Virus record (IMG/VR): IMGVR_UViG_3300030406_006533 | Coordinates: 1-52,755 of that record | DNA from: a virus | Length of the DNA: 52,755 nt | Direction: 5' to 3' (one strand) | Shown here: piece after piece, positions 1-52,755 of the stretch | How the letters are laid out: every line of letters starts with the position of its first letter | Numbering within the stretch: position 1 is the first letter of the stretch | The notes under the pieces: generated by a model | The model's input: the letters and a program-made list of their open reading frames with translations, nothing else | What the model was told of the DNA's origin: nothing | Database searches by the model: none | Program-made: the position numbers and the translations under genes

Positions 1-56
1 CTATCATCGACCTGAACACCGTTTCGAAAATTAAATGATTTGGTATAATTTGCCAT
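1..56 (-). CDS. N-terminus of a further tail-fibre/structural protein (partial, runs off left edge)
   Basis: An ATG at 56 reading leftwards gives an open frame beginning MANYTKSFNFRNGVQVDD up to the window edge. The start MANYT.SFNFRNGVQVD is a type I associate with fibre proteins of marine T4-like phages, whose next segment is usually a VGIGTT-type module, but only 18 residues are present here. An AAGG lies just upstream of the ATG, and the gene follows the 1845-aa fibre gene on the same strand. The role is inferred from the N-terminal wording and the context only. Confidence 0.6.
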   Translation of the reverse strand, partial: MANYTKSFNFRNGVQVDD

Positions 57-68
57 TACCTTTTTAGT

Positions 69-76
69 TATTTATT
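69..76 (-). promoter_or_regulatory. Possible T4-type late promoter (AATAAATA)
   Basis: On the minus strand the octamer AATAAATA matches seven of eight positions of the T4 late -10 box TATAAATA. It overlaps the TAA stop of the 1845-aa gene and lies only about 12 bp before the next ATG, which would leave a very short leader. It is the weakest of the late motifs in this window. Confidence 0.35.
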
Positions 77-3000
77 TGTTTTCAAGAGAGTTAACTTTTG
101 TCGTCAATTCTTTAACTGCTTCAATTAGAACAGGAATCAATCTATCATAACGAACTGCTTTCACACCATCACCTCTTGTGATTGTAACACCAGGTAATCC
201 AAGTGCCTCAATTTCTTGAGCAAGTATACCAGTGTCTTTTGTACCATTTTCATGTGGCACTAAATCTGTCAGTCCTGTATTCCAAGTAAATGTATTACCA
301 CTAATACTATTAACCATGTCAAGTGCATTTTGTATAGGTGATATATCTTTTTTAAGTGTCATATCAGATGAACTAAATGCAATGATATCAGAACTAGAAG
401 TGATGGTTCCAGTAACTTCAAGAGGTTTACTAATTTCAACTTTCGAACCAGCACAATTTATTACTAAATTTCCAGATGAGGTATTGATTGTTTGATCATC
501 TGTGACACCAACAGTTATATTTCCAAATGTTCCTCCATTAGCACTAACATCACCTGTTATAGTAATTCCATCAGTGGTGGCTTGTGCTCTAACTGTGTTA
601 CCACTGTCTAATAACTGTGAACTATTAATACCATCTAACTGTGATCCATCTCCCCTGAATGATGAAGCAGTTAGAATTCCACTAAACATAGCTCCAGTGC
701 TCGTGGTTGTAAGTATACCACTTGACCCGTGAATTAACTCAATAGAACTTCCCTTTATTTGTAAAGATCCTTCTCCTACATCCTGAATAATACTTTGAGA
801 TCCACTGTGGAATATTTCTAGATCTCCAGAATTACCAAATTTGATTTTAGCAGTATCAGGTAAATTAACTGTGCTTCCAATACCAACACCACCAGAAATT
901 ACTAGGGCACCAGTAGATGAACTTGTTGATTCTAGTGTTGATTTTATTTTAACTGAACTATCAACTCCTTTTACCTGCACTTCATTATTAAAGTTAACAG
1001 GACCGTCAAACTCAGACAATGATGTTTTAGATTTACCACCCTCAACTACAAGTCTCTCTTTGATTGTTGTTTCATCAAATACAACACTTAATCTACCAGG
1101 ATCTTCACCCGCTACAGATGGCACTGGTGTGTCAAACGTAACCTCTTCACCAGTTAGTGCAGACTTTTTCTGATTTCCTATGTAGAAATCACCCTTATTG
1201 TTCATACCAGTATAAACAACGGCACCACTAGATCTTTCTTGTGACTGTGATAAAAATTCTTCCTTCTCAGAAATAGTTTTTACTTGTACTTGAGGTAATG
1301 CAGTTGAGTAGTTACCTGGTCCATAACCAAGATATTCAAATGTGTGTCCCGATGCTCGTAAAATTGATGGTCGATTAAACTGAATTGGGAATGGTTTTAT
1401 TTTTTTGATTAATGATCCTTCAACGTGAGATGAAATTACAGTTCCGAAAACACCACGAAGAACAGTTAAAGCATTATTATTTGATCCTCCACCTACTACT
1501 TTTGAGGAGACTCTCATTATTTCTTCATCAATAACAATGTATGATCCAAATGGGAATCTATCCCTTACATTATAAGTGGATAAACTAAATGTGACCGCAG
1601 ATCCTACGTTAGATCCTACGTTATCCATTGCGGTTTCTAATTTAGAATGTTCATTATCAAAGAATTCGACACCACGTATTGATAAGTTTTCATTTCCTTT
1701 TGCAGATTCTCCATCATTAGCAGATAATCCATGTTTAAGCACATGTCCATTCACTGCAACAATGTCAGTTGTTGATTTGAAGGTAAATTTAGTTGGAGTA
1801 ATTTTACTTTTAACAATAAATGATCCTTGATTATTGTTACTTGCATCGTTTAATTGGAATCTATTTCCGACCACAAGTCCATGTGGTTCAACTGTGGTTA
1901 CTGATGAAATTCCTGTTGCAGGAGTAAATTCCTTTGCATTAATTTTTGCTGATGGACTTACCACAAATCCATACTGACCTGCGATTGGATTTACATCACC
2001 ACTTGCTTTAACAATTGTAACGTCCGTCTTATTAGGTGCTGCTATAATTCTAAAATAATTATCAGATGTAGTTCCGATACCTGTTGCCTGAAGTACTAAA
2101 TCCGTTGTTACACCGATATTGCCAACTGTCAATCCTTGCCCAACGACACTACCCTCTATATAAGTATTTCCGCTACCAACTACAGAGGTGTCAAAATAAC
2201 CTTTATCTCCTACCTGCCATCCAGATCCTGGGTTTGTAATTTCAAATGAACTTATTGCACCACCACCAACAACAACATTAGCTAAAGTTCCATTCCAAGT
2301 TGAATCGTTTTGTGTTTCACTGTTGAAAACTTTAACATTTAAGTATGTTCCATTAGTATAAGAAGCACCACCATCATGAACTATTGCGGTCATGATACCA
2401 CCAAAATTATGATTTGTGGTAAATGTTATAGTTCCTGAAGTTGTGCTATCAGTGAAAGATGCAATTTCAGGACCAAATCCAATCTTCGTGATTAACTTGT
2501 CATTTGTTTCTCTTGTGATACTTTTGAGTGGATCATTTGTAACCACTTGTCCAAGAGGTGATCTATTTGCATAAGATTTTGCTGCCTGTGGATTTTCATT
2601 TATGTTATCTCGATCTAATTGTGGATATAAGTCAACAACATTTTGACTATAGTTGAGTCCAGTATATTCATTCTCTATAAAATTACTTGAATTAAGAGGG
2701 AATATTTGATAAACACCATCTTGTACATCGTTTATATACTCTGAAATAATATTATTTCTGAATACATAAATGTTTGATTTTAAATCTGTTCTTTCAAATC
2801 GAGGATAATTAACAACTCTCGTATTAAAATCATTTGTTCCAAAATTTCCTATTGTTACACCATCAGGCTTAGAAGCAGTTCGAGTTGAATATTCAAACTC
2901 CATACTATTTGGAACATTTGTGACTACCACCTCACCATTGTAACCACCAATTCCCACTCCTGTTGTATTTGCAATCGAGTCTTTTATATTTTTAACTGTT

Positions 3001-5609
3001 ACCAAATCACCAACTTTTAAATTGTGTGGTTTTTCCGATGTGATTGTGACTATTTTTGTAGAATTATTAAAGGTACAACTACTAATAAATCTTGGATTTC
3101 TTTCAAAAAGAAAATCATTTGTTGTAAGATTATCTGGCTCACCTGCATTACCACGAGTAAAGTCTTCTATTGCAGTTACACCAGTATTTGCAGATTCTTG
3201 TAATACAAATCCATTTTCAGGATTCTTAGAATTGTCTATTTCTTTTGGAATTGCAAGTCGTAATCGATAAATTTTTTCATCTAAACTTCTCGTATCAGAA
3301 ATTCTTTTTACAAAACTTGGTTCTGTTCGACCTGTTGACCCTGAAAGTTCTCCTGTAATTGTATTGCCAGTTGAACTAACATTTATGTACCACTGTGCTC
3401 CATCATATTGAACTGGGTGTCCGACATCTCCACTATTTTTATCGGTAACACGACTTAATACTTTTAAATTAGTTCCTTTATAAGCCGTTATAAATTCACC
3501 GTTGTCTGCGTTAGTTTTAGATGATGCTAACTTAAATTCACTAGTTCCTGTAACTATCGCAAAATAAACAGTTTTTTCCTCTAAATTTTCAGGTAAATCA
3601 CCATCATCACTAGTAATGATCACCTTTTCACCAGTCGATAATAGATGATTCGCAATTGATGTAAATGTACCATCCACATGATTTAATATAGATATTTCCT
3701 TAACAGAACTAACTGATGGAGTAGCACTACCATTGTCCATCAATATTTTTGCTTCTTTGATATCCCCATTAAAATCTACAAATAACTTGTCATCTTTTTT
3801 CGCACCAATTCTAAATCCTTGTGTAATTGATGGAGGTTTAATATCTTCGGATTCAAATCCAAATAGATATAATTTAGTATTGTCACCAAATTTTGATCTA
3901 TCTATCGATATCCAATCAATATTCTCTTCATCAGTCGTAATCGCTCTTGGTGGTATAATGTGTGTAATGAATGCTCTATCATCTTTTTGAAATGCATCTT
4001 TTCTAAATCCATCTGACACGAGAGCCAATTGTCCAAAGTTTGAGTTGGAGTTAGTGATGGATGCATCTGCACCTGATTGAGCCTCAAAGTGCACTGCGTA
4101 TCCAATTGCAAATACAGATACAATTTGTAAAATAGAATTATTGCTAATCTTTACATGTCTTGTTTCCCAACCACTTCTATAAATCGCATCTGAATCTAAA
4201 TGAAATATTTCACTCGAATTTGTCGCAGAAGACTGATTTGCAAGTGTTTCCCCATTTACTTCACTTACTGATAAACCTTCATATACTCTTTTTGATGGAT
4301 TATATTTTTTAAAGGCACGATCATCTTTTTGAAGTGACACACCAGTAAACTGTGCAACAACCATTGAACGGAAACCAGTTGCCTTGTTTCCATCAGCGTG
4401 CATACCATTCATTCCAAATACAGATCTCAATGATATGTTAAAGATATACGGTGATGCACCGTTAACAGTATCAGTTTCAACAATTATTTCTGCATCACTT
4501 ACATTTGGTTGAACAATAATATCTGCTCTAAATGTTGAGAGGACATAAGTAAATACTTTTGGATTACTCGGATCAATACTTGTTACCGTGGTTGATATAT
4601 TATAATCAGACTCACCCACACCCTTGATACGAATTGGTGTACCAACATCAAGACCATGATCTGATTGAGTTGTGACAGTAATGACTGAGGATGCAGTTGC
4701 ACCATCACCAGATTGAATACTTGTTAATCTTAGTGGATCGGCAGCAAATGCTCCAACAATTTCAAATTCTGGTCTTTTAGAAACAAATCCCTCCGTGCTG
4801 GCAGGAAATTTTTCAGAGATATTTCGATCTTCGGTTGCAATGCCATAAGCTATTGATAACTTATAGTAATACATGTTGAGATCTGTCAAATCAGTATCTT
4901 CATCCTTGTTTACACCATCAGCATACTCGAAACAAGTTAACTTGTGGTGAGAGAATGAAGGTTTGACTAAATTTGTGGTATCAAAGTTATTATTTTTTAC
5001 ATATACCTTATCTGTTAATTTTCCATCAAATAATGAAAACTGCCAAAAATAACAAGCTCCTGTAATTCTAAAAATTGCAGAGTTAGGAACAGTTGGATCT
5101 GTTGGATTTGGAACATACTTAGGTCTTATTTTCGTCTTTCTTAAATCTAATCCAACAATTGAAGTTCCACGAGGAACTATTACACCACCCTCTACTGAGT
5201 TAAACTTATATAAAATATTATCTTCAACACTTAAATCAAATTCAGATTCAAGATTAAGAGATATTTTACTTATATCTGCAGCATTTATTGCATCATATGA
5301 ACTTGTTGTAGGTGAAAATATTTTAGGATCATTACCAATTTTTTTAATCTTAAATCCTGGTCGGTTATCTATAACATGATCACCAGGCATTAATAGTATT
5401 GTTGTTTTTTCAGTTATATCGTTATTATTACCTGGCACATATGAAAATCTCGCTGCTTCTATCAGTGCTCTTTGGATGGTCTTGAAGGGTGTCGTCTGCG
5501 AATTACCCTGATTTGACATCGCATCTGATGCATCCAAATCACTCGGACTCACGTAAAGAATACGACCCTCTACGTTTTTTAAGAAATTATCTAACTTATT
5601 CAGTGGCAT
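72..5609 (-). CDS. Large tail fibre protein with beta-helix N-terminal part and C-terminal S74-type intramolecular chaperone
   Basis: This is a 1845-residue virion fibre protein. The N-terminus (about residues 15-100) reads GRILYVSPSDLDASD followed by TPFKTIQRALIEAARFSYV, a beginning typical of pectate-lyase-like right-handed beta-helix proteins. Around residues 460-560 the pattern SITNSNSNFGQ recurs in the 1495-aa gene (LTNSNSSFGN), so the two share a domain. Residues about 1540-1700 carry the GDLEIFHSGSQSII and SGGVGIGST modules of the neighbouring giant fibres. The last 98 residues start with SDMTLKKDI and contain TGILAQEIEALGLPGV, the hallmark of the S74 endosialidase-type chaperone; S1748 and K1753 are the likely self-cleavage pair. 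A trimeric fibre trimmed after folding is therefore expected. A late-promoter motif lies 32 bp upstream. Which receptor it binds cannot be read from sequence. Confidence 0.85.
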   Translation of the reverse strand: MPLNKLDNFLKNVEGRILYVSPSDLDASDAMSNQGNSQTTPFKTIQRALIEAARFSYVPGNNNDITEKTTILLMPGDHVIDNRPGFKIKKIGNDPKIFSPTTSSYDAINAADISKISLNLESEFDLSVEDNILYKFNSVEGGVIVPRGTSIVGLDLRKTKIRPKYVPNPTDPTVPNSAIFRITGACYFWQFSLFDGKLTDKVYVKNNNFDTTNLVKPSFSHHKLTCFEYADGVNKDEDTDLTDLNMYYYKLSIAYGIATEDRNISEKFPASTEGFVSKRPEFEIVGAFAADPLRLTSIQSGDGATASSVITVTTQSDHGLDVGTPIRIKGVGESDYNISTTVTSIDPSNPKVFTYVLSTFRADIIVQPNVSDAEIIVETDTVNGASPYIFNISLRSVFGMNGMHADGNKATGFRSMVVAQFTGVSLQKDDRAFKKYNPSKRVYEGLSVSEVNGETLANQSSATNSSEIFHLDSDAIYRSGWETRHVKISNNSILQIVSVFAIGYAVHFEAQSGADASITNSNSNFGQLALVSDGFRKDAFQKDDRAFITHIIPPRAITTDEENIDWISIDRSKFGDNTKLYLFGFESEDIKPPSITQGFRIGAKKDDKLFVDFNGDIKEAKILMDNGSATPSVSSVKEISILNHVDGTFTSIANHLLSTGEKVIITSDDGDLPENLEEKTVYFAIVTGTSEFKLASSKTNADNGEFITAYKGTNLKVLSRVTDKNSGDVGHPVQYDGAQWYINVSSTGNTITGELSGSTGRTEPSFVKRISDTRSLDEKIYRLRLAIPKEIDNSKNPENGFVLQESANTGVTAIEDFTRGNAGEPDNLTTNDFLFERNPRFISSCTFNNSTKIVTITSEKPHNLKVGDLVTVKNIKDSIANTTGVGIGGYNGEVVVTNVPNSMEFEYSTRTASKPDGVTIGNFGTNDFNTRVVNYPRFERTDLKSNIYVFRNNIISEYINDVQDGVYQIFPLNSSNFIENEYTGLNYSQNVVDLYPQLDRDNINENPQAAKSYANRSPLGQVVTNDPLKSITRETNDKLITKIGFGPEIASFTDSTTSGTITFTTNHNFGGIMTAIVHDGGASYTNGTYLNVKVFNSETQNDSTWNGTLANVVVGGGAISSFEITNPGSGWQVGDKGYFDTSVVGSGNTYIEGSVVGQGLTVGNIGVTTDLVLQATGIGTTSDNYFRIIAAPNKTDVTIVKASGDVNPIAGQYGFVVSPSAKINAKEFTPATGISSVTTVEPHGLVVGNRFQLNDASNNNQGSFIVKSKITPTKFTFKSTTDIVAVNGHVLKHGLSANDGESAKGNENLSIRGVEFFDNEHSKLETAMDNVGSNVGSAVTFSLSTYNVRDRFPFGSYIVIDEEIMRVSSKVVGGGSNNNALTVLRGVFGTVISSHVEGSLIKKIKPFPIQFNRPSILRASGHTFEYLGYGPGNYSTALPQVQVKTISEKEEFLSQSQERSSGAVVYTGMNNKGDFYIGNQKKSALTGEEVTFDTPVPSVAGEDPGRLSVVFDETTIKERLVVEGGKSKTSLSEFDGPVNFNNEVQVKGVDSSVKIKSTLESTSSSTGALVISGGVGIGSTVNLPDTAKIKFGNSGDLEIFHSGSQSIIQDVGEGSLQIKGSSIELIHGSSGILTTTSTGAMFSGILTASSFRGDGSQLDGINSSQLLDSGNTVRAQATTDGITITGDVSANGGTFGNITVGVTDDQTINTSSGNLVINCAGSKVEISKPLEVTGTITSSSDIIAFSSSDMTLKKDISPIQNALDMVNSISGNTFTWNTGLTDLVPHENGTKDTGILAQEIEALGLPGVTITRGDGVKAVRYDRLIPVLIEAVKELTTKVNSLENK

Positions 5610-5640
5610 GACACAATAATTCTACTATGATTCTATGTTC

Positions 5641-5648
5641 TATTTATG
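5641..5648 (-). promoter_or_regulatory. T4-type late promoter (CATAAATA) for the 1845-aa fibre gene
   Basis: CATAAATA on the minus strand lies 32 bp upstream of the ATG at 5609, in the 94-bp spacer after the collar-protein gene. It differs from the T4 late box TATAAATA only at the first base. There is no -35 element, as expected for a clamp-activated late promoter. Confidence 0.6.
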
Positions 5649-5703
5649 TATTGAAATTTGGGTTAATTTAATTCAACATAATACCAAGTCACACAGCATG
5701 TGC

Positions 5704-6162
5704 TTAAGTTTTCATTATGTATGCTAACGCATGGTAAGGTGGCAAGTTTTTATTTGTTACTGACTCACCGTTTGTAGGATTACTCATGCTGAATGCAGTA
5801 CCAGGATATGCACCAGCACCACCAAAAGGAACTGCGTTTGGCGTTCCACCTGTACGGATTAATGTAGCACTATCAACAGTTGTAGGGTGAGTGTGATTAG
5901 GGACTATTGCATCTGCATCACCACCAGTAGCACCTGGTGAAACACCTGGATATGAAGTATCTCCAGTGCTATCAGAAGCACCAACAACAAATTTATTTCT
6001 TAAGTCAGGCGTACCATTATTACCATCACACAATACCCATCCAGATGGTATTGCATTTGTAGCACCATACCACAGTGCTATAAAACCTGTTGGTAAGATA
6101 GCAGGTGCACCACCACCTGCTACAGACACCCATTCACCATCTTTTCTTACTTTTAATCCCAT
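5704..6162 (-). CDS. Phage tail collar-domain protein (short fibre / gp12-tip-like)
   Basis: A 152-residue protein with a clear phage tail-collar domain: residues about 25-75 read GFIALWYGATNAIPSGWVLC, then DGN, PDLRNKFVVGA. The motif NHTHP (about residues 90-94) recalls the HxH metal site of the T4 gp12 tip, and the end NLPPYHALAYIMK is the usual collar-domain terminus. The N-terminus MGLKVRKDGEWVSV is a short attachment-like segment. At 152 aa it is much shorter than T4 gp12 (527 aa) and lacks a shaft, so it may be a tip or cap fitted onto one of the giant fibres encoded just upstream. Receptor binding is inferred from the family. Confidence 0.85.
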   Translation of the reverse strand: MGLKVRKDGEWVSVAGGGAPAILPTGFIALWYGATNAIPSGWVLCDGNNGTPDLRNKFVVGASDSTGDTSYPGVSPGATGGDADAIVPNHTHPTTVDSATLIRTGGTPNAVPFGGAGAYPGTAFSMSNPTNGESVTNKNLPPYHALAYIMKT

Positions 6163-6177
6163 AATTATATTTTTTTT

Positions 6178-6185
6178 TATTTATG
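6178..6185 (-). promoter_or_regulatory. T4-type late promoter (CATAAATA) for the collar protein gene
   Basis: CATAAATA on the minus strand ends 16 bp before the ATG at 6162 and is followed by an A-rich run. It sits in the 30-bp spacer just after the stop codon of the 551-aa gene. The leader would be very short and no ribosome binding site is visible. Confidence 0.5.
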
Positions 6186-6192
6186 TTGCTTT

Positions 6193-7848
6193 TTAATCAG
6201 GAGTATCGAATGTTGGGTGATTTATAATTTTGAAGTAAGGTCTCGTTGTTGTGGTAGAACCAGCAGCAAAATTCCAGACTCTATAATCCAAATTTGGTAA
6301 TATATCACGATCTAAATTATCAAATCTTTTATGAGTGGCAACTATCCGATCAGACAAATCACCTTTTGCAAATTGTTTTTTTCTATGAGTCCAAGTATTA
6401 TCCTTAACTCGTTGAGTTGCGATTAAAAATGCAGTATTATTTCCTGCATCACATGATCCATGAAACGTTATATTATTTCCAAGACCTGTGTTATCCGACT
6501 TAAACCATTCGATTATACTTGATTTTGTTCCACCAGCAGTGCCACCAAATCCAATATTATTTTCTGGTAGTCCAAAAGAGGTGCTGAGATCAATTGATCC
6601 TATACTTTTAGACGTATTGAGATTCGTATTACAGGCAATAACCTCAAAACTGTAAAATATTCTTGTGTTTCTTTGATTAACGGGTGCACTTGATGGTGTA
6701 AATGTTCCCCCATTACCATTATCATTTTTAATTTTACACCATATGTAAGATCTTTCAGATGAATAAATGCCAACCTCTGATTTTGTCTCTAAACTTGTTA
6801 CCTTAAAATTCCAAAGTTCTGGATTAGGATAACCGCTGAAATTTGAACCTCTTCCGATTGTGTTAAAAAAGAAATCTTGATTATTATTCCCATTTGCATC
6901 AACTAAATTAATGAAGATACGTGGAAGATCTGTACCAACTTGATTGCTACCAACACCAAAATGATATCTTCCAAGTTGACCAGATGGATATGGTGAATTT
7001 GATGCACCTGTAATAAAATCACCACCATTAATATATTCCATACTGACTGTTGGAATACTATATCGATAAAAAGTATTTTTTACTCTTTTCCAAGTAGAAG
7101 GTGCGGAAATTCCACCTGCATCGTCAGCGTCATCTCCTCTTAACCCATCATCATTAAAAATATATCCTACATTACCTCTCTGTTCGCTATCACCTGACAC
7201 TGGAGGTCCATAGAAGGCACCATTGTTTTCATAATTATAGGAAGTAACAACCGAACCACTACCTGAACCTGATATATTTGCACTATGGCATCTCACTATA
7301 AAATCATCAAAATCACCAGCATTATTATCTCCATCATTTAGACATATTGCACCTCGATAATTACCAGTGGCACCGATACCAGTAGGAAGAAATGTTTCAA
7401 ATTTTGTTACGTTACAATTACCATTTGTTGACGAAACGTTTGAATTAATATTATCTTCTATTATAAAATAATAAGCTCCGACACCGACTACTCTTGACCT
7501 TTGATCCGACAAACTCCCACTTGTCGCATCAAAATTAACGACATCACCAACCTGAACATTAGGATTTTCAGTGCTCGGTGTATTAATAACAACCTGTGTT
7601 GTTGATACAATAGGCACTGTTCCGATACCAACACCAATCGGAATGAATATGTCTGAAATATTTAAAGTATATGTTGCACCTTCATCACCAAAAATGATAT
7701 CGGTTGAGGAAGCACTTCCAAGTTTTTTATAAGTCGCAGATCCACTATAAATGGCGGAAGTTGATGAGTGAGGACCTCTTGTAACTCCGACACCAACATA
7801 ATTAAATTGATGAGCAAACTGTGTATATTCATTAATTGATCTAGACAT
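6193..7848 (-). CDS. Uncharacterised virion protein, probably fibre-associated
   Basis: I choose the ATG at 7848, giving 551 residues (MSRSINEYTQFAHQFNYVGVG), because it overlaps the stop of the 4571-aa gene as TAATG, the coupling junction used elsewhere here. A start 20 codons further up would need the unlikely Cys/Trp-rich run MYCRRCFTPVCYQWWRC. The protein is Gly/Ser/Asn rich and beta-like with no transmembrane segment. An early VGVGVTRGPHSST segment and a GATYTLNISDIFIPIGVGIG stretch are visible, and the C-terminal 60 residues are more basic (THRKKQF, ATHKRFDNLDRDILP). I do not recognise a domain. Its place between the giant fibre and the collar protein suggests a fibre tip, adaptor or receptor-binding role; this is inference from context. 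Confidence 0.7.
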   Translation of the reverse strand: MSRSINEYTQFAHQFNYVGVGVTRGPHSSTSAIYSGSATYKKLGSASSTDIIFGDEGATYTLNISDIFIPIGVGIGTVPIVSTTQVVINTPSTENPNVQVGDVVNFDATSGSLSDQRSRVVGVGAYYFIIEDNINSNVSSTNGNCNVTKFETFLPTGIGATGNYRGAICLNDGDNNAGDFDDFIVRCHSANISGSGSGSVVTSYNYENNGAFYGPPVSGDSEQRGNVGYIFNDDGLRGDDADDAGGISAPSTWKRVKNTFYRYSIPTVSMEYINGGDFITGASNSPYPSGQLGRYHFGVGSNQVGTDLPRIFINLVDANGNNNQDFFFNTIGRGSNFSGYPNPELWNFKVTSLETKSEVGIYSSERSYIWCKIKNDNGNGGTFTPSSAPVNQRNTRIFYSFEVIACNTNLNTSKSIGSIDLSTSFGLPENNIGFGGTAGGTKSSIIEWFKSDNTGLGNNITFHGSCDAGNNTAFLIATQRVKDNTWTHRKKQFAKGDLSDRIVATHKRFDNLDRDILPNLDYRVWNFAAGSTTTTRPYFKIINHPTFDTPD

Positions 7849-10800
7849 TAAACGTAGACACCTCCACCACTGATAACAAACTGGGGTGAAGCACCTCCTA
7901 CAATACAAGTCAGAGTTGCAAGTGCTCTTGGAGATAATTTCACTTCACCACCACTCGACACCGATATATTACTACCCGATAGGTATATCGTAACATTAGT
8001 TGCCGTAACAATATCTATAATAGCTGCGGTATGGTTGTGGAAACTCACATAATCACCTGCACTGAATACACTGGCAGGAACCGTGAATTGATCACCAGTT
8101 CCAGTTGCTAATTTTAACTTTCCAACATCACCAATAACCAATGTAGTGTTGGTGCTTGTCACTGTGGTTGAGATACCACTTATTCCAGAAGTATCATACC
8201 ATATATCTCCATCACATACTGAACTACCATATCCAACTGTAGGATCATTTTCACCGACATATTTTGCACCAAAAGCATTACTGAGTGTGCCGATACCAAT
8301 TGTTTTTGTGCTCGTTCCATCAACAGTAATTGGTAGAGTACAAGGATGAGATCTACCCTGTTGAGTAACTACAACATCAGTTACTCCTGATACTGTGGAT
8401 GAATCGACCCAAGTTGGAGCAGCATTTCCATTACTTTTGAGTATTTGTCCTGATGTACCATAATTGGATGCACCACTGAATGCAATTGCACCCGTTTCTG
8501 TGATGCGAACTTTTTCTGCTGCTGCTGACCCACTTTGTTGAGTGAAAAAGGTCATATACTTGGAGTTAGTACTTCCAGCTCTATCTTGTGCTCTTAAACT
8601 AACTTCACCATCTGAAGCATCCGAATGAACTGCAAATTCAGTGCCATTTACATCAACTATAAAATTATCTTGGTCATCTTGACCTTGTACAGATGTAATA
8701 CCTACTGAATTGATACGAAGTCTTTCTGATGGTGATGATGAACCATCTGCACTTGTCTTAAACAAAATGGCAGTTGGCATATCAGTTGATGAATTAACTG
8801 AACCATCAACTACAGCCTCAATTGTGGCACCTTGATTGTAAGAATTACCATTAGTATTGTATCCTCTAAAGTCAATTCTTCCTAAACTATCATTGTCTAC
8901 TACGATAGTATTACTACCAATTGTCGCATTCTTACTTCTATAGAACGATAATCTACCACCATTAGCAGCAGTGGATGAATATGCATTGATATCTATTGCA
9001 TCAGCAGCATCCGTAGATACTTGTAAATTTCCAGAATGTAAAGCACCATTATGTGCGACGCATACTTTACCTCCTGATGAGATACGAAGTCTTTCATCAC
9101 CAGCAGTCTCAAATGAAATTGTATCAGCAGTAGGAAATCTTATTTTTGTATTATCATCACCAGTATGTTCAATGGTATCACTTATAACCAAGTTACCAGC
9201 CACTCTTACATATGGATCACTAGATGCAGTGTAAACATATAATTGCTCATCACCAGATGAATTTTTTATTTGAAATACTTTTCCATTATTATCTGCCTGT
9301 AATACTAATTGAGTTGCTGTACCAGTGTTATCTTGTTTAAACTTCCAACCTCTTCTACCACTAGGATCTGCTGAACCCATATCAAAGTGAAGAAGTCCAG
9401 CATCAGCACCACCAGTTCCATGTGCTGCATCAGAATAAAGAGTTAATGGTGATCCTGGACTGATAGTGTTAATACCAACATTACCACCAGTTACATGAAT
9501 ACCATTTTTTGCCGTTATAATACCAACCGACTCAATATTTGTTACATCTTCGTAGGTTAATGATCCAGTAACATCTAAATTACCATCAATTTTTGCATTT
9601 CCATCAACCACAAACTTTTCATGATTACTTGTAGTGGTGACTCCGACAAATAATGATCCTGACGATGTGATACGAACTTTCTCACTATTATCAACTGCAA
9701 AAGCGACACGACTATTATTAACATCATTACCTTTGTCTGCATGAATGATGGCATTTGCAGCGTTCGCATCAATATATGCGAAAGCATATGGACTTGGATC
9801 TGGATTATTATCTCCTAAATTATTTTTATCAGATAAACGAATTCCAGGAGCTGTGTCATGAATAGTTAAAATGTCACCTGGAGTGGTAGTTCCAATACCC
9901 ACATGCCCTTCCTTCGTTATCCTCATCCTTTCTGGAACATTGTCAACATTGGCATTGTTAGAATTATGAACACCAAATACTAAATCAGCAGTATGATTAC
10001 CACGAGATATTGCAGCAATATAAGCAAGGTATGCAGCACCACTATTTCTCCATGCAATACCACGATCTGAATCATTATCAGTAGTCCGAATAATTAAACT
10101 ATTTTTTCCAGTTCCATGAACAGCTAGGTTTCCTTCATCGGTTGCAGATCCACTATTAACAGTCACTGAGCTACTAAATACTGCCGCCTCAGAAACTGTG
10201 AGTCCATCTAAAGTTGTCGCCCCATCTACGTCTAAATCATTAGATATATTAACATTTCCAGTTGGAGTCAGAGCACCAGTAACAGGTCCAAAAATTTCTC
10301 TTGCAGTTAGAATACCAACTGCTAATGTTGCAGTATTTCCAGAAGTGACCGCATTTACACCAGTTGGATTATCAGTTCCGATACCAACATCACCATCAGA
10401 TGTGATGCGAAGTCTTTCAGTTCCTGATAAATTTATAGCAAAATTACTCGACACCATTGAAATGAGTGCTGAGTGAGCAACATTATCACTTAATTGGATT
10501 GAAGCATCTCTACCAGAACCATTAGATTGAAATCTTGCAACTATATTTCCACCAGCAGTCGTGCTAGTTCCAGCATCTTGTATTGTTAAATTATTACCTG
10601 TTCCTGTGGTGGTTCCAATCAATACCTCTCCATCTGATGTGATGCGAAGTTTTTCTTCCTTTGTATTATTATGTTCTGTGACAAAGGTTAAAGCATTAGA
10701 TGCTGTACCAGTTCTCAACGCAACAATTCTTGCAATTGATTGATTAGATCCAGCGGTATCAAAAACTAACTGTGAAAATGTATTTGTTGATCCATTATCA

Positions 10801-13800
10801 TTTCTAATTGTTATTGATGCACCATCATTCCTTTGAGCATCATCATCAGTTGCATCATATGCAGTGGACGAAGATTTATGAACATCTAATAAATCTGATG
10901 GATTATTAGTTCCAATACCAAATTTACCATCTCTATAAACTAATTTTGTACTATCAACTTCGACACCATCATAACCTGATGTAGCACTTCCAAAATGAAC
11001 GTAATGAGTTCCTGAAGCTGATGTATCATCAGTGATGTTTACTTTATTTGCATTTTCAATTGCTACACCAGAATCAATACTACCTTTAAATGTTCCGTAA
11101 ACTTCATTTGCAGTTACAATACCAACCGCTAATGTAGAATTATTATTTGTGAGTGCATTTGCCCCAATTGGATTAATGGTTCCGATACCGACATTACCAG
11201 TTTTATTTGTTTCACCCACCAATCGTAAAATTTCTTTTTGTTGAGTGTGTGGAGAACCTGCAGAACCATCATGAAGATGAAATGCAATATAATTATTTAC
11301 ATTTGCACCACCATGCATTGCCTTGATTGAGTGATATCTGATAGCTGGATTGTCAACTCTAGCAATTCGAATCACTTCAGTCTCTGTATCAAACGTAGGA
11401 GCGGCAGAAATTGATAAAGTTACATCTGGACTATCATTATTAATGCCAACTTTATTATCTTTAACTTTAAGTACAAATCCATCATCTGTTTTTAATGACA
11501 TTTCATTTTGGGCATCAAATGACAATCTTGTGTTTGTAGTACCTTTACGCCTTACTGCAAGAGTATTGATATTAGAATTTGCAGTGATAACACTATCAAA
11601 GTCTGCAGCTCCAGTAAATGTTGTTACACCAGCAATGCTTACATTATCTAAATCTGTATGACCATCTACATCTAAATTACCTGTTATATCAACGTCTCCA
11701 GTCGGAGTCAGAGTACCAGTAACAGGTCCGAAAATCTGTCTTGCAGTTAGAATACCAACCGCTAATGTTGCAGTATTATTAGCATCAACGGCACTCGTAC
11801 CACGAGGATTAGTGGTTCCGATACCAACATCTCCCATGAAACTACCACCATTAGAAGACACGACATAACCTGCCTGAAGTGCAGAGTTTCCAATAGCCTT
11901 TCTTTCACCATCATGAACAAAATTCCATGTACCACCTGCTAGAGTTGAAGCTGAATTACTACCATTAAAACCACTAAATGAACTGTCATCAGACCAAATA
12001 TGATCAATATTGCCTGTTGGAAGATAAGATGATATAAGTGTGTTACCGTTAAAAGAAATATCTCCTCGAACATCTAATTTTACTGCTGGTATTGTACTTC
12101 CGATACCAACATTACCAGATACATGAAATGATCCATCAACATCTAATTTTGCTATTGGTGCAGTAGAATTGATGCCGACATTACCATCTTCTCGAATGGT
12201 CATCTGATCACTTAGAGTTCCACCAGTCGCAGTTCTAAAGACTAATTTACCTTTACCATCACCATGAGCCCCAACTGGATCCTTTGCAGAAATCTGCGCC
12301 ATGGTGTAGGCACTATTTGTCTTATTATCAAACTGCAACATTGCAATATCAGCTGTGGTGCTATTAGTTCTTGCACCACGTATTTTGATTAGTGAATCAT
12401 CACCAGAATTTGCTGAAGTTTCAACAGTAAATGTCGCATCACCATCTCTACTAATCGTCATGTCCTCTGATGATGTTAAACCATCTACGGTTGTTGTCCC
12501 ATCTACATCTAAATTACCAGGTACATTAACATCTCCAGTTGGAGTCAGAGCACCAGTAACAGGTCCAAAAATTTCTCTTGCAGTTAGAATACCAACTGCC
12601 AGTGTTGCAGTGTTACCTGCGACTGCATTTACTCCAGTTGGAATACTAGTTCCGATACCGACATTACCATCTCTTGTAACACGTAAATATTCAGCAGCAT
12701 CAGATACATCAAAGTCTGTTCCATCATATCCTGATCTTCCAACTTTAAATCCATGTTGATCAGAAATCACCAGTGCCATCTGATCAGAAACTTGAGTGTT
12801 ACCACCAGAACCAATGTAGAATAAATCACCAGGTCCAGATTTAAAATCCCAAGAAAGTATTGGCATGGGATTGTAAGTTAAATTACTCCAATCAGATTTA
12901 GATTGAAATACTTTAAATATTCCTTGAGCTCCATCTACTTCTAGATTGTCTTTTCCAGTTTCATCTTTTACTCTAAAGGTACCAAACACATCAAGTTTTT
13001 TTCCTGGATTATCAGTTCCGATACCAACATCACCACCACCTTCGATAACCATTGCTGTATCACCATTTGTGCCTACAGTTCCTGCATCACCATCAGTTTT
13101 TATTAGCAACTTTCCTAAAGTTGTTACTAATGCTACAGAACCATTACTATCAGAAATGCCTATAGACCCAAACGCATCACCACTCTCAAATAGAGCAATA
13201 TTATTTGCAGTAGAATTGAATACATGAAGTGGAAAATCTGGACTATTAGTTCCGATACCCACATAGCCGTTTGATTTGATGCGAAGTTTTTCTGTTGCAT
13301 CACCTGCTATATTACTATCCTTAGTACCAAAAACCAGAGAATAATTAACACCAGCATTTGTTTCACTAATGTTTCTCATGAAACCACTTATGTGGTTTGG
13401 ATCACTATTATCTTCAGTAAAGAATTCTACAGAACCTGTAATATCATTTAAGGAAGCAGAACCATCATCATTTGTAATACGAATAGTTGGTATAGTTCCA
13501 GTAGTCTGAGCATTTGCATCAGATTTAATTTCTAATGTTGTTGCAGGATCATTAGTTCCGAGACCAAATGAACCGAATCCTGTGATACGAACTCTTTCAC
13601 TTAGAGTAGATTCATCTCCTGTACTAAATTTTAAGTAAGCAGTACCTGATGTATTTTCATGATATGCACCTATTAGTGCAGACACTCCCTCATTGCCCGT
13701 ATCTCTTGTTTCAAATTCAATAACACCTACAGCACTATCTGTTTCTGCTGTTATGTCATTATCGGTTAAACGTATATAACTCTCACCATTTGTTTGTATA

Positions 13801-16800
13801 TGTAATCTTCTATCTGGACTCGTAAGATTTCCGATAGCAACATTAGACTTAAACTCAACATTATCAATAAACGTGGATATACCAGCTACTGATACACCAG
13901 CTCCAGTTACATGAATACCATTTCTTGCTGTGATAAGTCCTATGGAATCTACATTTGTAACATCTTCATAAGTTAATGTACCTGCAATTGATACATTGCC
14001 TTGGAAGGTTGCAATACCAGTGACTTTTAAATTATTAGTTTCATAATTATCAACAACAACACTGCCACCAGAGGCATTTATGTTGTTTACATAAAGAGTA
14101 TCCCATCGAGCATCAGAAGCACCAATATTCTGTCCAGTTCCACCTCTTAGTAAATTTCCAGCTGAATCTATTTTAAGTCTTAATGCCTGTGCGGTACCAA
14201 ATTTTAAAAATCTATCTGTTTGTTCATATCCTATAAATCCATCATACCTTGCATTACCACTTGTGGCATCTGAAAAATGTATCAGTCCTTGGCCAGAGGT
14301 GGTACTTACAAGAGTAATACCAGAATCTGCCTCAGATGTATTACCGATTACCAAATCTTTAGCACCATCTAATTGGGAGGTGGGAGAGTCATTTTTGATA
14401 CCAACACTACCATCAGATACGATGCGAAGTTTTTCAGAAATAGTACCAGAATTTCTTGTGGAAAATGCTAAAAAACTACGTTGACTGGTAGTCTCTGATT
14501 CAGGTCCTGTCTCTATTCGTCCAAAAACTCTATTATTTGCTGCATGAGAAACTTCTCTGATTGCTAAGTCTAACCTTGCTCTTTCGGCAGTTCCTGATCC
14601 AACACCATAAGTTTTTTCTTGACTAATAATTATTGTAGTTGCAGTTCCAGTTGCACTTTCTACGTGTAATTGCGATTTTATATCACCAGTTCCGATGCCA
14701 ACCAGGCCAGATGAATTGATACATAATGCATCTATACTATCAACTTGAAATTTAAATGCATTTCCTGTCTGGAATCTATAGTAATCACTAGCAGAGTCGG
14801 TTGATGGAGAATATAAATTCAAAGCTCTTTCACCAGTTGAACCTAGACTACCTCTCCACTGCTGTAATAATACACTTCTATCATCGCCACTAAGGGCATT
14901 ATCCTTATATACTCTAAGTCGAGCACCGCCTGTGCTATCAGTTCCGATACCAACATTACCATCCGATAAGATGCGAAGTCTTTCTGATGGTTCAGCTGAA
15001 CCATTTGCACTTGTTTTAAATACAAGAGCACTAGGCATATCAGTTGATGAATTAACTGTACCATCAACTACAGCCTCAATTCTAGCACCTTGATCATAAG
15101 AATTACCATTAGTATTGTATCCTCTAAAGTCAATTCTTCCTAAACTATCACCATCTGTTACTATAGTATTGCTTCCAATAGAAGCATTCTTACTCCTGTA
15201 AAATGATAATCTACCACCCTCATCAGCAGTAGATGAATATGCGTTGATATCTATTGCATCCTCACTAGATGTAGATACTTGTAAATTTCCAGAATGTAAA
15301 GCATTACTATGTGCAATGCATACTTTACCTGTTGAGTCGATGCGAAGTCTTTCATCTCCTTCTGTTTCTACTAAAAAGTGACCATCGCTACCAGTGTCAA
15401 CTACTTGCGCCTTTGTGTTACCTTGTTCTATTCTATTAGCGGCAGTTTCAGGATCAATAGTTCCCTTAAATGTTCCAAAATATTCGTTTGCAGTTACAAT
15501 GCCAACCGCTAATGTTGTGTTATTATTTACGAGTGCGTTTGCTCCAGTTGGATCATTAGTGTTTATACCAACATTACCATCAGATGTGATGCGAAATCTT
15601 TCAGTTGTTGCAGTCTTATCAAAAATTTGAAAAGCATTAGTTTGTAGTTGGACATGATATTCTTTATTGGTATTTTTAAGCACTAATCCAGCTACACCAC
15701 CACCAGTCTTACGTTCAATATGAATACGAGCAGTTGAATCTAAAGTTTCTACATGTAATAATTGTTGTGGATTAGTAGTTCCGATACCAACATCACCATC
15801 AGCTGTGACACGAAGTCTCTCTGTTCCATTTGTTTGTAATAATAAAGTGTCCTCTGTTCCTCCAGCATTGATAAACAATGCACCAGAATCATTACCGATA
15901 AATCCCATAGATTCGGTATGATTATTAATTGCAATCGCAGTTCCACTAGTATCAATTCTTAAAGTATTTTGACCTGCACCCTCCCCAGATATATGAAGAC
16001 CTTGTAGAGGAATAGTGGTTCCGATACCGACACTACCACCAGTAACAATAGCATTACCATCAAAGACATGTAATAGTCCATCTGGTCTAGTGGTTCCGAT
16101 ACCAACTGTGCTCTCTTTTGTGAGACGCATAGTTTCACTAATAGTTTCTATGTTGTTATTTGCGTTTCCTGTAAAGAAAGCAAGATCGGCCTGATTACCT
16201 GACCTATCAATAAATCCAAGTGCACCTACATAGGCAAATCCAGAATTCTGAAAAGATATCGCACGATCAAGTTCATTAGATGTTGTTCTGATTATGAGGG
16301 CAGTATTTCCAGCTCCTGAATTTATTCTGAGATTTCCAAGATTAGGATTATACTGAAGAGAACCTGAACTATCATATTTTACTTCCGCATAACTAGCATC
16401 ACTTAAACCTGAATTAAAAAACGGAACATTAAAGAAATCGTTTATTGAATTATGTTTAATTTTTACGTTATTTGCATTTGTTATTGCGACCTCAGAATCA
16501 ATGGTTCCCTTAAATGTTCCAAAATATTCGTTTGCAGTTACGATACCAACCGCTAATGTTTTGTTATTATTTGTGAGTGCATTAGTTCCAGTTGGATTAA
16601 TGGTTCCAATACCAACGTCACCACCTGATGTAATGCGAAGTCTTTCAGTTGGAGAATCCGAACCATCAGCACTTGTAGAGAATATCAATCTACCAGGCAT
16701 GTCGTTTGTGCCTGGTGTGTTATCAACCTCTGCACGAATGGATGCTGCTTTTTCCAGAGTACTGTTGCCCTCTCCCATAAAGAGAACTTCACCTAAAACA

Positions 16801-19800
16801 CTGTTATTTGACACTGCAGTTCCATCGGCAGTTCTTGCAAATATAAATGATGCTCTTCTACCCACAGCACCAGCACCAGAATTATATCTTAATGATATTG
16901 CAGTATCGACATTACTATTTGATTCAACTTGTAGTTTTGGAGTTTGAGTATATCCACCACCATCAACGTATGATCTCGCAGTAACTGCATTTATTAAAAG
17001 TTCCCCATCTGGTGTGATACGAGCTCTTTCATCTGCCGTTTCCCAATCACCATCAGTATCACCAGTGAAAAATCTAATACCACCATTAACAGATGTTGAT
17101 GCAGAAAGATTTAAACTGTTATCATTAGTGCCACCATCAGTATTTCCACACCAAACAGAAGCATTTTCTATCCCTCCATCATTTTTGAAGATAATAAATG
17201 GATTGTCTCCCTCATCGTTGTTATCTGGGTCTGCCTCAATATAAACACGACAATCACCAGAATTTCCAGAAGAAATGTGTAATCTACCACTTGGATCATC
17301 AGTTCCAATACCAACGTTACCTGTACTATCAAGGTGCATGTACACCACGTCTGTAGAGGAAGTAGTAGATTTTCCAAATTGAATATCATTACCACTTACA
17401 CCTCCACCAGTTCCAAAATCAATATATCCAAACTCAGTGACATCAATCACTCTTTGTATACGGAAAGTAGATGATGTCCAATCAGAACCATTTGCTATTC
17501 TTTTATTTTTAAACTCTAAGATTCCAGCGTTACCAACTGCACCCTGAAGTTTGAGAATTTTTTGTGTGCTAAAACCAACAGTGTTTCCTAAAGCATTTGG
17601 ATTAACTACAGTTAATTGAGTATTTGGATTATTAGTTCCGACACCAAATAAACCATCTTTGTAAACTAATCCTGTACTATCAACTTCGACACCATCATAG
17701 CCTGATGTAGCACTTCCAAAATGAATATAATGAGTTCCTGAATCTGATGTATCATTAGTGATGTTTATATTATTTGCATTTGTTATTGCTGCATCAGTAT
17801 CAATCGTTCCCTTAAATGTTCCAAAATATTCGTTTGCAGTTACGATACCAACCGCTAATGTTGTGTTATTATTTGTGAGTGCATTAGTTCCAGTTGGATT
17901 AATGGTTCCGATACCAACGTCACCTGTTGATGTGATGCGAAGTCTCTCACTAGCTCCAGTTTCAATAGAGAATATACCATCATCACCATGTAATTTTAGA
18001 CGAACACCATTATCAGGATCTAATGAATCAGTAACACCTGCTTGTGATCCAGCAGATTGTGCTTGTATATACAAGAATGCTTCATTATTGGCTGTATTTG
18101 ATGGCATGAAGATGGATCCACCGTTTCTTCCAGTTTGGCCAGATCCTCTTTCTCTTATGAAGTTTATTCCACTGTAGTTTCCATTTCCAGAATTTGTTAT
18201 ATCAAGTACTGCGTCACCAGCAATAGCTGAAATACCAGCAGATACGTTACCATCACCATGTACATGAAGTTTTTGATCTGGAATATTGGTTCCGATACCA
18301 ACTTTACCACCTGAATCTATGATAAAACGATCTGCTGGAGTTATTGAATTGGAACCTGTGCGAACTAAGAATTGATCACGAGAAATGCGAACATGTTGTG
18401 TAAAAGATCCTCCTCTATTTTGATTAGAATAGTCACCAATTTCAATATATTCATTTGTACCACTGCTATCAGAATCGTCAGAGGTTGAGATTCTTAAATA
18501 TCCAGCATTAGAAGTTCCTAACCACTCGATATGTGCATCATCATTTACAGTGTTGCCTGGACCAAACTTAATTGTGTTTAGATTTAATCTGGAACTCATG
18601 GTGGTTACACCAGAGATGTTTACATTATCTAAATCAGTGTGTCCATCTACATCTAAATCACCATTAATATCTACATCATCAATAAACGTAGATATACCAG
18701 CTACTGATACACCAGCTCCAGTTACGTGTACTCCATTTCTTGCCGTAATAAGTCCTATAGAATCTACATTTGTTACATCTTCGTATGTTAATGTCCCTGC
18801 AATTGATACATTACCACTAAATGCTCCATCACCAGTTACATTAAGTAATGATCCATTAAACGTCAAATTGCCACTATCTTCAAGTTCACCACCAGTTCCA
18901 GCAAGAACAACACGACCAGAAGTTAGATCCTCTACCTTAAATGTATTTGCCTGACCTCCAGCGTTTATATCAAGTAATCCATCAATTGTTGTATCGTCTA
19001 ATGTGGCTGTCCCATCTACATCTAAATCTACAAAATCACCATCACCAACAAACGTTGTTGCGGTAATTTGATTCATACCACTTATATTTGTTGCACTGTC
19101 TCCTACAATATTACCATTCGCATTTATATCGCCTGTTACAGTTAAATCACCAGGTACATTAACATCTCCAGTGGGTTCCAAAGCACCTTTAACAGGCCCG
19201 AAAATTTGAGTTGCAGTTAAAATACCAACTGCTAATGTTGTAGTATTATTTGTGAGTGCATTTACTCCAGTTGGATTAATGGTTCCAATACCAACATCAC
19301 CATCAGCTGTGATGCGAAGTTTTTCACTAGCACCATCTACAAAAAATCTTATTGAGCTATCTGCAACAGAATTTCCTACATCTGCACGTAATTGTAATTG
19401 CCCATTTACTGTACGAATGCGGGATTGAGTATCATTATCAAATATATCTAAGTTTGCACCATCTGTACTACTTGTTAAAATACCTAGTGTGCTGGCAGTA
19501 TCTCTTACAACAAGACGAGCAGGTTGTGTTGAATTAGTAGTTCCGATACCGACATTACCATCAGCTGTGACACGAAGTCTTTCACTAGCTCCAGTTTCAA
19601 TAGAGAATATACCATCATCACCATGTAATTTTAGACGAACACCATTATTATCAGTTAATGCATCAGTAACACCTGCTTGTGCTGAAGTAGATTGTGCTTG
19701 TATATACAAGAATGCTTCATTATTGGCTGTATTTGATGGCATGAAGATGGATCCACCATTGATTCTAGTTTGTGCCTCGCCACCTACAGGTTTTCTTTCT

Positions 19801-21563
19801 CTTTCAAAGTTTATTCCACTAAAATTACCATTTCCAGTATTTGATATATCGAGTAATGCATCACCAGCAATAGCTTCAATAAAAGATGTTACATTTCCTG
19901 CATCATTTGATACAACAAATTTTTCTGCTGGTATTGTACTTCCGATACCAACATTACCAGATACATGAAATGATCCATCAACATCTAATTTTGCTATTGG
20001 TGCAGTAGAATTGATGCCGACATTTCCTTCCCTTGTGATTCTCATCCTTTCTTCAACAGAGTTAACATTGGAATTGTTAGAATTGTCAACACCAAATCTT
20101 AAATCAGCAGTTGAATTTCCACGATTTACTGCAGCAATATAAGCAACATATGCATCACCAGCGTTTCTCCATGCAATACCACGATCATCATTATTACTAG
20201 TAGTCTGAATAATTAAACTATTTTTTCCAGTTCCATAAACGGCTAGATTTCCTTCATCAGTTGGTGCTCCACCTGTAATAAAGCTATGATTAGAACCAAC
20301 TGTTAAAGTTCCATCAATAATCGCAGTATGATTAAAATACGCTGTTGTTCCGAATCCGACTGTCGCACCAGTTCCAACAAAAATATTATCAGAAAATGTT
20401 GAGACACCAGTTGCCTTAAAGTCACCTGTTGTGGTTCCACCTGAAACTAATATTCCTTCTTCTGTGGTTTTTATTTTTTCATTACCATCAAAGAATAATT
20501 CTGCGGATCCACCATTCACTCCCCTAAAATATTTTTTAGTTCCACCTGAATTTTCTAAGTGTATTGCAGCACTGCCTCGAATATATAATTGTCCCGATCC
20601 AAACTCTTCTAGATAAGAATTGCTTCCATCAAAGTAAATCGATAAATTTTCATCATCACCAAAGACTGCTCTTGCATTATCTCTGAAGTAAGCTGTTGTT
20701 CCAAATCCGACTGTCGCACCTACTCCTACAAAGATATCATCTGATACATTTAATGATCCATTAACATCTAATTTTGCTATTGGAATTGTAGATCCAATAC
20801 CGACATTACCTGTTTCACCTTTAATTGTAAGATTAGTATTGAGATTATTAAGAGCTGCGTTTGATTGGACAAAATTAAAATCAACTGTTCTTTCACGTTC
20901 TCCTTCATCACTGGGATCATTATTATAAATGCTAGGACAGTTTGCTTCAATAAATGCCTGTCCAGCATTATTACCATCATCATTGAGAAATCTTATTGAT
21001 CCACCAACTTCATGTCCAGCGCCCATGTCAACTCTGGTGGAATGTAATGTAAGGAGAGTTGTAACCCCAATAAGATTACTCGATCTATTCAGAATATGCA
21101 ATCTAGATGTTGGATCATCAGTTCCAATTCCAACTTTTTGATCATTATATACTAAATCTGTGCTATCAACTTCAACATCATCATAACCTGATGTAGCACT
21201 TCCAAAATGAATGTAATGATTTCCAGCACCACTATCAGTGATGTTTATTTTATTTGCATTTTCAATTGCTACACCAATATCAATACTACCTTTAAATGTT
21301 CCAAAATATTCACTTGCTGTTACGACACCAGTATAACTAACCGCAAAAGTTGATGTGATTCCTGCATTAAAAACTGATATTGCTTTATTAACATCTGTTG
21401 ACTGTGCGTTCGTAGCACTTACTCCGATTCCAGTTGGGTTTGGACTCGGACTTAAAATGGAGAGCTCACGAGTTGGTGACGGAGTTCCGATTCCTATTTT
21501 ATCTGCATTTACTATAACTCTACTATCATCTATGATAGTTGAGCCTGATATCTTAATTGCCAT
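7848..21563 (-). CDS. Giant repeat-built tail fibre protein (4571 aa)
   Basis: An uninterrupted 13.7-kb reading frame starting MAIKISGSTIIDDSRVIVNA and built almost entirely of fibre modules. One module has LRITSDGDVGIGTINPTG followed by NALTNNNTTLAVGIVTANEY and FGTFKGTID; the other has LAVGILTAREIFGPVTGALT then PTGDVNVPG. Between them lie strings such as HYIHFGSATSGYDGVEVDST and GTLTYEDVTNVDSIGLITAR, repeated with variation along the whole protein. The C-terminal 250 residues are different: SGQILKSNGNAAPTWVDSS, then a beta-rich tip ending SPQFVISGGGVYV. There is no S74 chaperone, unlike both large fibre neighbours, so folding may depend on the collar or 551-aa protein. It is exceptionally long for a phage fibre. 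It is transcribed from a GATAAATA late promoter overlapping the previous stop codon. Host adhesion is inferred from the module type. Confidence 0.85.
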   Translation of the reverse strand: MAIKISGSTIIDDSRVIVNADKIGIGTPSPTRELSILSPSPNPTGIGVSATNAQSTDVNKAISVFNAGITSTFAVSYTGVVTASEYFGTFKGSIDIGVAIENANKINITDSGAGNHYIHFGSATSGYDDVEVDSTDLVYNDQKVGIGTDDPTSRLHILNRSSNLIGVTTLLTLHSTRVDMGAGHEVGGSIRFLNDDGNNAGQAFIEANCPSIYNNDPSDEGERERTVDFNFVQSNAALNNLNTNLTIKGETGNVGIGSTIPIAKLDVNGSLNVSDDIFVGVGATVGFGTTAYFRDNARAVFGDDENLSIYFDGSNSYLEEFGSGQLYIRGSAAIHLENSGGTKKYFRGVNGGSAELFFDGNEKIKTTEEGILVSGGTTTGDFKATGVSTFSDNIFVGTGATVGFGTTAYFNHTAIIDGTLTVGSNHSFITGGAPTDEGNLAVYGTGKNSLIIQTTSNNDDRGIAWRNAGDAYVAYIAAVNRGNSTADLRFGVDNSNNSNVNSVEERMRITREGNVGINSTAPIAKLDVDGSFHVSGNVGIGSTIPAEKFVVSNDAGNVTSFIEAIAGDALLDISNTGNGNFSGINFERERKPVGGEAQTRINGGSIFMPSNTANNEAFLYIQAQSTSAQAGVTDALTDNNGVRLKLHGDDGIFSIETGASERLRVTADGNVGIGTTNSTQPARLVVRDTASTLGILTSSTDGANLDIFDNDTQSRIRTVNGQLQLRADVGNSVADSSIRFFVDGASEKLRITADGDVGIGTINPTGVNALTNNTTTLAVGILTATQIFGPVKGALEPTGDVNVPGDLTVTGDINANGNIVGDSATNISGMNQITATTFVGDGDFVDLDVDGTATLDDTTIDGLLDINAGGQANTFKVEDLTSGRVVLAGTGGELEDSGNLTFNGSLLNVTGDGAFSGNVSIAGTLTYEDVTNVDSIGLITARNGVHVTGAGVSVAGISTFIDDVDINGDLDVDGHTDLDNVNISGVTTMSSRLNLNTIKFGPGNTVNDDAHIEWLGTSNAGYLRISTSDDSDSSGTNEYIEIGDYSNQNRGGSFTQHVRISRDQFLVRTGSNSITPADRFIIDSGGKVGIGTNIPDQKLHVHGDGNVSAGISAIAGDAVLDITNSGNGNYSGINFIRERGSGQTGRNGGSIFMPSNTANNEAFLYIQAQSAGSQAGVTDSLDPDNGVRLKLHGDDGIFSIETGASERLRITSTGDVGIGTINPTGTNALTNNNTTLAVGIVTANEYFGTFKGTIDTDAAITNANNINITNDTSDSGTHYIHFGSATSGYDGVEVDSTGLVYKDGLFGVGTNNPNTQLTVVNPNALGNTVGFSTQKILKLQGAVGNAGILEFKNKRIANGSDWTSSTFRIQRVIDVTEFGYIDFGTGGGVSGNDIQFGKSTTSSTDVVYMHLDSTGNVGIGTDDPSGRLHISSGNSGDCRVYIEADPDNNDEGDNPFIIFKNDGGIENASVWCGNTDGGTNDNSLNLSASTSVNGGIRFFTGDTDGDWETADERARITPDGELLINAVTARSYVDGGGYTQTPKLQVESNSNVDTAISLRYNSGAGAVGRRASFIFARTADGTAVSNNSVLGEVLFMGEGNSTLEKAASIRAEVDNTPGTNDMPGRLIFSTSADGSDSPTERLRITSGGDVGIGTINPTGTNALTNNNKTLAVGIVTANEYFGTFKGTIDSEVAITNANNVKIKHNSINDFFNVPFFNSGLSDASYAEVKYDSSGSLQYNPNLGNLRINSGAGNTALIIRTTSNELDRAISFQNSGFAYVGALGFIDRSGNQADLAFFTGNANNNIETISETMRLTKESTVGIGTTRPDGLLHVFDGNAIVTGGSVGIGTTIPLQGLHISGEGAGQNTLRIDTSGTAIAINNHTESMGFIGNDSGALFINAGGTEDTLLLQTNGTERLRVTADGDVGIGTTNPQQLLHVETLDSTARIHIERKTGGGVAGLVLKNTNKEYHVQLQTNAFQIFDKTATTERFRITSDGNVGINTNDPTGANALVNNNTTLAVGIVTANEYFGTFKGTIDPETAANRIEQGNTKAQVVDTGSDGHFLVETEGDERLRIDSTGKVCIAHSNALHSGNLQVSTSSEDAIDINAYSSTADEGGRLSFYRSKNASIGSNTIVTDGDSLGRIDFRGYNTNGNSYDQGARIEAVVDGTVNSSTDMPSALVFKTSANGSAEPSERLRILSDGNVGIGTDSTGGARLRVYKDNALSGDDRSVLLQQWRGSLGSTGERALNLYSPSTDSASDYYRFQTGNAFKFQVDSIDALCINSSGLVGIGTGDIKSQLHVESATGTATTIIISQEKTYGVGSGTAERARLDLAIREVSHAANNRVFGRIETGPESETTSQRSFLAFSTRNSGTISEKLRIVSDGSVGIKNDSPTSQLDGAKDLVIGNTSEADSGITLVSTTSGQGLIHFSDATSGNARYDGFIGYEQTDRFLKFGTAQALRLKIDSAGNLLRGGTGQNIGASDARWDTLYVNNINASGGSVVVDNYETNNLKVTGIATFQGNVSIAGTLTYEDVTNVDSIGLITARNGIHVTGAGVSVAGISTFIDNVEFKSNVAIGNLTSPDRRLHIQTNGESYIRLTDNDITAETDSAVGVIEFETRDTGNEGVSALIGAYHENTSGTAYLKFSTGDESTLSERVRITGFGSFGLGTNDPATTLEIKSDANAQTTGTIPTIRITNDDGSASLNDITGSVEFFTEDNSDPNHISGFMRNISETNAGVNYSLVFGTKDSNIAGDATEKLRIKSNGYVGIGTNSPDFPLHVFNSTANNIALFESGDAFGSIGISDSNGSVALVTTLGKLLIKTDGDAGTVGTNGDTAMVIEGGGDVGIGTDNPGKKLDVFGTFRVKDETGKDNLEVDGAQGIFKVFQSKSDWSNLTYNPMPILSWDFKSGPGDLFYIGSGGNTQVSDQMALVISDQHGFKVGRSGYDGTDFDVSDAAEYLRVTRDGNVGIGTSIPTGVNAVAGNTATLAVGILTAREIFGPVTGALTPTGDVNVPGNLDVDGTTTVDGLTSSEDMTISRDGDATFTVETSANSGDDSLIKIRGARTNSTTADIAMLQFDNKTNSAYTMAQISAKDPVGAHGDGKGKLVFRTATGGTLSDQMTIREDGNVGINSTAPIAKLDVDGSFHVSGNVGIGSTIPAVKLDVRGDISFNGNTLISSYLPTGNIDHIWSDDSSFSGFNGSNSASTLAGGTWNFVHDGERKAIGNSALQAGYVVSSNGGSFMGDVGIGTTNPRGTSAVDANNTATLAVGILTARQIFGPVTGTLTPTGDVDITGNLDVDGHTDLDNVSIAGVTTFTGAADFDSVITANSNINTLAVRRKGTTNTRLSFDAQNEMSLKTDDGFVLKVKDNKVGINNDSPDVTLSISAAPTFDTETEVIRIARVDNPAIRYHSIKAMHGGANVNNYIAFHLHDGSAGSPHTQQKEILRLVGETNKTGNVGIGTINPIGANALTNNNSTLAVGIVTANEVYGTFKGSIDSGVAIENANKVNITDDTSASGTHYVHFGSATSGYDGVEVDSTKLVYRDGKFGIGTNNPSDLLDVHKSSSTAYDATDDDAQRNDGASITIRNDNGSTNTFSQLVFDTAGSNQSIARIVALRTGTASNALTFVTEHNNTKEEKLRITSDGEVLIGTTTGTGNNLTIQDAGTSTTAGGNIVARFQSNGSGRDASIQLSDNVAHSALISMVSSNFAINLSGTERLRITSDGDVGIGTDNPTGVNAVTSGNTATLAVGILTAREIFGPVTGALTPTGNVNISNDLDVDGATTLDGLTVSEAAVFSSSVTVNSGSATDEGNLAVHGTGKNSLIIRTTDNDSDRGIAWRNSGAAYLAYIAAISRGNHTADLVFGVHNSNNANVDNVPERMRITKEGHVGIGTTTPGDILTIHDTAPGIRLSDKNNLGDNNPDPSPYAFAYIDANAANAIIHADKGNDVNNSRVAFAVDNSEKVRITSSGSLFVGVTTTSNHEKFVVDGNAKIDGNLDVTGSLTYEDVTNIESVGIITAKNGIHVTGGNVGINTISPGSPLTLYSDAAHGTGGADAGLLHFDMGSADPSGRRGWKFKQDNTGTATQLVLQADNNGKVFQIKNSSGDEQLYVYTASSDPYVRVAGNLVISDTIEHTGDDNTKIRFPTADTISFETAGDERLRISSGGKVCVAHNGALHSGNLQVSTDAADAIDINAYSSTAANGGRLSFYRSKNATIGSNTIVVDNDSLGRIDFRGYNTNGNSYNQGATIEAVVDGSVNSSTDMPTAILFKTSADGSSSPSERLRINSVGITSVQGQDDQDNFIVDVNGTEFAVHSDASDGEVSLRAQDRAGSTNSKYMTFFTQQSGSAAAEKVRITETGAIAFSGASNYGTSGQILKSNGNAAPTWVDSSTVSGVTDVVVTQQGRSHPCTLPITVDGTSTKTIGIGTLSNAFGAKYVGENDPTVGYGSSVCDGDIWYDTSGISGISTTVTSTNTTLVIGDVGKLKLATGTGDQFTVPASVFSAGDYVSFHNHTAAIIDIVTATNVTIYLSGSNISVSSGGEVKLSPRALATLTCIVGGASPQFVISGGGVYV
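12083..12182. repeat. 100-bp identical direct repeat within the giant fibre gene, copy 1
   Basis: This segment is identical base for base to 19925-20024, 7.8 kb away in the same gene. Both copies encode the fibre junction around AKLDVDGSFHVSGNVGIGST. Synonymous positions are also identical, so the repeat is recent or kept by gene conversion rather than by protein selection alone. Confidence 0.85.
18681..18788. repeat. 108-bp identical direct repeat shared between the two giant fibre genes, copy 1
   Basis: Identical to 23602-23709 in the 2804-aa fibre gene. It encodes the module TYEDVTNVDSIGLITARNGV followed by HVTGAGVSVAGISTFI. Further diverged copies of this module lie near 13860-13990 and 26800-26940. 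Confidence 0.85.
19925..20024. repeat. 100-bp identical direct repeat within the giant fibre gene, copy 2
   Basis: Second copy of the repeat at 12083-12182, same orientation, no mismatches by eye. Confidence 0.85.
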
Positions 21564-21600
21564 TTCCTACCGTCTTCGTGTCTCCACTGGGTAATTTCTT

Positions 21601-24600
21601 TTATTTATCAAGGAGACCTCTTAGTTCATCAATTTGTTTTTGTTGATCTTTTACAACCTCAATCAATAATCCAATCAATCCATTATAATTAACTGATTTT
21701 GGATCATTACCACTTACAATTTCTGGTAATATCTCCTCAACATTATCAGCAATTACACCAAGAGATGGTCTATTGTCTGACTTCCAATTAAATGATACAC
21801 CATCAATCTTTTTAATTTTATCAATTGGATTTTGAATAATTTGAATATTAGTTTTAACTTTTCGATCCGAAAGTGAATCAAAGTTAGTTGCAGCTGCAGT
21901 TCCAGTGACATGTAAATCATATTGTGGATCAGTGTTTTTGACACCAATATTTCCTGAAACAATTAAATTATTTGTAATTTTTCCACTGTTCACAGTTACA
22001 ATACCAACTGCTAGTGTTGCATTATTATCTGTGAGTGCATTTACTCCAGTTGGATCAATGGTTCCGATACCAACATTGCCACTCTGGTGTATGGTAAATT
22101 TATCTCCACCACCTCCACCAGCACCAGTTCCATGAAAACGAACTATGAAATTACTAACATCACCAGGTGCATTATTATTTGGATCTATATTAATAGCAAA
22201 ATTACCTGAAGCAGAATCATGATCAATATGTGATTCGACGTTAGTATCACTATCAGTAAAATAAAGTTTTGGTGAAGAACCATATAGATGCATTAATCCT
22301 GAAGGATTATCAGTTCCAACACCGACATTACCATTAGCTGCGACACGAAGTTTTTCACTAGATCCAGTTTCAATAGAGAATATACCATCATCACCATGTA
22401 ATTTCAGACGAACACCATTATTATCAGTTAATCCAGTAGTAACACCAGCACCAGCATTTGCAGATTGTGCTTGTATATACAAAAATGCTTGATTATTACT
22501 GTTTGCTCCTGCGTTCGATGGCATGAAGATGGATCCACCAGTACTAGAACCATCTGATCTTTCCCTTATGAAGTTTATTCCACTATAATTTTTATCTCCA
22601 GTATTTGATATATCGAGTACTGCATCACCAGCAATAGCTTCAATAAAAGATGTTACATTTCCTGCACCATTGTATACATGGAGTTTTTGATCTGGATTAT
22701 CAGTTCCAATACCAATCGTTCCATCACCTTTTATACGGAATCTTTCCTCATCATTCGTAACAAATGCAAGATTGTTCGCAGCTGGTCTATGAAAATAATT
22801 GTCTGTATCACTAGTAAAGAAAATGTGTCCCTCTGATGAAATAGATACTTGTCGAGTGCCATCAACGAAAAATCTTATTTCACTATTATCTACAGCATCT
22901 TTTTTATCCGCTTCTATATGAAGTCTTCCATCGACTGTACGAATACGGGACTGAGTGTCATCATCATAAATATCTAGATTTGCACCACTATCAGTACTAC
23001 TTAAAATTCCTAAATTATCGACAGCACTTAATATGTGTAAAGGAGTATCTGGAAGGCTAGTACCAATACCAACTCTACCATTCGCACCAAAAACAAATTG
23101 AGTGGCACCATTGGAAATACCTCTCATTAAGTATGCAGTAGATGAAGTATGTAAATTTGAACCTTTCTCTACAAAACTAATTCCTGTTTCTGCAACACCC
23201 GAATCTATACCATAAATTCTTGCAGCAGTATTCCCAACACCAAGTCCATTATAAGCCTTAAAAACGTCCAACTCATATTGTGGAACAGTGCTTCCAATAC
23301 CGACTTTTTTAGTATCATTGTTTATTGTAAACCAATAATCAGCTCCTGATCTTGCACGTAACTCTTCTACATCACCATCATTTCTATAAAAATCAAATAA
23401 TTGTCCACCACCACTACCATTATCTCTGATTGCTTGTATTCTTAAAATTTGAGGAGTTCCAGCACCAATATTCCAGTTTTTATTGTCTGTTGTTCCATTT
23501 TGTTTTGTGAATCTTATAATGGGAATATTATTTTGTATGTGAAGTTCTTGCTGTGGATTAGTAGTTCCAATACCAATCTTAGACCTAAACTCAACATCAT
23601 TAATAAACGTAGATATACCAGCTACTGATACACCAGCTCCAGTTACGTGTACTCCATTTCTTGCCGTAATAAGTCCTATAGAATCTACATTTGTTACATC
23701 TTCGTATGTAAGAGTTCCTGCGATTGATACATTTGCTTTAAATTCGGCATTATTTACAAATGTAGAAACACCTGAAACATTTAAATTATCTAATTCAGTG
23801 TGTCCATCTACATCTAAATCTCCATTTGCATCAATATCCCCATCAAAGATTGCCGTGCCAGATACAACTTGTATACCATCAGCAAACGTTGATAAACCTA
23901 CAAAAGTAGATATACCATTAACTTTTAAAGTTTCAACCACAAGATCTTGTTGAGTAGTTTTAATCGTACCTAAAAATTCTCTCGCGTATATCTTGTCAAA
24001 TCGTAATGATGCACTTTCACCAATGTTTGATGATTCATGAGCAGCTGGTAATATATTACCTGTAAATGTTGAGACACCAGTCGTTTTAAAATCACCTGTT
24101 GTGGTTCCACCTGAGACTAATACACCTTCATTGGTAGTTTCAATTTTCTTCGAATCATTAAATCTTAATTCTGAACTCGATCCATTATTGAAAACTGCAT
24201 AAGTTGCACTATCAGCAGCATTTTTAAGAGTAATTACGTTTGCTCTTAGATCTAAAGTACCACTAGCATCTTGGATAACACTTCCACCAGCAGTTTTAAC
24301 ATTAACGGTATTAAAGAATGTTGAAACTCCAGAATTACTTAATTGTGTAGTAAATAAAGTACTCTTTTGAGTTGTAATTCCAACAAACGTTGATACACCA
24401 GATACATTTAATTGATTAGTGTCGGTGGTTGCTTCTACAAAAATATTATCGTTAAAGGTGGATACACCCACAAACGTAGAAACACCAGTTACACTTAATG
24501 TTCCTGTTGTGGTTCCACCTGAAACTAATACACCTTCATTAGTAGTTTCAAATTTTAGATTTCGATTAAAATATAAATCAACACTATTATTTGTTTTAAA

Positions 24601-27600
24601 TTGTGCCAGATAATTTGAACTATAACCTTCAGTAATATTAAGATTTCTTCCACCAGAAGCACTGTTGCTTTGAACAGTAATGGTGCCAACCATACCACCA
24701 TGATACTGGCAGATATAATAATAAGTTCCAGCTGCACTTGGAGTCCATGATACCGTTCCACTTTCAGCTCCATTATTTGTTACACCTGATGCTTGATTTC
24801 CAGTTCCTGTTGTAGCAGCAGTCTTGATAAAAAATGGATGTCCACTAGCACTTACAGAAAAATTAACAGTATCACCAACATTAAGAGTAACAGTAACGTT
24901 ATTTCCACTTACAGATCCATTTCTATCAGAACCACTTAAGTTATAGGCAGATGCTCCAACATTAGATACATTAATATTAAACGTTGAATTTGATATCTCA
25001 CCACCGACACCAATATATAAATTTCCAGATCCAGCTTCAATAATACGTGAGTCACCACTTGTTAAATGCTCTATCAGTAAATTATCATTATCACCAAATA
25101 CTGCCTTTGCATTATCTCTAAAATATGCCGTTGTCCCAAATCCGACTGTAGCACCAGTTCCTACAAAAATATTATCTTGGAATGTTGATACTCCAGAAAC
25201 ACTTAAATTAGTCGTATCTAATTGTCCGAAGACTGTGACACCGATTCCTGATGTGGAAAATCGTTTAGTTCCATCGTAATGTAAATTAACTGGACCAAAA
25301 GCACCAAAAAATCCCATTGTGTTGCCGTTATCGACGTTTTGGATTACAATATTCTTACCTGTAAGAACTAAATTTCCTGCTCCTTCATCACGAATTACAC
25401 TGTGAGTACCTGAGTGAAATATGTGAAGGTCGTTTGAATCTCCAAATTTTAGTCTTGCATTATCAATAAACTTAAATGAATTATCAGATTTATCAAAAAA
25501 TGCTGATGTAATTCCAGATGCTCCGTGAAACTTAACATCATCAGTAAATGTTGAAACACCAGTTACTTCTAAATTACGATCAACATCTAAATCTCTGCTA
25601 ACAATAACACGGCCAGCAGAATTTATTGCAAATCTTTCAGCAAAACTATCTTGTATATCTTGTATCGCTAGTTTTCCACCGTTTTGAATAATTCTATAAT
25701 CTGGGTTATTATCATCCTCAGTGAAGGTTATAGTAGGGTTAGCATTTTTGATATGAATATCTCCACCAACAAATAAATCATTTCCTGTAGTGACTACTCC
25801 TACAAATGTAGATACACCAGAGACTTTTAAGTCATGAGAAAATAAAGAATTTGTGGTTACAATACCAACTGCTAATGTAGAATTATTGTTTGTAAGTGCT
25901 TCAGTTCCAGTTGGATTATTAGTTCCAAAACCAACTTTACCATTATGGTCAATGACCATATGTGCTGTGAAGGCATTTGCATCAGAAACGTTTGTGCTTC
26001 CAACTCCAACAACGAATCCGTTATTATCATTATCATTTGTATCATATATTAAATTTAAACCAGAGATTGATGCAAGAGTCGTAAAATTACCACCACTACC
26101 AAAAGGAGGCACATTCTGGTCATCAAAATTTAAGAACGAAAATCCATATGGGTCACTCGATCTACCAACATATTGAACATTTTGCACCGCCATCGCAGCA
26201 GGACCTGATCCTGATATTCTTGATATTCCTGTAATCGCAGTTTGATTATCACCAATAATATTTCCATTTGCATCTATGTTACCAGTAAATGTCGAGATAC
26301 CAGCAACCTTTAAGTCACGAGAAAATAAAGAATTTGTGGTTACAATACCGACTGCTAATGTAGCAGTATTGTTTGTAAGAGCATTAATTCCAGTTGGATT
26401 AGCAGTTCCAATACCAACCTTCATATTAGGCACTGTGCTTCCAATACCGACAGTATCAGAAGTGATTCTTATAATCTCAAAACCACCAGCTGCGAGTCCT
26501 AGTTGATTATTGTCAGGATGATTAAAGAAAGTATCATGATCACTTTCGAAAGATATTCGACCATCATTATGAGTAGTATTAATATCAAACCTTATCATCT
26601 CCTTGTCATTATCACTTTCAATCAATCTGACATATCCATCAGCATATATGTCTAAACTACCAGATTGACCATTTAATTTAACTTCTGCATCAGAAGAATC
26701 TTTAAGAAATAAATCTCCATCAACAAACGCATCTCCGTTAACATGAAGATTATGTACCTGTGGATTTGCCGTATTAATACCAACATTACTCTGGAACTCA
26801 ACATTATCGATAAACGTGGATATGCCAGCAACTGATACACCAGCTCCAGTTACATGAATACCCCTTCTTGCTGTGATGAGTCCTATAGAATCTACATTTG
26901 TAACATCTTCATAAGTTAGTGTACCTGCAATTGATACATTACCACTAAATGTTCCATCTCCAGTTACAGCAAGAGTTGAACCATTAAATGTTAAATTAGG
27001 ACTATCTTCAAGTTCACCACCAGTTCCAACAATTACAACTCTATCTTCAGTTAGATCCTCTACTTTAAATGTATTTGCCTGACCACCACCATTGATATCA
27101 ACAAGATCTCCAAATGTTGATAAACCAGATACATTTAATTGATCAACATCAAGAGTTTCCTCTATAAAAACATTACTATTAAATGTAGATATTCCATTAA
27201 ACGTTGATATTCCAGATACGACTTCGATACCACCAGCAAAAGTTGATAGTCCGATAAATGTTGATACACCAGTGACTTTTAAGTTGCCAATCTCTTGATT
27301 GTCGAGAATTGTGTTTTTCTCAGCAAAAATTTCTCTTGCAAATATTTTGTCAAATCGAAATGACGCACTTTCACCAATGTTTGATGATTCATTAGCAGCT
27401 GGTAATATATTACCTGTAAACGTTGATACACCAGTTGCCTTAAAGTCACCTGTTGTGGTTCCACCTGAAACTAATATACCTTCATTGGTGGTTTCAAATT
27501 TAATATTATTATTTTCATATAATTTTACACCATTAACATTAGCAGTTGCGAAAAGTTTAGTATCAGTAGAATTTTTTATTTTAAGAGTGCTGGTGCGAAG

Positions 27601-30015
27601 TTCTAAAGATCCTGTGCCAGAATCTTCAATTATCGAATCTTCCCCATCATGATATATGCTTAAATCTTCATCATCACCAAAAACTGCCTTTGCATTATCT
27701 CTAAAGTAAGCTGTTGTTCCAAATCCGACTGTTGCTCCTACACCTATAAAAATATCATCTTGGAATGTTGAAACACCAGTCGCTCTAAAGTCACGAGTCG
27801 TTGTTCCACCTGATACTAATATGCCTTGTCCGTTAGTTTCTAGTCTTTCCTCTCCTAAATGATATAGAATTGTAGTTCGTTGAGGACTACCTTGTATCAA
27901 TTTTATCAAAGGTCTCCAATTATTATCAAAGAATTGAAATGCTCCTGGTCCTCCACCACCATTTGACTTAAATATTAAAGGACCATCTCCTCTATCCTCA
28001 ATTATCGAAACATAATTATCAGTGGTAATTGGATCACCTTCAGAATTATTTTGATTTGCAAGAGTGTCAGTGCGAGTTATTCTAAATCCTTCATCATCAC
28101 CAAAAACTGCCGATGCATCATCTCTAAAGTAAGCTGTTGTCCCAAATCCAACCGTTGCACCTACACCTATAAAAATATCATCTTGGAATGTTGATACACC
28201 AGTAGCCTTAAAGTCACCTGTTGTGGTTCCACCTGAGACTATTATACCTTCCTTTGTGGTTTCTAATTTAGGAAAAAAGTCATGGTAAATTTTAACTGAA
28301 CCATTATCAGTTGCCTCTAGAAAATTCTCATTACCATCTTTATTTCTTAAAAATAATTTATCTGCTTGAATTGATAATGTTGCACCTATACCTGATCTAG
28401 TTTCTCTGATTATACTCTGCTCACCATCATGAAATATCTCAAAATCCTCATCATCTCCAAAGACTGCCTTTGCATTATCTCTTACAAAAAGATTACCAGC
28501 AAATGTTGAAACACCAGTTACATTTAAATGTGTGGTGCTTGTAATTCCTAAAACTGAAATACCTATTCCTGTAGTTCTAAATCGAAGATTATTATTATGA
28601 AATAAATCTACAGAACCTGCGTTCGTTGCAGTAAAATATGTGTTATTATTAGCACTATCATTAATACTCAAATTTGTTGCTCGTATGAGTAAATCTCCAG
28701 TTCCATTTTCATGAATAACAGTTTCTCCATTTCCTGCATGGTAAATTTGTAAATCATCATTTAAACCAAGTCTAATTCTAGCGTCATTTGGCATATCCAA
28801 ATGAGATCCAATGGCAACTCTATTCTCAAAAGTACCGAAACCAGTTACTCTTAAATCACCTGTTGTGGTTCCACCTGAGACTAATATACCTTCGTTTGTG
28901 GTTTCAATTTTTTTCGAAGCATTAAAATATAGCTCTACTGAATCATTTGCTTTTGCAACAACGCTATTTTCACCCGATGTTGGTTGAAGATTTATAGAAC
29001 CAAATCCATTATCTCTTATGAATAAACGTCCAATAGTATTATCAATATACGCATTGGATCCATCATGATATATTTTTAAATCTTCATCATTTCCAAAGAC
29101 TGCCTTTGCATTATCTCTAAAGTAAGCTGTCGATCCAAATCCGACTGTTGCTCCTACACCTATAAAAATATCATTAGTAAAAGTTGTGAATCCTACAAAT
29201 CTTGAATCACCAAGAACATCTAATAATCTATCAGGTTGTGTTGATCCAATACCTATACGATTATTAGTAAAATCAAAAACAAAATTATCAGCACCTCCAA
29301 GTAATCCTGTTGAATCATGAAATTGAACTTGAGTAAATGTTCCCGCAGCTCCAACTTCCACACTTCTTACATCAGTGTATTTTAAACCACCAGTTACTGT
29401 TTTAACTAAGAGATCACCAGCATTACCAACAAAATTGTCTTCATCAACAATTGCACTTTCTAATCTTAAATTACCTACAACATGTAAATTTTCTGTTGGA
29501 TCACTAGTTCCAATACCAACTGACCCAATACCTACACTATCATCAAATACAAAAAATGGTGATGTCGCAAAATCACTCCTATTTGTTCCGACTCCAGCAT
29601 CTCCTTGTGGATCAAATATTACATCTTTATACAGAATACTTTTATTTGGACCAGGTGGAACAACAGTAATTGTGGCGGCAATCCCTAAAGTAACAGCATC
29701 AACTGTAAGACCTATTCCTACAAAATTTAATTGAGTGATGCTATTTGAAGTACCAACAAGTTTACCATCATCAAAAACTGTAATTGATCCTGGTATAATA
29801 CCACCACCAACTGGAACCCAAAATCTTTCACCTGGTCTATCCAATAAGGAAACAATTTGATATTGTTGACCCACTGGTATATCAGGTGATCCAGTAACGC
29901 TAGGACTATCTCCTAAATTTGGCTCTGCTTGATCTAATCCAAGATATTGATACCTATCTGTGCTTAAATAAGCTTGACCTCTTCTTTTAACTCTTCCACT
30001 TAAATACTTTGGCAT
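21601..30015 (-). CDS. Giant tail fibre protein (2804 aa) with embedded cupredoxin domain and C-terminal S74-type chaperone
   Basis: An 8.4-kb gene. After an N-terminal segment beginning MPKYLSGRVKRRGQAYLS, probably a baseplate-attachment domain of about 150 residues, it consists of repeated modules of the form VGATVGFGTTAYFRDNAKAV, FGDDEDLKIYHDGSNAYI, then ETTNEGILVSGGTTTGDFKA and TGVSTF. At about residues 1676-1785 the repeats are interrupted by a plastocyanin-like domain (listed separately). The final 89 residues start SDRKVKTNI and include SLGVIADNVEEILPEIV, an S74-type chaperone with S2716 as the likely nucleophile. The gene follows the 337-aa gene with a TAATATG junction, so it belongs to the 1495-337-2804 operon. 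It should form a trimeric fibre with a released C-terminal chaperone. Confidence 0.85.
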   Translation of the reverse strand: MPKYLSGRVKRRGQAYLSTDRYQYLGLDQAEPNLGDSPSVTGSPDIPVGQQYQIVSLLDRPGERFWVPVGGGIIPGSITVFDDGKLVGTSNSITQLNFVGIGLTVDAVTLGIAATITVVPPGPNKSILYKDVIFDPQGDAGVGTNRSDFATSPFFVFDDSVGIGSVGIGTSDPTENLHVVGNLRLESAIVDEDNFVGNAGDLLVKTVTGGLKYTDVRSVEVGAAGTFTQVQFHDSTGLLGGADNFVFDFTNNRIGIGSTQPDRLLDVLGDSRFVGFTTFTNDIFIGVGATVGFGSTAYFRDNAKAVFGNDEDLKIYHDGSNAYIDNTIGRLFIRDNGFGSINLQPTSGENSVVAKANDSVELYFNASKKIETTNEGILVSGGTTTGDLRVTGFGTFENRVAIGSHLDMPNDARIRLGLNDDLQIYHAGNGETVIHENGTGDLLIRATNLSINDSANNNTYFTATNAGSVDLFHNNNLRFRTTGIGISVLGITSTTHLNVTGVSTFAGNLFVRDNAKAVFGDDEDFEIFHDGEQSIIRETRSGIGATLSIQADKLFLRNKDGNENFLEATDNGSVKIYHDFFPKLETTKEGIIVSGGTTTGDFKATGVSTFQDDIFIGVGATVGFGTTAYFRDDASAVFGDDEGFRITRTDTLANQNNSEGDPITTDNYVSIIEDRGDGPLIFKSNGGGGPGAFQFFDNNWRPLIKLIQGSPQRTTILYHLGEERLETNGQGILVSGGTTTRDFRATGVSTFQDDIFIGVGATVGFGTTAYFRDNAKAVFGDDEDLSIYHDGEDSIIEDSGTGSLELRTSTLKIKNSTDTKLFATANVNGVKLYENNNIKFETTNEGILVSGGTTTGDFKATGVSTFTGNILPAANESSNIGESASFRFDKIFAREIFAEKNTILDNQEIGNLKVTGVSTFIGLSTFAGGIEVVSGISTFNGISTFNSNVFIEETLDVDQLNVSGLSTFGDLVDINGGGQANTFKVEDLTEDRVVIVGTGGELEDSPNLTFNGSTLAVTGDGTFSGNVSIAGTLTYEDVTNVDSIGLITARRGIHVTGAGVSVAGISTFIDNVEFQSNVGINTANPQVHNLHVNGDAFVDGDLFLKDSSDAEVKLNGQSGSLDIYADGYVRLIESDNDKEMIRFDINTTHNDGRISFESDHDTFFNHPDNNQLGLAAGGFEIIRITSDTVGIGSTVPNMKVGIGTANPTGINALTNNTATLAVGIVTTNSLFSRDLKVAGISTFTGNIDANGNIIGDNQTAITGISRISGSGPAAMAVQNVQYVGRSSDPYGFSFLNFDDQNVPPFGSGGNFTTLASISGLNLIYDTNDNDNNGFVVGVGSTNVSDANAFTAHMVIDHNGKVGFGTNNPTGTEALTNNNSTLAVGIVTTNSLFSHDLKVSGVSTFVGVVTTGNDLFVGGDIHIKNANPTITFTEDDNNPDYRIIQNGGKLAIQDIQDSFAERFAINSAGRVIVSRDLDVDRNLEVTGVSTFTDDVKFHGASGITSAFFDKSDNSFKFIDNARLKFGDSNDLHIFHSGTHSVIRDEGAGNLVLTGKNIVIQNVDNGNTMGFFGAFGPVNLHYDGTKRFSTSGIGVTVFGQLDTTNLSVSGVSTFQDNIFVGTGATVGFGTTAYFRDNAKAVFGDNDNLLIEHLTSGDSRIIEAGSGNLYIGVGGEISNSTFNINVSNVGASAYNLSGSDRNGSVSGNNVTVTLNVGDTVNFSVSASGHPFFIKTAATTGTGNQASGVTNNGAESGTVSWTPSAAGTYYYICQYHGGMVGTITVQSNSASGGRNLNITEGYSSNYLAQFKTNNSVDLYFNRNLKFETTNEGVLVSGGTTTGTLSVTGVSTFVGVSTFNDNIFVEATTDTNQLNVSGVSTFVGITTQKSTLFTTQLSNSGVSTFFNTVNVKTAGGSVIQDASGTLDLRANVITLKNAADSATYAVFNNGSSSELRFNDSKKIETTNEGVLVSGGTTTGDFKTTGVSTFTGNILPAAHESSNIGESASLRFDKIYAREFLGTIKTTQQDLVVETLKVNGISTFVGLSTFADGIQVVSGTAIFDGDIDANGDLDVDGHTELDNLNVSGVSTFVNNAEFKANVSIAGTLTYEDVTNVDSIGLITARNGVHVTGAGVSVAGISTFINDVEFRSKIGIGTTNPQQELHIQNNIPIIRFTKQNGTTDNKNWNIGAGTPQILRIQAIRDNGSGGGQLFDFYRNDGDVEELRARSGADYWFTINNDTKKVGIGSTVPQYELDVFKAYNGLGVGNTAARIYGIDSGVAETGISFVEKGSNLHTSSTAYLMRGISNGATQFVFGANGRVGIGTSLPDTPLHILSAVDNLGILSSTDSGANLDIYDDDTQSRIRTVDGRLHIEADKKDAVDNSEIRFFVDGTRQVSISSEGHIFFTSDTDNYFHRPAANNLAFVTNDEERFRIKGDGTIGIGTDNPDQKLHVYNGAGNVTSFIEAIAGDAVLDISNTGDKNYSGINFIRERSDGSSTGGSIFMPSNAGANSNNQAFLYIQAQSANAGAGVTTGLTDNNGVRLKLHGDDGIFSIETGSSEKLRVAANGNVGVGTDNPSGLMHLYGSSPKLYFTDSDTNVESHIDHDSASGNFAINIDPNNNAPGDVSNFIVRFHGTGAGGGGGDKFTIHQSGNVGIGTIDPTGVNALTDNNATLAVGIVTVNSGKITNNLIVSGNIGVKNTDPQYDLHVTGTAAATNFDSLSDRKVKTNIQIIQNPIDKIKKIDGVSFNWKSDNRPSLGVIADNVEEILPEIVSGNDPKSVNYNGLIGLLIEVVKDQQKQIDELRGLLDK
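21602..21609 (-). promoter_or_regulatory. T4-type late promoter (GATAAATA) for the 13.7-kb fibre gene
   Basis: GATAAATA on the minus strand is 39 bp upstream of the ATG at 21563 and coincides with the last codons of the 2804-aa gene (GAT AAA TAA, Asp-Lys-stop). It lets the giant fibre gene be transcribed independently of the upstream operon. Confidence 0.6.
23602..23709. repeat. 108-bp identical direct repeat, copy 2
   Basis: Second copy of the 108-bp repeat at 18681-18788; this copy is in the 2804-aa fibre gene. Identity ends abruptly at both sides. Confidence 0.85.
24260..24387. repeat. 128-bp identical direct repeat shared by the 2804-aa and 1495-aa genes, copy 1
   Basis: Identical to 34969-35096 without a single difference, while the flanking sequence differs. 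It encodes the segment around TTQKSTLFTTQLSNSGVSTF followed by FNTVNVKTAGGSVIQDASG. It is a site for homologous recombination or gene conversion between two fibre genes 10.7 kb apart. Confidence 0.9.
24670..24990 (-). other. Plastocyanin/amicyanin-like (cupredoxin) domain inside the 2804-aa fibre
   Basis: About 105 residues between two ordinary fibre modules read as a blue-copper beta sandwich: VTVTLNVGDTVNFSVS, then GHPFFIKT, and after a loop GTVSWTPSAAGTYYYICQYH, GGMVGTITV. The ligand set is complete: His1726, Cys1769, His1772, Met1775, with C-x2-H-x2-M spacing as in amicyanin. The fibre repeats resume on both sides (GDSRIIEAGSGNLYIG before, SVDLYFNRNLKFETTNEG after), so it is an inserted domain. 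Copper binding is inferred from the ligands, not shown. Confidence 0.7.
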
Positions 30016-30016
30016 A

Positions 30017-31030
30017 TTATGTTGAGCTATTCTCTAAGATACTACATATAAATTCCATCTGAAGTGGTCCGACCAATCCACCCGTAGTTGTGATTCCAAC
30101 ATCCACAGCAAAAGCATTAGTAGACGTGCTCCCAACACCTAAAACACCATTATTACGTTCTGAATTAGATTTAGATGCAGGGTCGGTTGATCGAGGATAT
30201 CTCTTTTCCTTGAAAAAATTGTCTTGAGAACATTTAAATACTAATGATTCATCATTGATACTAATTGTATCTCCTTCAGTAAGATTGTGTGGTGCTGCAG
30301 AGGTAACCGATAATATTCCAGTTGTAGAAATATAATTTGTTCCAGAGACAGGTAATATGATATCATTTGGAGTTGCAGTTGATGATGATACAACGGTAAT
30401 CGCAACACCCACTGGACGAATAAACTTATGTGTTGATGGTTGAAATGTATGTGGTAAATTTGCAACTATCCCCGTGTTTGTCTCAAAAGTTATTCCACTT
30501 CCCACCCTATCAACAGTGAATGAAACTTGTGGAGCTGGGAATATATTACTTGTAATTCCTGCAGTTGAGGGACACTCAAAAATTATACCAGCCATCGTTA
30601 TTTTATCACCTTCACTAAATCCATGAGGATCGAGTGTGGTGACTGTGGTCAAACCTGTTGGATGATGATATTTCACATCATTTATCGTAGCTATTCCAGA
30701 TTGAACTCCATTTATAAGAAGTGAATCAGAAACAAGAGCTGTTCTTTCTAATACTAATCTTCCATCAATTAAAACAAGAGCATCATTTGGAGGTATTTCA
30801 ATATCTTTCGCAATTCTATTATCTCGAATATTTCCTGCTGTTCTTGTAGATGTGCTAGTTCTTCGGACAGTAAATGATACTCTAGGAAAAGTATTTGCAG
30901 CTCCAACATGAGCTACCTGCGCTGCAAGAACAATCGCAGATGTTCCCACTGGAGCTCTATATAATTCCTGTATACCTGGCGCAACTGGAACAGCAATTGT
31001 CAGAAATTTATTTAGTGGTGCGATTGCCAT
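30017..31030 (-). CDS. Structural protein (337 aa), fibre-attachment or baseplate-associated
   Basis: Begins MAIAPLNKFLTIAVPVAPGI and continues VQELYRAPVGTSAIVLAAQVA in outline, a Val/Ala-rich beta protein with no membrane segment. Residues about 130-170 (TVTTLDPHGFSEGDKITMAG) and 230-310 (SVTSAAPHNLTEGDTISI, then YPRSTDP and NAFAVDVG) are two copies of a small beta domain also seen in the 1495-aa protein (ANHDFANGDSIQIPDG ... YPRSKDPNSG ... NTFEVDVGDG) and in the 1845-aa protein. It is joined to both neighbours by TAATATG junctions, so it is co-translated with two fibre proteins. I do not recognise a T4 equivalent with certainty; a connector between baseplate and fibres is a reasonable guess. 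Confidence 0.75.
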   Translation of the reverse strand: MAIAPLNKFLTIAVPVAPGIQELYRAPVGTSAIVLAAQVAHVGAANTFPRVSFTVRRTSTSTRTAGNIRDNRIAKDIEIPPNDALVLIDGRLVLERTALVSDSLLINGVQSGIATINDVKYHHPTGLTTVTTLDPHGFSEGDKITMAGIIFECPSTAGITSNIFPAPQVSFTVDRVGSGITFETNTGIVANLPHTFQPSTHKFIRPVGVAITVVSSSTATPNDIILPVSGTNYISTTGILSVTSAAPHNLTEGDTISINDESLVFKCSQDNFFKEKRYPRSTDPASKSNSERNNGVLGVGSTSTNAFAVDVGITTTGGLVGPLQMEFICSILENSST

Positions 31031-31031
31031 A

Positions 31032-34000
31032 TTATCTCAGTGCTAATATTAATGGTGTGACTTGTGCTTGAATTGATCTACTAAAATCTCTTCCAGTGAT
31101 ACTTGAAGTTGTTTGGTTAATTTGTAAACCCTCTCCTATATCAAAATTACCTTGCTGATCCGTAGATGTGAATGGAATCTGTGCTCCATCTCTGGATACG
31201 ATTTCATTTGCCTTTATAGGAATTGCACCTTGTAAGGGTGTCGATATATTTATGTCTGTACCAGCACCAACGTACTCAAAAGAGTGAGAACTTGTTAAGA
31301 TACGACTAATTCTTTGTAAGGAGAAAGGATCATCTGGGAACAATTCATATGGTATGAATTCATTAAAGGTCACAGTAGCTATTCCTATTGATCCGACAGG
31401 ATTTTCAGTAGAGGATTCAACAGTGAAAAATATTGGTTCCATCACAGCTGTTGCGAGTCCTGTATTACCCTCAATATCAACGACTATATTTTGCCCTGAA
31501 AGATAATTTCTACCCTGTGCAATTACATCGACACCAACAAGTTTTCCTGTTGCGTCTACGTCTGCAACTGCCTCTGCAATAATACCTTGTGGTCCTTTTG
31601 GTTCCACCTCCCCATCAAAATCTCTTATTAAAACACTCGGTGGATCTATTGCACTAAATCCTTGTAAATCACTTCCAGTTGCGATTAAATTAATAGACCT
31701 TAACTGTTGAAGAGGTTCTGTAATTCTTCCAGTATCATCAATTCCAGTGGTAATACCCGCGGTATTCACATCTCCTACGTAATTACCTAAATCTATTTTA
31801 AAAAATAACGCCTGACCATCAAAGGGTCTTCTTTCTATACCATCTAAATCTCTAACATTTGCACATACAACAGTATCCTGTCCTTCAGGATTCGTACTTC
31901 CTATCAAGTCCCCTGTAACGTCTCTATTACTTACAATACCAGTAAATTGTGTAGATCCTAAACCAACAGCAACCAAACCAAAATTACCAAATGAAGAGTT
32001 TGAGTTTGTTAGGTCACACTGTGCACCACTCGACGCAAATATTCCAATATCACAACTAATTGTAAATATTGATACTAACTGAGCATATCCATTATTTGTG
32101 AGAGAAACACCTATTCCATTTTCATTATATTGCGTATAAGAGTCAACCACCATAGATTTCAAATCACCACCGATTGTTGAAGCAGTTGCATTATCACCAT
32201 CAACTTTTAATCCGATACTATCAGTCATAAAGTTGGTGCAGTTTCTTACATATGGTGATCTCCATCTACCACTCGGACCCTCAGTTGCAGGTCCAGGTTC
32301 TGTATATCCAGTGACTGCACTATCAGCTCCAGCAGGAGTTGGGAATGCAACACATGCTGCCCCTGCATGAGAAACTCCAACATTTGATCCACCAAAGTTA
32401 AGGTTCTCTATCAGACATCCTCTTCTTACATGAAAGACATCTTTGTTCTTATTTTTTGATTGTACAGTTACTAATCGAAGATCTTCTCCTGTAACCGAAA
32501 CATCAGTTCTTAAACCAATTGGATTATCTTCGATATACAAACCTGGTCTAATTTTAATCGTATCTGTCTCAACTGCGATTGATGCTGCTGCACCTATAGT
32601 TGCCTTGGCATCACCCTCAAGTAATCCACTATTACTATCAGACCCACTCTTAGAAACCCATATGGTTCTTTTTGTCTGTACACCCGATGGTCTCCATGAT
32701 ACACCAGTTCCTACAGATGCTAGACGATAATCATACTCAACATATTGTCCTGAAGAGTGAAGAACACCACCACTTGCAGACACAAAATTGTGTGTGATTC
32801 CAGCGGCAAGTCCACCATCACCAACATCGACTTCGAAAGTGTTTGTGGTGACATTAGAAATTACTAACCACTTACCACTATTTGGATCTTTTGATCTTGG
32901 ATATGATTGATTAAGAGTTACTCCCTTATAATTACAACTAAGAGTTATCGTACCGTCAGGTATCTGTATAGAATCACCATTTGCAAAATCATGATTAGCA
33001 ATGGTTATTTCCATTATACCAGTTGTTGAATTATAATCAACATCTGTTATTGCGTTTGAAAGATTCTCTGCGACTGTTGTACCAACACTATCGTTTCGAT
33101 CTTTAACTGTGCTATCTATATCAACTGTACCTGAGAAAGTTGATACACCAGTTGCTTTTAAATCATCTAACTCAGTATGACCATCAACATCCAAATTGGC
33201 ATTTGCATCTATATTAGCATGGAATGTAGAAACACCAGATATATTTAATTGATTGGCAAATAATGTACTCTTTTGAGTAGTAATTCCAATAAAAGTAGAA
33301 ACTCCAGAATTACTTAATTGTGTAGTAAATAAAGTGCTTTTTTGAGTTGTGATTCCAACGAATGTAGATATACCAGTTACATTTAAAGTTTGAGTTTCAG
33401 TATTTCCAAAAACTGTAATTCCAGATCCAACAGTTCTTAATTTTTCTATATTGGGAGTAGTTCCATCTTGAGATACTCCTACCAGACTGACTGCACCACT
33501 ATTTCCAATACTTACAGTTCCAGCATTACCTGGTCTTATGTTTATTGCAGCAAAGAGAGAGGTATCATCCTGACCTATGGTTAGAATATTATTTTCTTTT
33601 TCAATAATTCTTCTTAAGTACCTATTATCATTACCTGCCTGTAATTCTAATGCATAAATACCAAAGTTTTCATTTACAACAATTGCAGTATCATTTTTTG
33701 TATCACCACTTGGATGTGGGGCAGTAAACGATCCACCTGTGAGGTGAATCATATTTGAGGTAATTATACCTGAATTTGATATTTTATTTGTAAATATCTG
33801 ATCATTAAATGTAGATACACCTATAAATGTTGATACACCAGATACTCTTAGATCATCTAATTCAGTATGTCCATCAACATTAAGATCCGCATTCATAGCT
33901 ACGTTTGCATTAAATGTTGATGTTGCATTTACCGTCAAACTGTCACCAGATGCATCACCAAGTATCGTATTTCCTGCTACATCTAAACTTCCATTTGCAT

Positions 34001-35519
34001 CTATATCACTGTTAAATGTAGCTAACTCTGCTACATTTAATACATCTAAATCTGTCTGTCCATCTACGTCTAAATTTGCATTCGCATCTATATTTCCAGT
34101 AACTGTTAAAATCTCACCAATATTTACATTACTAGCAATACCAACACCACCAGCGATTACAACAGATCCACTTGTCGTATTTGTTGATTGTGTGGCATCA
34201 TGCACATTTAAAGTTCCAGCAATCTCTACATTATTACCAAAAGTAGATAGACCAACAAAAGTCGAAATGCCAGTAACTTTGAGAGTGCCTTGTAGTTCTG
34301 TATTTCCGATTACATCCAAACTTACGGATGGAGCACTACTTCCAATACCAACACTCGACATTCTGTATATGTCATTTCCTTCAAATCCCCAAAAATCTTG
34401 AGTGAATACCGTTGCCAATCCAGTGGGTGAGGTAGGATTCGCTGCAGTTGCTGTAATGTTATCTGTACCAGTACCAAAACTATTTTGTTGTTCAAAATTA
34501 ACTGTTGTGAACGATTGAGCGATTCCAGGAGCAGGGGGAACCTCTTCACCCTCATTTTGTAGAAAAATACCCTCTGAAAATTCTGGTGTAATTGGCACCC
34601 ATCTTATACCAGATCCAGTCTTCTTTAAGAAAAAATTGTTACCACCAGGTGCTCCAGTTGAATCGTAAATATTTCTTGTGACTGCAATACTACCATCAAC
34701 TGCTAATCTTAAGGGTCCTTCTCCAGCATCATTTAGTTGGTCAGTTATATAAACAGCATTTGTAGTTCCCAGTCCGACTCTTGAAGTTCGAATGCCAACG
34801 TCAGGAACTATTAAATCACCAAAAACTGTAATTCCTACCCCAGTGGTTGCAAATCTTCTTGTATTATTATTGAATAATTCTACACCCGCATTATTTGTAA
34901 AAGTCGCATAATTTTGATTATTAGCATTATTTGTTAAAGTAATCTTGTTTGATCTTATGTCAAGTGTTCCACTAGCATCTTGGATAACACTTCCACCAGC
35001 AGTTTTAACATTAACGGTATTAAAGAATGTTGAAACTCCAGAATTACTTAATTGTGTAGTAAATAAAGTACTCTTTTGAGTTGTAATTCCAACAAATGTT
35101 GATAAACCACTTACATTTAAATTTGTAAGATCTAAATCAATTATCTTCGCCTTTCCACCTACATCTAATAATTCTGTTGGTTGAGTGCTTCCAATACCAA
35201 CTTTTCCTGGATTTAATCTAGAATCTGCAGTTATAACTGTTCCACCAGTTCCAACTCTCAATCTATCTCTAACTTCTAAGTCAGGGAAAGATAAAGCTTG
35301 ACTAAAATTGACGACACCTAAAAAACTAACATCATCATTAAAAGTAGTTATACCTGTTATTTGAAGATTAGGTATACCACGTATATCTGGAACATTTAAT
35401 CGATTTAAACTTAATTCTTGTTTTGGTAAAGTTAGAAATCCGTTAATATTAACATCTTTTAAAAATGTTACATTTTCATTAAATTGAGCTTCATTACCCG
35501 TGATCGAAATATTCGACAT
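31032..35519 (-). CDS. Tail fibre/structural protein (1495 aa) with fibre modules and a pectate-lyase-like beta-helix region
   Basis: Starts MSNISITGNEAQFNENVTFL. Residues 1 to about 850 are fibre modules (TGISTFVGLSTFGNNVEIAG, DANANLDVDGHTELDDL), closely related to those of the 2804-aa protein. Residues about 860-930 hold the YPRSKDP domain shared with the 337-aa protein. Residues about 950-1230 begin RTIWVSKSGSDSNSGLLEGD and ATIGAAASIAVETDTIKIRPG, the opening of a right-handed beta-helix of the pectate-lyase type, with CDLTNSNSSFGNFGLV as in the 1845-aa protein. The C-terminal 200 residues include GFSAIDPPSVLIRDFDGEVE and SSHSFEYVGAGTDINIST. There is no S74 domain. A CATAAATA late promoter is 63 bp upstream, and a GGGAG lies near the start. 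Polysaccharide binding or cleavage is possible, but no catalytic residues can be assigned. Confidence 0.8.
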   Translation of the reverse strand: MSNISITGNEAQFNENVTFLKDVNINGFLTLPKQELSLNRLNVPDIRGIPNLQITGITTFNDDVSFLGVVNFSQALSFPDLEVRDRLRVGTGGTVITADSRLNPGKVGIGSTQPTELLDVGGKAKIIDLDLTNLNVSGLSTFVGITTQKSTLFTTQLSNSGVSTFFNTVNVKTAGGSVIQDASGTLDIRSNKITLTNNANNQNYATFTNNAGVELFNNNTRRFATTGVGITVFGDLIVPDVGIRTSRVGLGTTNAVYITDQLNDAGEGPLRLAVDGSIAVTRNIYDSTGAPGGNNFFLKKTGSGIRWVPITPEFSEGIFLQNEGEEVPPAPGIAQSFTTVNFEQQNSFGTGTDNITATAANPTSPTGLATVFTQDFWGFEGNDIYRMSSVGIGSSAPSVSLDVIGNTELQGTLKVTGISTFVGLSTFGNNVEIAGTLNVHDATQSTNTTSGSVVIAGGVGIASNVNIGEILTVTGNIDANANLDVDGQTDLDVLNVAELATFNSDIDANGSLDVAGNTILGDASGDSLTVNATSTFNANVAMNADLNVDGHTELDDLRVSGVSTFIGVSTFNDQIFTNKISNSGIITSNMIHLTGGSFTAPHPSGDTKNDTAIVVNENFGIYALELQAGNDNRYLRRIIEKENNILTIGQDDTSLFAAINIRPGNAGTVSIGNSGAVSLVGVSQDGTTPNIEKLRTVGSGITVFGNTETQTLNVTGISTFVGITTQKSTLFTTQLSNSGVSTFIGITTQKSTLFANQLNISGVSTFHANIDANANLDVDGHTELDDLKATGVSTFSGTVDIDSTVKDRNDSVGTTVAENLSNAITDVDYNSTTGIMEITIANHDFANGDSIQIPDGTITLSCNYKGVTLNQSYPRSKDPNSGKWLVISNVTTNTFEVDVGDGGLAAGITHNFVSASGGVLHSSGQYVEYDYRLASVGTGVSWRPSGVQTKRTIWVSKSGSDSNSGLLEGDAKATIGAAASIAVETDTIKIRPGLYIEDNPIGLRTDVSVTGEDLRLVTVQSKNKNKDVFHVRRGCLIENLNFGGSNVGVSHAGAACVAFPTPAGADSAVTGYTEPGPATEGPSGRWRSPYVRNCTNFMTDSIGLKVDGDNATASTIGGDLKSMVVDSYTQYNENGIGVSLTNNGYAQLVSIFTISCDIGIFASSGAQCDLTNSNSSFGNFGLVAVGLGSTQFTGIVSNRDVTGDLIGSTNPEGQDTVVCANVRDLDGIERRPFDGQALFFKIDLGNYVGDVNTAGITTGIDDTGRITEPLQQLRSINLIATGSDLQGFSAIDPPSVLIRDFDGEVEPKGPQGIIAEAVADVDATGKLVGVDVIAQGRNYLSGQNIVVDIEGNTGLATAVMEPIFFTVESSTENPVGSIGIATVTFNEFIPYELFPDDPFSLQRISRILTSSHSFEYVGAGTDINISTPLQGAIPIKANEIVSRDGAQIPFTSTDQQGNFDIGEGLQINQTTSSITGRDFSRSIQAQVTPLILALR
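34969..35096. repeat. 128-bp identical direct repeat, copy 2
   Basis: Second copy of the repeat at 24260-24387, located near the 5' end of the 1495-aa gene. A third, diverged version of part of it lies near 33261-33360 in the same gene. Confidence 0.9.
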
Positions 35520-35581
35520 ATCTCAATCTCCCGTTCTACGATTTATTTCAAAACTTTTATCGACCATTGATACTTTTTAAT

Positions 35582-35589
35582 TATTTATG
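35582..35589 (-). promoter_or_regulatory. T4-type late promoter (CATAAATA) for the 1495-337-2804 operon
   Basis: CATAAATA on the minus strand lies 63 bp before the ATG at 35519, in the 76-bp spacer after the protease gene. A second AT-rich motif (GAAATAAATC) is 40 bp further downstream but fits less well. Confidence 0.6.
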
Positions 35590-35595
35590 TGCTTT

Positions 35596-38502
35596 TTAAG
35601 TGATATCAAGGTTGCCAGAAAATGATAATGCACCTCCAACAAATCTTAGTGAAAATTCACCATCAACAATAGGTGGGTCGGCAGTGCTAAATCTTAAACT
35701 TGTTTTATCTGATATTCCAGCATAAGAATTACCTGCAGCGTCATCAAAGGCTGTGGCAGCAATTTGAACATAAAAAACTGTATCATCTTCTAAATCACTA
35801 CTTGGGTTTATTGTTATCTGACTGGTTCCTGATCCCGTCACCTGACCACTTGTTACGTTAATCGTTTCTACAACAGAATCATCTGATGCCTTATAGATAA
35901 CAATATTTCCACTTTCTGCATCTACTGCTTCAGAAAAATTAAGAACGATGTTCGCATTTATTGCGACTCCTGTAGCATTGTTAGATGGAACAGAACTACT
36001 TAAAGTTGGATTAGTAGTATCAATAGCAGTATCAAAAGGAACAATGGCAGGACCACCTTGTAAACTATTTTGATCAGTCCATCCTGAATCATTAACAGAT
36101 GCTGAATCAGTTCCAAAATGAAAATCATTTGTATCTTGTTGACCAATTGATGTTAACCAACTTTTAATATCTGTAGAAGTCCAAGTTCGATTATATTGTA
36201 ATTTTGTGGCAATTAAACCAACTGCAATTGGACAGGCAGAACTCGTTCCATTAAAATATCTATCGTAACTACGGGGAGATGTAACAGAATTATAGGTATA
36301 AAAAGAATCATAACGAGGATATCCACTTTTTCTATTATCAGAAGCTGCAAATGTATCATCTGCAACAGAATAAAGATCAACAAAATCACCAGTACCACTA
36401 TAATTTACTTTTCTTTCTTTCCCAGATGAAAAATCATCATCTAATGCTCCAATTACAATTGTATTATTAAATGCAGTTGGAAAACCTCCCCTATTAAGAG
36501 TTTTATGATAAGTCAGTCCATCAGTGGATCTATAAAATTGTGTTGAACTTAAAGAACTATTAGAACTAGAACCAACATAATTATTATAATCTGCGTGAGT
36601 GCTTTTGACCATCTTTTGATTACGGTTTCCAGCAGAACATACAAAAATAACCCCTGCTGCAGTCATTTCATTTGCAGCAGTCATAGTTGATCCACTTATA
36701 GGTTCATACTGGACAACAGCATCAACACTATCAGGAGTTCGATTGGTCATGAATCTTGGAGCAGTCCCTCCTGTGCCATCAGTGTTAGCATCTCCATCCC
36801 AACTAGTGTATTGAACTCCAGTTGTAGTGCCATCAATTGAAGCAGGTCGATAAAAATAGTAACCACTTGACATACTTTCCGAATCTGTCCTAAATCTTCT
36901 TCCCCAACTATTACTAGAGATTGTTGGATTTTTATTCCCATAAGTTGGATTTGTTGGTTTAGTCTGATGAAATATTTTTTGTAAATCAAAACCCCTTTCA
37001 AAATACACACCACCTGATCCATAAAGATTTAAAAACCATTTATTTGCATTATAAGCCCAACCATACTGTCTCCCATATGCCTGAGAAGCACATGGTGTTC
37101 CATGACTTCCAGTTCCACCTTTATAACTTTTATGAGTTCCATTACATCTATCTCTATTATAATCTCCTCTATGTGGTCCGTTTGCAAACCAAGCACTAGT
37201 GCTAGGTGCAGTGATCGTTATATCATACGTTGATACTGATCCCGTACCAGTGCAAGGATTATCTTTAACAAGAATATATCCATACATAGAGTGATTAGCA
37301 CACCGAATATAATAAAACCCTGCAGTATTAGGTGTCCATGATGTTGTCGAGTTTCCATTAGCACCTTGACCTGTGGCAGCTGGAGTGCTGACCTGATTTC
37401 CAGTTCCAGATGTGTTTGACGTTTTAATATAAAATGCATGTTCAGTTCCAACATTTGACATATTAAAGTTGACAGTATCTCCAACATAAAGTCTAACGTA
37501 TGGAGTCGCTTGATTTATAATAGCACCTGAGTCAGGAGTCACAGTTCCTACGCTTGCATAAGCAGCAGATCTTTTTGATGCATCAGACCACCATTCCTTT
37601 GCAACAGATTCAACTGGAACTTTTGTTCCATCCCAACGAGTGGTTAATCTTGTACTAGGACTTGCCTCAAACCATGCAGAGTCAAGATAATAAGGAGCAT
37701 CTAAAACTAAATCCAATACATCACACATACCAGTTGTGGAAGAGGATGAAAATCCATTTCTTAAAGCATTACCACCAACATAATTACTCGGTGCTTCAGT
37801 AGAAGCATTTCCCCCTATACCATCTCCTTGTGAAGCATCATAAGTTTTTATATCTGTAATTGCACTTGGATTGCAAAATTCAATATGCCCAAACCACATA
37901 TCTTCATCACATACAATTACATCAACATCTGATCCTGTTCCATGTTGAGGTAATTTGTTACTAATTACGGATGTTGCATCTCCCAATGTCACCCAAGGAT
38001 TTTTTTTTGCTGAGTGTCGATGTAATTGAGCTGAACATCTATTCAATTTATCAGAATTATAATTCTCACGAATACCTCCAGAAGTACTAGTTATTTTTTG
38101 TTGGTTTTTTACATTTGATGAATATCTATCAGTTAAGGTTTCAGTTAATTCATCTGGATTGATTGCATAAGTTCCTGGATATGCACATGCATTAATATTT
38201 ACATAGTCTACTTTTGGATTTGATCTAAGTTCAGTTGCTTCAGTATCTGTTAATAAATATATTCCTCTTACATCACTTTGAAGACAATCATTTACACACT
38301 CACATTTATCCGTTGGTATATTATCCTCTAATGATCCATCTTTCATCAATTCTGCATGAATAAATTCCCAGTCACTTTTTTGAAAACAACCAACACAATA
38401 TTCTTTTTTTACATCACCTAATGGTTCTTTAGGTGCTCTACTTTTTTCTTCTTCAAAAATTGCTTTTCGACTTTCATAATCATCAAGATCAATTAAACTC
38501 AT
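35596..38502 (-). CDS. Virion-module subtilisin-like serine protease (S8) with inserted cupredoxin domain and C-terminal Ig-like domain
   Basis: A 968-residue protein with the subtilase catalytic set in order: Asp199 in VDVIVCDEDMW, His467 in GTGSHGTPCAS, oxyanion Asn626 in FVCSAGNRNQ and Ser754 in FNGTSSACPIAVG. The Asp-His distance of 268 residues is far above the usual 30-60 and contains a cupredoxin-like domain (about residues 320-415, listed separately). Residues about 825-940 form a bacterial Ig-like domain (NPTLSSSVPSNNATGVAINA, LNFSEAVD). The N-terminal 120 residues are Cys-rich (CVGCFQKSDW, DKCECVNDC) and might bind metal. There is no signal peptide. Its start is 8 bp after the gp5-needle gene, with GGGAGG embedded in that gene's last codons. 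Placement in the hub-to-fibre operon suggests a virion protease acting on host surface proteins or on phage fibres. Confidence 0.88.
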   Translation of the reverse strand: MSLIDLDDYESRKAIFEEEKSRAPKEPLGDVKKEYCVGCFQKSDWEFIHAELMKDGSLEDNIPTDKCECVNDCLQSDVRGIYLLTDTEATELRSNPKVDYVNINACAYPGTYAINPDELTETLTDRYSSNVKNQQKITSTSGGIRENYNSDKLNRCSAQLHRHSAKKNPWVTLGDATSVISNKLPQHGTGSDVDVIVCDEDMWFGHIEFCNPSAITDIKTYDASQGDGIGGNASTEAPSNYVGGNALRNGFSSSSTTGMCDVLDLVLDAPYYLDSAWFEASPSTRLTTRWDGTKVPVESVAKEWWSDASKRSAAYASVGTVTPDSGAIINQATPYVRLYVGDTVNFNMSNVGTEHAFYIKTSNTSGTGNQVSTPAATGQGANGNSTTSWTPNTAGFYYIRCANHSMYGYILVKDNPCTGTGSVSTYDITITAPSTSAWFANGPHRGDYNRDRCNGTHKSYKGGTGSHGTPCASQAYGRQYGWAYNANKWFLNLYGSGGVYFERGFDLQKIFHQTKPTNPTYGNKNPTISSNSWGRRFRTDSESMSSGYYFYRPASIDGTTTGVQYTSWDGDANTDGTGGTAPRFMTNRTPDSVDAVVQYEPISGSTMTAANEMTAAGVIFVCSAGNRNQKMVKSTHADYNNYVGSSSNSSLSSTQFYRSTDGLTYHKTLNRGGFPTAFNNTIVIGALDDDFSSGKERKVNYSGTGDFVDLYSVADDTFAASDNRKSGYPRYDSFYTYNSVTSPRSYDRYFNGTSSACPIAVGLIATKLQYNRTWTSTDIKSWLTSIGQQDTNDFHFGTDSASVNDSGWTDQNSLQGGPAIVPFDTAIDTTNPTLSSSVPSNNATGVAINANIVLNFSEAVDAESGNIVIYKASDDSVVETINVTSGQVTGSGTSQITINPSSDLEDDTVFYVQIAATAFDDAAGNSYAGISDKTSLRFSTADPPIVDGEFSLRFVGGALSFSGNLDIT
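37255..37560 (-). other. Cupredoxin-like domain inserted in the virion subtilase
   Basis: Residues about 320-415 read YVRLYVGDTVNFNMSNVG, EHAFYIKTS, a Gly/Asn loop with GTGNQV, then TTSWTPNTAGFYYIRCANHS and MYGYILV. The candidate copper ligands are His355, Cys401, His404 and Met406. The Met spacing (C-x2-H-x-M) is one residue shorter than in the fibre copy, so the axial ligand is less certain. GTGNQ and SWTP.AG.YYI.C are shared with the fibre domain, pointing to a common origin. Confidence 0.6.
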
Positions 38503-38510
38503 AATTTATG

Positions 38511-39107
38511 TTACCTCCCTAAATCTGGTACATCTCCAGTCCCTGAAACAACTGGTTTTGATATAAACTTATCACCTGCAGGAGGATTTTTAAGATAATC
38601 CTCACCGACATAACTACCTTTAAATACTCTCTGTAAAAAACCACCAACAGTTTTCTCAATCAAATTTCCAATAAGACCTACTGCTTGAACTTTTGTTCCT
38701 TTCAAGGTCACTGTTGATGCAGCGTTTAAAGTTATATTGCGACCAGCTTTTAAATCAATATCCTCATCTGCCTGAACAATCACACTTCCTCCAGAGATTT
38801 TTACCTGACCATTACCCATCACAGTTATTTCAATGTTTCCCTCGATTGATTTAATCATAATTGATTCATCACTTCCACTATTTTTAGATCCTGCGACCAC
38901 CTCAATTGTTCTTTCATTATGAAGTCGAAATACTCCAGATTCACTTAGTGCAGAAAATTGTTTATCTTTATTGTCAGTAACTGCATATTGTAAATATGTA
39001 TTTGGACCATCAGCTCCCATTTGAGGATTGTTTACATCAATTCGAAACTTAGGTCCTCTACTATCAATTACTCTTTGTTCCCAATTTTGATTTGGTTTTT
39101 CAGCCAT
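38511..39107 (-). CDS. gp5-type needle / baseplate hub spike protein
   Basis: A 198-residue protein. The core (about residues 75-150) is a run of short alternating strands, SIMIKSIEGNIEITVMGNGQ, VKISGGSVIVQADEDIDL, KAGRNITLNAASTVTLKG, the beta-prism pattern of the T4 gp5 C-terminal needle and VgrG spikes. The N-terminus (NQNWEQRVIDSRGPKFRIDV) is a short mixed segment. In T4 the needle is part of gp5; here it is a separate gene starting on the stop of the gp5 OB-fold gene (TAATG). Translation coupling would make both in fixed ratio. A trimeric spike tip of the tail tube is expected. Confidence 0.8.
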   Translation of the reverse strand: MAEKPNQNWEQRVIDSRGPKFRIDVNNPQMGADGPNTYLQYAVTDNKDKQFSALSESGVFRLHNERTIEVVAGSKNSGSDESIMIKSIEGNIEITVMGNGQVKISGGSVIVQADEDIDLKAGRNITLNAASTVTLKGTKVQAVGLIGNLIEKTVGGFLQRVFKGSYVGEDYLKNPPAGDKFISKPVVSGTGDVPDLGR

Positions 39108-41413
39108 TAGTAACCACCTCCATATCCACCACCACCTGATGGAGGAGCACTTGGTGGTGGACTGCTTGGTGGTGGAGTACTTGGTGGTGGAGTTTGCGTG
39201 GTTGTATTATTTGTCATAGTTGATGTTGGAGTTATTGTTGGTTGATCTGAAGTAACTACTTGCGTAGTTGTAGATGCGACACCTATCACAGATGGTGTGA
39301 AACTTTGTTCTGGTGTATCGTAAATTATTTCATGTGGAGATGAAGTGTGTGCTATACCTACCATCTTCACACCCTTTGTTGGATGTATGTGATAAGGACC
39401 ATAATATGGTTTACCATTTACATATCCAACCAAATTATTTGTTTCAGGTCCTACACAATCAATTACCTGTATCACTTCACCTTGTGGGGTAAGTGGTAAT
39501 CTACCTATAATTGGTTTAATAAGTGCTCCGACACCTGTGGATGAAGACACAATAATTTTAGGTATTTCAGTAACCTTAACGTTATTTATTGGACTCGCAG
39601 ATATGATTACACCATTATCAATAGTTAAATTATATCCATCTGCAAACGCATCAACATATCCCTGTCCACCATCTACTACTCTAGTGCCAATAACACCGAC
39701 AGGAATTTCATCTGAATTAACAACTTCATCAGTATCAGAACTCGGATAATTTTCACCTTCAGAAATCATATCAACAGCAATAATTTGTCCATAAGTATCT
39801 GAATTTGGATCATAATCAATAACAGCTCTTCCAACCGCACCATATCCTTGTCTACATGGATCCTCAAAACTAACAACAGGAGGAGTTGTAAAATATGTTG
39901 AACCTGGATCTGTAATCTCAACACCAATAATACTTGCAGTTCGACTTACATCTGCAGTAACATCAGATAATCCCTCTGTGTTATCTACAATACCACCTAA
40001 TATGACTCGACCAAATCCACCAATACCATCTCCACCAAAGAATCTAACAGTTGGAGGACCACAAAAAGTTCTAGACGCACAATCTGGTTTTGTTAGAGGA
40101 CCACTATCAGCTCCAAGTGTATCTGCAATATTCATATTTCTCAAAACATTATCATAAGTATTCTGTAAATCAAAAGTTCTTGCAGGACCATATCCAAGAG
40201 TATATTTTTTAACTTGACCCATACATTTACCATCACTTTGATTACAATCTAATACTCCACCAATCGATTTAAATACATCAGAACTACTTCGAAGAAAATC
40301 CTGAACTTTAAAACTTTTTGGAACAATCTCACTTAATCCCTCAAGTGGTGCATCAAGAGCCGATGATATATCATTTGTAATCCCATTTAATAATGAACCA
40401 GCTAATTGCTCAGTAATACATGTTCCTGTATCCACCACTTCAAGAACAGCTGATGTTATCAAATCTCGAATTGTTTGTCCTAATCCATTAACGACTTTAC
40501 CACTTAAACAATTAAGATCATTTTGAAGTGATGCGACTTTTGATACTTGTCCTTTTTGTGCTTCGATACCAGCCAATTTTGCTAAACTACTATTTTGAGT
40601 GGCTGCAAACACAGCACCATACGTCCTATTGTATAGTGCATCTAATCCTCCCTGCAATTCAGGAATCATACCCGAATACAAAGATTCCATCATTGTTGAT
40701 ACTGCACTATTTGATAAATTTTGTATTTTTTTAGTTACGTTGGCAACATCTGATAAAAAGTCTGTGCTTTCACTCGTAACTGATAATAAATTATCTAAAC
40801 TTGCAGATACTTTCCCTATAAAGTTGTCAGCACAAGAGTCAGCAGGTATCGATGACTTTCCAAGAGTAGATGATGCTGATATTTTGTCCTCTCCTGCACT
40901 TACTTTTCTTGTAACGGGAGATTCTTGTGCGGTTGTTTCTTTGCTACCAGACTCATTTGCTTTTAGTGTTCCATTTGGTGCTGGTATTTTATCAGTATAC
41001 CCTGTAAATGGTACAAAGCCAATCGATTCAGATGGTAAACTTTGCGGAACATCACTTGTTCTTGAAAAAGCACCTAATATTACGGGTTGTTGTGCTGTTT
41101 CACCGTCAAGAAAAAATCCAATTACAACATCACCTGGTCTTAATGCAACAGATGCTGTAAAATTTGCTCCACCTGTACCTGATGTAGAGGGAAGCATAAT
41201 ATTTGCCCAAGGTAAATCCTCATCTGCTAAGTCTGCTTTCGAAAAGGGATGATATCCCATAATACGGACTTTTAATCGATTACCCCACGAGCTTCCGCCA
41301 TCTTTTGGTGCAAGTTGTTCACCTTGTACTGTTGATGGTGCGACTTGTCCTACCCACCAACGAAAACCATCCTTTCCTACAAAATTACTTTTTAATAGTG
41401 CCTCATCTATCAT
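39107..41413 (-). CDS. 5: Baseplate hub protein gp5 (OB-fold domain), no lysozyme domain visible
   Basis: A 768-residue protein. The N-terminal 130 residues (GFRWWVGQVAPSTVQGEQLA, GNRLKVRIMGYHPFS, PGDVVIGFFLDGETAQQPVI, LGAF) are the gp5 OB-fold. The central part (about 190-400) is helical, with no lysozyme catalytic pattern seen. Residues about 480-570 have GSTYFTTPPVVSFEDPCRQG and VGRAVIDYDPNSDTYGQ, a beta domain common in cyanophage baseplate proteins. The C-terminus is a low-complexity tail of PPPSTPPPSSPPP type ending GGGGYGGGY. The start overlaps the gp27-like gene by ATGA, with a GGAGG inside that gene's end. Calling it gp5 rests on the OB-fold and on its position between gp27-like hub and needle. 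Confidence 0.82.
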   Translation of the reverse strand: MIDEALLKSNFVGKDGFRWWVGQVAPSTVQGEQLAPKDGGSSWGNRLKVRIMGYHPFSKADLADEDLPWANIMLPSTSGTGGANFTASVALRPGDVVIGFFLDGETAQQPVILGAFSRTSDVPQSLPSESIGFVPFTGYTDKIPAPNGTLKANESGSKETTAQESPVTRKVSAGEDKISASSTLGKSSIPADSCADNFIGKVSASLDNLLSVTSESTDFLSDVANVTKKIQNLSNSAVSTMMESLYSGMIPELQGGLDALYNRTYGAVFAATQNSSLAKLAGIEAQKGQVSKVASLQNDLNCLSGKVVNGLGQTIRDLITSAVLEVVDTGTCITEQLAGSLLNGITNDISSALDAPLEGLSEIVPKSFKVQDFLRSSSDVFKSIGGVLDCNQSDGKCMGQVKKYTLGYGPARTFDLQNTYDNVLRNMNIADTLGADSGPLTKPDCASRTFCGPPTVRFFGGDGIGGFGRVILGGIVDNTEGLSDVTADVSRTASIIGVEITDPGSTYFTTPPVVSFEDPCRQGYGAVGRAVIDYDPNSDTYGQIIAVDMISEGENYPSSDTDEVVNSDEIPVGVIGTRVVDGGQGYVDAFADGYNLTIDNGVIISASPINNVKVTEIPKIIVSSSTGVGALIKPIIGRLPLTPQGEVIQVIDCVGPETNNLVGYVNGKPYYGPYHIHPTKGVKMVGIAHTSSPHEIIYDTPEQSFTPSVIGVASTTTQVVTSDQPTITPTSTMTNNTTTQTPPPSTPPPSSPPPSAPPSGGGGYGGGY

Positions 41414-42750
41414 GATTGACCTCCATATAATCCAAATGTATCTCTTACTAATGTCATAGAGGTAAATGATCTCTTTGCCTCAAAATGATGACACAATTCT
41501 TTAATCATATACTTACCACTTGTTTCTTGATCAATCTCATTTTTATCTTCTCTTGATATCTTTGGAAATTCACAAGTAATAATATCTCCAGCTTTTAAGT
41601 CTGTATTACAAGGAACCATCATACTTATATTTTGTGTCATTAGTAAATTGTATCTAACAATATTCTGTCCTTGATATTCTTCAGGAGAATAATTAGTATC
41701 GGTAGATACACCCACCGTTGCACCGACATCAACAATTTGTGATACGGTTCTTGTTGGAAGTTGATCTAATGTTAAATTAGAATCATCAGATATTTTGGGT
41801 AATTCTAAATCTTTACCAAGATTTTTTATACCTTCCTTTGCTCCATAATTGTATTTTGTCTGTGAAAAAGTAAAAGTTAAAGGATTGAATGCTAATCTCA
41901 CAAATGAATACGTTCCCATTCTTAAATTTTCAATTAAATTTTGATTTTTATCTACAGTATATTTTAGAATTTTATAATCATTATTTCGAGTTATTGAACT
42001 TTCATTCGCATCTGTATAAGTATATGTCGCTTTCGAAGGTTCTTTAATTAAGGAGTCAATAGATGCAAATTTAAATCCATCTTGATTTTGAAAAAACACA
42101 AATCCAGCTGTCGCATTTTTTGAAACATCAGGAACTGATTTAGATGCTAATGAGATTAATGTTGAAAAAGGTTTTCTAAGATTACCCACAAAATCATAAG
42201 ATCCCCTTGTATTTTCCACACTATATCTTGATTCATCTATCTTTAAAACATCTTTTAATATTTTAGTCACAGAACCACTGATTGGTCCATTATATCTTTT
42301 CATAACTCTGGTGGTTTCATTTGCAATTGCCTCTCTTGAGACTAAGTTAAGTAAAAAACTTTCTCTTTGTGTTTCCTGAAGAACTTGAGTAATACTCGAT
42401 ACAAACAAATATTTTTTAGGATCAGATGAAAAGTCAAGTCCAGTTTTTTCCTCTTTATTAAATGTTTTACCTTGATCTATTATTTTCATCACTAATCTCT
42501 CACCACCTCGAAGAGGAAGTCCATTGTAGATAGACTGTTTTGGACCATCCGTTTTCTTTGGATCAATAGGATTTTTGGGTGAAATACTATCACCAGTGTT
42601 TATAACTCTTATTTTTGCAGTTACAGTTGGTGAGAGAATATCCTCATAATAATCAACACTAACAATACCAGACCTTAAATCAGCGGTTCTCTCCTGGTCA
42701 TTTGACTCAAGTGTAAGTTCTTCAAAACTGGCTGCTTCTGATGCTGACAT
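41410..42750 (-). CDS. 27: Baseplate hub protein, gp27-like
   Basis: A 446-residue protein: SGIVSVDYYEDILSPTVTAK at residues about 27-46, LPLRGGERLVMKIIDQ, YLFVSSITQVLQETQRESF, then RYNGPISGSVTKILKDVLKI and DFVGNLRKPFSTLISLASKS. This order of strands and helices fits the gp27/gpD-type hub that forms the torus between tail tube and gp5. T4 gp27 is 391 aa. The gene is followed directly by gp5 with a four-base ATGA overlap, the expected partner. The assignment is from pattern and position; similarity to T4 gp27 itself is weak by eye. Confidence 0.72.
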   Translation of the reverse strand: MSASEAASFEELTLESNDQERTADLRSGIVSVDYYEDILSPTVTAKIRVINTGDSISPKNPIDPKKTDGPKQSIYNGLPLRGGERLVMKIIDQGKTFNKEEKTGLDFSSDPKKYLFVSSITQVLQETQRESFLLNLVSREAIANETTRVMKRYNGPISGSVTKILKDVLKIDESRYSVENTRGSYDFVGNLRKPFSTLISLASKSVPDVSKNATAGFVFFQNQDGFKFASIDSLIKEPSKATYTYTDANESSITRNNDYKILKYTVDKNQNLIENLRMGTYSFVRLAFNPLTFTFSQTKYNYGAKEGIKNLGKDLELPKISDDSNLTLDQLPTRTVSQIVDVGATVGVSTDTNYSPEEYQGQNIVRYNLLMTQNISMMVPCNTDLKAGDIITCEFPKISREDKNEIDQETSGKYMIKELCHHFEAKRSFTSMTLVRDTFGLYGGQS

Positions 42751-42753
42751 ATG

Positions 42754-43917
42754 TTAAAATAGAGATAAGGCGAATTGATCCTTGATGCTGTTATCCTTTT
42801 GAACTATAATCTTAGTTCTACTCTTAGATCCCATTCCCCCTTGTGATTGAGACTGACCACCTTTATTTCCAACAATCATTACAGTATTTTTAGATTTTCT
42901 TTCTGGTGTGATTGAGGTCGTACTCACTGTTTTTTTAGGTTTACTTATATTTAACGCATCACCAGATTTTGTAACTGAACTGTTTACTGTAGAACCAGAT
43001 GTTCCTCCACTCTTTGTGGAACTTTCAATTTTTTCAGATTCACCAGAAGACCCACCAGAAGATCCTTCTATTTTTAAATTTGTAGGTTTTCCATCACTTT
43101 CTTTGGTGACAGTTGATTGAACTTGCTCAGTTAAATTAGAATTTTCAGGTCCCACAATATCAACACCTGTTCCTGCTTTTTCAATTGTTTTTATTGTATC
43201 ATTAAATTCCTCAGATTTTGATGCCATTGTTCTTTGAACATCACCAACACTTGATTTAAGTTCCTTGTCCTTTAAATCTTTATCTGTCAATTCTCTATTG
43301 ATTTCTTTTTTTACTTTTTTCTTCTTCAATCCAAGAAACCTCTTAACACCATCTAAAAGTTTATCCTTTATACCATTAAGTGCATCTTTTAGTTTTCCAA
43401 ATACTCCCTTAATTTTATCTCCAATATTATTAAAATTTAAGTTTGATATAACATCGAAAGCTTTTCCAATAACCTTACCAATAGATTTAAAAAATCCAAT
43501 CACACCATCAAAAAATGTTTTAAATTTATCTACAATATCACGAATTACTTTGATTACTTTTTTAATAAAATCAATAATCTGAGGTAATTTATTAAGTACA
43601 AATCCAACCAAAAGTATTTGAATGAGTGACATTAATCTTTCTAATGGTCCTTTTCCAGAAGTTCCTGTTGTTTTTTGTTGTTCTCCTTTTCTTTGAGATT
43701 TTTCTTGTTCTAATAGAGATTCTTTTTCCTGTCTTTTTTTCTTCTCTTCTCTATATTTTTGAAACCTTTCAGAGGTTGCTCTCAGTCTTTTCTTAATTTT
43801 AATATTTTTCTGCACAGACTTTGTTAATCTCTTACTACTTTTAGCGACACCCTTCATCGCACCTGCAGATTTAGATGCTATTTTTGCTCCGATTTGTAAA
43901 ACTGCTGATGCTGCCAT
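42754..43917 (-). CDS. Tail-core protein with amphipathic/membrane helices, tape-measure-like candidate
   Basis: A 387-residue protein beginning MAASAVLQIGAKIASKSAGA. Residues about 40-80 are highly basic and charged, likely coiled coil (RFQKYREEKKKRQEKE). Residues about 90-200 are a run of hydrophobic and amphipathic helices: LERLMSLIQILLVGFVLNKL, IIDFIKKVIKVIRDIVDKF, FDGVIGFFKSIGKVIGKAF. The C-terminal half is Ser/Gly/Lys-rich and low complexity. I do not recognise a family by name. Position between tail chaperones and hub, in the slot of T4 gp28/gp29, makes a tape-measure or tail-lumen pore-forming role plausible. It starts one base after the 451-aa gene (TAATATG). Confidence 0.6.
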   Translation of the reverse strand: MAASAVLQIGAKIASKSAGAMKGVAKSSKRLTKSVQKNIKIKKRLRATSERFQKYREEKKKRQEKESLLEQEKSQRKGEQQKTTGTSGKGPLERLMSLIQILLVGFVLNKLPQIIDFIKKVIKVIRDIVDKFKTFFDGVIGFFKSIGKVIGKAFDVISNLNFNNIGDKIKGVFGKLKDALNGIKDKLLDGVKRFLGLKKKKVKKEINRELTDKDLKDKELKSSVGDVQRTMASKSEEFNDTIKTIEKAGTGVDIVGPENSNLTEQVQSTVTKESDGKPTNLKIEGSSGGSSGESEKIESSTKSGGTSGSTVNSSVTKSGDALNISKPKKTVSTTSITPERKSKNTVMIVGNKGGQSQSQGGMGSKSRTKIIVQKDNSIKDQFALSLF

Positions 43918-43918
43918 A

Positions 43919-45274
43919 TTATACTAAAATATTATATTGAGTTTGTGAGTATAATGTGAAATTATTATCAGAGTTTGATGCAGATATATTTGGAATTGAA
44001 GTTGCCAGATTTCCACTACCAGACGTTCCAACTGAACCACCACTCACATTCGTAGTCGCATCCACAATATTTGGAGGTGCTTCATTAAGTGTGGAGACAC
44101 TTACTTTTTTATTAGGGTTAGAATTTATTTTAGGAGATGTCGTCATACCATTAATTTGTAATTCATACTTATCTCTTATTTCTTTTTTTTCTTTAGCCAT
44201 TGCGTCACTGAATGTACCATCTCTTAAAGACTTTGTACTAGCCGTTTCTCTCAATTTACTCTCCGCTGCTTCCATATCACTTCTCATATTATCTCTTATA
44301 CCTATTACTTTATCTCTTTTCATAATATAATTTGCGACTATTTCTTTTTGTTCGGGTGTTCCTGCTTTTTCTACAGTTTTTTTACTCGAAGATCCACCTT
44401 GACTCTTTGTATCCCCAACATAAAATTTTTCATCTTTACCTGTGCCTTTTACTGTAATACCTGCTTCTGTTAGAGGACCTTTAAGATCATCAAATTTTTG
44501 CTGAAATTTACTACCACCAGCGAGTTTGGTTGAAGCAGAGTCAACACCCTTTTTCATAGCAAACAACACACCAACTCCCGCTGCCAATCCAAGCGCAATT
44601 AATCCTGCTGGACTTGCCATAAACGCCATCATGGCTCCACCAATTTTAATTACAGCAGCTATAACTCCAGATATAATGCCAGGTAATGCCAATAGACCAC
44701 CATTTAAAGCAAGAAATATACCACCAACCACTGCGACTGACTTAATTATAGTATTTCTCATCTTTTTGAAGGTTTCAGTATCACCAGACATATATGCCTG
44801 AATCATTTTAATTCCTTTATTTGCTATAAATCCACCAAAAAGCAACATAAAAGCATCAGCTAATCTACCTAATACACCCTTAACAGTTTTACCAACTGCC
44901 TCTACAGGTTTAAGCAGAGTTTTACTTATCGATTTACCAACACCTTCTAATAATCCCTCTTTCTTTTTAGATTTATCTTTTTCATCCTGCAATATCTGTT
45001 TTCTTTGTGCTTCTCTTTGTATTGACTTTTCTCTCTCAGCGTCATTTACTAATATCTGAGAAACTCGATTAGTATTTAATATAACGACATTTTTTAATAA
45101 TACTATTTCTCTTGAGTTTTTTTGTATTTGCTTGGCAAGAGGATCTGATCCCTCTCTATTAAAAACTTTATTTGCACTTATCTTTCTTCTCTTTAAAATA
45201 GGGCTACCACCAACACCACCTCGCATTGAAGTCATCTTATTGTTAAAATTTTCATATGCAGGAGAGTTATCCAT
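43919..45274 (-). CDS. Tail-core protein with hydrophobic segments, tape-measure-like candidate
   Basis: A 451-residue protein organised like its downstream neighbour: a basic, coiled-coil-like N-terminal region (residues about 50-105, AEREKSIQREAQRKQILQ), then an amphipathic stretch (LLEGVGKSISKTLLKPVEAV), then strong hydrophobic segments at about residues 138-165 and 190-255 (AVVGGIFLALNGGLLALPGI, ISGVIAAVIKIGGAMMAFMA, GLIALGLAAGVGVLFAM). The rest is charged and Ser-rich. It directly follows the gp26/gp51-like chaperone pair, overlapping it by 8 bp, which is the canonical place of a tape-measure gene in phage tail modules. T4 gp29 is 590 aa, so the function might be split over this and the 387-aa protein. 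No family is recognised with confidence. Confidence 0.6.
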   Translation of the reverse strand: MDNSPAYENFNNKMTSMRGGVGGSPILKRRKISANKVFNREGSDPLAKQIQKNSREIVLLKNVVILNTNRVSQILVNDAEREKSIQREAQRKQILQDEKDKSKKKEGLLEGVGKSISKTLLKPVEAVGKTVKGVLGRLADAFMLLFGGFIANKGIKMIQAYMSGDTETFKKMRNTIIKSVAVVGGIFLALNGGLLALPGIISGVIAAVIKIGGAMMAFMASPAGLIALGLAAGVGVLFAMKKGVDSASTKLAGGSKFQQKFDDLKGPLTEAGITVKGTGKDEKFYVGDTKSQGGSSSKKTVEKAGTPEQKEIVANYIMKRDKVIGIRDNMRSDMEAAESKLRETASTKSLRDGTFSDAMAKEKKEIRDKYELQINGMTTSPKINSNPNKKVSVSTLNEAPPNIVDATTNVSGGSVGTSGSGNLATSIPNISASNSDNNFTLYSQTQYNILV

Positions 45275-45446
45275 TACCTTGTTGTCTTTGTTTTAAATTT
45301 TCTTCCTCAATATATTGTTCCAAAAGAGCAATATATACATCTTTTTCCCATGGTATCATGTTTTCAATCTCAGTTAATGAATATTTATGGTGTTGCATCA
45401 AGGCAAAGTTAATTTTATAGTATGACTCTAAACTTGCGTGAGCCAT
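45267..45446 (-). CDS. 51: Small gp51-like baseplate hub assembly / tail-assembly chaperone protein (59 aa)
   Basis: A 59-codon frame reads MAHASLESYYKINFALMQHH, then KYSLTEIENMIPWEKDVYIA and LLEQYIEEENLKQRQQGNG. It is a small helical protein with a Trp-containing IPWEKDVYI motif, of the kind found after tail-assembly chaperones. In T4, gene 51 follows gene 26 directly, as this ORF does. It starts 2 bp after the gp26 stop and overlaps the next gene by 8 bp. It is in the -1 frame relative to gp26, with no stop between, so it may also be made as a gp26 fusion (see slippery site). A GAG 5 bp before the ATG is a possible ribosome binding site. Confidence 0.7.
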   Translation of the reverse strand: MAHASLESYYKINFALMQHHKYSLTEIENMIPWEKDVYIALLEQYIEEENLKQRQQGNG

Positions 45447-45448
45447 AC

Positions 45449-46168
45449 CTACTCGAAAAAAGACGATAACCCTTCTAAAACGATATCACTTTTAACCTTT
45501 GTCTCTGGATTCGTCACTTTAACGGTATGAGACAATTTAGGCATGGTATCAAAGAAATTTTCAATCTCTTTAAATTGCTTTGAATTTAATTGATCTAGAA
45601 ACTCAACCATTTCCTTTTTTGTGCAATCTGCAGATGTCCAAGATTCCTCCTCATTATAGATTTGATCAATACATGAAATAATTAAATCAAATGACTCTTC
45701 AACCCCAATATTACCAGTCAAATCAAAATTACTTTTTATAAATTCTGATAATGAGGGGTATTTCATTCTTAATACTAAATTATCATCCAATTTTATATCT
45801 TTATTGTGATCAGGATGTTTTTGAACTTTAATTTCATCAAGTGGAATCATCACAGGAACCTGTGTTTTTTCATCATCAGGACATGTAATAAGAACTTCTA
45901 CATTCTCACCAACAGATTTTCCCCTTATATTTAAGAATAGATATTCAATATCAAAGGTGGATAATTTATCAACTTTGATCCCTCTTGTTAATATACAGTT
46001 ATTAATTACAGATTTGATAGCATTCGTTATCTGTTTCTGATCTTCAGATTCCATTGCAATAATCAATATTTTCTCTTCTTTAACTAAAAATGGTCGATAT
46101 TTTATTTTTCGATCAGAAGAAGGAAGAACCAACTCATATGTCGGTGTTGCAATTTTTGGTAATGGCAT
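45449..46168 (-). CDS. 26: Baseplate hub assembly protein gp26 (tail-assembly-chaperone type)
   Basis: A 239-residue protein of the T4 gp26 family: N-terminus MPLPKIATPTYELVLPSSDR then KIKYRPFLVKEEKILIIAME, residues about 60-100 FDIEYLFLNIRGKSVGENVE, and a helical C-terminal half (IISCIDQIYNEEESWTSADC, MVEFLDQLNSKQFKEIENFF, TMPKLSHTV). T4 gp26 is 208 aa. gp26 is needed to build the central hub but is not known as a major virion component; tail-chaperone activity is an inference from its place upstream of tape-measure candidates. It is the first gene of the hub operon behind an exact TATAAATA promoter. The last codons contain the slippery heptamer described separately. Confidence 0.85.
   Translation of the reverse strand: MPLPKIATPTYELVLPSSDRKIKYRPFLVKEEKILIIAMESEDQKQITNAIKSVINNCILTRGIKVDKLSTFDIEYLFLNIRGKSVGENVEVLITCPDDEKTQVPVMIPLDEIKVQKHPDHNKDIKLDDNLVLRMKYPSLSEFIKSNFDLTGNIGVEESFDLIISCIDQIYNEEESWTSADCTKKEMVEFLDQLNSKQFKEIENFFDTMPKLSHTVKVTNPETKVKSDIVLEGLSSFFE
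45455..45461 (-). promoter_or_regulatory. Candidate -1 programmed ribosomal frameshift site (T TTT TTC) at the end of gp26
   Basis: In the gp26 frame the codons are TCT TTT TTC GAG TAG, giving the X-XXY-YYZ heptamer T-TTT-TTC two codons before the stop. A -1 shift reads on as CGA GTA GGT ATG GCT and enters the 59-aa gp51-like frame with no stop. A GAAGGG at 45470-45475 lies 8 nt upstream, like the internal Shine-Dalgarno stimulator of dnaX frameshifting. No convincing downstream stem-loop was found. Confidence 0.55.
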
Positions 46169-46193
46169 AATGTTTATAGCACTTCAGTATTTT

Positions 46194-46201
46194 TATTTAT
46201 A
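46194..46201 (-). promoter_or_regulatory. T4 late promoter, exact TATAAATA, for the hub operon
   Basis: A perfect match to the T4 late -10 box on the minus strand, ending 26 bp before the gp26 ATG at 46168. It follows the hairpin that ends the gp54-like transcript, so it defines the start of the gp26-to-protease operon. Confidence 0.75.
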
Positions 46202-46227
46202 GGACTTTTTTGAAATCCTGACAGACT

Positions 46228-46261
46228 AAAAATTTTGGGGAATTTTTTTTCCCCGATTTTT
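46228..46261 (-). terminator. Rho-independent terminator after the gp54-like gene
   Basis: The inverted repeat GGGGAA (46237-46242) / TTCCCC (46249-46254), extended by AAAAA and TTTTT arms, forms a stem with a six-base loop. On the minus strand it is followed by AAAATTTTT. It lies between the stop of the gp54-like gene at 46284 and the TATAAATA promoter. The near-symmetric flanks would also allow it to work on the other strand. Confidence 0.65.
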
Positions 46262-46283
46262 GGAATTAAAAGTCAATTTTGGT

Positions 46284-46955
46284 TTAGACTGTTGCCTTTT
46301 CTATATTCTCACTCTTCTTTCTATTAAAAGAAAGACTTGTCTCCTCTCCTGCAATATACCTTTCATAACTAAACGTTACATTAGTTCTCAACACATCAGA
46401 ACTACCATACTGAACAGGAGTAGAAGAAAAGTTGATTGGGAACAACCCAAAGAAAGTGTACTCTATCTCTGAACGATAATCAACATTAAATTTTACAATT
46501 TTTGTCTTATCACACTTGTAACCTGCCGAACCTCTTGGATATCTCATTCGATAAAAATATCCCAAATCAGTTTTCTTTAAAGGTGATGCTGGTGACTTCT
46601 CTGATCCAGTTGCAACGTAATCTATCCAATGCTCAAAAAACTTTATCATTTTATAATCTTTATCAACGTAAAAATCAAGTGATAATTCTGTGAAGATTCT
46701 TGTATGTGCAAACTTTTCTTGAACTCCTGTAAAATTACCAAAAATATCAGTCGTTGCTAATGAACTACCAGGTATTGATGCTTGATTACAAAGCAATCCT
46801 GCATTTTCTGTTATAAACCTTCTATTTACTCCTTTAGTTCCAAGAAATTTAAAAAGGTCTTGTGATAATCCATCAAAAAACACCTGATAATGAGATGTTT
46901 GAGCTACATTAGTCAGTATTGGTTTGATATCAGCTATTTTCTTAGGACGAACCAT
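46284..46955 (-). CDS. 54: Baseplate tail-tube initiator, gp54-like (tail-tube fold)
   Basis: A 223-residue protein with features of the tube fold shared by T4 gp19, gp48 and gp54: HYQVFFDGLSQDLFKFL near the N-terminus, then CNQASIPGSSLATTDIFGNF, RIFTELSLDFYVDKDYKMIK, FFEHWIDYV, and in the last third IVKFNVDYRSEIEYTFFGLF, PINFSSTPVQYG, LRTNVTFSYERYI. T4 gp54 is 320 aa, so this is a short version; a gp19 tube protein is the alternative, but gp19 normally sits beside the sheath gene, which is not here. The gene stands alone between a TCTAAATA promoter and a terminator, and is divergent from gp4. Confidence 0.7.
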   Translation of the reverse strand: MVRPKKIADIKPILTNVAQTSHYQVFFDGLSQDLFKFLGTKGVNRRFITENAGLLCNQASIPGSSLATTDIFGNFTGVQEKFAHTRIFTELSLDFYVDKDYKMIKFFEHWIDYVATGSEKSPASPLKKTDLGYFYRMRYPRGSAGYKCDKTKIVKFNVDYRSEIEYTFFGLFPINFSSTPVQYGSSDVLRTNVTFSYERYIAGEETSLSFNRKKSENIEKATV

Positions 46956-46962
46956 CTAAATA
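46955..46962 (+). promoter_or_regulatory. T4-type late promoter (TCTAAATA) for gp4 and following plus-strand genes
   Basis: TCTAAATA on the plus strand ends 29 bp before the gp4 ATG at 46992. Its first base overlaps the start codon of the divergent gp54-like gene. It is one arm of a perfect 10-bp inverted repeat with 46985-46994. Confidence 0.6.
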
Positions 46963-46984
46963 CTTTATATTTTGTCTTATTATC

Positions 46985-46992
46985 TATTTAGA
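46985..46992 (-). promoter_or_regulatory. T4-type late promoter (TCTAAATA) for the gp54-like gene
   Basis: Mirror image of the plus-strand motif: TCTAAATA on the minus strand ends 29 bp before the ATG at 46955 and overlaps the first base of the gp4 start codon. Confidence 0.6.
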
Positions 46993-47432
46993 TGTCATAT
47001 AAAGGTAGATATAGACCATCGAACCCAAAAAAATACAAAGGTGATTCATCTAACATAATATATCGATCACTTTGGGAAAGAAAATTCATGGTTTATTGTG
47101 ATAATCAAACTAAAATACTTGAATGGGGAAGTGAAGAAATAGTATTACCCTATCGATCACCGATTGATAATAAAGTGCATCGATACTATCCAGACTTTTA
47201 CATCAAAGTCAGAGAATCTAATGGTAAAATTAAAAGATATATTATCGAAATCAAACCCAAGAAACAGACAGTCGAACCAAAGATGAAAAAAAGAAAAACG
47301 AAGGGATATATTTACGAAGTCTATGAATATGCAAAAAATCAGGCAAAGTGGAAAGCAGCAGAAGAGTTTTGTAAGGATCGAATGTGGGAGTTTAAAGTAT
47401 TAACAGAAGACGAACTAGGTATTAAGAAATGA
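46992..47432 (+). CDS. 4: Head completion protein gp4 with PD-(D/E)xK nuclease-like core
   Basis: A 146-residue protein of the T4 gp4 head-completion family (T4 protein about 150 aa). It has SNIIYRSLWERKFMVYCD, ILEWGSEEIVLPYRSPID, HRYYPDFYIKV and RYIIEIKPKKQT. The positions Glu29, Pro67-Asp68 and Glu86-x-Lys88 reproduce the PD-(D/E)xK nuclease signature of TnsA-like enzymes, so the residues for metal-dependent DNA cleavage appear intact. gp4 acts after DNA packaging so that tails can join the head. The gene starts a four-gene plus-strand unit and overlaps the next gene by ATGA. No clear ribosome binding site precedes the ATG. Confidence 0.88.
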   Translation: MSYKGRYRPSNPKKYKGDSSNIIYRSLWERKFMVYCDNQTKILEWGSEEIVLPYRSPIDNKVHRYYPDFYIKVRESNGKIKRYIIEIKPKKQTVEPKMKKRKTKGYIYEVYEYAKNQAKWKAAEEFCKDRMWEFKVLTEDELGIKK

Positions 47433-47806
47433 ACAGTTATCCCACCGATGATAAAGAAAATCGTGTAAGGTCGGTTGTAAATGGTCTGATTGGAACAGAA
47501 GAACCTGATGATATTATGATAGAATTAATGGATAATTTAAGCACAACAGTCACATCATCTCCAAGTGTTGGAAGATACTATGTATTTGTGTATAGTGCCA
47601 AAACTCCTAACATTCAATACGATTCAAATCCATTAGTCGCAGTCACTGATGTATTTGAATGGGGTTTTCGTGGTATCAATCTTCATGTGGGTCAATATCG
47701 TAATTACACATACAATGAACTGATTGGACAACTATATGAAGTTAACTCATATGAGTTATCTGATGTAAGAGAACTACCATTTGGAAAAATGCAGCTAAAT
47801 AGTTAA
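47429..47806 (+). CDS. Conserved-looking phage protein of unknown function (125 aa)
   Basis: A 125-residue soluble protein translated from the ATGA overlap with gp4. Residues about 45-70 (SVGRYYVFVYSAKTPNIQYD) and 75-100 (LVAVTDVFEWGFRGINLHVG) form a small beta-rich core, and QYRNYTYNELIGQLYEVNSY follows. I associate this sequence type with the gp4-gp48-gp53 neighbourhood of marine T4-like phages but cannot name a function. Position between head completion and tube cap genes suggests a structural or assembly role. The final codons contain a GCTAAATA late motif for the next gene. Confidence 0.75.
   Translation: MNSYPTDDKENRVRSVVNGLIGTEEPDDIMIELMDNLSTTVTSSPSVGRYYVFVYSAKTPNIQYDSNPLVAVTDVFEWGFRGINLHVGQYRNYTYNELIGQLYEVNSYELSDVRELPFGKMQLNS
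47794..47801 (+). promoter_or_regulatory. Possible T4-type late promoter (GCTAAATA) for gp48-gp53
   Basis: GCTAAATA overlaps the last codons of the 125-aa gene (CTA AAT AGT TAA) and ends 17 bp before the gp48 ATG. The leader would be about 10 nt, so it may be a chance match. Confidence 0.4.
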
Positions 47807-47818
47807 AAAAATATATAA

Positions 47819-48862
47819 ATGCCCAATTTTTACGAGGATTCTGCTTTACAAGCAAACGCAAATAAAATATTCGCAGAAGAGAAAAAATTTCCCTCCAGAG
47901 AGAGGGTGCTTAGAGCAGCCAAGTCTAATGAGAGGGGAAAAGTATCAAAAAATAGAAAATTTGGAGATTTTAGATATCCTGTTGCAAGAATTGAAAGTGA
48001 TAGTGATTACCTTGAAATCAAAGTTCTTGAATATCAACCACCAGGATTTGAAGCAAGTGGTACTGGACAATCTCTTCGAGTACAAACAAGTTCAGAGTCA
48101 ATAAAAAATAATGAAATTATATTAGGTCATATCTTTCTTCCAATTCCAGAAGCAATCACCGACTCAAATGGTGTGTCTTGGGGTGAGGATCGTTTGAATG
48201 GACTTGCCGCTACTGCTCTTGGAGTTTTTGGTGATGCAATGAGATCAAATACTGGTGGAGAAGCAATAAAAACACTAACCAGTGGGGCTGTAAATACAGC
48301 AGGTGGTTTATTGGGTGATGAAATGACGGCATCAGCGATTAATTCATCTCTCGCAGCTTCGGCGATCAATACCATTGTACCTAATGCAAATATACAAGGT
48401 ACTGGTGTTTTTACTAGACAGACAGGAGCAGTATTAAATCCGAACATGGAATTATTATTTAATGGTGTTCAGTTAAGAAGTTTCAGTTTTAGTTTTGATT
48501 TTGCACCCAGAGATGAAAATGAAAGTATTGTAATTAAAAAAATCATTCGTGCCTTCAAAAAAAGTTTAAATGCAAAAAATGGTTCAACTGGTGAAAATAA
48601 AGGTAGTGGACTCTTTATAAAATCACCAGATGTATTTCAACTAACTTATAAAACAGGTGGAAAAAATCATCAATTTCTTCATAAATTTAAACCAATGGCA
48701 CTGTTAAACATTGCAGTAAATTACACTGGTGCAGGAACGTATGCTACTTATGATAATACCGCACCCGTTCATACAAAAATTGATCTTACATTCCAAGAGT
48801 TGAATCCAATCTACTCTGAAGATTATGATACAGAAGAAGGTTTGGAGGGTACAGGATTCTAA
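47819..48862 (+). CDS. 48: Baseplate tail-tube cap protein gp48
   Basis: A 347-residue homologue of T4 gp48 (364 aa), the ring that links the hub to the tail tube. Characteristic parts are KFGDFRYPVARIESDSDYLE near residue 45, an Ala/Gly-rich helical middle (GLAATALGVFGDAMRSNTGG), then NPNMELLFNGVQLRSFSFSF, DFAPRDENESIVIKKIIRAF and, near the end, HQFLHKFKPMALLNIAVNYT. The start is the ATG at 47819, 12 bp after the previous stop. It runs into gp53 through a TAATG junction. Confidence 0.85.
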   Translation: MPNFYEDSALQANANKIFAEEKKFPSRERVLRAAKSNERGKVSKNRKFGDFRYPVARIESDSDYLEIKVLEYQPPGFEASGTGQSLRVQTSSESIKNNEIILGHIFLPIPEAITDSNGVSWGEDRLNGLAATALGVFGDAMRSNTGGEAIKTLTSGAVNTAGGLLGDEMTASAINSSLAASAINTIVPNANIQGTGVFTRQTGAVLNPNMELLFNGVQLRSFSFSFDFAPRDENESIVIKKIIRAFKKSLNAKNGSTGENKGSGLFIKSPDVFQLTYKTGGKNHQFLHKFKPMALLNIAVNYTGAGTYATYDNTAPVHTKIDLTFQELNPIYSEDYDTEEGLEGTGF

Positions 48863-49518
48863 TGGGATATTTTAGAGAACTACCAAATTTACAATATCAA
48901 TCACCATTCACATCTCGTGTATCAAGTGATAGTTATGTGACTGTGAAAAATTTATTCCGTCGAATGAAAATACGTGATGATTTACAAAATGTATTCACTA
49001 TCTTCAATAAATTCACGATAAGTGATGGTGAGAGACCAGATACAGTTGCAAGGGATTTATATGGAAAATCTACACTTGACTGGGTTGTGTTAACAACTGC
49101 AGGAATAATCAATGTTCGTAATGAATGGCCTTTATCAAGTAAAGAATTATATGATTTTACGGTTGAAAAATATGGTCTCACAGAGATTAACAATGTTAGA
49201 CATTATGAAACAAAAGAAATTAAAAATAGTCGTGGGGTGGTAATTTTACCATCAGGAAACATTGTCGATGCTGGTTTTAGTGTAAGTTACTATGATGAAA
49301 GAAACATAACAACAACACCATCAGACACAGTGAGAGGTGTAACTTATTATGAATATGAAGTTAAAGAGAATGAAAAGAAAAGAAATATATTTGTTCTTCG
49401 TGCAGAATATCTACAACAATTTTTAAATGACATAAGAAATGAGATGACCTATAAGAGATCATCTCAATATGTAAACGATAAGTTAATTAAAACAGAAAAT
49501 ACAAGAGTAACAATTTAA
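48862..49518 (+). CDS. 53: Baseplate wedge protein gp53
   Basis: A 218-residue homologue of T4 gp53 (196 aa), a wedge subunit that clamps gp6/gp7 units around the hub. Residues about 50-110 show the conserved ISDGERPDTVARDLYGKSTL, DWVVLTTAGIINVRNEWPL, SSKELYDFTVEKYG, where the DTVARDLYG region resembles a LysM fold. The C-terminal part (KNIFVLRAEYLQQFLNDIRN) is helical. It is coupled to gp48 by TAATG and its stop codon directly abuts the stop codon of the convergent gp32 gene, with no spacer. Confidence 0.88.
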   Translation: MGYFRELPNLQYQSPFTSRVSSDSYVTVKNLFRRMKIRDDLQNVFTIFNKFTISDGERPDTVARDLYGKSTLDWVVLTTAGIINVRNEWPLSSKELYDFTVEKYGLTEINNVRHYETKEIKNSRGVVILPSGNIVDAGFSVSYYDERNITTTPSDTVRGVTYYEYEVKENEKKRNIFVLRAEYLQQFLNDIRNEMTYKRSSQYVNDKLIKTENTRVTI

Positions 49519-50403
49519 TTACTCATCTGCAAGTTTCTGAAAATATGAAAGTGTATCATCATCATCTTCGTTTACAGATGATGGAGTTGTAGATACGGCA
49601 GCAGTAACTAACTCTTCGGCAGCACCACGATCAGTATCTTCTTCTTCGATTGAACTAGTTGGTCTTTTACTACCAAGCACATACTCTAGACGTTTTTTCA
49701 AGTCATCATATGATTTAAACTGGTCGGCTTCAACAAATTCTTTTAAAGAACTTTCTTTCTTCCAGACAGCTTCAAGTGCGTCATCATCATCAAGTAAAGG
49801 AGTAACAGCAGTAAATTCAGAACTATCATAGTTTCTATATCCTGCTACATTCTTTGCCTTCAACTTAAAGTTTGCCCCTTGCCAGAAATCGAATGGATCG
49901 ATTGCTTCCTCATCCTCAAACTCAGGTTGCATTGCTGCAGTGAGTTTATCAAAGATTTTTTTCCCATACTTGTATAGAAATACTTTACCTTCGTTCTCAG
50001 GATTCGCAGGATCTTTCACAACATAGATGTTACTAATATAAGTTAACTTACGTTTCTGCTTACGAGCAGCATCTTTACCTGCGTCAGTTCCATTATTCCA
50101 TAATTGAGAATTGTATTCTGATACAGGATCTTTTTGTCCAAGTGTGGTAAGAGAGTTCTCTATATACCATCCACCAGGACCTTGGAATGCATGACTATAA
50201 AGTTTTACAAATGGAAGATCTTCTCCATTTGGTGCTGGAAGGAATCGAATAACGGCATATCCGTTACCTGATTTATCTACTTCTAGTTTCCATAAACGGT
50301 CATCTCCTGATGCACCGTTGGTGTTTAATTTTTCAACTTCTTTAACTAATTTTGCGGTTAAAGAACCTAATTTTGATTGCTTTTTAAGATTAGCAAATGA
50401 CAT
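49519..50403 (-). CDS. 32: Single-stranded DNA-binding protein gp32, zinc cysteines absent
   Basis: A 294-residue gp32 (T4 301 aa), which coats single-stranded DNA during replication, recombination and repair. The basic N-terminus MSFANLKKQSKLGSLTAKL is the cooperativity (LAST) region. The core has GNGYAVIRFLPAPNGEDLPF and FVKLYSHAFQGPGGWYIENS, matching T4 around its zinc site; the histidine is kept, but the T4 cysteines are replaced (T4 has CPVC where this has DPVSEY). The last 55 residues are acidic (IEEEDTDRG, NEDDDDTLSYFQKLADE), the tail that binds partner proteins. It has its own consensus sigma70 promoter, and a GAGG lies 7 bp before the ATG. Confidence 0.93.
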   Translation of the reverse strand: MSFANLKKQSKLGSLTAKLVKEVEKLNTNGASGDDRLWKLEVDKSGNGYAVIRFLPAPNGEDLPFVKLYSHAFQGPGGWYIENSLTTLGQKDPVSEYNSQLWNNGTDAGKDAARKQKRKLTYISNIYVVKDPANPENEGKVFLYKYGKKIFDKLTAAMQPEFEDEEAIDPFDFWQGANFKLKAKNVAGYRNYDSSEFTAVTPLLDDDDALEAVWKKESSLKEFVEADQFKSYDDLKKRLEYVLGSKRPTSSIEEEDTDRGAAEELVTAAVSTTPSSVNEDDDDTLSYFQKLADE

Positions 50404-50405
50404 TT

Positions 50406-50438
50406 GGATACCTCGGATTAAATTGGATTTCGTTGGAT
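50406..50438 (-). promoter_or_regulatory. Phased ATCC repeats in the gp32 mRNA leader, possible gp32 autoregulatory operator
   Basis: The leader carries four ATCC repeats (ATCCAA, ATCCAA, ATCCGA, ATCCAA) spaced 10, 10 and 9 nt, the last ending next to the ATG and the third containing the GAGG ribosome binding site. The tract has few guanines and should be unpaired. T4 gp32 represses its own translation by binding an unstructured leader; a similar role here is inferred. Confidence 0.4.
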
Positions 50439-50444
50439 GTTTAG

Positions 50445-50473
50445 ATTATAACAGATTAATCATCTATTGTCAA
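50445..50473 (-). promoter_or_regulatory. Perfect consensus sigma70 promoter for gp32
   Basis: On the minus strand TTGACA (50468-50473) and TATAAT (50445-50450) are separated by exactly 17 bp. The -35 box lies in the last codons of the preceding gene (AAA ATT GAC AAT). Transcription would begin near 50438, about 35 nt before the gp32 ATG. Confidence 0.85.
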
Positions 50474-50795
50474 TTTTATCTTTAAGTTGTGAAATGGTTT
50501 TCTTCATTCCATCAAAAAGTAAATTCATATCAGTCCCCGTAGGAAAACCCATCAAGGGAATTGATTGTTGTAAATGTTTTTTCATTCTGATAGCTTCAGG
50601 ATCATCAGACAAAGATAATCTGGCGTACATTACCATTTGTTTTTCTAATAATTCTGTCAAAAGTTCAATGTGTTCCACCTTTTCAGATCGATCCATATCA
50701 GGAAATAACATTATATTACCATAAAGATTTTTTTGAAGTTCATTAATCTCTTCAAGTTCTTCTTGAATAATTTCCGAATCAAAAAATTTACTCAT
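50460..50795 (-). CDS. DUF1825-family protein (cyanobacterial type)
   Basis: A 111-residue helical protein starting MSKFFDSEIIQEELEEINEL and continuing with SEKVEHIELLTELLEKQMVM and YARLSLSDDPEAIRMKKHLQ. The FFDSEI.QEE start and the E.LLEK....YARL..SDDPEA pattern match DUF1825, a family of unknown function found in cyanobacteria and their T4-like phages. This supports a cyanobacterial host. The start ATG overlaps the stop of a remnant gp59 3' end (AATGAGTAA), the same junction by which the methyltransferase follows the real gp59. Its 3' end contains the -35 box of the gp32 promoter. Confidence 0.8.
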   Translation of the reverse strand: MSKFFDSEIIQEELEEINELQKNLYGNIMLFPDMDRSEKVEHIELLTELLEKQMVMYARLSLSDDPEAIRMKKHLQQSIPLMGFPTGTDMNLLFDGMKKTISQLKDKIDNR

Positions 50796-50859
50796 TAATA
50801 ATCTCTCTAAAAATTTTTTTATATTGGAACATATTAATATTTAGGAAAGGACATATACT
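50789..50859 (-). repeat. Remnant second copy of the gp59 3' end
   Basis: On the minus strand this stretch aligns with 51571-51640 at 57 of 71 columns with one gap. In one frame it still encodes PFLNINMFQYKKIFREIINE and a stop, against PFLHINVLQYKKILRQLINE in gp59. It starts 7 bp after the methyltransferase stop and ends in the start codon of the DUF1825 gene. Confidence 0.8.
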
Positions 50860-50866
50860 GTTGATA

Positions 50867-51577
50867 TTATAGTATTACATCAAACTGATATTCTGCTTCT
50901 GTCTTTGATTTATGAAAGACTGATATATTGGGATAAGTAGATATACAATTTATATTTCTGTAAATTACAGGATCTATTCCATAAGATTCATACTTAGCAA
51001 CATCATCTTTATCAACAACACGTTTATAATCTATAGGAGATTGATATCCTTTTTGCCACGATACATAATTGATCATATCAATCAATTGCTTAGTATAATT
51101 AATAAAGGAATTGGAATCATATCCACCACCATATCTTTCCCAATATGAAGTGTGAGTATCTTCTACAATATAAATCCCACCAGGATTAAGTTTAGGAAAA
51201 AGATGTTTAAAGGTTATAATCTGATGTTCGTTCATATGACTTGCATCATCAATTACAATATCAAATGGACCTTCTTCTTCACTAATAGCGTCTAATAATT
51301 CAGTATTAGTTTGACTACCAACCCAAATATTACCAACAGTAGAAGATGGAAGAGATTCATCAATCTCTATACCACATATATGACAATTTGGAAATACTTT
51401 CTTTAGTAATTCCATGCCTTTTCCATTATCAACACCTATTTCCAATATACGAATGACTTGCTCTCTATCATAATCAACAAAAAGATGCTTATATATATCC
51501 CAATACTCAGGATGTTTACTGGAGTAACTTGATTGATTCCATAACTCTTTTATCTCTTCAAATACAGTTTTACTCAT
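50867..51577 (-). CDS. Class I SAM-dependent methyltransferase (accessory)
   Basis: A 236-residue protein with the Rossmann methyltransferase signature: motif I RILEIGVDNGKGMELL (Glu46, Gly48, Gly52, Gly54), an acidic end of strand 2 at GIEIDES (Glu71/Asp73), FDIVIDDASHMNEHQIITF (Asp110, Asp111, His114) and GGIYIVEDTHTSYW. The DDASH and VEDTHTSYW pair is typical of sugar or macrolide O-methyltransferases of the macrocin/mycinamicin type, so a glycan or small-molecule substrate is more likely than DNA. It overlaps the gp59 stop by 8 bp. It appears to be inserted cargo: both sides carry copies of the gp59 3' end. Its role in infection is unknown; modification of host or phage surface glycans is one possibility. 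Confidence 0.85.
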   Translation of the reverse strand: MSKTVFEEIKELWNQSSYSSKHPEYWDIYKHLFVDYDREQVIRILEIGVDNGKGMELLKKVFPNCHICGIEIDESLPSSTVGNIWVGSQTNTELLDAISEEEGPFDIVIDDASHMNEHQIITFKHLFPKLNPGGIYIVEDTHTSYWERYGGGYDSNSFINYTKQLIDMINYVSWQKGYQSPIDYKRVVDKDDVAKYESYGIDPVIYRNINCISTYPNISVFHKSKTEAEYQFDVIL

Positions 51578-52166
51578 TGATTAATTGCCTTAAGATTTTT
51601 TTATATTGTAACACATTAATGTGTAGAAAAGGAATATACTTTTTCATTTTCATATTAACGGTTTCCCACACTGGATCTTTTAATTTGTGATTAAATTTTT
51701 TCCCAAAAGAAAAAATTTTTTCGAAGATCACTAAAGTTTCTAAACTTATCTCTCCTCCCAGATATTTTTTGAGTATCGGTGGATGACCTCTCGAACAATT
51801 GAATACTTCTTCTAATTTTTTTTCCGATAGTAATTTTTTTGATTGTTCTTTGAACAAGTACGTCAAACTCTGCTGTCGTCTCATCCAATCTGCGTACGTT
51901 CTTTCTCCAGAATTTATAATTTCTCCAATCCATAAGTTCTGTGGGGTGTTAGTGGTTACAAAATTTGCTAACAAAAAATCTGTAATCTCTTGATCAGAGT
52001 ATTTTCTTGATGTTTTCTCAAACCAATACTTATCTTTCCTTTTATTAAACGATGTCATGGTAGCTCTTGATTTTCCTCCATATTTAAAGAAGTCATATCT
52101 TTTATTTGTGAAATGACTTTTCATCGAAAGATATGTCTGATAGGTTTCAAACGGTGTCACTTTCAT
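51570..52166 (-). CDS. 59: Helicase loader gp59
   Basis: A 198-residue gp59 homologue (T4 217 aa). The N-terminus MKVTPFETYQTYLSMKSHFT followed by YDFFKYGGKSRATMTSFNKR and KDKYWFEK is the family hallmark, and the all-helical remainder fits the two-domain T4 structure. gp59 loads the gp41 replicative helicase onto gp32-coated DNA, so it works with the gp32 encoded 1.2 kb away. It overlaps the upstream 66-aa gene by 20 bp and the downstream methyltransferase by 8 bp, implying tight translational coupling. Confidence 0.9.
   Translation of the reverse strand: MKVTPFETYQTYLSMKSHFTNKRYDFFKYGGKSRATMTSFNKRKDKYWFEKTSRKYSDQEITDFLLANFVTTNTPQNLWIGEIINSGERTYADWMRRQQSLTYLFKEQSKKLLSEKKLEEVFNCSRGHPPILKKYLGGEISLETLVIFEKIFSFGKKFNHKLKDPVWETVNMKMKKYIPFLHINVLQYKKILRQLINE
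51571..51640 (-). repeat. gp59 3' end, the intact copy of the repeat flanking the methyltransferase gene
   Basis: This is the last part of the functional gp59 gene plus the ATGAGTAA junction with the methyltransferase start. It is the partner of the remnant at 50789-50859, in the same orientation, about 780 bp away. Confidence 0.8.
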
Positions 52167-52347
52167 CTACGTCCTCACTTTCTAATTCTGTAATTGCATC
52201 GACAGGGACTTCATTATCACCTATCATATACCAATGTTGGTTAATACCAATACTATCAGGTCTAACACCCAGATATGCTAGGTCAGGGAAACTATGTTCT
52301 CTTAACATTGCCTGTAGTCTCCAATGTATAAGTTCAGATTTTTTCAT
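52147..52347 (-). CDS. Small protein of unknown function (66 aa)
   Basis: A 66-residue protein, MKKSELIHWRLQAMLREHSF then PDLAYLGVRPDSIGINQHWY, with an acidic C-terminus (ELESEDVDESD). It is joined to gp33 by a TAATG junction and overlaps gp59 by 20 bp, which supports real translation. I do not recognise a family. Its place between gp33 and gp59 suggests a role in replication or late transcription, but this is context only. Confidence 0.7.
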   Translation of the reverse strand: MKKSELIHWRLQAMLREHSFPDLAYLGVRPDSIGINQHWYMIGDNEVPVDAITELESEDVDESDTV

Positions 52348-52607
52348 TATAAAGGTAGTTTAGCACGAGAAGTCTTCTTCATAAAGTTTAACTGAATTGC
52401 ATCATATTTCAACCTTTCTTTAAGAGGTTTTGTAACAAGTTTAGATACTGATTGTATCTCAATATCGTTCATTTCACAATACTGACATATCGCATCGATG
52501 TAATTTATTTTTTCTTCTGCAACTATCTTCTCAATCTCCATCGAAAATTTAGTGGGAGTTAAGAACTTACTCTCCATTGCTTTTTCGAGTTCTTTATTTG
52601 GTTCCAT
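52347..52607 (-). CDS. 33: Late-transcription co-activator gp33
   Basis: I choose the ATG at 52607 (MEPNKELEKAMESKFL), giving 86 residues, because a GGAG lies 4 bp before it and it overlaps the stop of the upstream small ORF. A longer start at 52712 is open but lies wholly within that ORF in another frame. The core FSMEIEKIVAEEKINYIDAI followed by CQYCEMNDIEIQSVSKLV resembles the T4 gp33 core (IEKMVEE...YLEA...EENSI). gp33 bridges RNA polymerase and the sliding clamp at TATAAATA promoters, fitting the late motifs in this window. The end KKTSRAKLPL lacks an obvious T4-like hydrophobic clamp-binding tail, though LPL might serve. Confidence 0.8.
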   Translation of the reverse strand: MEPNKELEKAMESKFLTPTKFSMEIEKIVAEEKINYIDAICQYCEMNDIEIQSVSKLVTKPLKERLKYDAIQLNFMKKTSRAKLPL

Positions 52608-52755
52608 AAAACTCCAGTTTGTCTTTAACAAATTTGTCGATGTATCTACTAAGAAGTCTGATATACTTGGTTTTGTCGGTCTCTTCATAAACAATGCATT
52701 CTCCATTTTCACATGCCATAATAATGACTAATTTTTTAATTGCTATATCTTTCAT
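52594..52755 (-). CDS. Small ORF at the right edge, possibly the C-terminal part of a longer gene
   Basis: An open frame runs from an ATG exactly at the window edge to TAA at 52594-52596: MKDIAIKKLVIIMACENGEC, then IVYEETDKTKYIRLLSRYID and KFVKDKLEFYGTK. It overlaps gp33 by 14 bp with a GGAG inside it serving gp33. The true start may be outside the window or at the second Met (codon 13). No family recognised. Confidence 0.55.
   Translation of the reverse strand: MKDIAIKKLVIIMACENGECIVYEETDKTKYIRLLSRYIDKFVKDKLEFYGTK

Follow-up and report, generated by a model that had tools for sequence, protein, structure and literature searches.

S8 peptidases were noted in cyanophages by Sullivan et al. 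2010 (PMC3037559), and the passages of that paper covered here do not mention a cupredoxin alongside them. These enzymes (T4-GC 292, phrog_9158) belong to the same protease family as the protein described here. In some of them the same cupredoxin is present at the C-terminal end, as indicated by a match between the last part of the PHROG 9158 profile and the fibre cupredoxin of our sequence, and an insertion between the catalytic Asp and His is confined to some of their lineages. The gp9 connector of cyanophages (phrog_677), often encoded just downstream of an S8 gene, bears a C-terminal cupredoxin with the same ligands; it contains no protease and its cupredoxin belongs to a subfamily other than that of the insert considered here. 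The phage domain shares with plastocyanin, amicyanin and rusticyanin (PF00127) a beta-sandwich and the His...Cys-His-Met ligand set but, unlike plastocyanin-type soluble carriers, it is part of structural proteins and proteases. Tail proteins of phages with a blue-copper domain are not described in any paper of the literature library that was searched, and searches of solved structures with phage cupredoxin profiles found no phage copy. Both families, S8 and cupredoxin, are already known; their fusion is a new variation on them.

A proteinase K-like subtilase among tail genes

The window, i.e. the whole 52.8-kb stretch of DNA analysed here, is a virus record, possibly a fragment. Judged from its sequence, it derives from a marine T4-like, cyanophage-type myovirus. 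The closest counterparts of its tail-tube-cap gene, with 40-45% identity, are in S-SKS1 and ACG-2014f, two phages of Synechococcus. The nearest named relatives are thus phages of cyanobacteria, and the source was consequently assigned as 'cyanophage-type'. The genes of interest follow the order gp5-like hub, 198-aa needle-like gene, protease and tail fibre (Table 1). The needle-like and fibre neighbours of the protease are kept in loci L020-L023, and in other loci the S8 protease also sits among fibre and baseplate genes; this neighbourhood suggests that the protease is located in the virion.

Table 1. Features of the protease region and of the fibre copy, in window coordinates
Feature	Position	Strand	Basis
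gp5-like baseplate hub subunit	39107..41413	(-)	PHROG 1922 E 8e-116
198-aa protein upstream of protease, likely gp5 beta-helix/needle-like	38511..39107	(-)	PHROG 3363, weak baseplate hub/lysozyme match
S8 proteinase-K-like subtilase with inserted cupredoxin, 968 aa	35596..38502	(-)	Pfam, PHROG, AlphaFold model
N-terminal beta-alpha-beta region, residues ~30-118, probable I9-like propeptide	38149..38415	(-)	Model secondary structure
S8 catalytic domain, residues 124-826, interrupted by insert	36025..38133	(-)	Pfam, model, fold match
Catalytic Asp199 codon	37906..37908	(-)	Asp in 33/33 full-length family members
Stretch singled out by the first-pass annotation, residues 315-416 of the 968-aa ORF	37255-37560	(-)
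Cupredoxin domain (plastocyanin/amicyanin-like), residues ~319-416	37255..37548	(-)	Profile vs PDB, single-domain model, fold match
Whole inserted block, residues ~327-446	37165..37524	(-)	Missing from 72-73% identical relatives (alignment)
Predicted type-1 copper ligand His355	37438..37440	(-)	Invariant column
Predicted ligand loop C401-A-N-H404-S-M406 (Cys, His, Met ligands)	37285..37302	(-)	One residue below norm
Catalytic His467 codon	37102..37104	(-)	33/33 family members
Oxyanion-hole Asn531 codon	36910..36912	(-)	33/33 family members
Catalytic Ser754 codon	36241..36243	(-)	33/33 family members
Big_5 Ig-like domain, C-terminal, residues 828-940	35683..36021	(-)	PF13205 E 2e-17
Tail fibre downstream of protease, 1495 aa, no cupredoxin	31032..35519	(-)	PHROG 17885 E 1e-138
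Tail-fibre-like ORF with first cupredoxin, 2804 aa	21601..30015	(-)	PHROG tail fiber matches
Fibre cupredoxin, residues 1689-1785, loop CQYHGGM	24661..24951	(-)

The 968-aa ORF matches PF00082 (Peptidase_S8) over residues 445-797 (E 2e-13) and, among the PHROGs, phrog_9158, a family without annotation (E 1e-94). Residues 324-440 separately match phrog_27200, whose profile length of 1832 is that of the P-HM1 protein, and Pfam gave no match over the 37255-37560 stretch of the ORF. The first-pass annotation had claimed the S8 residues Asp, His, Asn and Ser, and the Pfam match together with D199, H467, N531 and S754, present in S8 order in all full-length aligned members, bears this out. An AlphaFold model of the protease (mean pLDDT 75, pTM 0.65) aligns with aqualysin I and proteinase K over ~270 residues (Z 28-29, rmsd 2.4-2.8), starting at model residue 124, which corresponds to residue 1 of the mature enzyme. 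In the ~120 residues that precede this point, the modelled strands and helices follow one another as in an I9 propeptide, while the Pfam I9 family has no match in the window protein and matches one relative weakly (E 0.017). The protease is probably made as a self-processed zymogen, a reading that we infer from the model since Pfam does not confirm the I9-like N-terminal region.

The window protease has in common with proteinase K-like subtilases the fold and the Asp/His/Ser and Asn residues, and it may also have a propeptide as they do; it differs from aqualysin I and proteinase K in being viral and in having an inserted cupredoxin and a C-terminal Big_5 domain. Its family branch also has ~90-120 extra residues from Asp to His, besides the cupredoxin insert. 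Cys471 sits four residues past the catalytic His467, and proteinase K also has a Cys four residues after its catalytic His.

The C-terminal Big_5 domain has a CopC likeness in NCBIfam/Pfam, which is below cut-off. Reading residues 828-940 as a CopC copper chaperone was rejected on this score and because no His is found there, and Big_5 is preferred. The protease of L020 has two Big_5-type repeats at its C-terminus.

The inserted domain and its predicted copper site

Profile comparisons and fold prediction identify the insert as a genuine cupredoxin in which none of the type-1 copper ligands is missing. A profile built from 8 phage copies retrieved plastocyanin among solved structures at E 7e-6, plus nitrite reductase and amicyanin, and one built from 56 phage copies retrieved plastocyanin at E 9e-7; rusticyanin was also among the matches of the phage profiles. 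Taken singly, 33/56 phage copies are recognized by PF00127, the window copy not being among them. Among the 50 fold matches listed for a model of the domain by itself (pLDDT 81), nearly all were blue-copper proteins, with modest Z of 5.4-6.5 (top Z 6.5).

The residues His355, Cys401, His404 and Met406, which had been proposed as ligands at the outset, do align with invariant columns of the 56 phage domains. All four type-1 ligands are found in 164/172 non-redundant phage copies (95%), a count that is biased for the loci retrieved with the cupredoxin-anchored search pattern, which demanded the Cys. They are also found in 41/41 cupredoxin copies encoded downstream of S8, and these entered the sample mainly via S8 and not via the cupredoxin pattern. 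Such conservation indicates that the metal site matters, be it for binding, stability or redox, and we infer from the ligand residues that the insert binds copper.

The ligand loop is where the window clade departs from other copies. The spacing is C-x2-H-x2-M in 161/172 copies, as in amicyanin, and C-x2-H-x1-M only in three copies, of the window clade. To our knowledge, C-x2-H-x2-M is the shortest ligand loop among known cupredoxins, and the window loop falls short of this minimum. Copper ligation by M406 is consequently less certain, while the certainty of the fold is unaffected; loop length is not a strictly defining feature of cupredoxins. The window copy also lies on a long branch of the cupredoxin tree. 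Given this branch and the short loop, its copper site could differ from the usual one. The cupredoxin fold put forward by the first-pass annotation is borne out by the plastocyanin profile and the blue-copper fold matches; a correction to that annotation is that the loop is one residue shorter than in nearly all other copies.

A petE auxiliary metabolic gene, i.e. a stand-alone soluble electron carrier, is ruled out given that the domain lies inside a 968-aa protease. The small PetE-like ORFs of the same cyanophage genomes are distinct and score only E 1e-4 to 1e-7.

Relationship of the insert to the fibre copy

A search within the window aligned the fibre and protease cupredoxins over 85 residues with 51% identity (E 6e-19). 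The cupredoxin tree places both window copies in a part of S8/fibre type, a second part holding the gp9 type. The two domains are thus related, as had been suspected from shared words, and convergence of these words is refuted by the identity and the common clade. Because the insert falls in the S8/fibre subfamily and not in the gp9 one, it does not simply originate from an adjacent gp9 gene, and a plain fusion of a neighbouring gp9 domain into S8 is disfavoured.

The insertion among close relatives

The insert is retained in L020-L023, which are 88% identical to the window protease. In L024/L025, which are 72-73% identical, a block of ~119 residues is cleanly missing and the Asp-His gap amounts to ~149 instead of 268 residues, yet the entire catalytic set is still there. 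The gap of 268 residues is therefore the sum of the ~119-residue insert and an expansion common to this branch of the family, the shortest gap among relatives being ~60 residues. It had been claimed that an extra domain fills the gap, which the insert-free relatives confirm; that homologous subtilases would share the gap without the ligands does not hold for these close relatives, which miss the block itself. Pairwise dN/dS of the insert, calculated between the window and the 88% relatives, is 0.28-0.38 and within the range of the remaining enzyme. No cupredoxin was found in the 10 kb downstream in L127/L128 (same contigs as L024/L025, closest relatives).

Recurrence of the S8-cupredoxin pairing

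A copper-type domain pairs repeatedly with this enzyme, in cis or in the neighbouring gene. The S8 relatives were sampled through an S8 motif, blind to cupredoxin, and the search in other phages that the first-pass annotation had proposed recovered the pairing many times. A cupredoxin occurs in 36/65 complete genes directly downstream of S8 versus 7/393 other same-strand ORFs of the same loci (Fisher p about 1e-28, an optimistic value since the loci are related). Of 51 clusters formed at 85% identity, 20 have a cupredoxin next door and 4 in cis. Those downstream genes that were compared with the PHROGs matched gp9, the connector of baseplate wedge and tail fibre (phrog_677). Copies in cis are found between Asp and His at three sites (the window clade; L193/L195-197, before the RWDGT motif; L093/L102) and between Asn/His and Ser (L007; L103-L105, L108, L115), others being N-terminal or C-terminal to the protease. 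On a quick tree of 98 S8 cores, the cis versus not-cis state requires at least 9 changes and the Asp-His insertion 4. The two arrangements exclude one another in this sample, a next-gene cupredoxin being found beside 0/16 S8 with an internal copy versus 33/62 without (p 4e-5, kinship ignored). Among 16 complete cyanophage genomes with one S8 gene each, 11/14 strong cupredoxin matches (E below 1e-20) are in or beside S8, although the profile includes S8-linked seeds and thereby favours S8-linked matches.

The association is not strict. Phages S-CREM1, S-T4 and S-H38 have S8 and no clear cupredoxin; Syn9, S-SM1, P-SSM4 and S-SKS1 have a cupredoxin without S8, on gp9 in Syn9 and P-SSM4; S-PM2 and P-SSP7 have neither. 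The second group leads us to reject a strict dependence of cupredoxin on S8 and, given its presence on gp9 or other structural proteins of S8-less phages, the domain is not an S8-specific partner. A tblastn search with the gp9-type domain found 328/50,697 phage records, 327 of which are cyanophage or marine and one of which is an actinomycete phage.

That the domain also occurs on fibres, and on the gp9 of phages that have no S8, is in line with a promiscuous beta-sandwich that, like phage Ig-like domains, would be spread among tail genes by recombination with no bearing on proteolysis. The site that holds the cupredoxin in L195 holds an unrelated insert in L188 and L162, so the loop is permissive, which favours such a decoration to some degree; other inserts are present in the L029 and L032 proteases. 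A decoration would not, however, need the four copper ligands to be kept in nearly all copies, and both the concentration of the domain in or immediately downstream of S8 and the mutual exclusion of cis and adjacent copies speak against it. Overall we regard generic decoration as rather unlikely.

A proposed copper module tethered to a tail protease

The first-pass annotation had suggested that the inserted domain could gate protease activity at the cell surface or control maturation. In such a scheme, copper loading of the domain, or its Cu(I)/Cu(II) state, would reshape the catalytic cleft and thereby turn the enzyme on. The position of the insert in the stretch that runs up to the catalytic His, the strict conservation of the copper ligands and the fact that an Asp-His insertion arose more than once would all suit a gate. 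Against this, the insertion site and even the carrier gene vary widely, relatives without the domain retain all catalytic residues, and the linkers on both sides of the cupredoxin (residues 319-334 and 419-422/432-445) are of low confidence in the AlphaFold model. The conserved Cys471 near the catalytic His would be a plausible copper target, but it is not positively associated with the cupredoxin, the Cys being present in 38/60 proteases with a cupredoxin versus 27/29 without; copper acting via Cys471 was rejected on these counts. Because the site is variable and the linkers look flexible, a geometric gate conserved across the family is improbable, and gating in general is not supported by these comparisons and in our view unlikely. 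In the window lineage, where the location of the insert speaks for it, a gate is possible.

A variable position, low-confidence linkers and the existence of the same domain in a separate protein fit instead a module on a tether, able to work from any point of attachment at the tail tip or baseplate. Building on what computation established, i.e. the S8 and cupredoxin folds, the ligand sets, the clean insertion, the recurrent association and the mutual exclusion of arrangements, we propose that a surface loop of a tail or baseplate protease acquired a type-1 copper cupredoxin as a flexibly tethered, copper-loaded and possibly redox-active accessory module, a reading to which we give an even chance. 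The protease would digest a host surface or envelope protein during infection, and the cupredoxin, flexibly tethered and copper-loaded, would hold it at its target. The gp9-borne cupredoxin would likewise hold the baseplate-fibre joint at the target. The copper site would be needed for the interaction with the target or for the integrity of the module, and may be redox-active; some role of copper or redox is possible. Placement inside the catalytic domain would be tolerated, not needed, and a tolerated position does not fit a precise allosteric gate.

A further possibility is a light-dependent adsorption sensor, in which the copper site of the tail would respond to the redox state of a cyanobacterial surface in the light and permit the phage to attach. 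That nearly all records with the gp9-type domain are cyanophage or marine would fit this idea, as would the behaviour of P-HM2, which has S8 and cupredoxin and does not adsorb in the dark, and of P-SSP7, which has neither and infects in the dark (PMC7112961). These two phages nevertheless belong to different families and share almost nothing else. Jia et al. are said to have counted S-PM2 in 2010 among the phages with light-dependent adsorption; this phage lacks both genes, so the link of P-HM2 to light is a lead only, and a sensor of this kind seems very improbable. Hardly less speculative is a scheme in which a copper redox centre of the marine cyanophage tail senses redox conditions at the host surface and, built into the protease in one lineage, lets a live photosynthesising cell license cleavage and entry. 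We consider it a long shot.

Hundreds of cyanophage records carry the domain, on either the tail protease or the baseplate-fibre connector, and its copper ligands hardly vary. Should it be loaded with copper, the particles of these highly abundant marine viruses would contain a metal-redox centre that nobody would have expected there. The cupredoxin also gives a practical starting point for studying how these phages interact with the cell envelope and whether copper or light matters in this process.

Other domain architectures

Giant proteins, namely the 1832-aa protein of P-HM1 (L013:1895-7393) and its relatives, combine S8, cupredoxins on both sides of it and Ig-like domains; P-HM2, with its light-dependent adsorption, is related to P-HM1. 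In L093, L097 and L102, a single subtilase contains as many as five cupredoxin or cupredoxin-like stretches in tandem. The unrelated domain of L188 (ORF 8222-11239) and L162 (ORF 3130-6168), at the site of the L195 cupredoxin, is ~300 aa long and has no Pfam match; its conserved HVFHT.HMHG residues suggest that it might bind metal.

The gp9 proteins of Syn9 (L213:2018-3238) and P-SSM4 (L214:1113-2342) bear a terminal cupredoxin with full type-1 ligands in phages without S8. The S-SCSM2R protein labelled PetE (L004:6248-6754) belongs to the gp9-type structural proteins and has its cupredoxin at the C-terminus; it is likely mis-annotated as an auxiliary metabolic gene, and 'PetE/plastocyanin' annotations in viral genomes should be read with caution as they can designate structural proteins.
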